From Candidatus Kuenenia stuttgartensis (lineage in GTDB: Bacteria; Planctomycetota; Planctomycetia; Pirellulales; UBA1268), in the NCBI GenBank assembly GCA_945897435.1, contig CAMDFJ010000011.1, positions 1 to 38,522 of the forward strand: a DNA stretch of 38,522 nucleotides. Direction: 5' to 3'. Positions 1 to 38,522 of this stretch are shown here, piece after piece. Every line of letters starts with the position of its first letter. Position 1 is the first letter of the stretch. Both the position numbers and the translations under genes were made by a program. Below the pieces are notes generated by a model. It made no database searches. It worked only from the letters and a program-made list of their open reading frames with translations, and was not told the DNA's origin.

Positions 1-617
1 CAGCGGCCGCTGGGAAGGCAACGCGGCTTGAACGGAGCAGGCGGCTGGGGAACGCCGCCGATGAGTCGGTGCTCTTCCGGGCCCGCGACTGGGCGGAGCT
101 TCGGCCCGAATGGGGGCTGGCGGGCAATGCCGCCTTCGTCATTGCCGACCGCAGCCGAACGATAGGGCTCAACCTCGGTGGCCGCTGTTTCCTCCACGAG
201 TACTGCTCGGCGAAAGACCCCGAGGGAAAGGTGCTCGAGCTGATCATGACCGCCCCGCTGGTCGTGACCAGCTGGATCGGCCTGCAGTATTTTGCCTCCG
301 CCGTCGACAACAAGGCCTTCGGCAGCGGAAGCAAGGTCATCCACGACGTGGTGGGTCAGTTTGGCATCCTTGAGGGGAACGGCGGCGACCTGCGGGTTGG
401 CCTCCCCTGGCAGGCGGTTCACGATGGCACCAAACTGCAGCATGAGCCGCTACGGCTCACGGTTATCATCGAGGCCAGCCGGGAACGCGTTGCCGACATT
501 CTCAATCGGCACTCAGGCGTGCGGGATCTCGTCACCAACAATTGGCTTCGGCTCGTGGTCGAGGATGCGGGAGCCCGCTACCGCTGGACGCCCAAGGCCG
601 ACTGGCAGCTGCTCTGA
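1..617 (+). CDS. dabA: DabA-family inorganic carbon transporter subunit (UPF0753/DUF2309), C-terminal fragment
   Basis: The reading frame is open from the left edge (first full codon at base 3) to a TGA at 615-617, so only about 204 C-terminal residues are present and the start lies outside. The fragment carries the family's closing region: RARDWAEVRP-like, then VDNKAFGSGSKVIHDVVG, EGNGGDLRVGLPWQ and HEPLRLTVIIEA. In known DabAB systems DabA is a peripheral, carbonic-anhydrase-like subunit that works with the NuoL-like membrane protein DabB to accumulate bicarbonate. The zinc-binding residues lie upstream of this fragment and cannot be checked, and no dabB lies in the window. The GTG at 69 is an internal valine, because clear family sequence continues upstream of it. 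Family assignment is secure; the dabA name follows from the family. Confidence 0.85.
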   Translation, partial: AAAGKATRLERSRRLGNAADESVLFRARDWAELRPEWGLAGNAAFVIADRSRTIGLNLGGRCFLHEYCSAKDPEGKVLELIMTAPLVVTSWIGLQYFASAVDNKAFGSGSKVIHDVVGQFGILEGNGGDLRVGLPWQAVHDGTKLQHEPLRLTVIIEASRERVADILNRHSGVRDLVTNNWLRLVVEDAGARYRWTPKADWQLL

Positions 618-714
618 CTCGAGCGATTGACGAATCTTGCGGGACCTGCCGTAGGGACCGGTCCGAGGCCGTATCTTCCAGCCCGGCGACGAAGGCCGCC
701 GGGGTCAGCCACTT

Positions 715-733
715 CAGGCCGCCATGCGGCCTG
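715..733. terminator. Perfect short hairpin between dabA and tRNA-Arg
   Basis: CAGGCCGC, loop CAT, GCGGCCTG forms an 8-bp perfect stem about 100 bases past the dabA stop and about 50 bases past the 3' end of the opposing tRNA-Arg. It sits where two converging transcripts end. No T-run follows on either strand, so a classical intrinsic terminator is not demonstrated. Confidence 0.3.
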
Positions 734-785
734 CTCTGTCACCAGATTCTTGAGCCTCGAGTTCTCCTTCTGGAGAGATGCTCAG

Positions 786-859
<74 letters not shown>

Positions 860-968
860 GCGGTTACCAAGTCTATCAGTGGACGGCAGCCTGAAAAAGG
901 ATGCGGCCTGGAATAAGAAATGCCAGCCGTTGCCGATCGTTGCAGGACAACTGGCAGGCAGTCCGGTT

Positions 969-1988
969 TTAAGCCGACTTCCGCAGCGGCTGGTCGACGG
1001 CGGCCCGCCTGGGTCGGCCGAAGCCGGTGTGTGGCCCGTCGATTCGGATCGTCCGGGGCTCTGCGGCGTCGTCCCGCTGCGTCGCCGCCTGCATCAGCGA
1101 CCGAAGCTGACGATAGCGTTGACCGTAGCTACCGAACTGGATCAGGGCCACGAACCTTCCGGCCAGCATCGGCAGCGTGCCGAACGGGCCGCGGGCGACC
1201 GAATGCCGCACGATCTCGATCAGATGCCGCAGGACTGCAAGCAGGACCGGCTGGCCCGCGATCGACCGCCAGAAGAGCCGCTCCGCATGCAGGCCTGCCA
1301 GAAACGGCCGCTTGCGGCGGCGCTCGGCAGGATGGCCGACGACCAGCGATCCGGATTCGACCACGGCCTTCGTGCGGCTGCGGACGACCGCCACCGCCAT
1401 GTCGGCATCGGCGCAGCTGTCGCCGCAGGCGGTTGCGAAGCCGGGGCCAGCCTCGGTGAGAAACGTCGCCCGCCAGAAGCCGGCTTCCAGGGCAGGGCCG
1501 TGGGCTGCCAGGTCTCCGGTTGCCACGGTGTCGATCGTCGACCTTGAGCGTCGGGGGGCGACCGCGAGCCGCCGGCCACCCGGAGTGCAGCGGATCCCTG
1601 CGGCCACGACCGTCCTGCGGTCGGCGGCCACGGTCAGCGGCACGACAGCCGAGGTCTCACGATCGTCGAAGTGCACGAGCGCGGCGTCGGCCCAGCCCTC
1701 GGTGGCCTGCCATCCCGCGGCGAGAATGTGGATCACCTCTCCACGGCTGGAGGCGACGCCGAGGTTCGCGCAGGCCACCATGCTCGATCCCTTCGGCGCC
1801 TGGACGAACCGCACCTCCTCGCGGATGTTCCACGGATCGCCATAGTCGCAGCCGAGGGCGACGACGATCTCGCAGTCGTGCGGGCGGTTTTCAAGAATGC
1901 TGACGAGCGTCTCTTCGAGCGCTGCCGTGTCGGACGGCGTCGGCACGACGATAGACAGGATCGGCCGCTGCTGCAGCTCTGAAGACAT
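969..1988 (-). CDS. Glycosyltransferase family 2-like protein lacking the DxD motif
   Basis: The protein has 339 residues from the ATG at 1988. GGGGGGA lies about 6 bases upstream, and the longer open frame beyond it is low-quality arginine-rich sequence. It opens with SIVVPTPSDTAALEETLVSILEN, the usual first strand and helix of GT-A family 2 enzymes, followed by CEIVVALG and VACANLGVASSRGEVIHIL. At the position where GT2 enzymes carry the metal-binding DxD, this protein reads LAAGWQ, so nucleotide-sugar transfer is doubtful. The second half is basic and has no recognised domain (RSRTKAVVESGSLVVGHPAERRRKRPFLAGLHAERLFW resembles end segments of GT2-like proteins). It may be a divergent enzyme or a non-catalytic sugar-binding relative. 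The small gene upstream runs in the same direction, 116 bases away. Confidence 0.6.
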   Translation of the reverse strand: MSSELQQRPILSIVVPTPSDTAALEETLVSILENRPHDCEIVVALGCDYGDPWNIREEVRFVQAPKGSSMVACANLGVASSRGEVIHILAAGWQATEGWADAALVHFDDRETSAVVPLTVAADRRTVVAAGIRCTPGGRRLAVAPRRSRSTIDTVATGDLAAHGPALEAGFWRATFLTEAGPGFATACGDSCADADMAVAVVRSRTKAVVESGSLVVGHPAERRRKRPFLAGLHAERLFWRSIAGQPVLLAVLRHLIEIVRHSVARGPFGTLPMLAGRFVALIQFGSYGQRYRQLRSLMQAATQRDDAAEPRTIRIDGPHTGFGRPRRAAVDQPLRKSA

Positions 1989-2104
1989 GATCATCCCCCC
2001 AAACGTTGCCCCGCCGTAGACGGACACGGCGCAGACTGTCCCCGCCATCGCTCTTCGGATCGGCCTCAGCCCGGCCGGATCGGGGCCGGGGCGAACGCCT
2101 CGTG

Positions 2105-2374
2105 TCAGGCCGCAGCCCGCATCGGCTGCAGTTCTGTGAACAGGTTCACGGTCTGCAGCATCTCGCCTTCCGCGTCGTAGAACTGCAGCACGCCCACGTC
2201 GATCAGCCACATCGCGAACATGTCGGCCACGCGGTAGCAGCGGGCCACACACCTGCCCCGATCGATGCGGATGTTCTCCTGAACGTCGGCGACGTCGATC
2301 GCCTCCGCGCCCAGATCGAGAAAATACCGCGTGACGAGATGCCGAACGTCGGCGGCGTGCATCTGCAAACGCAT
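2105..2374 (-). CDS. Small conserved-looking hypothetical protein
   Basis: The 89-residue frame starts at the ATG at 2374, chosen because AGGAGG lies 8 bases upstream; this is one of the best ribosome binding sites in the window. The product is mixed alpha/beta without membrane segment or signal peptide (MRLQMHAADVRHLVTRYF, then RIDRGRCVARCYRVADMFAMWLIDVG and LQFYDAEGEMLQTVNLF). The second half resembles a strand-rich fold ending in a hydrophobic strand. I do not recognise the family. It lies upstream of, and co-directional with, the GT2-like gene. The strong ribosome binding site and balanced composition argue that it is a real gene, not a shadow frame. Confidence 0.6.
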   Translation of the reverse strand: MRLQMHAADVRHLVTRYFLDLGAEAIDVADVQENIRIDRGRCVARCYRVADMFAMWLIDVGVLQFYDAEGEMLQTVNLFTELQPMRAAA

Positions 2375-2617
2375 TTGGGCAACCTCCTGTTGCGAACTTG
2401 GCGAGCGACTTCCTGTCGATCGGGCGGAAACCTTACCGAGGACCATCCAGCGACGGTAGGCGACTTTCCGCACCCGACCTTCACCTGATCTTTCAACCAC
2501 CTAGGAATGGAATCGGCCGGAATCGTCTGCCGGGTGAGCGTCGCTTCGGGAGTCTTTCCAACCCTCAAGCCCCGACGCCCTTCCCCACGTTGCCCGGTCG
2601 GGCCAATCGGCACACGT

Positions 2618-3406
2618 TCACAAACGCCTGGTCCAGTCGGCGTCGGCATAGCGGTCGCGGACTAGGCGGGCGACGCGGTCTCTGGGCCAGACGCTGCGGG
2701 TCGGGGCCGCGGCGAAAGACTCGCGGACGAGCGTTTCCAGCCTCGACCGCCCGAGGCCAAGGTTGGCGAGAAACTCGCCATGTGGCCTTCGGGCCCGATA
2801 GCCGGGCTCGCGAGGCGGATGGCGGAGGACACGGGAGATGAGGGGAATGTCGAAGGCGTCGAGAAGCGTGCCGTGGTAGAGCGCCGCGTGTCGTCGAACC
2901 CGGAGGGCGTTGCCGGAGCACTTCCTCTGGGCCGAGCCGTCTACGAGCACGAGATCGCTCGAGCCGAGGCGTTCGACGGTTCGGCCGCCGTCGGCGACCG
3001 CCTGATTGAGCTGCCAGCGGAGCGGTTCCAGCATGCCGGCATGGATCTGATCGATCGGCGGCGAGCCCGAGGGGTGGGGCACGACCACCGACCACATCAG
3101 GCAGCCGGGCCCGAGCAGGACGGTCAGGCCGCCGCTCGGCCTGCGCACGATCCGAACGCCGAGTTCGCCGCAGGCCGCCTCATCGACCTCGTCGGCGATC
3201 CGACTCGACGACCCGACCACAACGACAGGGGCCTCCGCCATCCAGGTGCGAACCACGGGCCTGACCGTCAGGCCCTCGTGGGCCTCCTCGAGCAACGCCT
3301 CATCGAGGGCCAGGTTCTCCTCGACGGTCGGTAATTCGATGGCCATCCACTCGGCCGCAGGCGGCGTTTGGGAGATCGGCCCCGAAAATGTTCCTGCGCT
3401 CTCCAT
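2618..3406 (-). CDS. Lipoate-protein ligase A family protein (BPL/LPL catalytic fold)
   Basis: The 262-residue product matches the lipoyl/octanoyl transfer fold: an N-terminal ENLALDEALLEEA helix, RTWMAEAPVVVVGSSSR, VRIVRRPSGG (residues 84-93), then KCSGNALRVRRHAALYHGTLL (from K162). That lysine and the SGNA turn align with the substrate-contacting lysine loop of LplA. The usual GGGAVYHD stretch after the double arginine is replaced by GGLTVLLGPG, so substrate detail may differ. Family members attach lipoate or octanoate to E2 and GcvH subunits in the cytoplasm; no such target gene is nearby. An internal ATG at 3346 is an alternative start; neither start has a strong ribosome binding site. 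It is divergent from the HEAT-like gene. Confidence 0.75.
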   Translation of the reverse strand: MESAGTFSGPISQTPPAAEWMAIELPTVEENLALDEALLEEAHEGLTVRPVVRTWMAEAPVVVVGSSSRIADEVDEAACGELGVRIVRRPSGGLTVLLGPGCLMWSVVVPHPSGSPPIDQIHAGMLEPLRWQLNQAVADGGRTVERLGSSDLVLVDGSAQRKCSGNALRVRRHAALYHGTLLDAFDIPLISRVLRHPPREPGYRARRPHGEFLANLGLGRSRLETLVRESFAAAPTRSVWPRDRVARLVRDRYADADWTRRL

Positions 3407-3615
3407 TCCCGGACATCAGCCGGCTTCATGCCGGTGCCTTTGCCATCGCGTGCCGACCCGCAGGGGCCGGGACTTGCCAATCTATCCTCCGCCCAGACCC
3501 TTCCGCCGACAACTCCCGGCCAGCCGCCGAGAGGTTGCTACACTTCACCCAGCCTGCGGCCGCTGGCCTGTCGACCCCCGACCACCCTTCAACCACCGAA
3601 CACCCACTCCCGAAA

Positions 3616-4608
3616 ATGGCAGATACTCCCCGGCGTTCGCTCTCGCCGAACGACTCGCTTCCGCCGGTCGAACCGCCGAGCGCCGCATTCCTGGTGCAAC
3701 TGTTTCTCGTTCCGGGTTTGATCGTCGCGATCATCGTCTGCGTCTGGCTGGCGTTCCACTGGCTGGCCCATCTGGGCAACGACCCGCAGGCCTACGTCCG
3801 CACCCTGCGTCGCGACAACGAGGGCCGCTGGCAGGCCGCCCTGAACCTGGCCAACGATCTGCGAGGCCCTGCCGGAGGACCGCTGAAGTCGGATGCACCA
3901 TTGGCGGTGGAACTAGGCCGGATCCTCTCCGACGAGGCAAAGAGCGGGCGCACCGGCGAACAGTCGCAGACGCTGAGGGTCTATCTCTGCAGGGCGTTGG
4001 GCGAGTTTTCGATTCCAGACGCTGCCGGGCCGCTCGTCGAACAGGCCGGCAACCTGAACGATCCGCAGACGGCCCGGGCCGCCGTCGAAGCCCTCTCCGT
4101 GCTGCAGGCCAATCTTGCAGCCGCAGGCCGGTCGGCCGGCGATCCGGCTGGCATCACGGCCGCGGTGATCGGGGCTTCGAAGAGCGACGACCTGCAGCTG
4201 CGGTCGGCCGCGGCCTTCACGCTGGGAGTCGTCGGCGGCGCTGGCGCAGTCGAAAGGCTCACCGAACTGGCTGCCGACCCGGCCGACGATGTCCGCTACA
4301 ACGCCGCGCTCGGCCTCGCCCGACAGGGACGCGCCGAGGCGGTCGACGGGCTCTGCGAGATGCTTGCGCTCGAGGATCTGCCTCCGGCCGCGGCGGCCGA
4401 TGTTGCCGCCCAGTCGCAGCGGTACAAGCGGGCGCTGGTCGTGGTCAACGCGTTGAGGGGCGTCGCCCTGCTCGTCGATGCAACCCACGAACCGCCCCCG
4501 AAGTCCCTGCTCGAAAGGGTGCAGGCCACTGCCGATGACCCCGTCACCGACGTCCGGTCGAGCGCCGCTGCACTGCTCAAGAAGATCGAGCGACTCTCGG
4601 CCCCCTGA
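3616..4608 (+). CDS. Membrane-anchored HEAT-repeat-like protein
   Basis: The protein has 330 residues from the ATG at 3616; the frame is open far upstream but that part reads as non-coding. A proline-rich N-terminus (residues 1-24) precedes one strong membrane segment at about 25-52 (FLVQLFLVPGLIVAIIVCVW). After it come several alpha-helical pairs of HEAT or PBS-lyase type, for example RSAAAFTLGVVGGAGAVERLTELAADPADDVRYNAALGLA and DVRSSAAALLKKIERL near the C-terminus. Such repeats usually form protein-binding solenoids; the orientation suggests a short cytoplasmic head, one membrane pass and a long soluble solenoid, but the side of the membrane cannot be decided. No catalytic motif is visible. 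The gene converges on the AroE-like gene with only 23 bases between. Confidence 0.7.
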   Translation: MADTPRRSLSPNDSLPPVEPPSAAFLVQLFLVPGLIVAIIVCVWLAFHWLAHLGNDPQAYVRTLRRDNEGRWQAALNLANDLRGPAGGPLKSDAPLAVELGRILSDEAKSGRTGEQSQTLRVYLCRALGEFSIPDAAGPLVEQAGNLNDPQTARAAVEALSVLQANLAAAGRSAGDPAGITAAVIGASKSDDLQLRSAAAFTLGVVGGAGAVERLTELAADPADDVRYNAALGLARQGRAEAVDGLCEMLALEDLPPAAAADVAAQSQRYKRALVVVNALRGVALLVDATHEPPPKSLLERVQATADDPVTDVRSSAAALLKKIERLSAP

Positions 4609-4631
4609 CTCCCTCTCCGGAATCGGTCCGC

Positions 4632-5465
4632 TCACGACAGGTATTCGTCGAGCGCCTCGCGGAGCATGTCGGTGTCGACCTCCACGCCCGTGAGGGTCTG
4701 AAAGTCGATCGCTGTCTTGGCGGAGTGGATGTCGAGCCCGTCGATCGTGCAGGCACCTTGTCGGACCGCTGCCGCGATCATCGGCGAGGGCTGAGGCACG
4801 AGGGCGAAGTCGGCCACGACGAGATCGTTGCGGATCCCCAGGCACTCGACGGCCGGCTTCGGGCCTTCGGTGGGAATTGCCGAGACGACGATGCCAACCC
4901 GTTCGGGGATTTCGATTGCCGACTGCCAGGGGATCGCAACGGCCTCGCTGGTATCGAGTCTGGCGATCGCTTCGACGAGAGCCGCGGCCCGATCGACATC
5001 CCTGTCGCAGACGACGATCTCGGTGACGCCGGCGAGGGCAAATTCGAGTGCCGTGGCCCGGCCGGCCGCGCCGGCGCCGAGGATCAGCACCCGCGCTCCG
5101 GCGGGATCGACGTGCGATCGCACGGCCTCCAGAGCCCCGCGGCCGTCTGTCATGTGGGCGAAGAGCCCTGAAGGCTGGCGTTCGATCAGGCTGGCAGCCA
5201 GGGAAAACGAGGCCGCAGGTGAGGCTGCATCGACGAGCGGCAGGGCCGCCGCCCGTAGCGGTCCCCAGAGCACGCAGCCCCGAAAGCCCATCGCCCGCAC
5301 TCCCGCGATGGCATCGGCCAGTCGGACAGGCTCGACCTCAAGCGTCAGAAAACGCCAGTCGAGCCCCGCTGCCTCGAGCCCGCGCTCATGCAGATACTGG
5401 GCCGGATTGCCGGCCGCCGGAGCCCCCAGAAGGGCGATGATCTCCTGCAGGGCAGGGCTCGTCAT
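4632..5465 (-). CDS. AroE-like (shikimate dehydrogenase family) protein with altered active site
   Basis: The 277-residue, full-length product has the two-domain AroE layout. The Rossmann half is clear: VLILGAGAAGRATALEFALAG (126-146) and VVSAIPTEG. The substrate half follows the family pattern, with GFRG at 60-63, proline 69, aspartate 79 and TDGRG at 106-110. Key positions differ: the catalytic lysine (in the canonical NVTxPxK stretch) is arginine 71, the canonical asparagine and threonine before it are valine and tryptophan, the AVNT motif reads SLAA, and the late glutamine motif reads GLDIHSAK. The NADP-selecting NRT segment is CDRD, which would favour NAD. It may act on a different polyol acid, or be regulatory. 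It probably shares an operon with the TPR gene 28 bases upstream. Confidence 0.7.
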   Translation of the reverse strand: MTSPALQEIIALLGAPAAGNPAQYLHERGLEAAGLDWRFLTLEVEPVRLADAIAGVRAMGFRGCVLWGPLRAAALPLVDAASPAASFSLAASLIERQPSGLFAHMTDGRGALEAVRSHVDPAGARVLILGAGAAGRATALEFALAGVTEIVVCDRDVDRAAALVEAIARLDTSEAVAIPWQSAIEIPERVGIVVSAIPTEGPKPAVECLGIRNDLVVADFALVPQPSPMIAAAVRQGACTIDGLDIHSAKTAIDFQTLTGVEVDTDMLREALDEYLS

Positions 5466-5493
5466 GGGAAGGGATCCGGACGGTCGGTGCGGC

Positions 5494-6057
5494 TCAGACC
5501 GTCACGGTCGTCACGGCGACGAACCGCGGATCGGCGCGGATCGGGTCGAAGTCGGGTTCGACCTCGGTCAGATCGCGGAACCGGCCATCCATCGAGATCG
5601 CGCGGGTGAGGTGCTCGACGGCAGCCTGCACGTCGCCATCGAGTGACAGATAGCAGGCCAGATTGTAGTGGAAGATCGGCTGCTCAGGTGCGGCGGCCAG
5701 CCCCTTGCGGAGAATCTCGATCGCCTCGTCGAGCCGGTCGAGCCGCTTGAGGCACCATCCAAGACCGAGCCAGGCCTCCAGTCGCTCTGGCTCCATTTCG
5801 GTCACGGCCGAGAGCGGAACCGTCGCCTCCTGCCAGCGGCCGAGGGCCCGCAGGGCTTCGCCTTCAAGCACCCTGGCATCAGCCTGAGACCGAGTCGGCT
5901 CGGGGAGTTCGTCGAGGGTTCGAAGAACCCGTTCGAGAAGCCGCACGGCCGAATCGGGCAGGGGTCGCCCTGCTTCGACGAGGAGTTCGGCAAGTTCGAT
6001 CGAACCAGCGGCCTGCCGCAGGATGGCCTGACGGCGAACCCTCGACATGGCGGTCAT
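5494..6057 (-). CDS. Tetratricopeptide repeat protein
   Basis: The 187-residue protein begins at the ATG at 6057, preceded by GGAGG six bases upstream; the next ATG at 6048 is too far from that site. Residues from about 60 to 150 form at least three TPR units: ARVLEGEALRALGRWQEATVPLSAV, EAWLGLGWCLKRLDRLDEAIEILRKG and PIFHYNLACYLSLDGDVQAAVEHLTRA. The C-terminus ends in EVEPDFDPIRADPRFVAV, a short tail often following TPRs. There is no signal peptide, so it is probably cytoplasmic and protein-binding. It lies directly upstream of the AroE-like gene in the same direction, so they are probably co-transcribed, but nothing in the sequence says what it binds. Confidence 0.8.
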   Translation of the reverse strand: MTAMSRVRRQAILRQAAGSIELAELLVEAGRPLPDSAVRLLERVLRTLDELPEPTRSQADARVLEGEALRALGRWQEATVPLSAVTEMEPERLEAWLGLGWCLKRLDRLDEAIEILRKGLAAAPEQPIFHYNLACYLSLDGDVQAAVEHLTRAISMDGRFRDLTEVEPDFDPIRADPRFVAVTTVTV

Positions 6058-6311
6058 CGCGAACCTCCGCGGTGCAAGCCCCCGAAACGACAGCCGCGGA
6101 TCCCCGCCGCGGTCCGCTGCCGAATGGGTACCAATGTTTTATACGCAGCAGCCCGTGACTTGGTTCCGGATGCCGAAAAAATCGGATTTCCCAGGGTTTT
6201 GGAGGTTTTTAGCATTTCCGCCACGAATTTCCGGACAAACCGCCACTCCTTTCATTGGAGCCGTCGAAGACCTCTTCCACCCCAACCATGTCCCCCCCGG
6301 GAGACTTCCCG

Positions 6312-8603
6312 ATGCGTCTGACCGTCCGAACCCTGCTCGCCTGGCTCGACAACGTCCTGCCGGCCGACGAACAGCACGAACTCGGCGACAAGGTGGCCGC
6401 CAGCGCCGCAGCCCAGCAGCTCGTAGAACGAATTCGGAGGGTGGTCGAGAGGCCGACCGTGCCGGCGCCACGGGTTGATGGAAAGGGACTGGCCAGGGAC
6501 GCAAACTCGGTCGCCTGCTTTCTCGACAACACGCTCGAGCACGACCGGCTCGAGGAATTCGAGCGGGTGCTGATCGAGTCGGACATGCACCTGGCAGAAG
6601 TGGCCGCCTGCCACCAGCTGATCGCGACGTTTGCCGAGGATCCGCTCTCCACCATGCCGCTCGACGAAGAACGTCGTGCCCGGCTGCTGGCAGCGATGCA
6701 GCATCGCCTGGCAGTCCGGTTTGCGGCCGTTGAACGCGAGGAGCAGGTTGCCAATGCCCAGGCGGTCGGTGCCGCGCTGCAGTCGACCGCCGCTGCCGGC
6801 GGGAACGACGCCAGAGGGTTTGGGGATCAGATCGACACGGTGCTCATCGATCGCCGGGTTCCAGGTGCGGCCTCCGCAGGCAGCCAACGGCGATCCTCGA
6901 TGGCGTCCTGGGCCTCGGCGTTGGCGGCGCTCATGCTGCTCCTGCTGCTCGGGGGATTGCTCTACCGTTCGCTCGCCGGTCGGCGGGATGCGACCGCGGC
7001 AGCAAAGGCCGCTGTGGCGAATCCTGCCGAGGTGGCGGCTGCCGCCGCGACTGTGCCGCCCGAGGTGGTCAGTGAGCCGCCGACCGAGCCGCCGACCGAA
7101 CAGCCTGCGGCAGCGGTATCACCAGAGCCGGCGACAGCGGCGACTCCGGAGCCGACTCCAGAGCCAGTGGAAATTGCGGTCGACGAAGGCATGGTCGCCG
7201 AGTCCCCGCCGACCGCTGCTCCTGCTCCTGCTCCTGCTCCTTCGACCGACATGCCGCGGGTGCCGCAGGGCGATGCCCTGGCGATCGCGGCCCCTCTTCT
7301 GCCCGCTCCGCCATCACCACCGGCCGCGGGAGTTCCGAGTGGTCAAACGCCGCAGCCCACAACGCCATTCGATCCGCCGTCGTCACCGGAACCAACTCCC
7401 GCCCCAGCCATTGGATTCGTGGCCAACGGCGGCATGCTGCTGCACAGGGTCGTGCTGCCGGCCGTCGCCGGAGCGGCAGCGCGAGCGGTCTGGGTGCCAT
7501 TCGCCCCTGAGGCGGCCCTGGAACCGCGGGAGGAGGTACTCGTTCCGGCGGGTGCCTATCCAGAGGTCAGCCTGGGGGGCGTGACGATCCGTCCGCTTCC
7601 GGCGACCCGGGCGACGTTGACCGTCGATCCGGATGGCACGCCGCGGATTGAGATCGCCTTCGGCCGGGTCGTTGCCCGTGCGAGTCGGGGCGATGCCCGT
7701 CTGGGCGTGATCGCCGGCGGGCTGTCAGGCACGATCATGGCGGGGCTGCTCGCGCCGGTCGCGATCGGGGTCGAACTCGATCGACCGCCAGGCAGCGACC
7801 CGACGCTCGATCCGGCACGGGTTCGGGCGGGGATCACGACCGCCGCCGGTGGCATCGTCTGGAAGCAATCGGCTGTCGACGGGGAGATGCTCGCGGGGAT
7901 CGGTCCCGAGGGCATGCTCGATGCCCGACAGTCGATCCTCTGGGACGGGGCGAAGCCGCGGGTTGCCGCTGTCGTTCGCCTGCCGGCGCCACCGAGTTGG
8001 CTCGAGTCGTTCCCCCAGAGTGATCGCGTCGAGCGCGGGGCCGGCGAGGCGCTCGCGGCACGGATCGCCTCCGGCACGCCCTTCGATCGGGCACTTCGCG
8101 AGATGTCGTCTGACCGCCGTGCCGAGAACCGGATGCTCGCCGCCAGCACGCTGGGGATGCTCGGAGAATACGACGAGCTCGTGGAACTGCTGGGGAGCGA
8201 GGGGGCGGGGCGGAAGCTCGAAAATCGCCAGTGGCTCTCGCTCGAGGGGGCGACCGTGCCGCTGGCCCTGGCACGGGGGGAGATGTCGGCCGGCCGGCTC
8301 CACGAGACCTTCGATCGCATCGGCCCTCCAGGCCGAGGAGAGCTCCTGTTCCGGATGGCCTGCGGCTTCAGCGACGAACAGCTCGCCGCCGGTGCCGATG
8401 CCGAGCTCGTCGCGGCGCTCGAGGACAGCTCGCTTGTCGTGCGGCGGTATGCCTTCAAGTGCCTCTGCGAGATCGTCGGGCCCTCGGCGGCCGACAAGGC
8501 GAAATACCGTCCGGACGGTCTGCCGGAACTCCGTCAGGAGGGGGTCAGCTGGTGGCGCAGCCAGCAGGAAAAAGCCGCCATCCGCTGGCTGGAACGGCGA
8601 TGA
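6312..8603 (+). CDS. Large single-pass membrane protein with duplicated anti-sigma-like N-terminus
   Basis: The protein has 763 residues from the ATG at 6312, with GGGAGA about seven bases upstream. Two similar helical units open it: LLAWLDNVLPADEQHELGDK (8-27) and ACFLDNTLEHDRLEEFERVL (68-87), each followed by a helix ending in a hydrophobic pair. This layout is reminiscent of zinc-free anti-sigma domains. One membrane helix lies at about 200-218 (SALAALMLLLLLGGLLY), then a long proline/alanine/glutamate spacer to about 380 including an AP run. The rest is soluble: a strand-rich middle (VSLGGVTIRPLPATRATLTVD) and a C-terminal helical-repeat region (from about 600). I do not recognise a catalytic site. 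The topology predicts a cytoplasmic sensor-like head and a long periplasmic part. An envelope-sensing role is inference only. Confidence 0.7.
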   Translation: MRLTVRTLLAWLDNVLPADEQHELGDKVAASAAAQQLVERIRRVVERPTVPAPRVDGKGLARDANSVACFLDNTLEHDRLEEFERVLIESDMHLAEVAACHQLIATFAEDPLSTMPLDEERRARLLAAMQHRLAVRFAAVEREEQVANAQAVGAALQSTAAAGGNDARGFGDQIDTVLIDRRVPGAASAGSQRRSSMASWASALAALMLLLLLGGLLYRSLAGRRDATAAAKAAVANPAEVAAAAATVPPEVVSEPPTEPPTEQPAAAVSPEPATAATPEPTPEPVEIAVDEGMVAESPPTAAPAPAPAPSTDMPRVPQGDALAIAAPLLPAPPSPPAAGVPSGQTPQPTTPFDPPSSPEPTPAPAIGFVANGGMLLHRVVLPAVAGAAARAVWVPFAPEAALEPREEVLVPAGAYPEVSLGGVTIRPLPATRATLTVDPDGTPRIEIAFGRVVARASRGDARLGVIAGGLSGTIMAGLLAPVAIGVELDRPPGSDPTLDPARVRAGITTAAGGIVWKQSAVDGEMLAGIGPEGMLDARQSILWDGAKPRVAAVVRLPAPPSWLESFPQSDRVERGAGEALAARIASGTPFDRALREMSSDRRAENRMLAASTLGMLGEYDELVELLGSEGAGRKLENRQWLSLEGATVPLALARGEMSAGRLHETFDRIGPPGRGELLFRMACGFSDEQLAAGADAELVAALEDSSLVVRRYAFKCLCEIVGPSAADKAKYRPDGLPELRQEGVSWWRSQQEKAAIRWLERR

Positions 8604-8646
8604 GAACCCCGTTTTTCGCTCCCGCGGGCCGCGGCATGCAGGTGGT

Positions 8647-8676
8647 TTGTCGAAGCTCTGGAGTGGGTGATATGCT
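8647..8676 (+). promoter_or_regulatory. Possible sigma70-type promoter for hpf-ptsN
   Basis: TTGTCG (8647-8652) and TATGCT (8671-8676) are separated by 18 bases and lie about 110 bases before the hpf start, in the spacer after the large membrane protein. Each hexamer matches four of six consensus positions or fewer, so this is a weak prediction. Confidence 0.25.
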
Positions 8677-8789
8677 CCAGGGAAGTCGCTCATCGATCAC
8701 TCATGGGCTCGGGCGGATCGGCCAACGCCGGGTCTGTTCCCCGTGCCGATCGAACCCTGTTTCGCCCTCGTGAAAGGATTGGGTCTACG

Positions 8790-9110
8790 GTGCAAATCAA
8801 GGTTTCCGCCCGGCACGGCCACCTCAGCCCTGCCTCACAGTCCAAGATCAGTCAGAAGGTTTCCCGGCTGAAGCGATACTTCGACCGTCTGACCGCCCTG
8901 AATGTGACGGTCAACCTCGAAAATGCGGCCCTGCCCGGCGTCGAAATCGTCGCCTCGGCCGAGCATTTTCACGATATGGTGAGTCATGAGAGTTCGGCCC
9001 ACCTCTGGCGGAGCGTGGATGGCGCCGTGCAAAAACTCGAGCAGCAACTCCGCAAGCACAAGGAGAAGGTCCGGGACCACAAGCACGTTGAAACCGCCCG
9101 CCGCGGCTGA
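8790..9110 (+). CDS. hpf: Ribosome hibernation-promoting factor, short form (HPF/YfiA family)
   Basis: The 106-residue product from the GTG at 8790 begins VQIKVSARHGHLSPA, the usual first strand of the family, and continues with SQKVSRLKRYFDRL, NVTVNLE and DGAVQKLEQQLRKHKEKVRDH. It has the beta-alpha-beta-beta-beta-alpha core and basic helix that occupy the tRNA/mRNA channel of idle 70S ribosomes. It lacks the C-terminal dimerisation domain of long HPF, so it is the short type. An AAAGGA stretch lies about 15 bases upstream of the start. Upstream in-frame codons are poor coding sequence. It leads the hpf-ptsN-ptsH-ptsI row, an order echoing proteobacterial hpf-ptsN loci. Confidence 0.9.
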   Translation: MQIKVSARHGHLSPASQSKISQKVSRLKRYFDRLTALNVTVNLENAALPGVEIVASAEHFHDMVSHESSAHLWRSVDGAVQKLEQQLRKHKEKVRDHKHVETARRG

Positions 9111-9182
9111 TTCCCGAACCGGTGACGTCCTTCGGCCGCCGGCCATCCCCTCCAGAGCCCGCATCAGAGCGGCAGAGCCAGC

Positions 9183-9659
9183 ATGAAATTCTCCGATTTT
9201 GTCGCCGTGGACGCGATCAGGTCTGACGTCGACGCCGATACGAAGCAGGGCGTGATTCGCGAGATGGCGGAGTCTCTCGTCGAGGCGGGGAAGATCGCCC
9301 CCGCCGAACTGGAGAGCATCGTCAAGGCGATCATGAAGCGGGAGGATCTTGGCAGCACTGGAATTGGCCGCGGGGTCGCGGTTCCGCACACCAAGCATCC
9401 GAGCGTCGATCGACTGGTCGGGACCGTGGCCGTGAGCCGCAAGGGGATCGACTTCGAGAGCCTCGACGGCGAACCGGTCCAACTGTTCTTCCTGCTGGTG
9501 TCGCCTCCCGACCGTCCGGGCGACCACCTCCGGGCCCTGGAAAACATCTCCCGGCAACTACGGGACGACGGTTTTTGCCGGCGGCTCAAGGCGGCCCAGA
9601 CCCCGACCGAGATCGGCGATCTGCTCGAAGAGGCCGACAGCCACGGTTTCGTCTCCTGA
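9183..9659 (+). CDS. ptsN: PTS EIIA protein of the nitrogen-regulatory (PtsN) type
   Basis: The 158-residue protein has the single-domain EIIA-fructose/Ntr fold. The phosphorylated histidine is H69 in GRGVAVPHTKHPSV. LFFLLVSPPDRPGDHLRALENISRQLRDDGF is the typical second half. No EIIB or EIIC permease domain is attached and none is encoded nearby, so a regulatory phosphate-acceptor role is more likely than sugar import. It receives phosphate from HPr, whose gene follows after 35 bases. The hpf gene is 72 bases upstream in the same direction. What it regulates is not visible here. Confidence 0.9.
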   Translation: MKFSDFVAVDAIRSDVDADTKQGVIREMAESLVEAGKIAPAELESIVKAIMKREDLGSTGIGRGVAVPHTKHPSVDRLVGTVAVSRKGIDFESLDGEPVQLFFLLVSPPDRPGDHLRALENISRQLRDDGFCRRLKAAQTPTEIGDLLEEADSHGFVS

Positions 9660-9694
9660 AATCTCCTCGTGTGGAACAACATCTCGGCGGCCAG

Positions 9695-10003
9695 ATGACT
9701 GACATGATCCAGGAAACCGTTTCCCGAGAGGTTGTCGTGGGCATCCGCGAGGGGCTCCACGCGCGGCCTGCCGACCAGCTTGCCCGGGAGGCCCGCAAGT
9801 GGCAGTCGAGGATCGAGTTCGTCGGCAGCGGCCAGCGGGCCGATGGCAAGAGCATCCTCGAACTCCTGACCCTGGCAGCCGAGGCCGGCACCCGACTGGT
9901 TGTCGAGGCCACAGGTCCCGACGCCCGTGAGGCCGTCGAGGCGATCGGCGGACTTTTTGCGAGAAATTTCGCCGATCCCGCCGGCAGTACCGAACACACC
10001 TAG
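9695..10003 (+). CDS. ptsH: Phosphocarrier protein HPr
   Basis: The 102-residue product starts at the ATG at 9695 (another ATG nine bases on is possible). The active histidine is H22 in EGLHARPADQLAREA, followed by FVGSGQRADGKSILELLTLAAEAG. Serine 53 in GKSI aligns with the regulatory serine that HPr kinase modifies in Gram-positive bacteria and some others. No hprK gene is in the window. HPr shuttles phosphate from enzyme I to EIIA; the EIIA gene precedes and the enzyme I gene follows. The spacer to ptsI is unusually long at 217 bases. Confidence 0.9.
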   Translation: MTDMIQETVSREVVVGIREGLHARPADQLAREARKWQSRIEFVGSGQRADGKSILELLTLAAEAGTRLVVEATGPDAREAVEAIGGLFARNFADPAGSTEHT

Positions 10004-10030
10004 GCACCGATCAAGCTTCCGTCACCGAAC

Positions 10031-10051
10031 ACCCGTCAGATACCCGTCAGA
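10031..10051 (+). repeat. Tandem 10-bp direct repeat in the ptsH-ptsI spacer
   Basis: ACCCGTCAGA occurs twice, separated by one T, just after ptsH and about 170 bases before ptsI. The repeat is exact over ten bases. It could be a protein-binding site or chance in GC-rich DNA; nothing downstream proves a function. Confidence 0.35.
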
Positions 10052-10220
10052 CAGCGACCGATTTTTCGGATTCGCCCGACCAACCCAACAACGCACAACC
10101 ATACAGGAGCCGCACCAGCCGCCAGGCGCCAGTCCAGCAGGTGTTGATCGCAGTCCAGGAAGAACAGGACGTTGCGATCCACCGCGCGGATGCGTGGAGC
10201 CGGCGGGCGAAGTGCGCCCC

Positions 10221-11960
10221 ATGCTGAAACTCCAGGGCATCGCCGTCTCCCCCGGCGTCACGATCGGTGAAGCGCTCGTCCTCGACAGCGAGGGCTTCCG
10301 CATTCCGAGGCGGTTCGTCGAGCGGAGTGCCGTCGATACCGAGCTCGAGCGGCTGGCCCAGGCCGTCGCCGCGACCTCCCTCGAGATCGAGCGGAACCGG
10401 GATGCGATCCGGGCCGAACTGGGCGAGCAGTACGCCGCCATCTTCGACGCCCATCTGGCGATGCTCCACGACGAGCGGCTGCAGGCGGAACTCACAAGCG
10501 CCGTTCGCGACAAGAACTGGTGGCCGGAATACGCCGTCAGCCGCACGCTGCGTCGCTACGCCAAGGTCTTCCAGAGCCTCGACAACCACATCTCGCAGCG
10601 TGCCCACGACATCTACGACATCGAGAAGGGGTTGCTGCGGAATCTGCTCGGCCAGCGACGGGAAACGCTGGCGGCCATCTCCCAGCCCGTCGTCGTGCTG
10701 GCCCACAACCTGACGCCGAGCGAGACCGCCACCCTCGACCGGCGTTTCGTCAAGGGATTCGCCACCGAACTCGGCGGGCCGGGCAGCCACACCGCGATCG
10801 TGGCGGAGGGGCTCGAGATCCCGGCTGTCGTGGGCGTGGGGCCCTTCCTCGCCGACGTCTCGGGCGGAGAGCCGGTGATCCTCGACGGCAATCAGGGGGT
10901 GATCATCCTCCAGCCCGACGAGGAGACGATCGCCCGCTACCGAACCGAGGTCGAGGCCGCCCGCAACGTCGCGGCCAGACTCGACCAGCTCCGCGATCTT
11001 CCGGCCGAAACGACCGACGGCGTTCGCATCCAGCTCACCGGCAACATCGAATTTCCCAGCGAGGCGGAGCAGTGTCTCTCCCGAGGCTGCGACGGGATCG
11101 GCCTCTACAGGACGGAATTCCTCTATCTCACCAGCCGGCGGGAGCCGACCGAAGAGGATCATTTCACGGCCTACCGCGAAGTGGTCGAGGCGATGCGGGG
11201 CAAGCCGGTCGTGATCCGGACGCTCGATCTTGGCGCCGACAAGATGCGGACCGAGACCACGCCCGAGGAGGAACGCAATCCCTGCCTCGGCCTGAGGAGC
11301 ATCCGGCTCTCGCTGCGGCAACTGCCGATGTTCCGCACCCAGCTCCGCGCGATCCTCAGGGCCAGCGCCCTCGGCGACGTGCGGGTGCTGTTTCCCCTCG
11401 TCTCGACGCTGGTTGAACTGCGGCAGGCACGGCTCGTGCTCGCCGACGTGATGGAGGATCTCGCCGAGCACGGCATTGCCTTCAATGCGAAGATGCCGGT
11501 CGGAATGATGGTCGAGACACCGGCCGCCGTGATCATGCTCGACGCATTCATCAAGGAGGTCGATTTCATCTCGATCGGCACCAACGACATGATCCAGTAC
11601 ACGCTGGCGGTCGATCGGGGCAACAAGGAGGTCGCCGATCTCTACAACGCCTGTGATCCGGCGGTGCTGCGGCTTCTGCGCCGCACGCTGGACGTGGCGA
11701 ACGAGGCCGGCGTGCCGGCCAATCTCTGCGGTCAAATGAGCGGCAGCGTGACGTACACGCAGCTGCTTCTGGGGCTCGGACTGCGGCAGCTCAGCGTGCC
11801 GCCGAGTGCCATCCCGGAAGTCAAGCAGGTGTGCCGAAGTGTTTCGGTCGCCGAATGCCGCGGTATCGCCGAACGGGCGCTGTCGATGCACACCGCCCGC
11901 GAGGTGAAGTCTTTTTTGCGCGACCAGATGCGTCGCCTGCTCTCCCAGACCCTCGCCTAG
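10221..11960 (+). CDS. ptsI: Phosphoenolpyruvate-protein phosphotransferase (PTS enzyme I)
   Basis: The protein is 579 residues from the ATG at 10221, chosen because MLKLQGIAVSPGVTIGEALV is the usual family N-terminus; the frame is open further upstream but reads as non-coding. The HPr-binding helical domain precedes the active histidine in GGPGSHTAIVAEGLEIPAVVG. The PEP-binding barrel shows TLDLGADK, NPCLGLRSIRLSL, FISIGTNDMIQYTLAVDRGN and the conserved cysteine in NLCGQMSG. There is no N-terminal GAF domain, so it is a classical PtsI and not the PtsP form. It would phosphorylate the HPr encoded upstream. Without visible sugar permeases the chain HPr-EIIA is likely regulatory. Confidence 0.95.
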   Translation: MLKLQGIAVSPGVTIGEALVLDSEGFRIPRRFVERSAVDTELERLAQAVAATSLEIERNRDAIRAELGEQYAAIFDAHLAMLHDERLQAELTSAVRDKNWWPEYAVSRTLRRYAKVFQSLDNHISQRAHDIYDIEKGLLRNLLGQRRETLAAISQPVVVLAHNLTPSETATLDRRFVKGFATELGGPGSHTAIVAEGLEIPAVVGVGPFLADVSGGEPVILDGNQGVIILQPDEETIARYRTEVEAARNVAARLDQLRDLPAETTDGVRIQLTGNIEFPSEAEQCLSRGCDGIGLYRTEFLYLTSRREPTEEDHFTAYREVVEAMRGKPVVIRTLDLGADKMRTETTPEEERNPCLGLRSIRLSLRQLPMFRTQLRAILRASALGDVRVLFPLVSTLVELRQARLVLADVMEDLAEHGIAFNAKMPVGMMVETPAAVIMLDAFIKEVDFISIGTNDMIQYTLAVDRGNKEVADLYNACDPAVLRLLRRTLDVANEAGVPANLCGQMSGSVTYTQLLLGLGLRQLSVPPSAIPEVKQVCRSVSVAECRGIAERALSMHTAREVKSFLRDQMRRLLSQTLA

Positions 11961-12007
11961 CGACGGACTCCCGCAGGGCGGGGGGCAATGAAAGGAAATG
12001 TCGGAAC

Positions 12008-13633
12008 ATGAAACAGGAAATGCTGATCAATGTCTCGCAGCCGGAAGAATGCCGGATTGCGATCATGGAGGACGGGGTTCTGGAGGAGCTCTACGTCGAG
12101 CGGACCAGCCAGGACAATCTCGTCGGCAACATCTACAAGGGTCGGATCGTCAATATCGAGCCCTCGATCCAGGCGGCATTCGTCGATTTCGGCGTCGGCC
12201 GCAACGGCTTTCTTCACATCAGCGACGTGGAGCCGCAGTACTACCGGCAGGGTGGGCTCGATCCCGACAAGGCGTTCGATGTCGAGCCTCCAGCACGGGG
12301 AGCGGAGCCTGCCCGCGCCGCCGAGGCCGAGGATGCCCAGGCGGGGGCGCGATCGGCCACAAAGCGACGGCCCCGGCTCGGCGACCGTCCCCGGGTCAAG
12401 CCGCCGATTCAGGACATCCTCAAGCGGGGCGACGAGGTGCTGGTGCAGGTGATCAAGGAGGGCTTCGGCACGAAGGGGCCGACGCTCTCGACCTACATCT
12501 CGATTCCCGGCCGCTACCTCGTGCTGATGCCACCCCTCGGCCGCGTCGGCATCTCGAAGAAGATCGACGACGAGCACGATCGCAGGGTGCTCCGCGACAT
12601 CATGCTCGACCTCAAGCCCCCCAAGGGCGTCGGATTCGTCGTCCGAACGGCCGGCACCGAGCGGACCAAGTCGGAGATGGCCCGCGACATGGCCTACCTC
12701 CTACGGCTCTGGAAGAGCATCGTGCGGCGGATGCGAAAGTATTCCGCCCCGATCGACATCTACCAGGAAAGCGACATGATCATCCGCACGATCCGTGACA
12801 TGTTCACGGAGGACGTGGGGCGGATCCTGATCGACGAACCGGCCGCCTACGAGCGGGCCAGGGAGTTTCTCGAACTGGTGATGCCGAAGTATGCGCCGCG
12901 GCTGCAGCTCTACGAGGGAAAGGAGCCGCTCTTCCACCGGTATGGGCTCGAGGACGAGATCGGCAAGATGTATCAGCGGAAGGTGCCGCTCAAGGGAGGC
13001 GGGTCGATCGTGATCGACCAGACCGAGGCCCTGGTCGCGATCGACGTCAACTCCGGCTCGTTTCGCACCGAGAAGAGCGCCGAGGAAAACGCCTATCAGA
13101 TGAATCTGATCGCGGCCAAGGAAATCGCCCGCCAGCTGAGACTGCGGGACCTCGGCGGCGTGATCGTCAACGACTTCATCGACATGCGCAAGGAGAAGTA
13201 CCGGCGTGGCGTCGAGAAGGCGCTCCACGACGCAATGAAGCGGGATCGGGCCCGCACCAAGATCCTGCGGACGAGCCCCTTCGGCCTGATCGAGATGACC
13301 CGGCAGAGAATCCGGCCGTCGCTGCGGAAGAGCATCTTCCGCGATTGCCCGACCTGCACGGGTACCGGCATGGTGAAGACGGCGGAGAGCATGGCGATCG
13401 AAGTGATGCGGACCCTCCAGCTTTCGGCGACGCGGGACGACGTCACCCGGCTCAACATCACGGTGCACGACGAGGTGGCCACCTGGATCAACAACCGCAA
13501 GCGGCGGGAGATCACCCAGTTCGAGGACGCCACCCACATCCAGCTGCACGTCGATGGCAAGGATGGGGTCTCCCCCGAGCACCTCGTCTTCGAGGCCTGG
13601 GACTCGACCGGCCGGACCGTGCGTTTTCCGTAG
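12008..13633 (+). CDS. rng: Ribonuclease E/G family endoribonuclease
   Basis: The 541-residue product starts at the ATG at 12008, with AAAGGAAA upstream. It opens with an S1-type RNA-binding region (NIYKGRIVNIEPSIQAAFVDFGVGRNGFLHISDVEP), interrupted by an extra acidic/basic linker at about residues 85-135 (AEAEDAQAGARSATKRRPR). The catalytic DNase I-like region has VAIDVNSGSF (metal aspartate D346) and VNDFIDMRKEKYRRG with the second aspartate. The zinc-link motif DCPTCTGTGM is intact. It lacks the long RNase E degradosome scaffold and resembles RNase G in size. It acts on single-stranded A/U-rich RNA, in rRNA maturation and mRNA decay. It is followed 76 bases on by rplU, a common arrangement. 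Confidence 0.92.
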   Translation: MKQEMLINVSQPEECRIAIMEDGVLEELYVERTSQDNLVGNIYKGRIVNIEPSIQAAFVDFGVGRNGFLHISDVEPQYYRQGGLDPDKAFDVEPPARGAEPARAAEAEDAQAGARSATKRRPRLGDRPRVKPPIQDILKRGDEVLVQVIKEGFGTKGPTLSTYISIPGRYLVLMPPLGRVGISKKIDDEHDRRVLRDIMLDLKPPKGVGFVVRTAGTERTKSEMARDMAYLLRLWKSIVRRMRKYSAPIDIYQESDMIIRTIRDMFTEDVGRILIDEPAAYERAREFLELVMPKYAPRLQLYEGKEPLFHRYGLEDEIGKMYQRKVPLKGGGSIVIDQTEALVAIDVNSGSFRTEKSAEENAYQMNLIAAKEIARQLRLRDLGGVIVNDFIDMRKEKYRRGVEKALHDAMKRDRARTKILRTSPFGLIEMTRQRIRPSLRKSIFRDCPTCTGTGMVKTAESMAIEVMRTLQLSATRDDVTRLNITVHDEVATWINNRKRREITQFEDATHIQLHVDGKDGVSPEHLVFEAWDSTGRTVRFP

Positions 13634-13709
13634 GTTTTTTGCCCCACTCGACCGGCAACGGCCGGCTTGATACGCTCCGTGACTCCCCCTGACGCATTGG
13701 ATTGAAACC

Positions 13710-14075
13710 ATGGCCAAAGCAGCTTCGACCGACACCGCCGCCAGCATGGCCGGCAGCGACCACTTTTATGCGATCGTCGCCGACGGCGGCCGGCAGTATC
13801 GGGTGATGGAGGGGCAGGAACTGGAGATCGACTTCCGTCATCTGCCCGCCGGCAGCGAGGTCGTGTTTGACGAGGTGCTCGCCGTCAGCCGGGCCGGCAA
13901 GCTGACGCTTGGTGCCCCGATGGTGAAGGGTGCGAAGGTCAAGGCGGAGGTCGTCGGCCTCGTCCAGGGCGACAAGATCTACGTGCAGAAGTTCCGCCGT
14001 CGCAAGAATTACCGCCGCCGCACCGGCCACCGTTCGGTGTCGACGAAGGTGCGGATCGCGTCGATCTCAGCCTGA
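13710..14075 (+). CDS. rplU: 50S ribosomal protein L21
   Basis: The 121-residue protein contains the full L21 domain: FYAIVADGGRQYRVMEGQELEID, then VLAVSRAGKLTLGAPMV, and the basic C-terminus VQKFRRRKNYRRRTGHRSV. The first 16 residues (MAKAASTDTAASMAGS) are an extension rich in Ala, Ser and Thr. L21 binds 23S rRNA near the exit side of the large subunit. In most bacteria rpmA (L27) follows directly; here hairpin repeats and a convergent gene follow, so L27 must be encoded elsewhere. It lies downstream of RNase E/G. Confidence 0.95.
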   Translation: MAKAASTDTAASMAGSDHFYAIVADGGRQYRVMEGQELEIDFRHLPAGSEVVFDEVLAVSRAGKLTLGAPMVKGAKVKAEVVGLVQGDKIYVQKFRRRKNYRRRTGHRSVSTKVRIASISA

Positions 14076-14083
14076 CGCTGTCT

Positions 14084-14109
14084 GATGTGGGACAGGCTTC
14101 AGCCTGTCG
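14084..14109 (+). repeat. 26-bp palindromic repeat, first copy
   Basis: This copy holds the palindrome GACAGGCTTCAGCCTGTC (14091-14108), a 7-bp stem with a TTCA loop, inside a 26-base block that recurs exactly at 14207-14232. It begins 9 bases after the rplU stop. A diverged copy lies at 33667-33690. Confidence 0.8.
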
Positions 14110-14117
14110 GGATGCTT

Positions 14118-14195
14118 CACGGAAAACCTCGGCATCGTGCCGAGTTTTCCTTGGCGACCTCTGGTCGCTGGTGTGTACCCGGCCCTCCGGGCCTG
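14118..14195. repeat. Multi-hairpin repeat module (copy A)
   Basis: Three consecutive hairpins fold here: a 13-bp stem at 14121-14150 (GGAAAA/TTTTCC and CTCGGCA/TGCCGAG, one bulged C, loop TCG), GCGACC-TCT-GGTCGC at 14154-14168, and GGCCC-TCC-GGGCC at 14181-14193. The same ordered module occurs twice, inverted, at 29104-29257. It separates convergent rplU and the UbiD-family gene, where a transcript-end role is plausible, but it lacks a T-run. Confidence 0.7.
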
Positions 14196-14206
14196 ACCGC
14201 ATGTCC

Positions 14207-14232
14207 GATGTGGGACAGGCTTCAGCCTGTCG
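14207..14232 (+). repeat. 26-bp palindromic repeat, second copy
   Basis: An exact second copy of the block at 14084-14109, with its palindrome at 14214-14231. It abuts the stop codon of the convergent UbiD-family gene (14233-14235). The two copies flank the multi-hairpin module as direct repeats. Confidence 0.8.
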
Positions 14233-16140
14233 TCATCGGCCGGGCCGGCCTTCGAGGAGCGGGGCGAGCGGTCCGCCGCGAACGCAGAGCGCGTCGATCC
14301 GGGCCGACACTTCCGCGTCTTCCTCGACCGGTGGGGCATGGTGGGGCTTGAGCCGGGCGTCGATCACCAGCGGCCCGCGGCAGCCCCAGTGTTTCTGATG
14401 GATGGTCGCATCGACCCCGTGCACGTCGGCGGCGGGATTCGAACGGGTGAATGTCAGCCAGAGGAAGTTGTCGAGCGTGGCCGCCGCGAAGTCGGCGTCA
14501 TCGACGATGACCAGAAGGGGGAACGACCACAGCGGGTGATCCTGGCCGATCCCGCGGCAGAGCCGCTCGATGTCGTCCGACCAGGGGGCGGCCGCCACCA
14601 TCGACCAGATCGCGGCGTCGTTCTCGGCCTCGAGCCTTGGCCGGGGCTCGATCCGAGGTCCCGAGATGGCGACGACGCCGGGCAGGCAGAGCCGGGGGTT
14701 TCGAAACCCCTCAGGCAGCCCGATTCCTGACGGCAATTCGCCGGGCAGGGTCCGGATTGCCGGCCCGCGGGCTGCGACCACGAGTTTCGAGCCGGCATTG
14801 AATCCGCTGCCGGAGTAGTCGAGCGTGTCGATCGTGGTCTCGGTCTGGAAGTGGCAGTCCCGCCGCCAGTCGGCCCGCTCGAGCAGATGGCTCAGAAACG
14901 GGCGGATGTCGTGGGCGTCGAGCCCCGGGGCGTCGCCTTCGGCCACGATGAACAGATACTTCGCCAGCGACAACTGTCCCTGGCCGAGGATCGCGGCGGC
15001 CTGGGTGAGCAGTTCCGCCGGACGCGAGGAGGACTTCCAGGGAAGATACCGCTCGCTGCCAACCGCCAGCAGCAGCGGATGGACACCCGAGGCGTCGACG
15101 GCATGCACGCTCCTCACGCCCGGCAGCACCGTCGGAATCACGGGTCCGGTGAGTTCGTGGACCAGCCAGCCGAAGAGCGTGTCCTCCTGGGGCGGCCGAC
15201 CGACCACGGTGATCGGCCAGATCGCGTCGGCCCGGTGCCAGACATGGTCGACCCGCATCAGGGGAAAATCATGCCGCCGGGCGTAGTAGCCGAGGTGATC
15301 CCCAAACGGACCCTCGGGCTTCGTCGCACCAGGCATGATCGTTCCCTCGATCACGAAGTCCGCCTCCGCATAGATGGCCGGCCGGTTTTTACGGGCGATC
15401 ATCGGGATTCGGTGGCCCGCCAGAACTCCGGCGAAGGTGAGTTCGGAGAGCCCCTCGGGCAGGGGCATCACGGCGGAGGGGGCCAGAGCCGGCGAGCCGC
15501 CCACGAAGATCGCGACCTTGAGCGACTCCCCGCGGGCCAGCGCCGCCGCATGATGAACACCGATCCCACGATGCAGTTGATAGTGGAGACCGATCTCACG
15601 ATCGTGCTCGTAGTCGTTGCCCGAAAGCTGCACCCGATACATGCCCAGATTCGAATGCGTGGTACCGGGACGGTCGGGGTCTTCCGTGTAGACGGCCGGC
15701 AGCGTCACGAAACCGCCCCCGTCGCCGGGCCAGGAGACGACCTGCGGCAGCCGCGAGAGCGGAATCTCGCGGGCCAGCACCGGCCCGCTGCGGCACCGCT
15801 TGGGCAGCATCGAGAGGGCGTCGAAAGGGCTCCGCCAGTAGCGCCACGGCTTCTTCAATGCCTCGGCCGGATCGATCTTGAGTTCAACGAGCCGCTTCAC
15901 GCGGTCGAGCGAGTCGGCGAAGATCCGCTCGATCCGGGCCTGCGTGCCGTAGAGGTTGCAGAGGATCGGAAAGCCCGAGCCCCGCGGCCGGGTGAAGAGC
16001 ACGGCCGGGCCACCGGCCCGAAACAGCCGCCGCTGGATCTCAGCGATCTCGAGCCGTTGATCGACAGGATGATCGATCTCGACGAGCATGCCGTCTGCCC
16101 GGAGGGCGTCGACACAGGCGCGGAGCGTGCGAAATCCCAT
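14233..16140 (-). CDS. UbiD-family prenylated-FMN decarboxylase
   Basis: At 635 residues it is longer than E. coli UbiD (about 500). Family landmarks are THSNLGMYRVQL (161-172, metal/prFMN contacts), IGLHYQLHRGIGVHH, VAIFVGGSPALAPSAVMPLPEG and PEGPFGDHLGYYARR (275-289), whose glutamate and aspartate belong to the catalytic acid set. Enzymes of the family use prenylated FMN made by UbiX to decarboxylate aromatic acids, in quinone synthesis or aromatic degradation. Which substrate applies is not readable; menaquinone or ubiquinone-type precursors are likely guesses. The C-terminal 120 residues are an extension beyond the shorter UbiDs. It diverges from the OsmC gene across a 152-base spacer containing TATAAC at 16186-16191 on the minus strand as a possible -10 box. 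Confidence 0.85.
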   Translation of the reverse strand: MGFRTLRACVDALRADGMLVEIDHPVDQRLEIAEIQRRLFRAGGPAVLFTRPRGSGFPILCNLYGTQARIERIFADSLDRVKRLVELKIDPAEALKKPWRYWRSPFDALSMLPKRCRSGPVLAREIPLSRLPQVVSWPGDGGGFVTLPAVYTEDPDRPGTTHSNLGMYRVQLSGNDYEHDREIGLHYQLHRGIGVHHAAALARGESLKVAIFVGGSPALAPSAVMPLPEGLSELTFAGVLAGHRIPMIARKNRPAIYAEADFVIEGTIMPGATKPEGPFGDHLGYYARRHDFPLMRVDHVWHRADAIWPITVVGRPPQEDTLFGWLVHELTGPVIPTVLPGVRSVHAVDASGVHPLLLAVGSERYLPWKSSSRPAELLTQAAAILGQGQLSLAKYLFIVAEGDAPGLDAHDIRPFLSHLLERADWRRDCHFQTETTIDTLDYSGSGFNAGSKLVVAARGPAIRTLPGELPSGIGLPEGFRNPRLCLPGVVAISGPRIEPRPRLEAENDAAIWSMVAAAPWSDDIERLCRGIGQDHPLWSFPLLVIVDDADFAAATLDNFLWLTFTRSNPAADVHGVDATIHQKHWGCRGPLVIDARLKPHHAPPVEEDAEVSARIDALCVRGGPLAPLLEGRPGR

Positions 16141-16292
16141 GAATGAAGCTGGCTCTCAAAATCTGGATCGTCAACGGTTGAAAGAGTTATAGACTGCCAG
16201 ATTGCGAGAGACAGCGTGCCTGTCCGTGCCACGCCGCAGTTGCCGGAATCGGCCGGCTCGAAACCACCCGATGTTCGAGGAGAGAGGAATCA

Positions 16293-16703
16293 ATGGTCAG
16301 GCTCACGAGTATCTACGAAGGTGGCCTGCGCTGCCGGGCCGAGCACGGTCCGTCGGGCACCGGGCTCGTCACCGACGCCCCCGTCGACAACCACGGCAAG
16401 GGGGAGAGTTTTTCGCCCACCGACCTGGTCGCCACCGCGCTCGGGGCCTGCATGATGACGATCATGGGAATCGTCGCCGAGCGGCACGGCATCGACCTCG
16501 TCGGCATGAAGGCCGAGACGGTGAAGGAGATGACCTCCGAGCCACCGCGCCGGATCGCGTCGCTGCGGACCCGGCTCACGATCCCGCTGCCGCCGGATCA
16601 TCCTCGGCGGGCGGCGCTTGAACAGGCCGCCCAGACCTGCCCGGTGCACAAGAGTCTCCATCCCGAGATCGACGCGGCGATCGAGTTCGTCTGGGCCGGC
16701 TGA
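16293..16703 (+). CDS. OsmC/Ohr-family protein
   Basis: The 136-residue protein starts at the ATG at 16293 behind GAGGAGAGAGGAAT. The two redox cysteines are present: C53 in ATALGACMMTIMG and C116 in AQTCPVHKSLHPEI. The motif FSPTDLVATALG is typical. Known family members (OsmC, Ohr, YhfA-like) form dimers whose paired cysteines reduce organic hydroperoxides. PVHKSL after the second cysteine is closer to OsmC/YhfA-like members than to Ohr. It is a cytoplasmic enzyme, probably in oxidative or osmotic defence. The neighbours give no further context. Confidence 0.9.
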   Translation: MVRLTSIYEGGLRCRAEHGPSGTGLVTDAPVDNHGKGESFSPTDLVATALGACMMTIMGIVAERHGIDLVGMKAETVKEMTSEPPRRIASLRTRLTIPLPPDHPRRAALEQAAQTCPVHKSLHPEIDAAIEFVWAG

Positions 16704-16723
16704 GCCGCGGCCGCGGCGAGCGG

Positions 16724-18463
16724 TCAAGGCAGGATCCTGAGGCCGACCGCGGTGTTGAGTTCGAGCATCCCGCGCCGGTGACGCACGACGGCCTCGCGGT
16801 GGCTTTGCATCGCCTCGGCCGCGGTGTCGAGGTGATCCTGGAAGTCGTCCGCGCTGATCGTGCCCAGCGACAATTCTTCTCCCTTGCGCCGGATCAGGGC
16901 GATCGCACGCGGCAGGACGTTCTTTTCGATCTGCTCGAGCGCCTCCTTCGAGCGGCGGTATTCGCGGTCGGCGAGCCGGACCTCGGCCATGATCCGCCGC
17001 TCCAGCGACGAGAGTTCGAGCCGCGTCTGCGAGACGTTGCTCTGGGCCCGGGCGATGTTGCCCTGATTGCGGTTGAAGATTGGCAGGGCAAAGGTCAGGC
17101 CGATGGCCCAGGAATTCGCACTCGGAGCGTTGAACGGACTGTTGTCCTGGATCGTGATCGGGTCGTAGAAGAGATAGACGTCGTCAAAACGGTTGGCCCG
17201 CTGGAGATTCACCTCGGCATTGGCCCGGCTGACCCCGAGTCTGGCGGCATGGATGTCCGGGCGGCAGCGGAGTGCCAGGGATGTCAACTCCTCGATGGCG
17301 GGAGCCTCGGCGGCGCCGGCCCGCAGGGAGCCCTGCGGATCCAGCCGCGCCGTTTCCTCGATCGGCAGGCTCAGCAGCACCCCGAGGCCCTCCCGGGCGT
17401 CATCGTAGGCCTCGGTCGCCTCGCCGAGGCTGTACCGCGTGCGTTCCAGAACAAACGAAAGGTGATCGACGGCATCCGCCTGATCCTCCGCGTTGAGCTG
17501 GCTCGTGCGGCGAAACTCCTCGAGAAAAATCTCCTGCCGGCGAACTGCGGCGGCGGCGGAGAGCTTGTCGATTCGTGCCGACTGCAGATTGACGAAGGCC
17601 CGGCAGACGTTGTCGATCTGCCGTCGAACGACATCCTGAAACTGCGCCTCGACCGCCGTTCGTGCCATCCGCGCCACGACGACCCGCGACTTCCGCTTTC
17701 CGGAGACGTCGAGTGGGTAGGTGATGTTGAGATCGTATTGGGTCGGTCCACCGGGCCGGCTGTCATCGAAGGTTCCGTAGGGAATGAACTGGGTATCCAT
17801 GTAGACCAGCGGATTGGTCCGCAGGCCGGCGGTGAGGATGTCGGCGTCGGCCTGGGAGAGCTCGTGTCGCAGGCCACGGATGTCGAGGTTGCCCTTCATC
17901 ATCTGCTCGATCGCCGCGTCGAGCGTGATGCCATCGGCCGGGCCTGGATCATCGATGATCCCGGTTTCGATGCTGGTGGACGGGATCACCGTCGCCGACG
18001 GCCCCGCGGGCATCGGCAGGGTTTCGGGTAGCTGCATCCCCCGGGCCGAGGCCATCGTCGGGGCGGCCGTGCGACCCTTGCGACCTCCGGGAAGCCTGCC
18101 AGTCCGCCGCCTGCCGCCGAGAACCCCCGACCCCGCGGTGCCACCTGCCGCGTCGCTGAATTCCGACTCCGCCGACAACTCCCCGGGGGCGGGCCCAAAA
18201 CTCGAATCGGTCCTGCCCGGAATCGGTCCCAGGTCGGGAAATTCGAGAATCGTGTTGGTTCTTTGCGATGACGTGTCGGTCTGGGCGGAGGCGCGCGGCG
18301 GCCCGTGGGCGAGCAGACCGACGGATGCCGCCACCAGCACCATTCCAATGCGAATGCAGCCTCTTCGAAACACGTTCGCTCCCGCTGTTGCTCCACGAGG
18401 TAGAGAGATTGCCCGCAGCGTCTGCCGCGGCCGGTCGCTCGAGAACGCCGGCTTCCCCGTCAT
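16724..18463 (-). CDS. TolC-family outer membrane efflux protein
   Basis: The frame gives 579 residues from the ATG at 18463. A GTG at 18374 preceded by GGGAG is an attractive alternative, because it would place a normal signal peptide (FRRGCIRIGMVLVAASVGLL, cleavage after ASA) at the very start. After a disordered region to about residue 160, the two OEP repeats follow: LDAAIEQMMKGNLDIRGLRHELSQADADI..., then IEELTSLALRCRPDIHAARLGVSRANAEVNLQRA and WAIGLTFALPIFNRNQGNIARAQSNV. The PLFNRNQG-type signature is characteristic of CusC/CzcC-like metal or drug efflux channels. Such proteins trimerise into outer-membrane ducts for RND or ABC pumps. No partner pump or adaptor gene is next to it. Confidence 0.9.
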   Translation of the reverse strand: MTGKPAFSSDRPRQTLRAISLPRGATAGANVFRRGCIRIGMVLVAASVGLLAHGPPRASAQTDTSSQRTNTILEFPDLGPIPGRTDSSFGPAPGELSAESEFSDAAGGTAGSGVLGGRRRTGRLPGGRKGRTAAPTMASARGMQLPETLPMPAGPSATVIPSTSIETGIIDDPGPADGITLDAAIEQMMKGNLDIRGLRHELSQADADILTAGLRTNPLVYMDTQFIPYGTFDDSRPGGPTQYDLNITYPLDVSGKRKSRVVVARMARTAVEAQFQDVVRRQIDNVCRAFVNLQSARIDKLSAAAAVRRQEIFLEEFRRTSQLNAEDQADAVDHLSFVLERTRYSLGEATEAYDDAREGLGVLLSLPIEETARLDPQGSLRAGAAEAPAIEELTSLALRCRPDIHAARLGVSRANAEVNLQRANRFDDVYLFYDPITIQDNSPFNAPSANSWAIGLTFALPIFNRNQGNIARAQSNVSQTRLELSSLERRIMAEVRLADREYRRSKEALEQIEKNVLPRAIALIRRKGEELSLGTISADDFQDHLDTAAEAMQSHREAVVRHRRGMLELNTAVGLRILP

Positions 18464-18609
18464 GATCGGCAATCACGACCAAGTCACTGCAGGCTTCCCC
18501 ACCGGCAATGTCGCCCCGAGACCGCCGTCAACAGCCCCGTTTGCCCAGTCCGCTCCCGTTTGGTCAAGTCTCCCTGTCCAGGTTCCATATCTCATCCCGA
18601 CCTCAGACC

Positions 18610-19950
18610 ATGGCCGACCTGTTCTCTGCCAGCCGTGCCCAGAACGTCGCCCGCGCCGCACCCCTAGCGGCCCGGATGCGGCCGCGTCGACTGGCCGACT
18701 ACGTGGGCCAGGAGAAGGTGGTCGGCAGAGGCACGCTGCTGCGGCGGCTGATCGAGGCCGACAGGCTTGGCTCGGTGATCCTCTACGGGCCGCCTGGTGT
18801 CGGCAAGACGACGCTGGCCGAGATCATTGCCACCGAGACCAGGCGGCGGTTCGTCGAACTCTCCGCCACCGCATCTGGCGTGAAGGAACTTCGCGAGGTG
18901 CTCGAGGCGGCACGGCGACGGCTCGAGGACGACGGCCAGCGGACATGCCTGTTCATCGACGAGATTCATCGCTTCAACAAATCGCAGCAGGACGTGCTCC
19001 TGCCCGACGTCGAGAGCGGCGTCGTCGCCCTGATCGGTGCCACGACCCAGAATCCCTTCTTTGCGCTGACCAGCGCCCTCGTCAGCCGCAGTCGGATCTT
19101 CGAACTCGAGAGCCTTGGCCGCGACGACATCGCCGAGATCCTCAGGCGGGCAGCCGCCGACCGCGACCACGGTCTCGGCTGCGAGCAGGTGACGATCACC
19201 CCCGAGGCGCTCGAGTTTCTCGTCGAGACCTCGGATGGTGACGCCCGGCGGGCGCTCGGCGGCCTCGAAATTGGAGTTCTTTCGACCGCCGAGAGGCCGC
19301 TTCTATTCTCGGTCGATCTTGCTCGCGAGAGCGTGCAGCGGAAGTCCATCGCCTACGACTCGGGCGACACCCACTACGACTGCGCGAGTGCCCTCATCAA
19401 GAGCATCCGCGGCAGCGATGCCGACGCGGGGCTCTACTGGCTGGCGAGAATGCTCGAAGGGGGGGAAGACGTGCGGTTTCTCGCCCGCCGCCTGGTGATC
19501 CTGGCGAGCGAGGACGTGGGCAACGCCGATCCGCGGGCCCTGTTGATCGCGGTGGCGGCGATGCAGGCGACCGAATTCGTCGGACTGCCCGAATGCCAGC
19601 TCGCGCTCTCGCAGGCAGTCACCTATCTGTCGCTTGCACCCAAGAGCAACGCCTGCACGCTGGCGATTGCAGCCGCACGGAACGATGTCCGCGAGAGGCG
19701 GGTGATCCCGGTGCCGCGTCACCTGCAGGACAAGCACTATGCAGGAGCAAAGAGGCTCGGCCATGGCCAGGGATACGAATATTCCCACGACGCTCCCGAC
19801 GGCATCGCCGCCCAGGATTACCTCGGTGTCGAGAAGCGATATTACGAGCCGACCGACCGCGGACTGGAACGGGATCTCGGCGAGCGTCTGGCCGAGATCC
19901 GCCGCCGGCTCCAGGAGCAGCGACCGCACGACGGCGAGCAGAAAAAATGA
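18610..19950 (+). CDS. rarA: Replication-associated recombination protein A (RarA/MgsA, AAA+ ATPase)
   Basis: The 446-residue protein starts at the ATG at 18610 (MADLFSASRAQNVARAAPLAARMRP, the usual opening). Walker A is GPPGVGKTT (60-68), Walker B CLFIDEIHRFNKSQQD (113-128), sensor 1 ATTQNPFFALTSALVSR. The C-terminal half has the conserved tetramerisation region: YWLARMLEGGEDVRFLARRLVILASEDVGNADP and KSNACTLAIAAA. RarA acts at stalled replication forks, unwinding duplex ends and interacting with SSB. Length matches the family. It is divergent from the TolC-like gene and is followed by tRNA-His 75 bases on. Confidence 0.95.
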   Translation: MADLFSASRAQNVARAAPLAARMRPRRLADYVGQEKVVGRGTLLRRLIEADRLGSVILYGPPGVGKTTLAEIIATETRRRFVELSATASGVKELREVLEAARRRLEDDGQRTCLFIDEIHRFNKSQQDVLLPDVESGVVALIGATTQNPFFALTSALVSRSRIFELESLGRDDIAEILRRAAADRDHGLGCEQVTITPEALEFLVETSDGDARRALGGLEIGVLSTAERPLLFSVDLARESVQRKSIAYDSGDTHYDCASALIKSIRGSDADAGLYWLARMLEGGEDVRFLARRLVILASEDVGNADPRALLIAVAAMQATEFVGLPECQLALSQAVTYLSLAPKSNACTLAIAAARNDVRERRVIPVPRHLQDKHYAGAKRLGHGQGYEYSHDAPDGIAAQDYLGVEKRYYEPTDRGLERDLGERLAEIRRRLQEQRPHDGEQKK

Positions 19951-20024
19951 GCCTCTGACGCCGCCGGCGGCATCAGGTGGACGGCAGGGAAAGTGTGCTA
20001 AACTGGCGGCGGTTTCGACCGGCG

Positions 20025-20098
20025 GTGGCTATAGCTCAGTTGGTTAGAGCACTAGATTGTGATTCTAGGGGTCGCGGGTTCGAGTCCCGTTAGCCACC
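20025..20098 (+). tRNA. tRNA-His (anticodon GTG)
   Basis: The acceptor GTGGCTA pairs with TAGCCAC, D arm GCTC/GAGC, anticodon stem CTAGA/TCTAG with loop TTGTGAT (anticodon GTG), and T arm CGGG-TTCGAGT-CCCG. The genomic G at 20024 is the G(-1) that histidine tRNAs carry, opposite discriminator C at 20098. The following bases are CTT, so CCA is not encoded. It lies 66 bases upstream of pspA with no obvious terminator between, so read-through into the cluster is possible. Confidence 0.96.
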
Positions 20099-20164
20099 CT
20101 TTCGTTTCTTGCCCAGATCCATTTCGCTCCCACGCCTCCCCCCGACTTTTTGGAGACCCCGACG

Positions 20165-20914
20165 ATGATCCTCGGCAAACTCTGGAAGACGCTCGCCGCG
20201 CAGATGAACAAGATCGCCAACTACTTCTGGACGGCCGACCCGGTCGCCCAGCTGCAGTACGAATACGACAAGGCTGTCGATCAGATGAAGGAGGGCCGTG
20301 AGGGCCTCGAGCAGTATCGGGCCCTGGTCGAGCGGGTGACCCGGCAGGTGAACGGCGACCGCGAGCACGTTGCCCAGTTGGAGGCTCGAATCAGGGCCTA
20401 TCTCCAGGCCGGCGAACGGGAGACAGCCTCGAAGTTTGCCCTCGAACTTCAGCGGGCCAAGAAGGACCTCTCCGAGAACGAGGCCCAGCTCAAGCTCCAC
20501 GAGACCGCCTACGGCAACAACGTGACGAAGATCAAGCACGCCACGAAGAAGCTCGCCGATCTCAAGCAGAAGATCCAGAAGTACGATGCCGAACTGAAAC
20601 TCAGCCGTGCCGAGGCCGAACTCGCCAAGCTGGCCAACAGTTTCAATTTCGACGTCACCACCGACTTCGGCCAGATCGAGGATGTGATCCAGGACAAGAT
20701 CGGACTCAACCGGGCCAAGGTTCGGGTCGCCGCCGATCTCTCCGGAGAGGGCATGGAAAAGATCAAGACCGAGCAGGCCGTCGAGCGGAACATGGCCGAC
20801 CAGGCCCTGCGGGAGTTCGAGATTGAGATGGGAATGGTGACGCCCGAGACCGCCGGCGTGACCGCCGACGACAAGGAACTCGGCGCGGAGCGACTGAGGC
20901 AGACGCAAGGCTGA
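20165..20914 (+). CDS. pspA: PspA/IM30-family membrane-associated protein
   Basis: The 249-residue protein begins at the ATG at 20165 behind GGAG. It starts with an amphipathic helix (MILGKLWKTLAAQMNKIANYF) that in PspA inserts into membranes. The body is a long coiled coil: DPVAQLQYEYDKAVDQMKE, then EHVAQLEARIRAYLQAGERETASKFALELQRAKKDLSENE and LKQKIQKYDAELKLSRAEAELAKLANSFNFD, the family's typical hairpin. A short tail follows (VTPETAGVTADDKEL). PspA belongs to the ESCRT-III superfamily and polymerises on stressed membranes to limit proton leakage. It heads a same-strand row with AAA+ and ABC-transport genes. No pspF, pspB or pspC homologue is adjacent. Confidence 0.9.
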   Translation: MILGKLWKTLAAQMNKIANYFWTADPVAQLQYEYDKAVDQMKEGREGLEQYRALVERVTRQVNGDREHVAQLEARIRAYLQAGERETASKFALELQRAKKDLSENEAQLKLHETAYGNNVTKIKHATKKLADLKQKIQKYDAELKLSRAEAELAKLANSFNFDVTTDFGQIEDVIQDKIGLNRAKVRVAADLSGEGMEKIKTEQAVERNMADQALREFEIEMGMVTPETAGVTADDKELGAERLRQTQG

Positions 20915-20955
20915 GTCGCGGAGATTCCATTCCTAATCCCAGAGAGGAGCCAGCA

Positions 20956-22836
20956 ATGGCAACCGCTCCAGCAGCAACCGGGTCGGCAGCAGCCCCCGGA
21001 TCGGTGACGACGCAGTCGGAGACCCCGCACTCGGCCCTCGGCACTTCAGCGGGCACGGCGGGTCCTGGCGCCTCGCTCCCGGCCTGGTGTCCTGCCTGGG
21101 CCGAGCGGCTCGGCGACGCCTACCTCTCCGGCACGAGTTGCATGTTTCTGCTCCATGGAAACGTCCGCGACCTCGTCGCGATTGCGGCTCCCGGACAGGA
21201 TGTGGCCGCCGGCTGGGGCACGGTTCCCGACTTCCTCGCCCGGGAAATGTTCGGCCGCTGGGATATTGTCCTGGCCTACGATGTCGGCAAGGGATTGCGG
21301 CCGCTTGCCGGGCCCGATCCAAACCGACTGCGGACGATGGCCCAGTGGCTGACCGAGCGGATGGGCAACGCCACCACCTGGCCCCGCGACCCCGATGCAG
21401 CCATCGCCGCGATCGACGCCCTCCTCGAGCGGAATCTGCTCGAGGCCCCGGAGCAGCGGAAGCGGATCGCGATCCTGCTCGATTATGCCCAGTATCTTGC
21501 CCCGGCGGGCGATGCCGCCTCCTCGGCCCGGGCTGGCGCCGGACGGCTCGTGCGGCTGCTTGCCTGGGCCACCAACCCGCTGCTGCGGCGGGTGAACGTG
21601 GCGATCGTGCTCCTGACCGATGCCATGTCGGAGATGCATCCGCGGCTGGTGACCAATCCCGCCGTGACCACGATCGATGTGCCGCTGCCCGACGCCGAGG
21701 AGCGGGAGCGGTTTGCCCTCGCCACGGCGACAGCCGCGGGCGTTCCGGCCGAAAAAATGGATGCCGTAAAGCGGACGGCGGCCCTTTCCGGTGGGCTCTC
21801 TCTCGAGAGTCTGAGGGCGGTGATCACGATGTCGGCCCGCGAGGGAAACGATCCCGACGGGCCGGAGTTTGCCCTCAAGAAAAAGGACCTGATCGAGCGG
21901 TCCTGCCAGGGGCTGATCGAGTTCATTCAGCCGCGTCTCACGCTCGATGCAGTCGCCGGCCACGCCGAGGCGAAGAACCGGCTCGAATCCGACGCCCGGG
22001 CCATCAAGCGGGGACAGTTCGAGAGCGCCCCAATGGGCTACCTGATCTGTGGCCCGGTCGGCACGGGAAAGAGCTTCATCGCCGAGTGCTACGCCGGCAG
22101 CGTGGGTATTCCCTGCGCGGTGCTGAAAAACTTCCGCAGCAAGTATGTCGGTGAGACCGAGGGCAACCTCGAGCATGCACTCGACGTGCTCCGGAGCCTC
22201 GGGCCGGTCGTGGTGATCATCGACGAGGCCGATGCGGCCCTCGGCAACCGGGAGCAGGGGGGCGACTCCGGCACCTCGGCCCGGGTGTTCTCGATGATCG
22301 CCCGGCAGATGGGCGACACCCGCTATCGCGGCAAGATCGTCTGGATGCTGCTCACGAGTCGCCCCGACATGCTGCCGATCGATCTCAAGCGGCAGGGCCG
22401 AGCCGAGGTGCACATCCCCCTCTTCTATCCGCACGATCAGGCGGAGATGGAGGCGATGTTCACGGCGATGGCCCGGAAGTGCAAGGTCAAGCTGGCCCAG
22501 GGATTGCCCGGTCCCGTCGATCTCGAACTCGGCCTCTCGGGTGCCGACATCGAGAGTGTCGTGCTCGCCGCCCGACGCAAGGGACTCGAGCGGGCCGCCG
22601 AGGCGGGCCAACCCGCCCCCGACACAATCACGGCCGAGGATCTCGGTTCGGCACTCGACGACTTCATGCCCTCCGCTCAGGGCCTCGAAAAGGAGATGCA
22701 GGAGATCGCCGCCGTGCTCGAATGCACGGAGAAGAGATTCCTCCCCGAACGCTGGAAGGAAAAGGTCAGCCAGCCGGGCGGCCGGTCACGGCTGCAGGAG
22801 CGGCTCGCCGCCATTCGCGAGGTTGTCAGCAGCTGA
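20956..22836 (+). CDS. Two-domain AAA+ ATPase, Ycf46-like (degenerate N-domain plus active C-domain)
   Basis: The 626-residue protein starts at 20956 behind AGAGGAG. After a disordered first 40 residues, residues 45-310 look like a AAA fold without Walker A: FLLHGNVRDLV, then IAILLDYAQYLAP at a Walker B-like position and IDVPLPDAEERERFA. Residues 315-600 form an active domain: KKDLIERSCQGLIEFIQPRLTLDAVAGHAEAKNRLE, Walker A GPVGTGKS (366-373), Walker B VVVIIDEADAAL, sensor LLTSRPDMLP. This order matches cyanobacterial/plastid Ycf46. The C-domain probably forms the working hexamer. By analogy with Vps4 acting on ESCRT-III, it might remodel PspA polymers; that is inference. It follows pspA by 41 bases. 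Confidence 0.8.
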   Translation: MATAPAATGSAAAPGSVTTQSETPHSALGTSAGTAGPGASLPAWCPAWAERLGDAYLSGTSCMFLLHGNVRDLVAIAAPGQDVAAGWGTVPDFLAREMFGRWDIVLAYDVGKGLRPLAGPDPNRLRTMAQWLTERMGNATTWPRDPDAAIAAIDALLERNLLEAPEQRKRIAILLDYAQYLAPAGDAASSARAGAGRLVRLLAWATNPLLRRVNVAIVLLTDAMSEMHPRLVTNPAVTTIDVPLPDAEERERFALATATAAGVPAEKMDAVKRTAALSGGLSLESLRAVITMSAREGNDPDGPEFALKKKDLIERSCQGLIEFIQPRLTLDAVAGHAEAKNRLESDARAIKRGQFESAPMGYLICGPVGTGKSFIAECYAGSVGIPCAVLKNFRSKYVGETEGNLEHALDVLRSLGPVVVIIDEADAALGNREQGGDSGTSARVFSMIARQMGDTRYRGKIVWMLLTSRPDMLPIDLKRQGRAEVHIPLFYPHDQAEMEAMFTAMARKCKVKLAQGLPGPVDLELGLSGADIESVVLAARRKGLERAAEAGQPAPDTITAEDLGSALDDFMPSAQGLEKEMQEIAAVLECTEKRFLPERWKEKVSQPGGRSRLQERLAAIREVVSS

Positions 22837-22937
22837 ATCTGGATCCTTCAGCCCCGTCGTTTCCTTTCCGAGCCTCGAATCACCCCCCATCAGTTTCCCC
22901 CGTTGCCATCAACCGTCACCTGAGGAGAAGACCCCCC

Positions 22938-23243
22938 ATGTCGAAGCAAGCCACCGCGAAGACCCCCTGGTTCGATGCCGCCAGCGATTCGCCGTTGCTG
23001 GCCGAGTATGCCCGCAAACTGGATTCGTTTCTCGACGTCGTCGCCGATGGCAAGGTCGATTCCAGGGAACTGGAGGCGCAGGAGAAGCGGGTCGTGAGCC
23101 TGATGAAGGAAGTGGAGCCGATGCTCTCCCCCGAGGCCCATGACAAGGTGACGCAGCTGCTCTGCGAGGTCACGGCCTACGACCTGATGAACACCTTCCA
23201 CATGGCCGGAGTCTCGCGGCCCAGGACCAAATTCCAGGGCTAA
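22938..23243 (+). CDS. Small acidic helical protein of the PspA cluster
   Basis: The 101-residue product starts at the ATG at 22938 with GAGGAGA upstream. It is mostly helical: LLAEYARKLDSFLDVVADGKVDSRELEAQEKRVVSLMKEVEPML, then EAHDKVTQLLCEVTAYDLMNTFHM. The DGKVDSRELE stretch is EF-hand-like in pattern (D-G-K-D-S-E), but one motif of this length does not prove calcium binding. There is no signal peptide or membrane helix, so it is probably cytoplasmic. I do not recognise the family. Its fixed place between the AAA+ gene and the transporter suggests an accessory role to either. Confidence 0.7.
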   Translation: MSKQATAKTPWFDAASDSPLLAEYARKLDSFLDVVADGKVDSRELEAQEKRVVSLMKEVEPMLSPEAHDKVTQLLCEVTAYDLMNTFHMAGVSRPRTKFQG

Positions 23244-23320
23244 GCCGCGAGCTTTATCCCAAGGCCCACGTCAACCATTTACGGTCTCATAAACTGTCTC
23301 AATCAAGGGGTAATGCGATC

Positions 23321-25120
23321 ATGGCAGGGCAACCGAGGGCTCCATTCTGGCTGGCCGTCTGGGCGGTGATCCTCGGACTCGTCGGCCTTTCGGCCTGGCG
23401 GGCCGGCATGCTCGAGCAGTTCGGGTTTGGCCGGCCCGGCGGTCTCGGGCCGCGGCCCGTGGCGGGTGGAGGGCAGGCGCCTGGAACTGGCGGTGTCGGC
23501 GGCGGGCAGGCTGCAGGCGGTTCCCCGGCCCCGGGTGGCGGCGGTCTCGAAGGCATGACCGAGGCCCCGGACGTGTCCGTGCCGACGACCGTGAAGGAAT
23601 ACACCTTCAAACCGGCCGAGAAACTCCCTCCGGTGAAGGGCGTCAGTGCCTACAAGCCGCTCCAGGACGACACCGTGCGGTTCGCGCTCAACGTCTGGGC
23701 GGGCTGGAGTCCGATCATTCATGCCAACAACGGGTTCAAGGCGGGCAAGGTCTGGCAGGCACCAGGCGGTAAGCCCTTCAAGATCGACCTCGTACTTATC
23801 GACGATCCCGTCCAGATGCGGGATGCCTACGCCGCCGGAGAGGTTCATGTCGGCTGGGCGACCCTCGACATGATTCCGCTGTTCATCGACAGTTTCTCGA
23901 AGGATTCGCGGATCATGCCCCGGGTCTACCAGCAGGTCGATTTCTCGAACGGAGGTGACGGGATCGTCGTCCGGGATTCGATCAAGACGGTCAAGGACCT
24001 CGCCGGCAAGACGCTGGTCCTTGCTCAGAACTCGCCAAGCCAGTTCTTTGCCCTGAACATGCTCGTCGCCGGTGGCCTGCAGCCGGCCGACGTCCAGATG
24101 CGTTACGTCAACACGGCCTTCGAGGCGGCCGCGGCATTCGACCAGGACAAGAGCATCGCTGGCTGCGTGTCCTGGGCTCCCGACATCTACAACCTCGCCA
24201 AGGCGAAGGGCAACCGGATGCTGGTCACGACCCAGACAGCAAACCGACTGATTGCAGACGTCTGGTTTGCGCGGGCCGACTTCGCCAAAGACCATCCCGA
24301 CAAGATCGAGGCGATTGTCCGCGGCATCTTCGACGGCATGCAGGAACTGAAGAGCGAGTCGGCCCGGGCGAAGGTCGCAACGCTGATGGCGGATGGCTAC
24401 AACATCCCTGCCGCCGACGCTCTCGGGATGCTCGGCGACGCCCACAGCACCAACTGGGCCGAGAACTACCAGTTCTTCGTCAACCGCAACAATCCTGCGA
24501 ACTTCGAACGGATCTGGAAGCAATCCTCCTATCTCTACCGCCGGATCGGTGCCCTCTCCAATGCGGCGGTGCCCTTCGATCAGGTGATGGATTTCTCGGT
24601 GATCCAGAAGCTCGGAGCCGAGCCGAAGTATGCCGAGACGAAGGATGAATACCTGACAACTCTGGCACCCAAGAGCGTCCAGCAGATTCGGGCCGAGAAC
24701 GAGGAAATCCTCACCAACACGATCGTCGTCCACTTCTTTCCAAACAGCTCCGATCTGCGGAAGAAGGTGATTCGGCGGATCGATGGCCGCGAGGTCGAGG
24801 AGCCGTACGATCCGACGATCGACCTCGTCCTCGATGAGGCCGGACTGCTCGCCAAGCAGTTTGGCAACGCCCGGATCGTGGTCGAGGGGCATACCGACGC
24901 ATCGATGAAGGGGGCCGTGCCGGCGGCGATGGTCAGGGAACTGTCGCTGGAGCGGGCCAAGGCCGTGAAGGATGCGCTCGTCGGGAAGTTCAAGTTTGAC
25001 GACAACCGATTTGCCGTGGACGGGCTCGGCTGGGATCGTCCGGCCGACCATGACAACCCCGACAACCACGCGCTCAACCGTCGCGTGGAGATCAAGGTTT
25101 ATTCAGCGGAGAAGGAATGA
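23321..25120 (+). CDS. Membrane-anchored substrate-binding protein fused to an OmpA peptidoglycan-binding domain
   Basis: The 599-residue protein begins at the ATG at 23321 behind AAGGGGT. One membrane helix lies at about 8-28 (PFWLAVWAVILGLVGLS), without a convincing cleavage site, so it is probably an anchor. A glycine-rich linker runs to about 80. Residues 110-430 form an NMT1/TauA/SsuA-type binding domain: FALNVWAGWSPIIHANN, AGEVHVGWATLD, DGIVVRDSIKTVKDLAGKTL. Residues 475-597 are an OmpA-like domain with VEGHTDAS near 523 and NRRVEIKVYS near the end, the residues that bind peptidoglycan diaminopimelate. This would tether the binding protein between inner membrane and cell wall. The stop overlaps the permease start (ATGA), so the genes form a translational unit. 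The ligand is unknown. Confidence 0.85.
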   Translation: MAGQPRAPFWLAVWAVILGLVGLSAWRAGMLEQFGFGRPGGLGPRPVAGGGQAPGTGGVGGGQAAGGSPAPGGGGLEGMTEAPDVSVPTTVKEYTFKPAEKLPPVKGVSAYKPLQDDTVRFALNVWAGWSPIIHANNGFKAGKVWQAPGGKPFKIDLVLIDDPVQMRDAYAAGEVHVGWATLDMIPLFIDSFSKDSRIMPRVYQQVDFSNGGDGIVVRDSIKTVKDLAGKTLVLAQNSPSQFFALNMLVAGGLQPADVQMRYVNTAFEAAAAFDQDKSIAGCVSWAPDIYNLAKAKGNRMLVTTQTANRLIADVWFARADFAKDHPDKIEAIVRGIFDGMQELKSESARAKVATLMADGYNIPAADALGMLGDAHSTNWAENYQFFVNRNNPANFERIWKQSSYLYRRIGALSNAAVPFDQVMDFSVIQKLGAEPKYAETKDEYLTTLAPKSVQQIRAENEEILTNTIVVHFFPNSSDLRKKVIRRIDGREVEEPYDPTIDLVLDEAGLLAKQFGNARIVVEGHTDASMKGAVPAAMVRELSLERAKAVKDALVGKFKFDDNRFAVDGLGWDRPADHDNPDNHALNRRVEIKVYSAEKE

Positions 25121-26040
25121 CCCCGTCCGGGCCGAACGAGGCTTCGCGGTCTGGGCGGGAGCCCGCTCCTGCCCGTCCGCTGCGAGGTCAGGTGCCTGCA
25201 GCCACGGCGGTGCTCTGGGGCCTGACATGCATCGCGGCCGTGCTCGCCGCATGGTTCATTGCCACGGCCGGCGAGGCGGAGAGCCGGATGATCGGGCCGG
25301 CGACGCTGCCCAGTCCGGCCGAAACAGTTTCCGCAGTCCCCCGCGTGTTCGGTGAGCGAAGGCTCGTGGCCAACACGCTCGTCACGCTCAGCAGGGTCTG
25401 CCTCGGGTTCGGTCTCACCACGGCGGTCGGCGTTCCGCTGGGCATTCTGGCCGCCTGCTTTCCGGCGCTGCGTGCCTTTGTGGCGCCGCTGACGGTCTTC
25501 GGCCGCAACATCCCCGTGGCGGCTCTGATCCCGCTGACATTCTTCTTCTTCGGTATCGGCGAGTTTCAGAAGGTGATGTTTCTCTTCATCGCCAGCGTCG
25601 CCTTCGTCGTCAGTGACACCACGGCGGCGGTGCTGGAGGTGCCGGAGCGGTACGTCGACACGGCCCGAACACTCGGCGCCTCCCGACTGCAGATCATCAC
25701 CAAGGTGCTTGTCCCGCTGGCGGCCCCCGCGATCTTCAACTCGCTGCGGCTGCTGTTCGGCATCGCCTTCGGCTACGTGATGCTCGCCGAGGTGGTGAAG
25801 TTCGGCGGCGACGCTGGCGGGCTCGGCGACCTGATCAACATCTCGCAGCGCCGCGGTGAGCGGGAGCCGATCCTGATCGTGCTCGTCGTGATTCCGCTCG
25901 TTGCCTATCTGATCGATCGGGCGCTCTGGTGGCTGCAGTGCGACCTGTTTCCGCATCGCTATGGCGGCCGTGGTTGGCTTCCGCGGTTTGTCCGCGGAAT
26001 CCTTCACGGGTTCTCTCCGGCCGGGGAGGTGACGCCATGA
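25117..26040 (+). CDS. ABC transporter permease, SsuC/TauC type
   Basis: The 307-residue protein overlaps the previous stop by four bases (ATGA at 25117). Hydrophobic segments include VLWGLTCIAAVLAAWFIA, LGFGLTTAVGVPLGILAACF, VAALIPLTFFFFGIG, VMFLFIASVAFVVS and ILIVLVVIPLVAYLIDRALWWL, about six to seven in all. The loop that contacts the ATPase reads DTARTLGASRLQIITKVLVPLAAPAIF, the EAA motif of binding-protein-dependent importers. It is homologous to taurine, sulfonate and nitrate permeases, so a small organic or inorganic anion is a reasonable guess. It pairs with the ATPase gene that overlaps its own stop. Confidence 0.92.
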   Translation: MTPSGPNEASRSGREPAPARPLRGQVPAATAVLWGLTCIAAVLAAWFIATAGEAESRMIGPATLPSPAETVSAVPRVFGERRLVANTLVTLSRVCLGFGLTTAVGVPLGILAACFPALRAFVAPLTVFGRNIPVAALIPLTFFFFGIGEFQKVMFLFIASVAFVVSDTTAAVLEVPERYVDTARTLGASRLQIITKVLVPLAAPAIFNSLRLLFGIAFGYVMLAEVVKFGGDAGGLGDLINISQRRGEREPILIVLVVIPLVAYLIDRALWWLQCDLFPHRYGGRGWLPRFVRGILHGFSPAGEVTP

Positions 26041-26912
26041 CCGAGCCTGTCGCCGCGGCCCAGACGGGTGAGGCATCCCAGCCCGCCGCCGTCGATTTTC
26101 AGCACGTGACCAAGATCTACGGCATCGGCACGCCGCGGGAATACGTGGCCATCTCGGACGTCACGTTTTCGATTCCCGACCTGCCCGGCCACGGCGAAAT
26201 ATCGTCGTTTCTCGGGCCCAGCGGCTGCGGCAAGAGCACCGTGCTCAGGCTGGTGGCGGGTCTCGAGCCGCAGCATCCCCCCACGCGTGGAACGGTCAGC
26301 GTGCTCGGCCGCGAGGTGGTCGGTCCGGGGGCTGATCGCGGCATGGTCTTTCAGGACTACACCAGCTTCGACAACCGCACGGTCCTCGACAACGTCGTCT
26401 TCGGGCTCGAGTGCCGCGGCACGCCACGAAGGCAGCGGGAGGACGAGGGCCGCGACTGGATCGCGAGAGTCGGGCTCGATCCGGTCCGGGATGGCGGCAA
26501 GTATCCCCACGAACTCTCCGGTGGGATGCGGCAGCGGGTGGCAATCGCCCGAACGCTGATCCTGCGGCCGCGGGTGATCCTCATGGATGAGCCGTTCGGT
26601 GCGCTCGATCCCGCCACCCGGCTCGACATGCAGGACCTGCTCGTGAAGCTCTGGCGGGAGGTCGAGGCGACGGTCCTGTTTGTGACGCATTCGGTCGAGG
26701 AGGCGGTCTACCTCGGCGACCGCGTGTTCGTGATGGCGACGACACCCGGCAGGATCGCCGACGAGGTGCGGATGCCGGTGGCCTCCGCCCCCTCGCGGGA
26801 GACGCAGTCGGAACCCTGGTTCCGCGAGCAGGTTGAGGCGTTGCACCTGCGGATCGAGCAGGTCGAGGCGGCCGCCAAGCGTCCTGGTGGTTCGAACGGG
26901 GAGCGTTTCTGA
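26037..26912 (+). CDS. ABC transporter ATP-binding protein, SsuB/TauB type
   Basis: The 291-residue product starts at the ATG of an ATGA overlap with the permease. Walker A is GPSGCGKS (60-67), Q-loop VFQDYTSF, signature LSGGM (160-164), Walker B VILMDEP (180-186) and H-loop FVTHSVEEAV. It has the KIYG opening and the C-terminal SSUB-like tail. It is the nucleotide-binding half of the importer and would be powered in a 2:2 complex with the permease. The Q-loop has YTSFDNRTV in place of the usual LPW-type stretch, a mild divergence. Residues beyond about 255 are a helical extension of unknown role. Confidence 0.93.
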   Translation: MTEPVAAAQTGEASQPAAVDFQHVTKIYGIGTPREYVAISDVTFSIPDLPGHGEISSFLGPSGCGKSTVLRLVAGLEPQHPPTRGTVSVLGREVVGPGADRGMVFQDYTSFDNRTVLDNVVFGLECRGTPRRQREDEGRDWIARVGLDPVRDGGKYPHELSGGMRQRVAIARTLILRPRVILMDEPFGALDPATRLDMQDLLVKLWREVEATVLFVTHSVEEAVYLGDRVFVMATTPGRIADEVRMPVASAPSRETQSEPWFREQVEALHLRIEQVEAAAKRPGGSNGERF

Positions 26913-26913
26913 C

Positions 26914-27768
26914 ATGTTCAACCGATTCGGTGCCTACCTGCGGACGGCCTTCGCCAACCGGTGGAACCTGCTCTTGTTCGGTGGCGGGATCGCGGCCGCA
27001 GTGATCAGCGGATTTCCGGGAGTGCTCCTGCCGCTGGTCGCCGCGGGGGAGTTTTATTATCTGGCGAGCATGCTGGCGAACGATCGCTTTCGCAGTGCCG
27101 TCGAGGCTCAGGATGCGAAGGCCAGGCGGGCGATGGATTCGGCCGGCACGCGGGAAGCCTACGAACGGATCCGACAGCAGCTCCCGAAGCCGCTGCTCGC
27201 CAGGTTCGACCAACTGCGTGACCACTGTCAGAAACTGCTGGAGCTGGCCCGTGGCATGCGCGGGCCTGGCGAGACTGAGCCCGACGGAGGCACACTCGAA
27301 TCACTCGATCGGCTGCTCTGGGGGTATCTGAGGATGATCTGGGGTGCCGCCACGCTCTCGGAATTTCTCGACCATACCGACGAGGGGCCGATTCGAGGCC
27401 GGATCGCCGACCTCGAGAAGCGGCTCGCGCGACAGCCGCAGACCGGCAAACCTGGGGATGAAGAAGCGGATCGCCTCCGGGCCGCGCTCGAGGATCATCT
27501 GAAGACGAGCCGCGAACGGCTCGAGAACATCGAGGAGGCGAAACGCAAACTCGACACGGTTGCCGCGGAGATCGAGCGGCTCGAATCGAAGATCGCCGCA
27601 CTGGCCGAGGGATCGGTGGCCCGCAGGGACGTGAGTGACATCGCGACCAGAGTCGACGAGGTGGCCGAGGGAATGCGACGGACCGACGAGGCGATGCGGC
27701 AGTTTCAACTGCCCCCAGAACTTGAGGACCTCGACGAGCCACCACAACTGTTGCGGGAAGAGGCTTAG
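26914..27768 (+). CDS. Membrane protein with long C-terminal coiled coil (PspA-cluster terminus)
   Basis: The 284-residue protein starts at the ATG at 26914 behind GGGGAG, two bases after the ATPase stop, so it is co-translated with the transporter. The N-terminus holds two hydrophobic segments around residues 18-50 (WNLLLFGGGIAAAVISGF, GVLLPLVAAGEFYYLA). The rest is strongly helical and charged, with a heptad-like stretch around 160-255 (DRLRAALEDHLKTSRERLENIEEAKRKLDTVAAEIERLESKIAALAEG). No catalytic motif is visible and I do not recognise a named family. It may be a scaffold linking membrane to PspA, whose own body is a coiled coil, but this is a guess. The next gene is convergent. Confidence 0.7.
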   Translation: MFNRFGAYLRTAFANRWNLLLFGGGIAAAVISGFPGVLLPLVAAGEFYYLASMLANDRFRSAVEAQDAKARRAMDSAGTREAYERIRQQLPKPLLARFDQLRDHCQKLLELARGMRGPGETEPDGGTLESLDRLLWGYLRMIWGAATLSEFLDHTDEGPIRGRIADLEKRLARQPQTGKPGDEEADRLRAALEDHLKTSRERLENIEEAKRKLDTVAAEIERLESKIAALAEGSVARRDVSDIATRVDEVAEGMRRTDEAMRQFQLPPELEDLDEPPQLLREEA

Positions 27769-27799
27769 TCGAGCATCGATCGTCTCTTCGAGCCGGCCG

Positions 27800-27831
27800 G
27801 GCAAATCACGTCAGGAAGCCGTGGATTTGCC
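27800..27831. terminator. Hairpin between the PspA cluster and the Top6A gene
   Basis: GGCAAATC and GATTTGCC pair perfectly, extended by ACG/CGT with one bulged G, around a 9-base loop. It lies 32 bases after the cluster's last stop and just before the convergent gene's stop, a place for a bidirectional terminator. A T-run is missing. Confidence 0.5.
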
Positions 27832-27836
27832 TGAAC

Positions 27837-28991
27837 TCAATCCAACCAGTCGGCGTCTGCCAGTCGCTCGGGCGTGTAGGTCTCGGTGACGTAGCTGATG
27901 TCCTTCGAGATCAGCGACTCGACCTCCAGCTTGAAGCCGTTCTTGAGCATCGTCTCGATCTCCTTCTGCCAGCCCTTCTTGCCCGCAAACCAGGGGTAGG
28001 CGGCGATCTGCTTGGCCCGTTTGATGTCGGTGTCATTGAGCGCGATCTGGACGCTCTGCGAGAGTTTGCAGCGGTCGTAATCGCGGGAGCGGATGCCGAG
28101 GAAACGGGCCTCTGGGATCGCCATCCGTTTTGATTCGTAGGCGAGGTTGATCGAGCCCTGCTTGAGCACTGAATAGATGTAGTAGCCCCAGGGATCGTTG
28201 TCGAGAAGGCAGTAGACGGGGAGTTTGAGTTCGTGGTGGAGTCGGTAAAGCATCCGGCGGACACCCCGGGGCGGTTGGCCACCGCCGTGGGTCAGCAGGC
28301 AGTTGTGCTTCCTCCAGAACTTGTCCTCGTTGAACCGCCTCCAGACGGTGTCCTTCTCGACGTGGAGGATGAACTTCGCGTCGCACTGTTTGAACCGGAC
28401 GATGTCGGCCTCGACGATCGATGGGATCGAGTATCCACCCGATCCCATCCGAGAACAGTCGATCTCGTCGCCGGAGTCGATGAGCGTGATCGGCCCGACC
28501 ATGCCGCCGCGATTGCTGGCATAGACGTGCAGTTCCTCCCGCAGGCTCTGCAGCGACACCTCCAGATCCTCGATGATCGGGTCGCACTCTTCCTGGGTGG
28601 CGAAGGTTTCCTCGCGGGTGCCCTCGATCGTGTGCTTGAGCAGGTAGTAGAGACCTCGGATGCTGGTGGTCTTCTGCTGGTCGATCAGGGCCTTGCAGCC
28701 GGTCGCCACGAGCAGCGTCTGCATGTAGCTTTTGGCCTGCGAGAGGTTGAAGAGTTGGCGGCAGTTGGTCTGCGGACCCATCTCGATGATCTTCCGCGAC
28801 TTGTTGAAGCGGACGTTCGAAAGGCTGCGGGTGGGAATGTCGAGGTGAGGATCGCGGCGCTTTTCGGCAGCCGCCGCCACCCGGTTGGCAAGATCGACGA
28901 TCAGGCCGAGGGTCTTGGCGTCGACCGGGGGAAGTTTTGCCTTGGCGGTTGCTGGTGCCGCAGGCTTCTTCGCTCGCTTCGTGGTGGCCAT
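27837..28991 (-). CDS. DNA topoisomerase VI subunit A-like protein (Spo11/Top6A family)
   Basis: The 384-residue protein carries the Top6A landmarks. The 5Y-CAP region reads TTSIRGLYYLLKH (108-120), where the second of the paired tyrosines (Y116) aligns with the DNA-cleaving tyrosine. The Toprim region has the glutamate in HVEKDTVWRR (E212) and LLDNDPWGYYIYSVLKQGS (D264, D266), almost identical to the archaeal TDGDPWGYYIYS stretch. A basic alanine/lysine N-terminus (1-20) precedes. Topoisomerase VI is typical of archaea and plants and needs a GHKL subunit B; none is encoded beside it in this window. It could pair with a distant B subunit or work alone as a Spo11-like nuclease. It sits alone between convergent and hairpin-rich flanks. 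Confidence 0.85.
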   Translation of the reverse strand: MATTKRAKKPAAPATAKAKLPPVDAKTLGLIVDLANRVAAAAEKRRDPHLDIPTRSLSNVRFNKSRKIIEMGPQTNCRQLFNLSQAKSYMQTLLVATGCKALIDQQKTTSIRGLYYLLKHTIEGTREETFATQEECDPIIEDLEVSLQSLREELHVYASNRGGMVGPITLIDSGDEIDCSRMGSGGYSIPSIVEADIVRFKQCDAKFILHVEKDTVWRRFNEDKFWRKHNCLLTHGGGQPPRGVRRMLYRLHHELKLPVYCLLDNDPWGYYIYSVLKQGSINLAYESKRMAIPEARFLGIRSRDYDRCKLSQSVQIALNDTDIKRAKQIAAYPWFAGKKGWQKEIETMLKNGFKLEVESLISKDISYVTETYTPERLADADWLD

Positions 28992-29067
28992 CGGGAAGTA
29001 CCGGAGATGAGGAGAACGGAAAAGGCACTAGCCTACCTCGCCGCTGCCCCCGCCGCCTCGCCTACCC

Positions 29068-29080
29068 CTTCAGCCTGTCA
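29068..29080 (+). repeat. Half copy of the palindromic repeat
   Basis: CTTCAGCCTGTCA matches the right half of the palindrome seen in full at 14091-14108 and 14214-14231. It lies next to the inverted multi-hairpin modules, as the full copies do at 14.1 kb. Confidence 0.45.
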
Positions 29081-29103
29081 TCTTCAAGAACAACCACCCC
29101 GCG

Positions 29104-29182
29104 CCAGGCCCGGAGGGCCGGGTAAGCACCAGCCGGCGGAGCCGGCCAAGCAAACAACTGCAGGATGCCGTGTGTTTGCGTG
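29104..29182. repeat. Multi-hairpin repeat module (copy B1, inverted relative to copy A)
   Basis: Hairpins are GGCCC-GGA-GGGCC (29107-29119), GCCGGC-GGA-GCCGGC (29132-29146) and a long stem at 29150-29179 with arms GCAAACA/TGTTTGC. The order mirrors copy A read on the other strand. Compared with copy B2, the stem bases differ on both sides so that pairing is kept. It lies upstream of the Top6A gene and downstream of the DegT-type gene, both on the minus strand. Confidence 0.7.
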
Positions 29183-29257
29183 AAACCGCCGGCCGTGTGC
29201 GAACCAGCGACCGGAGGTCGCCAAGGAAAATTCGGCAGGATGCCGAGATTTTCCGTG
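29183..29257. repeat. Multi-hairpin repeat module (copy B2)
   Basis: This copy follows B1 directly. It has GCGACC-GGA-GGTCGC (29207-29221) and a long stem at 29225-29254 (GGAAAAT/ATTTTCC with TCGGCA/TGCCGA). It is nearly identical to copy A in these two hairpins and ends four bases before the DegT stop at 29261. Confidence 0.7.
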
Positions 29258-29260
29258 TAA

Positions 29261-30595
29261 CTAGCAACGCACGTCGTCGGCTCGGCCGACCGCGTTCAGC
29301 CGGCGGAGGAAGTGCGGGCCGTCTGCCGGCAGTGCGGAGTCGTTCGCTCTGGCCGGCTCATCCTTCGGCTTCCGCGTCTGGGGGGCGTTGAAGAATTCGG
29401 CGATCCTGCCCACCACAGTTCGCTGTTCGGCAGGCGAGAGTTCCGGGAAGATCGGCAGGGCGAGGGTTTCCTCTGCCGCCCGCTCCGTCTCGGGGAGGTC
29501 GCCCTTCCGCCAGCCGAGCCATGCGAAGCACTGCTGCATGTGGAGCGGAACCGGATAGTAGATCTCGCTGCCGACCTTGCACTGCGTGAGGTGCGTGCGG
29601 AGCGCGTCGCGGCAGCCGTCGGCGACCCGGATCACGAACTGGTTCCAGACGTGCCGGCCCCGAGATTCGTCGCCTGGAACCGTGACAAACCGCTCGAGGT
29701 CGTACTGCGAAAACAGTTCCATGTAGCGGGCGGCATTCGATTGCCGGGCAGTCGTCCAGGAGTCGAGATGCGGAAGTTTGACCCGCAGCACGGCGGCCTG
29801 GATCGAGTCGAGCCGGCTGTTGATGCCCACGACCTGGTGGTAGTAGCGGGGCTCCATGCCGTGAACCCGCAGGAGTTTGAGGGATTTGGCGAGATCGTCG
29901 CGGGTGGTCGTGAGGAAGCCGCCGTCGCCGCAGCCACCGAGGTTCTTGGTCGGGTAGAAGCTGAAGCAGCCGATGTCGCCGAGCGCACCGCTGCAGCGGC
30001 CGTGCCAGGTGGAAAGGATCGACTGGGCGGCGTCTTCAATGACGGGAACGCCGGCCGACCTGGCCAGCGGCAGGAGCGCGTCCATGTCGGCGGTCCGTCC
30101 GAAGAGGTGAACGGGGATGATCGCCCGGCAGCGGCGGCTGAGCTTTCGTTCCACGTCGGCGGGATCGATCAGGTAGGTCTCCGGATCGATGTCGGCGAAG
30201 ATCGGGACTGCGCCCAGACGGGTGACGGCGCTGGCCGTCGCGAAGAATGTGTAGCTCGGCAGGATCACCTCGTCGCCGGGCTTGATGTCGAGAGCCATCA
30301 GGGCCAACAGCAGCGCGTCCGAACCGGAGGCGCAGGAGATGGCATGCGGCACGCCGAGGGCCCGGGCAAGTTCGGCCTCGAGGTCGGCAACGTCGGGTCC
30401 GAGAACGAAGCGGCCGGAATCGCAGACCCGGTCGATCGCCGTCCGAATCTCTTCCCGGAGAACGTCGTATTGCCGATCGAGCGCCAGCAATCCGACGGCA
30501 GGCAGGAAGCCGCCCGCTTCGGGACGGTCGTCGGCCGAATTGGCATGCTTCTCGCTGGCGTTGGCGGGCAGGACCGACGTGTTCGGGCGGATCAT
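29261..30595 (-). CDS. DegT/DnrJ/EryC1/StrS-type PLP-dependent sugar aminotransferase
   Basis: The 444-residue enzyme starts at the ATG at 30595 with GGAG ten bases upstream. It has the family's fold-type I landmarks: GRFVLGPDVADLEAELARALG, CASGSDALLLALMAL, GDEVILPSYTFFATASAV, PVHLFGRTADMDAL, VIEDAAQS, and the PLP lysine in SFYPTKNLGGCGDGGF. The HLFG-DAAQS-PTKNLG pattern is typical of enzymes that aminate nucleotide-linked keto-sugars for surface polysaccharides. No other sugar-modifying gene is adjacent. The last 35 residues (NAPQTRKPKDEPARANDSAL) are a disordered extension. It is divergent from tex. Confidence 0.93.
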   Translation of the reverse strand: MIRPNTSVLPANASEKHANSADDRPEAGGFLPAVGLLALDRQYDVLREEIRTAIDRVCDSGRFVLGPDVADLEAELARALGVPHAISCASGSDALLLALMALDIKPGDEVILPSYTFFATASAVTRLGAVPIFADIDPETYLIDPADVERKLSRRCRAIIPVHLFGRTADMDALLPLARSAGVPVIEDAAQSILSTWHGRCSGALGDIGCFSFYPTKNLGGCGDGGFLTTTRDDLAKSLKLLRVHGMEPRYYHQVVGINSRLDSIQAAVLRVKLPHLDSWTTARQSNAARYMELFSQYDLERFVTVPGDESRGRHVWNQFVIRVADGCRDALRTHLTQCKVGSEIYYPVPLHMQQCFAWLGWRKGDLPETERAAEETLALPIFPELSPAEQRTVVGRIAEFFNAPQTRKPKDEPARANDSALPADGPHFLRRLNAVGRADDVRC

Positions 30596-31051
30596 GATGG
30601 CCAAGGCTCCTGGGCTAGGGCTGGGGACGTCGCCGTGCAGTCGACCCTGCGCGATGCGACGCTGACGGAGTCGAGATCGTCACGATCGCCCCATCCGCTA
30701 CAGTCATTTGCATTCAGGAAATCGGAAAAATCGGCTGCTGCTGGTTTCTTCGAAGGACGACCACGACCGTCTCAGCGGGGAATAGGCGAGTCTCCGAGGG
30801 CCCGTCAATGCCTTCCATTCCCCAAGCCAGGGAAGATTCGAAACCAGACGCTGGGGGAATGGGGGGTCTGGGGTGTCTTGCCCGAGTCCATTCCCGGTTT
30901 GGGAAAGTTTGACACCCGTCAGTCTGGGACCCTAGATTCCTCCAGGTTCGAACATCGCGCACGACGCCGGCACGGTCGCGGCTTCGCGCGAGGGAAAGGT
31001 GGAGTTTCGCGTTTCAGTGGCTGCCTTTCGGCAACCATTCACGCGAGTCGG
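30596..31051. other. 456-bp divergent spacer between the DegT-type gene and tex, rich in inverted repeats
   Basis: No convincing gene is present on either strand. It must hold the promoters for both flanking genes. Visible elements are the palindrome GATCGTCACGATC (30675-30687), CCATTCCCC (30815-30823) against GGGGAATGG (30854-30862), GGGTGTC (30871-30877) against GACACCC (30911-30917), and inside the latter TTCCC/GGGAA (30891-30905). The arms could be operator or RNA structure. No clear -35/-10 pair stands out. Confidence 0.5.
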
Positions 31052-33571
31052 ATGGGATCCATAACGCTCATTGATCTGGGGTTCATCGCCCAGCGTCTCG
31101 GCCTGCGGCCCGCGGGGGTCGAAGCTGTGGTCCAACTGCTCGACGAGGGGAATACCGTTCCCTTCATCACCCGGTATCGCCGGGATCAGACCGGAGGCCT
31201 CGACGAACTCGACATCCGTCGGATCGCCGAAAGCGTGGCGAAGGCCAGGCAGCTCGCGGACAGAAAGCAGACGATCCTGCGGACGATCCAGGGGCAGGGA
31301 AAGCTCACGCCGGACCTGACCACGCGGATCGAGGCGGCGGAGAGCGCGAAGCAGCTCGAGGATCTCTACCTGCCGTTCAAGCCGAGGAAACTCTCGCTTG
31401 CGGAGATCGCCAGGCAGCGTCGGCTCGAGCCTCTGGCGAGGGAAATCATTGCAGCCGATCCGATGGCAGCCGACCTCGACAAGCGGGCCGCCGATTTTGT
31501 CGATGCCGACGGGCAGGTGGCGACGGCCGCCGATGCGTTGCTCGGGGTCGGCCACATCATCGCCGAAGATTTCAGTGAGCGGGCCGACGTGCGGCAGCGG
31601 CTCCGCGAAATCCTCTACAAGAAGGCCCACATCAAGAGCCAGCGGGTCGAGAGCGAGGGCAAGGCGCTCTCCAAGGACGAGAAGCACTATCGCGACTATT
31701 TCGACTACTCGGAGCACATCCAGCGGGTGCCGCCGCACCGGGCTCTGGCGATCAACCGGGGTGAGCGTGCGAAACTGCTCAAGGTGCGGATCGACGGGCC
31801 GGTCGATGAGCTCCTGCCAGCGGCCGAAGAATTGCTCGTTCCGGCAGGGCATCCGCATGCCGATTTCCTGCGGGGTTGCGTCCGCGACGCCCTCGGCCGG
31901 CTCGTGCTGCCGAGCCTCGAGCGTGAGATCCGTCGGGAGATCACCGAATACTGCGAGACCCACGCCGTCGAGGTGTTCGCCCGCAACCTCCGCAACCTGA
32001 TCCTCCAGTCCCCCGTTGCCGGACGCCGCGTGCTGGCCCTCGATCCCGGGTTTAAGAGCGGCTGCAAGGCGGTTGTGATCGACGAGTGCGGCAATCCGCT
32101 CGAACACGCGGTCCTCCACATCATCGGCAAGGCCGAGAAGCGGGAGGCGGCTGCCAAGCGGATCGTTGAACTCGTGAAGAACCACGCCTGTTCCGTGATC
32201 GCCGTGGGCAATGGCACCGCCGGGCGGGACACCGAAACCCTCGTGGCGGAACTCGTCGCGGGTGAATTCAAGGATCTCGATGTCGGATACGTGATCGTCA
32301 ATGAGGCAGGGGCGAGCGTCTACTCGACGAGCGCCTACGCCCGCGAGGAGCTTCCCGGCCACGAGGCGGCCGTTCGTGGGGCGATCTCGATCGGCCGCCG
32401 GCTCCAGGATCCGCTTTCCGAGCTTGTGAAGATCGAACCGGCCAACATCGGCGTCGGCCTCTACCAGCACGACGTCAAGGCCCGCCACCTGCACGCCTCG
32501 CTCGATGCCGTTGTCGAGAGCTGCGTGAACTACGTCGGAGTCGATGTGAACACCGCCAGCCCGGCGCTGTTGCGGTATGTCTCCGGGCTCAACCAGACGA
32601 TGGCCAAGGGCTTCCACGAGTGGCGGGCCAAAAATGGAGCCTTCACGTCGCGGCAGCAGTTTCTCGAGGTGCCGGGGTTCGGCGAGGCCTCCTTTGTCCA
32701 GGCCGTCGGCTTCCTCAAGATCACCAGCGGCGTGAATCCGCTCGACTCGACCTGGATCCATCCCGAGAGTTACCCGGTCGCCGAGAAGGTGCTCGAGCGG
32801 CTCGGCGGCACACCCGACGATCTCACCAGCAGCCAGCGGGCCGCGACGCTCGCCGAGAAGGCTGCGGGCCTCGATCTGCCGGGCCTCGCAGCCGAACTCG
32901 GCGTCGGCAGGCTGCTGCTCACCGACATCGTCGAACAGCTGGCTCGTCCGGGCCGCGATCCGCGGGAAGATCTTCCCAAGCCGTTCTTCAAGAAGGGCGT
33001 GCTCAAGCTCGAGGATCTCGAGGTGGGCATGGAACTGATGGGGTCGGTGCTCAACGTCGTTGACTTCGGCGCCTTTGTCGATATCGGCCTCCACGACAGC
33101 GGCATGGTGCACATCAGCCAGTTGTCGAGCCGGTTTGTCCGCGATCCCCACGATGTCGTCACCGTTGGACAGGTGGTGAAGGTCTGGGTTTTGGAGCTCG
33201 ACAAGGCCCGCCGTCGCGTCGCACTGACAATGATCCAGCCGGGCAGCGGCCGCGACCAGCAGCCGCGCCGCGAAAAGCCGGCAGGGGGCGAACGCCGCTC
33301 AGGCAGGCCTCAGCAGGCCCAACGGGCCAGCCAGCAGCCACAGCGGCCAGCTGCGGGCGCGGAGACGACCCCGGCTCCCCGGCCGCAGCGTCAGAGACGA
33401 GGCCGCGAGCAGCAGCCGCGAGAACCGCAGACCCGAACCTACACCGCATCGGCGCCGGCCAAGCCGGCAAAGCCGCTCACGAAGGCGATGCGGGATGGAA
33501 AGGAGCCGCTCAGGACCTTCGGCGACCTGAAGCAGTTTCTCGAGAAGCAGGAAGACGAGAAGCCCGACTGA
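31052..33571 (+). CDS. tex: Tex family transcription accessory protein
   Basis: The 839-residue protein starts at the ATG at 31052 (MGSITLIDLGFIAQRLGL). Domains in order: helical N-domain with VVQLLDEGNTVPFITRYRRDQTGGLDE; YqgF-like region from about 325 (RVLALDPGFKSGCKAVVIDE, AVGNGTAGRDTE); helix-hairpin-helix region with NTASPALLRYVSGLNQTMAKG and FLEVPGFGEASFVQAVGFL; and an S1 RNA-binding domain from about 658 (GMELMGSVLNVVDFGAFVDIGLHDSGMVHISQLS). From 735 on a low-complexity arginine/glutamine/proline tail of about 100 residues follows, making it longer than usual Tex (about 775). Tex binds nucleic acid and affects transcription. The upstream open frame is non-coding. Confidence 0.95.
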   Translation: MGSITLIDLGFIAQRLGLRPAGVEAVVQLLDEGNTVPFITRYRRDQTGGLDELDIRRIAESVAKARQLADRKQTILRTIQGQGKLTPDLTTRIEAAESAKQLEDLYLPFKPRKLSLAEIARQRRLEPLAREIIAADPMAADLDKRAADFVDADGQVATAADALLGVGHIIAEDFSERADVRQRLREILYKKAHIKSQRVESEGKALSKDEKHYRDYFDYSEHIQRVPPHRALAINRGERAKLLKVRIDGPVDELLPAAEELLVPAGHPHADFLRGCVRDALGRLVLPSLEREIRREITEYCETHAVEVFARNLRNLILQSPVAGRRVLALDPGFKSGCKAVVIDECGNPLEHAVLHIIGKAEKREAAAKRIVELVKNHACSVIAVGNGTAGRDTETLVAELVAGEFKDLDVGYVIVNEAGASVYSTSAYAREELPGHEAAVRGAISIGRRLQDPLSELVKIEPANIGVGLYQHDVKARHLHASLDAVVESCVNYVGVDVNTASPALLRYVSGLNQTMAKGFHEWRAKNGAFTSRQQFLEVPGFGEASFVQAVGFLKITSGVNPLDSTWIHPESYPVAEKVLERLGGTPDDLTSSQRAATLAEKAAGLDLPGLAAELGVGRLLLTDIVEQLARPGRDPREDLPKPFFKKGVLKLEDLEVGMELMGSVLNVVDFGAFVDIGLHDSGMVHISQLSSRFVRDPHDVVTVGQVVKVWVLELDKARRRVALTMIQPGSGRDQQPRREKPAGGERRSGRPQQAQRASQQPQRPAAGAETTPAPRPQRQRRGREQQPREPQTRTYTASAPAKPAKPLTKAMRDGKEPLRTFGDLKQFLEKQEDEKPD

Positions 33572-33644
33572 AGACGGGCTGCGGGGAAGCGCACGGCTTG
33601 CGGTCCTTGATCCGCCGGCGGAATGGTCTGGCACTGGCCCCTGT

Positions 33645-33694
33645 CCTGTCTGGAACAGGCTTCAGAATCTGGAACAGGCCTCAGCCTGTCAGGA
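33645..33694. repeat. Diverged palindromic repeats between tex and infA
   Basis: Two elements resemble the 14.1-kb palindromes: CCTGT-CTGGA-ACAGG (33645-33659) and ACAGGC-CTCA-GCCTGT (33674-33689). The second keeps the flanking TCTGGAACAGG context in near-identical form. They lie between the convergent tex and infA stops, as the other copies lie at gene ends. Confidence 0.6.
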
Positions 33695-33742
33695 ATCAGG
33701 AGTGGCGACAGCCGCGGAGAACCGCTCTGCAGCCGCTCGCCC

Positions 33743-33964
33743 CTATCGTTCGCGGAACGTGATCCGGCCCTTCGTCAGGTCGTAGGGGGAGAGTTCGACC
33801 TTCACTTTGTCGCCCGGCACGATTCGGATGAAGTTCTTCCGCATCTTGCCGGCGACGTGGGCGTTGACGATGTGACCACCGGCGATCTGCACGCGAAAAC
33901 GCGTGTTGGCGAGGGCCTGTGTGACGACGCCCTCGACTTCGAGGGCCTGTTCTTTCTCGGGCAT
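33743..33964 (-). CDS. infA: Translation initiation factor IF-1
   Basis: The 73-residue protein starts at the ATG at 33964 behind AAGGAAT. It is the complete S1/OB-fold: [27 protein letters not shown], then [41 protein letters not shown]. The KMRKNFIRI and [10 protein letters not shown] stretches are near-invariant in IF-1. It binds the A site of the 30S subunit during initiation. The gene lies 68 bases downstream of prfB on the same strand and may be co-transcribed with it, which would couple an initiation and a termination factor. Confidence 0.95.
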
Positions 33965-34032
33965 GGGATTCCTTGTGGGCTCGACCGGACCCCCGAATAC
34001 TACTCGCCGGCCCCGGAGCCCGTCCAGCGGCC

Positions 34033-35158
34033 TCAGTCGTCGGCACTGGCCTGGGGCGCCGATCCCGATGCCTTCCACTTCAGGTAGGCATCGAGAAAAC
34101 CGTCCAGATTGCCGTCGAGAACGCTCTGGAAGTTGCCCACATAGTGCCCGGTCCGCTGATCCTTCACCCGCTGGTCGGGATGGAGGAAATAGTTACGGAT
34201 CTGCGAGCCGAAGCCGGTCTTCGGCTGCAACTTGTAGCGGGCGAGCTGCTCAGCCTCCCGCTTCTCCTCCTCCAGCCGGGCAATCCGCGAGCGCAGCATC
34301 TTGATCGCCGTGGCCCGGTTCTTATGCTGGCTTCGCTCGCTCTGACACTGCACGACGATCCCGGTTGGAAAATGGGTGAGCCGAATGGCGCTCGACGTCT
34401 TGTTGACGTGCTGACCGCCCGCACCGCTGGCCCGAAACACGTCCTCGCGGATGTCCTCGTCGTTGAGCTCCACTTCCGTGTCGTCGTCGGCGATCTCCGG
34501 CGAGACATCGACCGCAGAAAAACTGGTCTGCCGTTTGCCTTCCGAATTGAAGGGGCTGATCCGAACCAGGCGATGGATTCCCGTCTCACCCCTCAGGTAG
34601 CCGTAGGCCCAGGGGCCTCGAATCGCGACAGTGGCGCTCTGGATGCCGGCGACGGCGTCGTCCTGGCGGTCGAGGAGCTCCACGGAATAGTCGCGACCCG
34701 CCGCCCAGGCGGAATACATCCGCAGCAGCATCTCGGCCCAGTCATTGGCGTCGGTGCCGCCGTCCCGGGCGTTGATCGAAACAATCGCGTCGGCATTGTC
34801 GTGCGGGCCGTTGAGGAGCGATGTCAGCTCCAATTGGTCGACGAGCTTTTCCAGCCGGTCCGTTTCCGTCGCCATCTCGCTCTCGAGCGAGGCATCCTCT
34901 CGGGCGAGTTCCTCGAGGGCCTCGAGATCGCGGCCCACGGCCAGCGACTCATCGAGCGGCTTGAGGATCGAGTTCACGCTCTTGAGTTCGGCGACGGTGG
35001 CCTGGGCCTTCTCGTTGTTGTCCCAGAAGCCAGCCTGCCCCATCGCGTCTTCGATCCGTGCGGCGTGTCGCTTGCGTCCCTCCCAGTCAAAGAGAGTCTC
35101 GAAGCTGGAGGAGTCGGGCCCGGATCGTTTCTGCGCGATTGAAAAGAGCGGTATCCAT
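34033..35158 (-). CDS. prfB: Peptide chain release factor 2, made by programmed +1 frameshift
   Basis: The main frame begins only at GAC 35088, but a short upstream frame from the ATG at 35158 gives 23 residues ([20 protein letters not shown]...) and ends at TGA 35087-35089. Shifting +1 at CTT-TGA-C joins it to [24 protein letters not shown], exactly where RF2 proteins continue. The product is about 374 residues. It has the stop-reading SPF motif in [15 protein letters not shown] and the catalytic GGQ in [17 protein letters not shown]2 reads UGA and UAA, so low RF2 favours the shift and restores its own level. infA follows 68 bases downstream. Confidence 0.93.
35086..35092 (-). promoter_or_regulatory. 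prfB +1 programmed frameshift site CTT-TGA-C
   Basis: CTTTGAC on the minus strand matches the conserved prfB slippery codon and in-frame stop. The usual Shine-Dalgarno-like AGGGGG just upstream is replaced by CGAGACTCT, which would pair only weakly with the anti-Shine-Dalgarno. Confidence 0.9.
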
Positions 35159-35236
35159 GCGTTTCAGTCTACGCAGCGGCATGCCCGGCGAGAAGGTGAG
35201 CGGGAAACACCCGGACGCCAGGTGAAGGAATCCCGA

Positions 35237-37759
35237 TCACCGCCGCGCTCTGGAGTTGAACGCATCGAGCGATGCAAAGGCCGCGGCGAGAGCCGACCGC
35301 GACAGCCCGTCGTCATTGAAGATCAGGCCCGTGGCGGTGCGGGCCGTGGGCGAGAGGGTTGCTTTGCTCGGCGAGGAAAGTTTGACGAAGAACGTTTCGT
35401 TTCCCTCCTTCACCCGGTCGCCGAGCACCCAGACATTCGCCGTTGCAGTCCGCTGGCCCGGCCGGAACGTGGCGACGCCAGACATGGCGATGTAGTCGCG
35501 ACCCGCCGTGGCGCTTCCATTGACGGTCGACCACCGCACCGTCACTGTCTCCGTCGTCACCGTCGACAGGGAGAGCGTGAACGCGATCAGCCGCCTGCCG
35601 CCATTGCCTTCCATGACCGCGGCCGAGGCGATGCCCACGGTCGGCACAACCGCGACATCGTCACTGCTGATCGTGACCTCACACTGGAGGGTGGAGCCCG
35701 GTGCATAATCCGTGCCCGCGCTGAGTGTGACCGTCACGCTTTCCGGCCGTTCCACGGTGATGTCGTCGATCGGCAGGATCGTCACGTCCGCGGTCGTTGC
35801 GCCGGCGGCAAACGTTACCGCGCCCGAAAGCCGCTCGTAGTCGCCGCCGGCCGTCGCAGTGCCGCCAACCACATAGTTCACGCTGAGCGGGGTGGTCAGG
35901 TCGCCTCCCGAGCGGATGAACCGGATCGTCCCCGAATCGCGGCCTGCCTCGGCGGCAGCACCATCTGCAGCAGAGACCGTCACCACGGGGAGGGCAGGGG
36001 CGGGCGTCGATGACCAGAGCGAGCCGTCTGCGGCCGCGACCACGGCGTTGTAGCGATAGGCGGTTTCGAGCGGTTCGTCCATCCGATGGAGTTTGGCGAA
36101 GTCTCCCCACGGGGTTGCGCCCGACTGGCCCGTAAACTGGAAGTCGACGTAGAGATCCATGCCCTCGGCGTCGAGGGCCCGGAGGTAGTCTCGCTGGATG
36201 TCGCCCATCCGCGGATCGTTGACTGCCGCATAGAAGGCGTTCTGGTAGGGGGCGTTGCGGCCGTCCATATGCGGGCCGCCCTCGTAGGCGCAGAGTTGGA
36301 TGTCGCGGCCGAGTGTCGTCGTCCAGGTGTTGGCGAGGGTTTGGTGGTTTCGGACCCAGCCGACCGATTCGGCGACGGCCGCCCGCGTGTCGGCCAGGAT
36401 CGTGTCGACGGTGGTGGCCGCCGTGTAGGACGCCCGCTGATCGTCGTTGGGGTTGAAATAGGGTGCGATCGCGATCGCATCGAACGACCCCCCCATACTC
36501 TCGACCACCCGATTGGTCACCCAGTCGTTGGCCGCCCAGCCGGCGGCCACTCGCACAAGACGATTGGTCTGTCCAGAGAAGACGTCCGACCAGATGTCGA
36601 GATCTCGCTTCGCCTCGCGGCCGGCGACCTGCCAGTTGTCGAGCCCGGCATTCTGCGGCAACCGCGTCTGCTCCATCACCCATCGCGAGGCCTCGAAGCC
36701 CCAGGCGAAGTTCCAGATCTCGTTGGACCATTCGACGTAGGCCTTGCGACCGGGTTCGAGGTGATCGCGCACGTAGGTCGCAAAGTTGCGGACGAACGTA
36801 TCGTCGGCCATGTGCGGCATATTGAACCACGCATCGGCGTCGAGGTCATTGGCAAGCTGCACCATGTATTCAACCGACATGCCGTTTGCCAGTGGTTCGC
36901 TCGGCGAGCCCTCGCTGCCGGAGCCCTGGCGGATGTCGTTGGCGTCGCGGCGGTCGGCCCAGGTACGAATATCTGACGTGTTGGTCTCCTGCATGCCCAT
37001 GAAGCGGAGCGTGCCGAAGGGCTGGAGCCGTTGCAAGTAGAGCGGGTGGAAAGGTGTCACATCCGCGCCGGGCTGCCAGCGCTGGCCGGCGAAGCTCTGG
37101 CCATTCCAGGTCGGCATCCAGATGTGGAAACCACGAACCGGATCGGTCGGGCTCGTCTGCTCGACCCTCATGGAGATGCCACTGCCGCTCGGATTGACCT
37201 GCAGGTCGGCGAAATTGCGGCCGTCGGCGGTGCGGCCAGAGGCGATCGCCTGGGCGTCGAAGCCGAACGACACCACGCCCGTGCCGTCCCATTCGGCGCG
37301 GTAGGTGCCGCCGGGATAGGCGCCGTCGATGTCGCGGAACATGAGCGTACCCGCCATCTGCCGGAGTGTCTGGCCGCTGGCGTTGACCCGGCTGGTGAGG
37401 ATTGCGGGGTTTCCGTTGGCATCGACACGGACTGGATTCGTTCCGCCGACATCCCACGTCATCGCCCCGGTCGCGGTGTTCAACTCGTGGGTGATCCACC
37501 CGCGGGACGCCTGAAAGACATCGGTGAACGTCCAGGCAGGCGACCAGTCGACGACGTTCTCGAGGTTCATCCCGACCCGCATGTGCTGGCCGTCGGCCGC
37601 CATCAGGGCCCGTGGCTCGAGATGCTCGACCCCAACGGAGCCGTCGAGCAGTCGCTGGGAAGCCTTCCTTCGCAGGCGATTCTGCCTGGCACCGGAGCAT
37701 TTTGCGGCACCCACCGGCGCATTCTTGAACAGATCGTGAATCAGGACTTTGGGAATCAT
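35237..37759 (-). CDS. Exported glycoside-hydrolase-like protein with LEPR motif and two Calx-beta domains
   Basis: The 840-residue protein starts at the ATG at 37759 behind AAAGGAAT. A basic N-terminus (to about 40) leads to VEHLEPRALMAADG (44-57), the planctomycete LEPR-type export/processing signature. A strand-rich region (60-215) is followed by a barrel-like region with YVEWSNEIWNFAWGFE (341-356) and LCAYEGGPHMDG (489-500). The asparagine-glutamate pair (E347) and second glutamate (E493) sit where clan GH-A enzymes carry acid/base and nucleophile. From about 592 two Calx-beta repeats follow (RDSGTIRFIRSGGD..., TVGIASAAVMEGNGGRRLIAF...). The predicted role is extracellular polysaccharide attack; the substrate is unknown. 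Confidence 0.75.
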   Translation of the reverse strand: MIPKVLIHDLFKNAPVGAAKCSGARQNRLRRKASQRLLDGSVGVEHLEPRALMAADGQHMRVGMNLENVVDWSPAWTFTDVFQASRGWITHELNTATGAMTWDVGGTNPVRVDANGNPAILTSRVNASGQTLRQMAGTLMFRDIDGAYPGGTYRAEWDGTGVVSFGFDAQAIASGRTADGRNFADLQVNPSGSGISMRVEQTSPTDPVRGFHIWMPTWNGQSFAGQRWQPGADVTPFHPLYLQRLQPFGTLRFMGMQETNTSDIRTWADRRDANDIRQGSGSEGSPSEPLANGMSVEYMVQLANDLDADAWFNMPHMADDTFVRNFATYVRDHLEPGRKAYVEWSNEIWNFAWGFEASRWVMEQTRLPQNAGLDNWQVAGREAKRDLDIWSDVFSGQTNRLVRVAAGWAANDWVTNRVVESMGGSFDAIAIAPYFNPNDDQRASYTAATTVDTILADTRAAVAESVGWVRNHQTLANTWTTTLGRDIQLCAYEGGPHMDGRNAPYQNAFYAAVNDPRMGDIQRDYLRALDAEGMDLYVDFQFTGQSGATPWGDFAKLHRMDEPLETAYRYNAVVAAADGSLWSSTPAPALPVVTVSAADGAAAEAGRDSGTIRFIRSGGDLTTPLSVNYVVGGTATAGGDYERLSGAVTFAAGATTADVTILPIDDITVERPESVTVTLSAGTDYAPGSTLQCEVTISSDDVAVVPTVGIASAAVMEGNGGRRLIAFTLSLSTVTTETVTVRWSTVNGSATAGRDYIAMSGVATFRPGQRTATANVWVLGDRVKEGNETFFVKLSSPSKATLSPTARTATGLIFNDDGLSRSALAAAFASLDAFNSRARR

Positions 37760-37866
37760 GGCGATAATTCCTTTCGGAAAGCTTCCCCCGAGGCATCCGT
37801 GGGCCGGATGGGCGGGCCCACTACCCACTTGAGAGGCAACCGGCGTGCCAGAACGGCCCGTTGGGC

Positions 37867-38522
37867 TCAGATTCGCTCGACCCGGCTGCCCGGCAACCTG
37901 CGGATCAGTCGCCGAGTTTCCAAAACGCTGATCGCCGCGAGCACCTGGGAGGCTGCGAGATCCAGCCGCTCCAAGATGTCGTCGATGCCGGTTGCACTGC
38001 TGCCCACGGCCTGAAAAACTCGGCGCTCCAGGTCGTCAAGCTGCATCTCGGCGGGCGTGCTCACCGTTTGGCCGTCGGCCGTCGTCGTCGTTTCGAAGAG
38101 AGGCCCCAATTCCTCCAGGATATCGTCGATATTTTGTACGAGTCTGGCGCCGTCGCGAATCAGGGCGTGACATCCACGCGACATCCGGCAGTCGATCGGC
38201 CCCGGCACCGCAAACACCTCGCGGCCCTGTTCGGCTGCCAGCCGGGCCGTGATCAACGCTCCGGATCTCTCCGAGGCCTGTACCACCACCGTCCCGAGCG
38301 ACATCCCGGAGACGATCCGGTTTCGCTGCGGAAACGTTCCCGGCAGCGGTTCGGCAAGCGGCGGTAGTTCGCCGATGATCGCGCCCTGCCTGACGACATC
38401 ATGGGCAAGGTCGTCGTGCTCGGGAGGATAGACGTTGAGCACGCCGCTGCCGAGCACCCCGATCGTGCGGCCGCCAGCCGCAAGGGCGCCGCGGTGGGCG
38501 GCCGCATCGATGCCTCTGGCCA
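37867..38522 (-). CDS. dprA: DNA-processing protein DprA (C-terminal part)
   Basis: The frame enters from the right edge (ARGIDAAAHRGALAAGG is the end of the Rossmann-fold start) and stops at 37867; about 217 residues are present. Landmarks: GSGVLNVYPPEH, ERSGALITARLAAEQGREVFAVPGPIDCRMSRGCHALIRDGARLV and a C-terminal winged-helix-like domain (GIDDILERLDLAASQVLAAISVLETRRLIRRLPG). DprA loads RecA on incoming single-stranded DNA during natural transformation. The preserved ALITARLAAEQGREVFAVPG stretch is diagnostic. The rest of the gene lies beyond the window. It lies 107 bases downstream-on-strand from the glycoside-hydrolase-like gene start. Confidence 0.93.
   Translation of the reverse strand, partial: ARGIDAAAHRGALAAGGRTIGVLGSGVLNVYPPEHDDLAHDVVRQGAIIGELPPLAEPLPGTFPQRNRIVSGMSLGTVVVQASERSGALITARLAAEQGREVFAVPGPIDCRMSRGCHALIRDGARLVQNIDDILEELGPLFETTTTADGQTVSTPAEMQLDDLERRVFQAVGSSATGIDDILERLDLAASQVLAAISVLETRRLIRRLPGSRVERI

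What the first reader, a model, noticed from the sequence alone, without database searches (positions are those of the whole stretch)
4632..5465. AroE-family protein with the catalytic lysine and substrate asparagines replaced
The fold and catalytic aspartate (D107) remain, but lysine is arginine 71, AVNT is SLAA and the cofactor loop reads CDRD. A shift to another substrate or NAD use is likely. If this is the only AroE-like gene, the aromatic pathway step must be carried out unconventionally.
Basis: partly seen in the sequence, partly recalled or inferred. Interest (0 to 1): 0.5.

Follow-up and report, generated by a model that had tools for sequence, protein, structure and literature searches.

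The report
Planctomycete AroE-like protein lacking catalytic lysine
This gene makes a relative of a common enzyme for aromatic compounds that has lost key catalytic and substrate-holding residues, while a second intact gene in the same bacterium can do the normal job, so it has probably been put to another use.

Summary
The gene is real, on the minus strand at 4632-5465 (277 aa), with the shikimate dehydrogenase fold. K65 (E. coli AroE numbering) is Arg71; the stretch aligned to AVNT is AASL, not SLAA; D107 and CDRD are as reported. Also changed: S14/S16 to N20/A22, N59 to V65, T61 to W67, Y215 to L222, Q244 to K250. It is not the only AroE: the 96%-complete assembly holds one other, an AroD-AroE fusion with intact pocket residues, so the pathway step looks ordinary. 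The window gene belongs to a clade found in 32 of 36 sampled genomes of its family. It keeps its place between a TPR gene and a HEAT-repeat gene and is under purifying selection. None of the 32 has Lys at that site, 11 have also lost the Asp and 7 the Rossmann GxG. The substrate-side domain stays as conserved as in intact relatives. One 97%-complete relative lacks just this gene between preserved neighbours. Most likely it is a repurposed, largely non-catalytic AroE-fold protein. A new redox substrate is not excluded for the window's own protein. Similar losses occur in other Pirellulales families.

The parts
4632..5465 (-). AroE-like paralogue, 277 aa (called AROL here)
   Evidence: Pfam and NCBIfam matches; AlphaFold2 model pLDDT 94.7; closest structure 7cok_B Z 36.2 over 273 residues
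5400..5408 (-). N20-P21-A22, at the positions of E. coli AroE S14-x-S16 (shikimate carboxylate serines)
   Evidence: role of the serines from PMC2789096
5271..5273 (-). V65 at the position of N59; 0 of 32 orthologues have Asn
5253..5255 (-). R71 at the position of catalytic K65; 0 of 32 orthologues have Lys (R 22, Q 7, C 1, E 1, T 1)
5187..5198 (-). A90-A91-S92-L93 aligned to AVNT; N86 becomes S92
5145..5147 (-). D107 at the position of catalytic D102; kept in 21 of 32 orthologues
5058..5078 (-). Rossmann glycine motif GAGAAGR (130-136)
   Evidence: GxG kept in 25 of 32 orthologues
4998..5009 (-). C153-D154-R155-D156, adenosine-ribose loop
4716..4718 (-). K250 at the position of Q244; K or R in 22 of 32 orthologues
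5494..6057 (-). TPR-repeat protein, 187 aa, same strand, 28 bases upstream; beside AROL in 32 of 32 f1 loci, so a likely operon partner
3604..4608 (+). HEAT-repeat protein, convergent neighbour on the other side; found in 30 of 32 f1 loci (the other two loci reach a contig edge there)

Best explanation
It is a second, repurposed member of the shikimate dehydrogenase (AroE) family. Its nearest relatives in other families of the order have Lys and Asp but lack the two shikimate-binding serines; the closest solved relative is 5-ketofructose reductase. I infer that in the window's family it moved next to a TPR gene and lost the catalytic lysine and most substrate-binding side chains, while keeping the two-domain fold and a strongly conserved substrate-side domain. 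It is not the pathway's shikimate dehydrogenase; the AroD-AroE fusion is the obvious candidate for that. I infer that its conserved role is binding (a metabolite, or a partner such as the TPR protein) rather than dehydrogenation, with NAD(P) binding surviving only in part of the clade. Shown by computation: homology, fold, paralogue count, residue losses, purifying selection, synteny, absence in one relative's assembly. Inferred: descent and relocation, lack of activity, binding role, link to the TPR protein.
For: There are two AroE-like genes in the assembly, and the other is intact and fused to DHquinase I. In 32 orthologues: Lys65 0 of 32, Asn59 0 of 32, Asn86 5 of 32, Asp102 21 of 32, Tyr215 0 of 32, Gln244 5 of 32. 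The 32 form one clade (100/100, stem 1.31 changes per column). dN/dS is 0.09-0.23 in 14 f1 pairs. The N-terminal substrate-side domain is as conserved in f1 as in 52 relatives with both K and D (0.631 vs 0.608), while the Rossmann core is less so (0.521 vs 0.661; permutation p 0.005). Branches that lost GxG still show dN/dS 0.09-0.15 (three pairs among L030-L032 and L036-L037). G025 (97% complete) has the lipoate ligase-HEAT-TPR-782 aa-HPF locus without AROL, and no AROL-level match elsewhere. A Lys-to-Ala mutant of M. tuberculosis AroE loses 68-fold in kcat; Lys, Asn, Thr and two Ser hydrogen-bond shikimate in T. thermophilus AroE (PMC2789096).
Against: In the window's own protein D107, GxGxxR and R155 are all present (R71+D107+GxG+R155 in 15 of 32), which a pure binding protein need not keep. 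D107 and GxG tend to be kept or lost together (20 both, 6 neither, 6 mixed; Fisher p 0.003), though too few independent events exist for a tree-aware test. A lysine mutant keeps about 1.5% of kcat (0.73 of 50 per s), so loss of lysine alone is not proof of inactivity. The model of the most eroded member, L037, was less sure (pLDDT 84, first 40 residues poor). No ligand, partner or expression was seen. G025 shows that the TPR gene persists without AROL, which weakens an obligate pairing.
Confidence: 0.57

Rival explanations
1. It is an active oxidoreductase with a changed substrate. R71 or K250 with D107 does the acid-base work, NAD(P) is the cofactor, and D154 may favour NAD. Some family members later lost activity.
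For: D107 plus GxG are kept in 20 of 32, and R71+D107+GxG+R155 in 15 of 32 including the window's protein. K or R at the Q244 pocket position in 22 of 32. The nearest solved structure acts on a sugar, not shikimate. D107 and GxG go together.
Against: Position 71 is Gln in 7 of 32, among them L014, L019, L021 and L023 that keep D107 and GxG. Polar ligands are replaced by aliphatic or small residues (N59 to L/V/I/M in 32 of 32, S16 to A in 31 of 32, Y215 to L/V/P in 32 of 32). The Rossmann core is the relaxed part.
Confidence: 0.3
2. It is a dead paralogue that pairs with and tunes an active AroE-fold enzyme (the AroD-AroE fusion), as catalytically dead paralogues do in trypanosomes.
For: Dead paralogues that activate their partners are known (starts of the abstracts of PMC5201418 and PMC3663545, seen in the listing). 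A fused AroDE is encoded in the same genome.
Against: G025 has an AroDE-level match but no AROL. AROL is closer to the AroE-like proteins of other families (35-43% identity in most rows) than to its own AroDE (26%), so a hetero-dimer is not expected from ancestry. Dimer surfaces were not tested.
Confidence: 0.08
3. It is a gene drifting to loss, with no function.
For: Absent from a 97%-complete relative with neighbours kept. Long clade stem.
Against: No stops inside the match in 32 of 32, dN/dS 0.09-0.23 in 14 f1 pairs, 26 invariant columns among 32 sequences.
Confidence: 0.03
4. It is an ordinary shikimate dehydrogenase with tolerated substitutions.
For: Family match over the whole length; fold.
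Against: All five side chains that hydrogen-bond shikimate in T. thermophilus AroE are changed. Best NCBIfam equivalog score is 139 against a cut-off of 252. An intact AroDE is present.
Confidence: 0.02

Closest known systems
5-ketofructose reductase of Gluconobacter (PDB 7cok/7col)
   Same: Closest solved sequence (E 4e-31) and fold (Z 36.2, 273 residues, 29% identity); shares an NP turn where AroE has SxS. A 5-ketofructose reductase annotated as a putative shikimate dehydrogenase was NADPH-specific and reduced only 5-ketofructose of the compounds tested (PMC7954740, passages).
   Different: It has K at the catalytic position and NTDG at the Asp loop; the window protein has R71 and MTDG (alignment)
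AroE shikimate dehydrogenase (E. coli, T. thermophilus)
   Same: Two-domain fold, Asp102 equivalent, GxGxx motif
   Different: Lys65, Asn59, Asn86, Ser14, Ser16, Thr61, Tyr215 and Gln244 all changed
YdiB and Corynebacterium quinate/shikimate dehydrogenases
   Same: Fold (1vi2 Z 34.5, 3jyo Z 30.9); an acidic residue near the adenosine ribose, as in NAD users (for these two enzymes recalled, not tested here)
   Different: E. coli YdiB keeps K, N, D and Q at the K65, N86, D102 and Q244 positions
Fungal QutR/qa-1S/GaaX repressors
   Same: AroE-like domain thought to have lost enzyme activity and to work by binding an inducer (PMC6528562 and PMC10512348, passages)
   Different: They are three-domain AROM-like proteins next to a zinc-cluster activator; this is a single AroE-like protein next to a TPR gene

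Membership tests
Shikimate dehydrogenase family (fold and ancestry) | Shikimate_dh_N and Shikimate_DH domains over cut-off | tested here: met
   29.3 vs 27 and 31.8 vs 24.3 bits
Shikimate dehydrogenase family (fold and ancestry) | Two-domain AroE fold over the whole length | tested here: met
   pLDDT 94.7; Z 27-36 in the 50 rows listed
AroE, functional shikimate dehydrogenase | Catalytic lysine (E. coli K65) | tested here: not met
   R71; 0 of 32 orthologues have Lys
AroE, functional shikimate dehydrogenase | Catalytic aspartate (E. coli D102) | tested here: met
   D107; 21 of 32 orthologues
AroE, functional shikimate dehydrogenase | Shikimate-binding Ser14, Ser16, Thr61, Asn86 | tested here: not met
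   N20, A22, W67, S92
AroE, functional shikimate dehydrogenase | NCBIfam equivalog cut-off | tested here: not met
   Best 139 bits vs 252; every shikimate dehydrogenase model listed is under its cut-off
AroE, functional shikimate dehydrogenase | NADP-dependent shikimate oxidation | not testable with these tools
   needs an assay
5-ketofructose reductase | Lys and Asp at the catalytic positions | tested here: not met
   Lys replaced by R71, D107 kept (alignment with 7cok)
5-ketofructose reductase | 5-ketofructose reduction with NADPH | not testable with these tools
   needs an assay
Pseudoenzyme (working concept) | Catalytic residues lost across orthologues under purifying selection | tested here: met
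   Lys 0 of 32, Asp 21 of 32, dN/dS 0.09-0.23 in 14 pairs
Pseudoenzyme (working concept) | No catalytic activity | not testable with these tools
   needs an assay
QutR/GaaX-type AROM-derived repressor | Shikimate kinase-like, dehydroquinase-like and SDH-like domains in one protein | tested here: not met
   277 aa with the two AroE domains end to end; no kinase or dehydroquinase match listed

The most novel reading that the evidence does not exclude
AroE-fold proteins were freed from catalysis in Pirellulales more than once and kept as binding or regulatory proteins. In the window's family the lysine went first while Asp often remains. Among 88 other rows sampled, Asp is never seen without Lys. 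The conserved surface has shifted to the former substrate domain, where a new ligand or a TPR partner is recognised. This would be a single-domain bacterial counterpart of the fungal QutR principle.
Probability: 0.35. Interest if true: 0.6.

Novelty: new variant of a known kind. Interest (0 to 1): 0.36.

Why it matters
Name transfer by family would call this protein a shikimate dehydrogenase, which it very probably is not. A family-wide, syntenic, selected AroE paralogue without its catalytic lysine, with intact relatives in sister families and an absence in one genome, is a good natural experiment on how a metabolic enzyme fold is turned to a possibly non-redox role. [quoted passage not shown]

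Tried and rejected
Only AroE in the genome: rejected (the other copy). Lysine elsewhere as a substitute: K250 is the only pocket candidate and is not conserved. Tree-aware test that D107 and GxG are lost together: too few independent events to decide. A model of the most eroded member (L037) came out at pLDDT 84 with its first 40 residues poor on a 30-row alignment, so I draw nothing from it about fold integrity. TPR pairing as an ancient partnership: the TPR gene occurs without an AROL match within the fetched stretch in five loci of other families (L142-L146) and in G025. Neighbour clustering is muddied by shadow ORFs at high G+C. Literature: nine searches showed no title on a planctomycete AroE paralogue or on a bacterial AroE pseudoenzyme among the rows listed; several searches matched more papers than were listed. 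The Pfam scan of the 782-aa neighbour found no family.

In 'intact' means K and D present, 52 rows; of the 55 K-and-D rows counted, three AroE-like f15 rows (L088-L090) were left out there. The alignments A1 (59 rows) and A3 (30 rows) held only part of the sequences in hand.

Full report
What is there. The ORF at 4632-5465 is on the minus strand and encodes 277 aa. Pfam finds both shikimate dehydrogenase domains over cut-off. NCBIfam AroE equivalogs match end to end but far below their cut-offs (best 139 vs 252 bits). The AlphaFold2 model from 59 relatives has mean pLDDT 94.7. Foldseek and VIA-align put 5-ketofructose reductase first (7cok_B, Z 36.2, 273 residues, 29% identity), followed by quinate/shikimate dehydrogenases and AroE. 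The sequence search agrees (7cok, E 4.2e-31).

The residues. Aligned with E. coli AroE, K65 is R71, D102 is D107, N59 is V65, T61 is W67, N86 is S92, T87 is L93, S14 is N20, S16 is A22, Y215 is L222, Q244 is K250, and N149-R150-T151 is D154-R155-D156. In T. thermophilus AroE the side chains listed as hydrogen-bonding shikimate are Ser14, Ser16, Thr60, Lys64 and Asn85 (PMC2789096, parts 1 and 2 of 3 read). All five are changed in the window protein, and all five are kept in the AroE half of the genome's other copy. The same paper shows that Lys-to-Ala costs 68-fold in kcat with little effect on binding, so lysine loss alone lowers rather than abolishes activity.

The other AroE. The 96%-complete genome has two matches to Shikimate_dh_N. 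The second is a 500-aa protein with DHquinase I, Shikimate_dh_N, Shikimate_DH and SDH_C domains, and it holds the one DHquinase I match of the genome. Chorismate synthase is present as well; the other pathway genes were not searched. So the aromatic pathway needs no unusual enzyme at this step.

A conserved clade. Of 36 genomes sampled from the window's family (G000-G035), 32 have an orthologue. The four without are G004 (77% complete), G025 (97%), G027 (74%) and G033 (80%). In a profile search of 397 genomes of the class, the family's orthologues score 377-472 bits and the next row 280 (listed rows). The TPR gene is beside AROL in 32 of 32 loci, and the HEAT-repeat gene in 30 of 32, the other two loci reaching a contig edge there. 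The 32 form one clade with 100/100 support on a stem of 1.31 changes per column. Lysine is absent in 32 of 32 (R 22, Q 7, C 1, E 1, T 1), Asn59 in 32 of 32 and Tyr215 in 32 of 32. Asn86 remains in 5 of 32 and Asp102 in 21 of 32, and GxG of the Rossmann domain in 25 of 32. The 14 f1 pairs tested give dN/dS of 0.09-0.23. Six pairs from outside the clade give 0.04-0.17: four pairs with both catalytic residues 0.04-0.13, and two without 0.125 and 0.17. So the clade's ratios lie at or somewhat above those of intact relatives. Several pairs have dS near or above 1, so the ratios are rough.

Where selection acts. Compared with 52 relatives that have both K and D, the clade is as conserved in the N-terminal substrate-side domain (mean pairwise identity 0.631 vs 0.608) but less so in the Rossmann core (0.521 vs 0.661). 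The contrast between the two regions is 0.16 (column bootstrap 95% interval 0.05-0.28; permutation p 0.005). Columns and sequences are not independent, so the p value is a guide. Without L029, L030-L032, L036 and L037 the direction stays (0.665 vs 0.608; 0.593 vs 0.661). Eleven columns are dominated by different residues in the two groups at 85% or more, among them A22 for T, L70 for H, L93 for C, H104 for E and R109 for K. This is the pattern of a changed function centred on the old substrate domain rather than of simple decay.

Origin and loss. In one genome each of families f13 and f19 (L146, L145) the TPR gene lies with matches to the 782-aa protein and HPF but no AROL, HEAT or lipoate ligase match in the 12 kb read; in f20 (L144) TPR and the 782-aa match were seen, in f16 and f8 (L142, L143) TPR alone. 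In the non-f1 AROL loci tested, none of the window's neighbour proteins matched near AROL (L038-L069), and the neighbour clusters of f1 held f1 loci only. I infer that AROL moved beside TPR in the ancestor of f1. In G025 the lipoate ligase, HEAT, TPR, 782-aa and HPF matches are all in order, but no AROL match remains; the HEAT match ends at 3696 and the TPR ORF ends at 3724. The gene can therefore be lost in nature, if that assembly is right.

Not unique to this family. Of 88 other AroE-like rows examined, 55 have K and D, 7 have K only, 0 have D only and 26 have neither. In f1 the picture is the reverse: 21 have D only, 11 have neither. The different order of loss suggests separate events, but the tree joins many of the eroded lineages on long branches with a warning about such joins, so the number of events is open. 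The 88 are not a random sample.

How it most likely works. The best reading is a repurposed AroE-fold protein whose conserved job is binding rather than dehydrogenation. The redox rival stays alive for the window's own protein, because R71, D107, GxG and R155 are all present in it and in 15 of 32 in all, and because D107 and GxG tend to be kept or lost together (20 both, 6 neither, 6 mixed). The NAD suggestion rests on D154 at the N149 position; an acid at the end of that strand is a mark of NAD users in this family (recalled), and PMC7144000 (section 11) says the cofactor pocket of YdiB is more neutral than the basic one of AroE. But R155 is kept. I rate this undecided.

Precedents. Fungal QutR, qa-1S and GaaX repressors carry an SDH-like domain thought to be enzymatically dead, and are thought to bind an inducer (passages of PMC6528562 and PMC10512348). 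They are three-domain proteins, so this is a resemblance in principle, not membership.

Noticed in passing
L124:4813-5556; also L055-L057, L073, L074, L076, L081-L087, L119-L122 and others: In many non-f1 loci, mostly of family f7, the AroE-like gene (often without K and D) is followed on the same strand by an ORF of one similarity cluster (23 loci; positions). The L124 member matches Pfam AAA_26 with 109.9 bits, which I recall as the dethiobiotin synthetase BioD family. Cluster membership was not checked protein by protein.
   Followed up: partly
window 27837-28991 (-): Topoisomerase VI subunit A/Spo11-like protein in a bacterium, with no B subunit beside it; a Topo VI B match lies on contig C8 of the same genome.
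   Followed up: partly
window 23321-25120 (+): NMT1-like substrate-binding protein fused to a C-terminal OmpA domain, next to ORFs that read like an ABC transporter permease and ATPase (for the domains; the neighbours by eye).
   Followed up: no
L059-L062, L065-L067; rows of G006, G009, G010, G012, G013, G017, G021, G028, G029, G035: Ten of 36 f1 genomes have a further AroE-like match of 112-129 bits. The seven fetched read NPTV at the SxS site and have K and D, as 5-ketofructose reductase does.
   Followed up: partly
window 6255-8603 (+): 782-aa proline-rich protein divergent from the TPR gene, no Pfam match; matches to it lie beside the TPR gene in three other Pirellulales families (L144-L146).
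   Followed up: no

Follow-up and report, generated by a model that had tools for sequence, protein, structure and literature searches.

PspA and the AAA+ ATPase encoded beside it are the core of this planctomycete gene row, and we consider it fairly probable that the two form a remodelling core in which a Vps4-like AAA+ grips PspA by a short tag at the end of its tail, with the neighbouring ABC importer as an accessory envelope module.

Organisation and conservation of the gene row

The window, the whole stretch of 38,522 nucleotides that was analysed, is part of a 3.0-Mb planctomycete draft genome, its phylum being assigned through relatives. A sequence-only reading had placed seven same-strand genes at positions 20165-27768; all seven open reading frames are present on the forward strand and the coordinates hold (Table 1). 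In order from PspA, the intergenic gaps are 41, 101 and 77 bp, followed by two 4-bp overlaps and a last spacing of 1 bp. The same reading described the last four genes as overlapped or two bases apart; the two overlaps stand, but the gap between the importer ATPase and the coiled-coil gene is a single base. A terminator and promoter that would split the row were not seen: the forward strand has no terminator-like site between the seven genes, and a sigma-70 consensus scan, which is weak evidence in this phylum, found no promoter-like site. A tRNA-His gene (20025-20099) lies 65 bp upstream of PspA.

Table 1. Features of the gene row, with positions in the window and the basis of each assignment
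Feature	Position	Strand	Basis
PspA (ESCRT-III superfamily), 249 aa	20165..20914	+	Pfam PspA_IM30
PspA tail motif K237-E-L-G240, candidate AAA+ docking tag	20873..20884	+	tag distribution
AAA+ ATPase, 626 aa	20956..22836	+	Pfam AAA, C-terminal half only
Small helical protein, 101 aa, without known family	22938..23243	+	conservation, AlphaFold
SBP-OmpA: NitT/TauT-type solute-binding protein fused to OmpA peptidoglycan-binding domain	23321..25120	+	NMT1 + OmpA
ABC importer permease, SsuC/TauC/SaoP type	25117..26040	+	BPD_transp_1
ABC importer ATPase	26037..26912	+	ABC_tran
Coiled-coil membrane protein, 284 aa, without known family	26914..27768	+	ORF, AlphaFold

Relatives of SBP-OmpA were taken from genome contigs and their neighbouring genes were mapped; the 30 loci that were counted have flanks of at least 6 kb on the upstream side and 6.8 kb on the downstream side of SBP-OmpA. 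PspA, the AAA+, the small protein and the coiled-coil protein surround SBP-OmpA on one strand in 28 of these 30 loci, in one of two orders: PspA–AAA–small–SBP-OmpA–coil (25/30) or PspA–SBP-OmpA–coil–AAA–small (3/30). Of the remaining two loci, one has neither the AAA+ nor the small protein, and in the other PspA is missing along with these two. The second order occurs in Acidobacteriota loci (L087, L097, L099, L102, L108 and L111), and the gene set is also conserved in Planctomycetota. Because so many loci conserve the markers, a chance arrangement is excluded, and the retention of the set through rearrangement indicates a functional unit. The earlier proposal of a functional neighbourhood is thus upheld, and SBP-OmpA does not usually occur apart from PspA and the AAA+.

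PspA is linked to the AAA+ ATPase

The PspA of the window scores 49.8 bits against PspA_IM30 (Pfam cut-off 33.9), which places it within the family; it is the only match to this family found in its genome, and its mean column identity over 35 relatives is 72%. In a profile search of 244 Planctomycetota genomes, PspA of the cassette type was found in 19, and all 19 also have the AAA+, which agrees with the earlier claim that the two are linked. The AAA+ alone was found in 15 genomes and neither gene in 210 (Fisher 2e-19 for the association), counts from a search that starts with a loose first look and may miss distant PspAs. A neighbourhood profile search then located divergent PspAs adjoining the AAA+ at L150 and L151, two of the 15 cases that had seemed to lack PspA; AAA+ relatives without a detected PspA do exist and are mostly more distant. 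The two genes are adjacent in most genomes, including pairs without the importer. Canonical PspA_IM30 proteins are encoded in many other Planctomycetota genomes, mostly without this AAA+, and the canonical and AAA+-linked PspAs form separate clades in a tree.

A conserved tag at the end of PspA

The AAA+-linked PspAs end in a disordered, low-complexity tail in which [KR]-x-[LIM]-G is conserved, in many cases with a P after it. The window has KELGA as its tag, and relatives have KELGP, KTMGP, KSMGP, KTIGP and KEIGP, among others; canonical PspAs have a C-terminal helix of the ELxALK type and lack it. A stricter pattern, [KR]x[LIM]GP, was rejected because it misses the window's own KELGA, and the looser [KR]x[LIM]G was used. 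One PspA (L193, genome G124), at first a canonical control, ends in KTIGP, and its genome has two AAA+ matches; it was therefore counted with the linked set, a choice slightly in favour of the tag hypothesis. On this basis the tag is present in the last 20 residues of 85 of the 90 AAA+-linked PspAs and of 1 of the 34 canonical ones. The non-redundant counts are 18/20 and 1/26 (Fisher 1.2e-9), a contrast that counts relatedness too, as the linked PspAs are one deep clade. Shuffled tails are expected to carry the tag in 2.5% of cases. The tag is short and its pattern was chosen after the tails had been inspected, and the only set examined afterwards, that of the Acidobacteriota, has the tag in the last 25 residues of 22 of its 24 complete PspA reading frames beside the AAA+. 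Five further Acidobacteriota loci have, upstream of SBP-OmpA, a reading frame ending in QKTM or QKTL, and the one at L230 was confirmed as PspA.

The exceptions also bear on the partner of the tag. Two genomes (G040 and G053) have a PspA in which the tag is absent from the last 20 residues, and an AAA+ ortholog was not found in either. In Aquisphaera insulae (G061) and in G060 the cassette is split. The tag is lost or eroded in the PspA on the importer side; next to the AAA+ another PspA had been predicted, and the one that was then located there carries RQLGP or KQLGP. What had led to this tagged copy was a PspA apparently without the tag in L076/L109. The tag losses are three separate events on the PspA tree, and we take them as the independent support for the link to the AAA+, small in number and short of proof. 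Loci with PspA and the AAA+ in which the small protein and the importer were not detected keep the tag, which points to the AAA+ as its receptor.

Of course, the tag-bearing PspAs are one clade and the coiled-coil protein often lies nearby too, so the tag might be an inherited trait of this clade that binds another partner, such as the membrane, the coiled-coil protein or a protease. We regard this as somewhat unlikely: the tag outlasts most of the sequence of the PspA body (overall identity among its carriers falls to about 27%), it persists where PspA and the AAA+ are the only members of the set detected, and each of its losses falls where the link to the AAA+ is lost. We therefore prefer the AAA+ as the partner and suggest that the tag, which is new here, may show how the AAA+ grips PspA, by analogy with ESCRT/Vps4 in human.

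The AAA+ ATPase

The AAA domain (Pfam, 78.3 bits) spans residues 363-488, that is, the C-terminal half only. The N-terminal half is conserved; Pfam sees one AAA domain in the protein, and a profile comparison between the two halves was not significant, so that a degenerate AAA in the N-terminal half was considered but not confirmed. Walker A (GPVGTGKS at 366), the pore loop (SKYVGE), Walker B (IDEAD) and R479/R482 are invariant or nearly so in 30 relatives. The sensor-1 asparagine is replaced by S, C or A (TSRPD, TCRPD or TARPD), so the ATPase activity may be unusual. The closest solved relatives are Afg2 and Cdc48. The CdvC model reaches 44.9 bits against a cut-off of 650, and a Pfam scan with E up to 0.1 gave no match to an MIT domain; lacking that domain, the AAA+ falls outside the Vps4 family, yet its motifs suggest that it can work like a member. 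The co-occurrence with PspA, the tag, the pore loop, the Walker motifs and the arginine fingers together make a Vps4-like role, which the sequence-only reading had raised, what appears to be the best reading of this protein.

The same pairing might be read in the opposite direction, with the AAA+ as a regulator or chaperone held by PspA in the manner of PspF, PspA controlling the AAA+ and the tag serving as an inhibitory contact. PspA and PspF are a known PspA–AAA+ pair (PMC8281802, PMC11746142), and the tag distribution would fit any direct contact. However, the AAA+ of the window belongs to the classic Cdc48/Afg2-like clade and has a pore loop of the threading type, and the Pfam scan found no DNA-binding family in it, unlike PspF with its Fis-type domain. 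We judge the regulatory role to be improbable and retain the Vps4-like one.

The importer and its neighbours

SBP-OmpA scores 40.4 bits for OmpA (cut-off 27.2) and 35.7 bits for NMT1 in Pfam, and hydropathy gives it a single N-terminal membrane anchor at residues 7-25. Within the OmpA part, for which the nearest PDB entry is 3td3, the two peptide-holding residues, Asp and Arg (D526 and R545), are invariant in 27 relatives; they are spaced 19 residues apart, the usual spacing in OmpA-like domains being 15. On the basis of the single anchor and the invariant Asp/Arg pair, we suggest that SBP-OmpA probably bridges the inner membrane and the wall. The permease matches BPD_transp_1 (66.9 bits) and the importer ATPase ABC_tran (90.9 bits). 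SaoP for the permease (118.8 bits) and TauB/SaoA, the nearest models for the ATPase, are under cut-off, as are all NCBIfam transporter models, with scores far below any equivalog cut-off.

The small protein has no match in Pfam or NCBIfam and no fold match in the PDB; it is conserved in 38 relatives and is predicted to have four helices (AlphaFold pLDDT 84). An MIT-like adaptor was considered and rejected, there being no match in sequence or fold. The coiled-coil protein, also without a Pfam or NCBIfam family, is predicted to have an N-terminal membrane hairpin and a long coiled coil (nine helices, AlphaFold pLDDT 87); a simple hydropathy scan shows one strong segment. A proven kinship with ESCRT-III is not supported, since a Foldseek comparison with PDB folds gave no match at E<=0.001, CdvB2 appearing at E=0.59. 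The coiled-coil protein also lies between PspA and the AAA+ in Acidobacteriota loci without the importer, an arrangement that is common there (the coil scores are low, about 28-76 bits), and its tie to PspA–AAA is thus at least as close as its tie to the importer.

The importer behaves as a removable block. In three genomes of the window's own family (G001, G013 and G014), PspA–AAA+–small protein occupies this chromosomal site and leads directly into the next chromosomal genes, and neither SBP-OmpA nor the coiled-coil protein was found in any of the three. The small-protein gene of G001 and G013 is followed by topoisomerase VI-A, which in the window comes next after the coil gene. Many of the genomes are drafts and absence was trusted only where contigs continue; assembly gaps were rejected as the cause here, as the contigs of all three run into topoisomerase VI-A or the next genes. 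The loci of G002 and G005 end at contig edges, and an assembly gap is a possible cause of the missing importer there. In the single-contig genome G238, the 19-kb neighbourhood of PspA–AAA+ has no importer, and PspA–AAA+ pairs without it are also common. Absence at the same locus rules out the importer as an essential core, and we regard it as optional.

These observations bear directly on the proposal, made in the sequence-only reading and in part by Ravi et al. in their account of the operon, that the genes encode one integrated machine in which transport is the purpose and PspA and the AAA+ assemble or repair the importer across the envelope. The rarity of SBP-OmpA apart from PspA and the AAA+, the persistence of the same set in two gene orders and the PspA copy that still adjoins the importer in G060 and G061, where the cassette has split, are all in its favour. 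We nevertheless consider it unlikely, since three genomes have PspA–AAA+–small protein by itself at this site, PspA–AAA+ or PspA–coil–AAA+ alone is common and, conversely, one locus (L069) has the importer and the coiled-coil protein in a genome in which PspA and the AAA+ were not found. The claim of a single joined machine is accordingly given up in favour of a PspA–AAA+ core with an accessory importer.

Proposed mechanism

Our model draws on the gene set, its conservation and modularity, the co-occurrence, the tag distribution and the sequence motifs, all shown above; that the two proteins bind physically, that PspA is disassembled, and whatever the importer, the small protein and the coiled-coil protein do in it, is inferred. 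PspA would polymerise on the inner leaflet of the inner membrane, and a ring of the AAA+ would use ATP to dismantle or reshape the polymer, as Vps4 does with ESCRT-III. Recognition of the terminal [KR]-x-[LIM]-G in the disordered tail would fall to the AAA+, perhaps to its N-terminal half, and the PspA chain would then be threaded through the pore, which the SKYVGE loop lines. The small protein may be an optional adaptor, and the coiled-coil protein may anchor the assembly in the membrane. The importer, its binding protein held by the inner-membrane anchor and the peptidoglycan-binding OmpA domain, would be a detachable module, placing solute uptake or sensing where PspA acts.

Comparison with known systems

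The sequence-only reading knew of no described system with this set, but the set is not undescribed: section 18 of Ravi et al. 2024 (mSystems, PMC11237479) already has PspA, AAA+, ABC ATPase, permease and PBPB-OmpA in one predicted operon (example OGG56892.1), and the window contains all of these in one operon. In that account the AAA+ ATPase has two AAA domains, the N-terminal copy being inactive, and membrane remodelling is proposed to be linked to transport and peptidoglycan. The 'Snf7 homologs with a TM segment' mentioned there may be the coiled-coil protein described here. Section 18 makes no mention of the small protein, of the presence or absence of the importer at one site or of the tail tag; the main text of the paper gave no match to Planctomycetota or Acidobacteriota, and no mention of a C-terminal PspA motif was found in it. 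The operon is thus already known and the tail tag is the new part. A Vps4 equivalent for bacterial PspA/Vipp1 has been stated as an open question (PMC8281802), and chaperones or PspF have been suggested for the role (PMC11746142). The AAA+ described here is a named candidate, and the tag makes the question testable with peptides; if our reading is true, it would supply the dedicated disassembly motor that has so far been missing for bacterial PspA.

The importer resembles the NitT/TauT-type systems TauABC, SsuABC and SaoPAX (NCBIfam) in the architecture of permease and ATPase and in the fold of the binding protein, and differs from them in that its binding protein is fused to OmpA and anchored in the membrane. 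With PspF–PspA of E. coli the row shares the pairing of an AAA+ with PspA; PspF, however, is an NtrC-type transcription activator that PspA inhibits. The likeness to ESCRT-III/Vps4 (CdvB/CdvC) lies in a polymer of the same superfamily with a conserved short motif in its C-terminal tail, and in a classic AAA+ motor with Walker A and B, an aromatic pore loop 1 and arginine fingers. The polymer here is bacterial PspA and not Snf7, and the AAA+ differs from Vps4 in having no detected MIT domain or Vps4 C-terminal family and no sensor-1 Asn. The tag is presumably unlike MIM1 and MIM2. Taking likenesses and differences together, we see the chances as evenly balanced that the pair is a bacterial counterpart of ESCRT-III/Vps4, in which the AAA+ would be a dedicated PspA disassembly motor and the tag MIM-like in role but unrelated.

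Discussion

One cassette lies on a contig labelled Deltaproteobacteria (locus L103; Myxococcota in the tree label), and its PspA nests among the planctomycete PspAs in the tree; either the cassette has been transferred or the contig has been mis-binned.

Open reading frames ending exactly in QKTM or QKTL lie 5' of the SBP-OmpA gene at five loci of relatives (L227, L228, L230, L235 and L238), and the one at L230 is confirmed as PspA. This ending is perhaps a shortened version of the PspA tail tag, the candidate docking site for the AAA+ ATPase. A further conserved frame lies upstream and contains WGxTVxGWFVV or similar.

The small helical protein also exists apart from the cassette, since homologues of 62-73% identity occur in seven genomes (G007, G011, G017, G020, G027, G031 and G034; e.g. 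loci L126 and L127) in which neither PspA nor an orthologous AAA+ ATPase was found. At L124, the neighbours of a distant AAA+ relative (27% identity) include an SBP-like protein lacking OmpA, an OmpA protein encoded on its own and a protein with a VWA domain; PspA was not found in that genome (G049). The locus is possibly a PspA-free variant of the cassette with the SBP-OmpA fusion split in two.

Judged by eye, the second inserted frame at L116 resembles a PIN-domain toxin. In the window, the operon is adjoined by a gene for subunit A of topoisomerase VI, an enzyme of type IIB, which is less common among bacteria.

Coordinates of features in the window and at related loci
Feature	Location	Strand	Remark
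Two small ORFs	L116 (G042) 7942-8717		between PspA and AAA+
Genes around distant AAA+ relative	L124 (G049 C4) 7076-13699		
DNA topoisomerase VI subunit A	window 27837-28991	-	TOP6A-Spo11 Toprim, 198.8 bits
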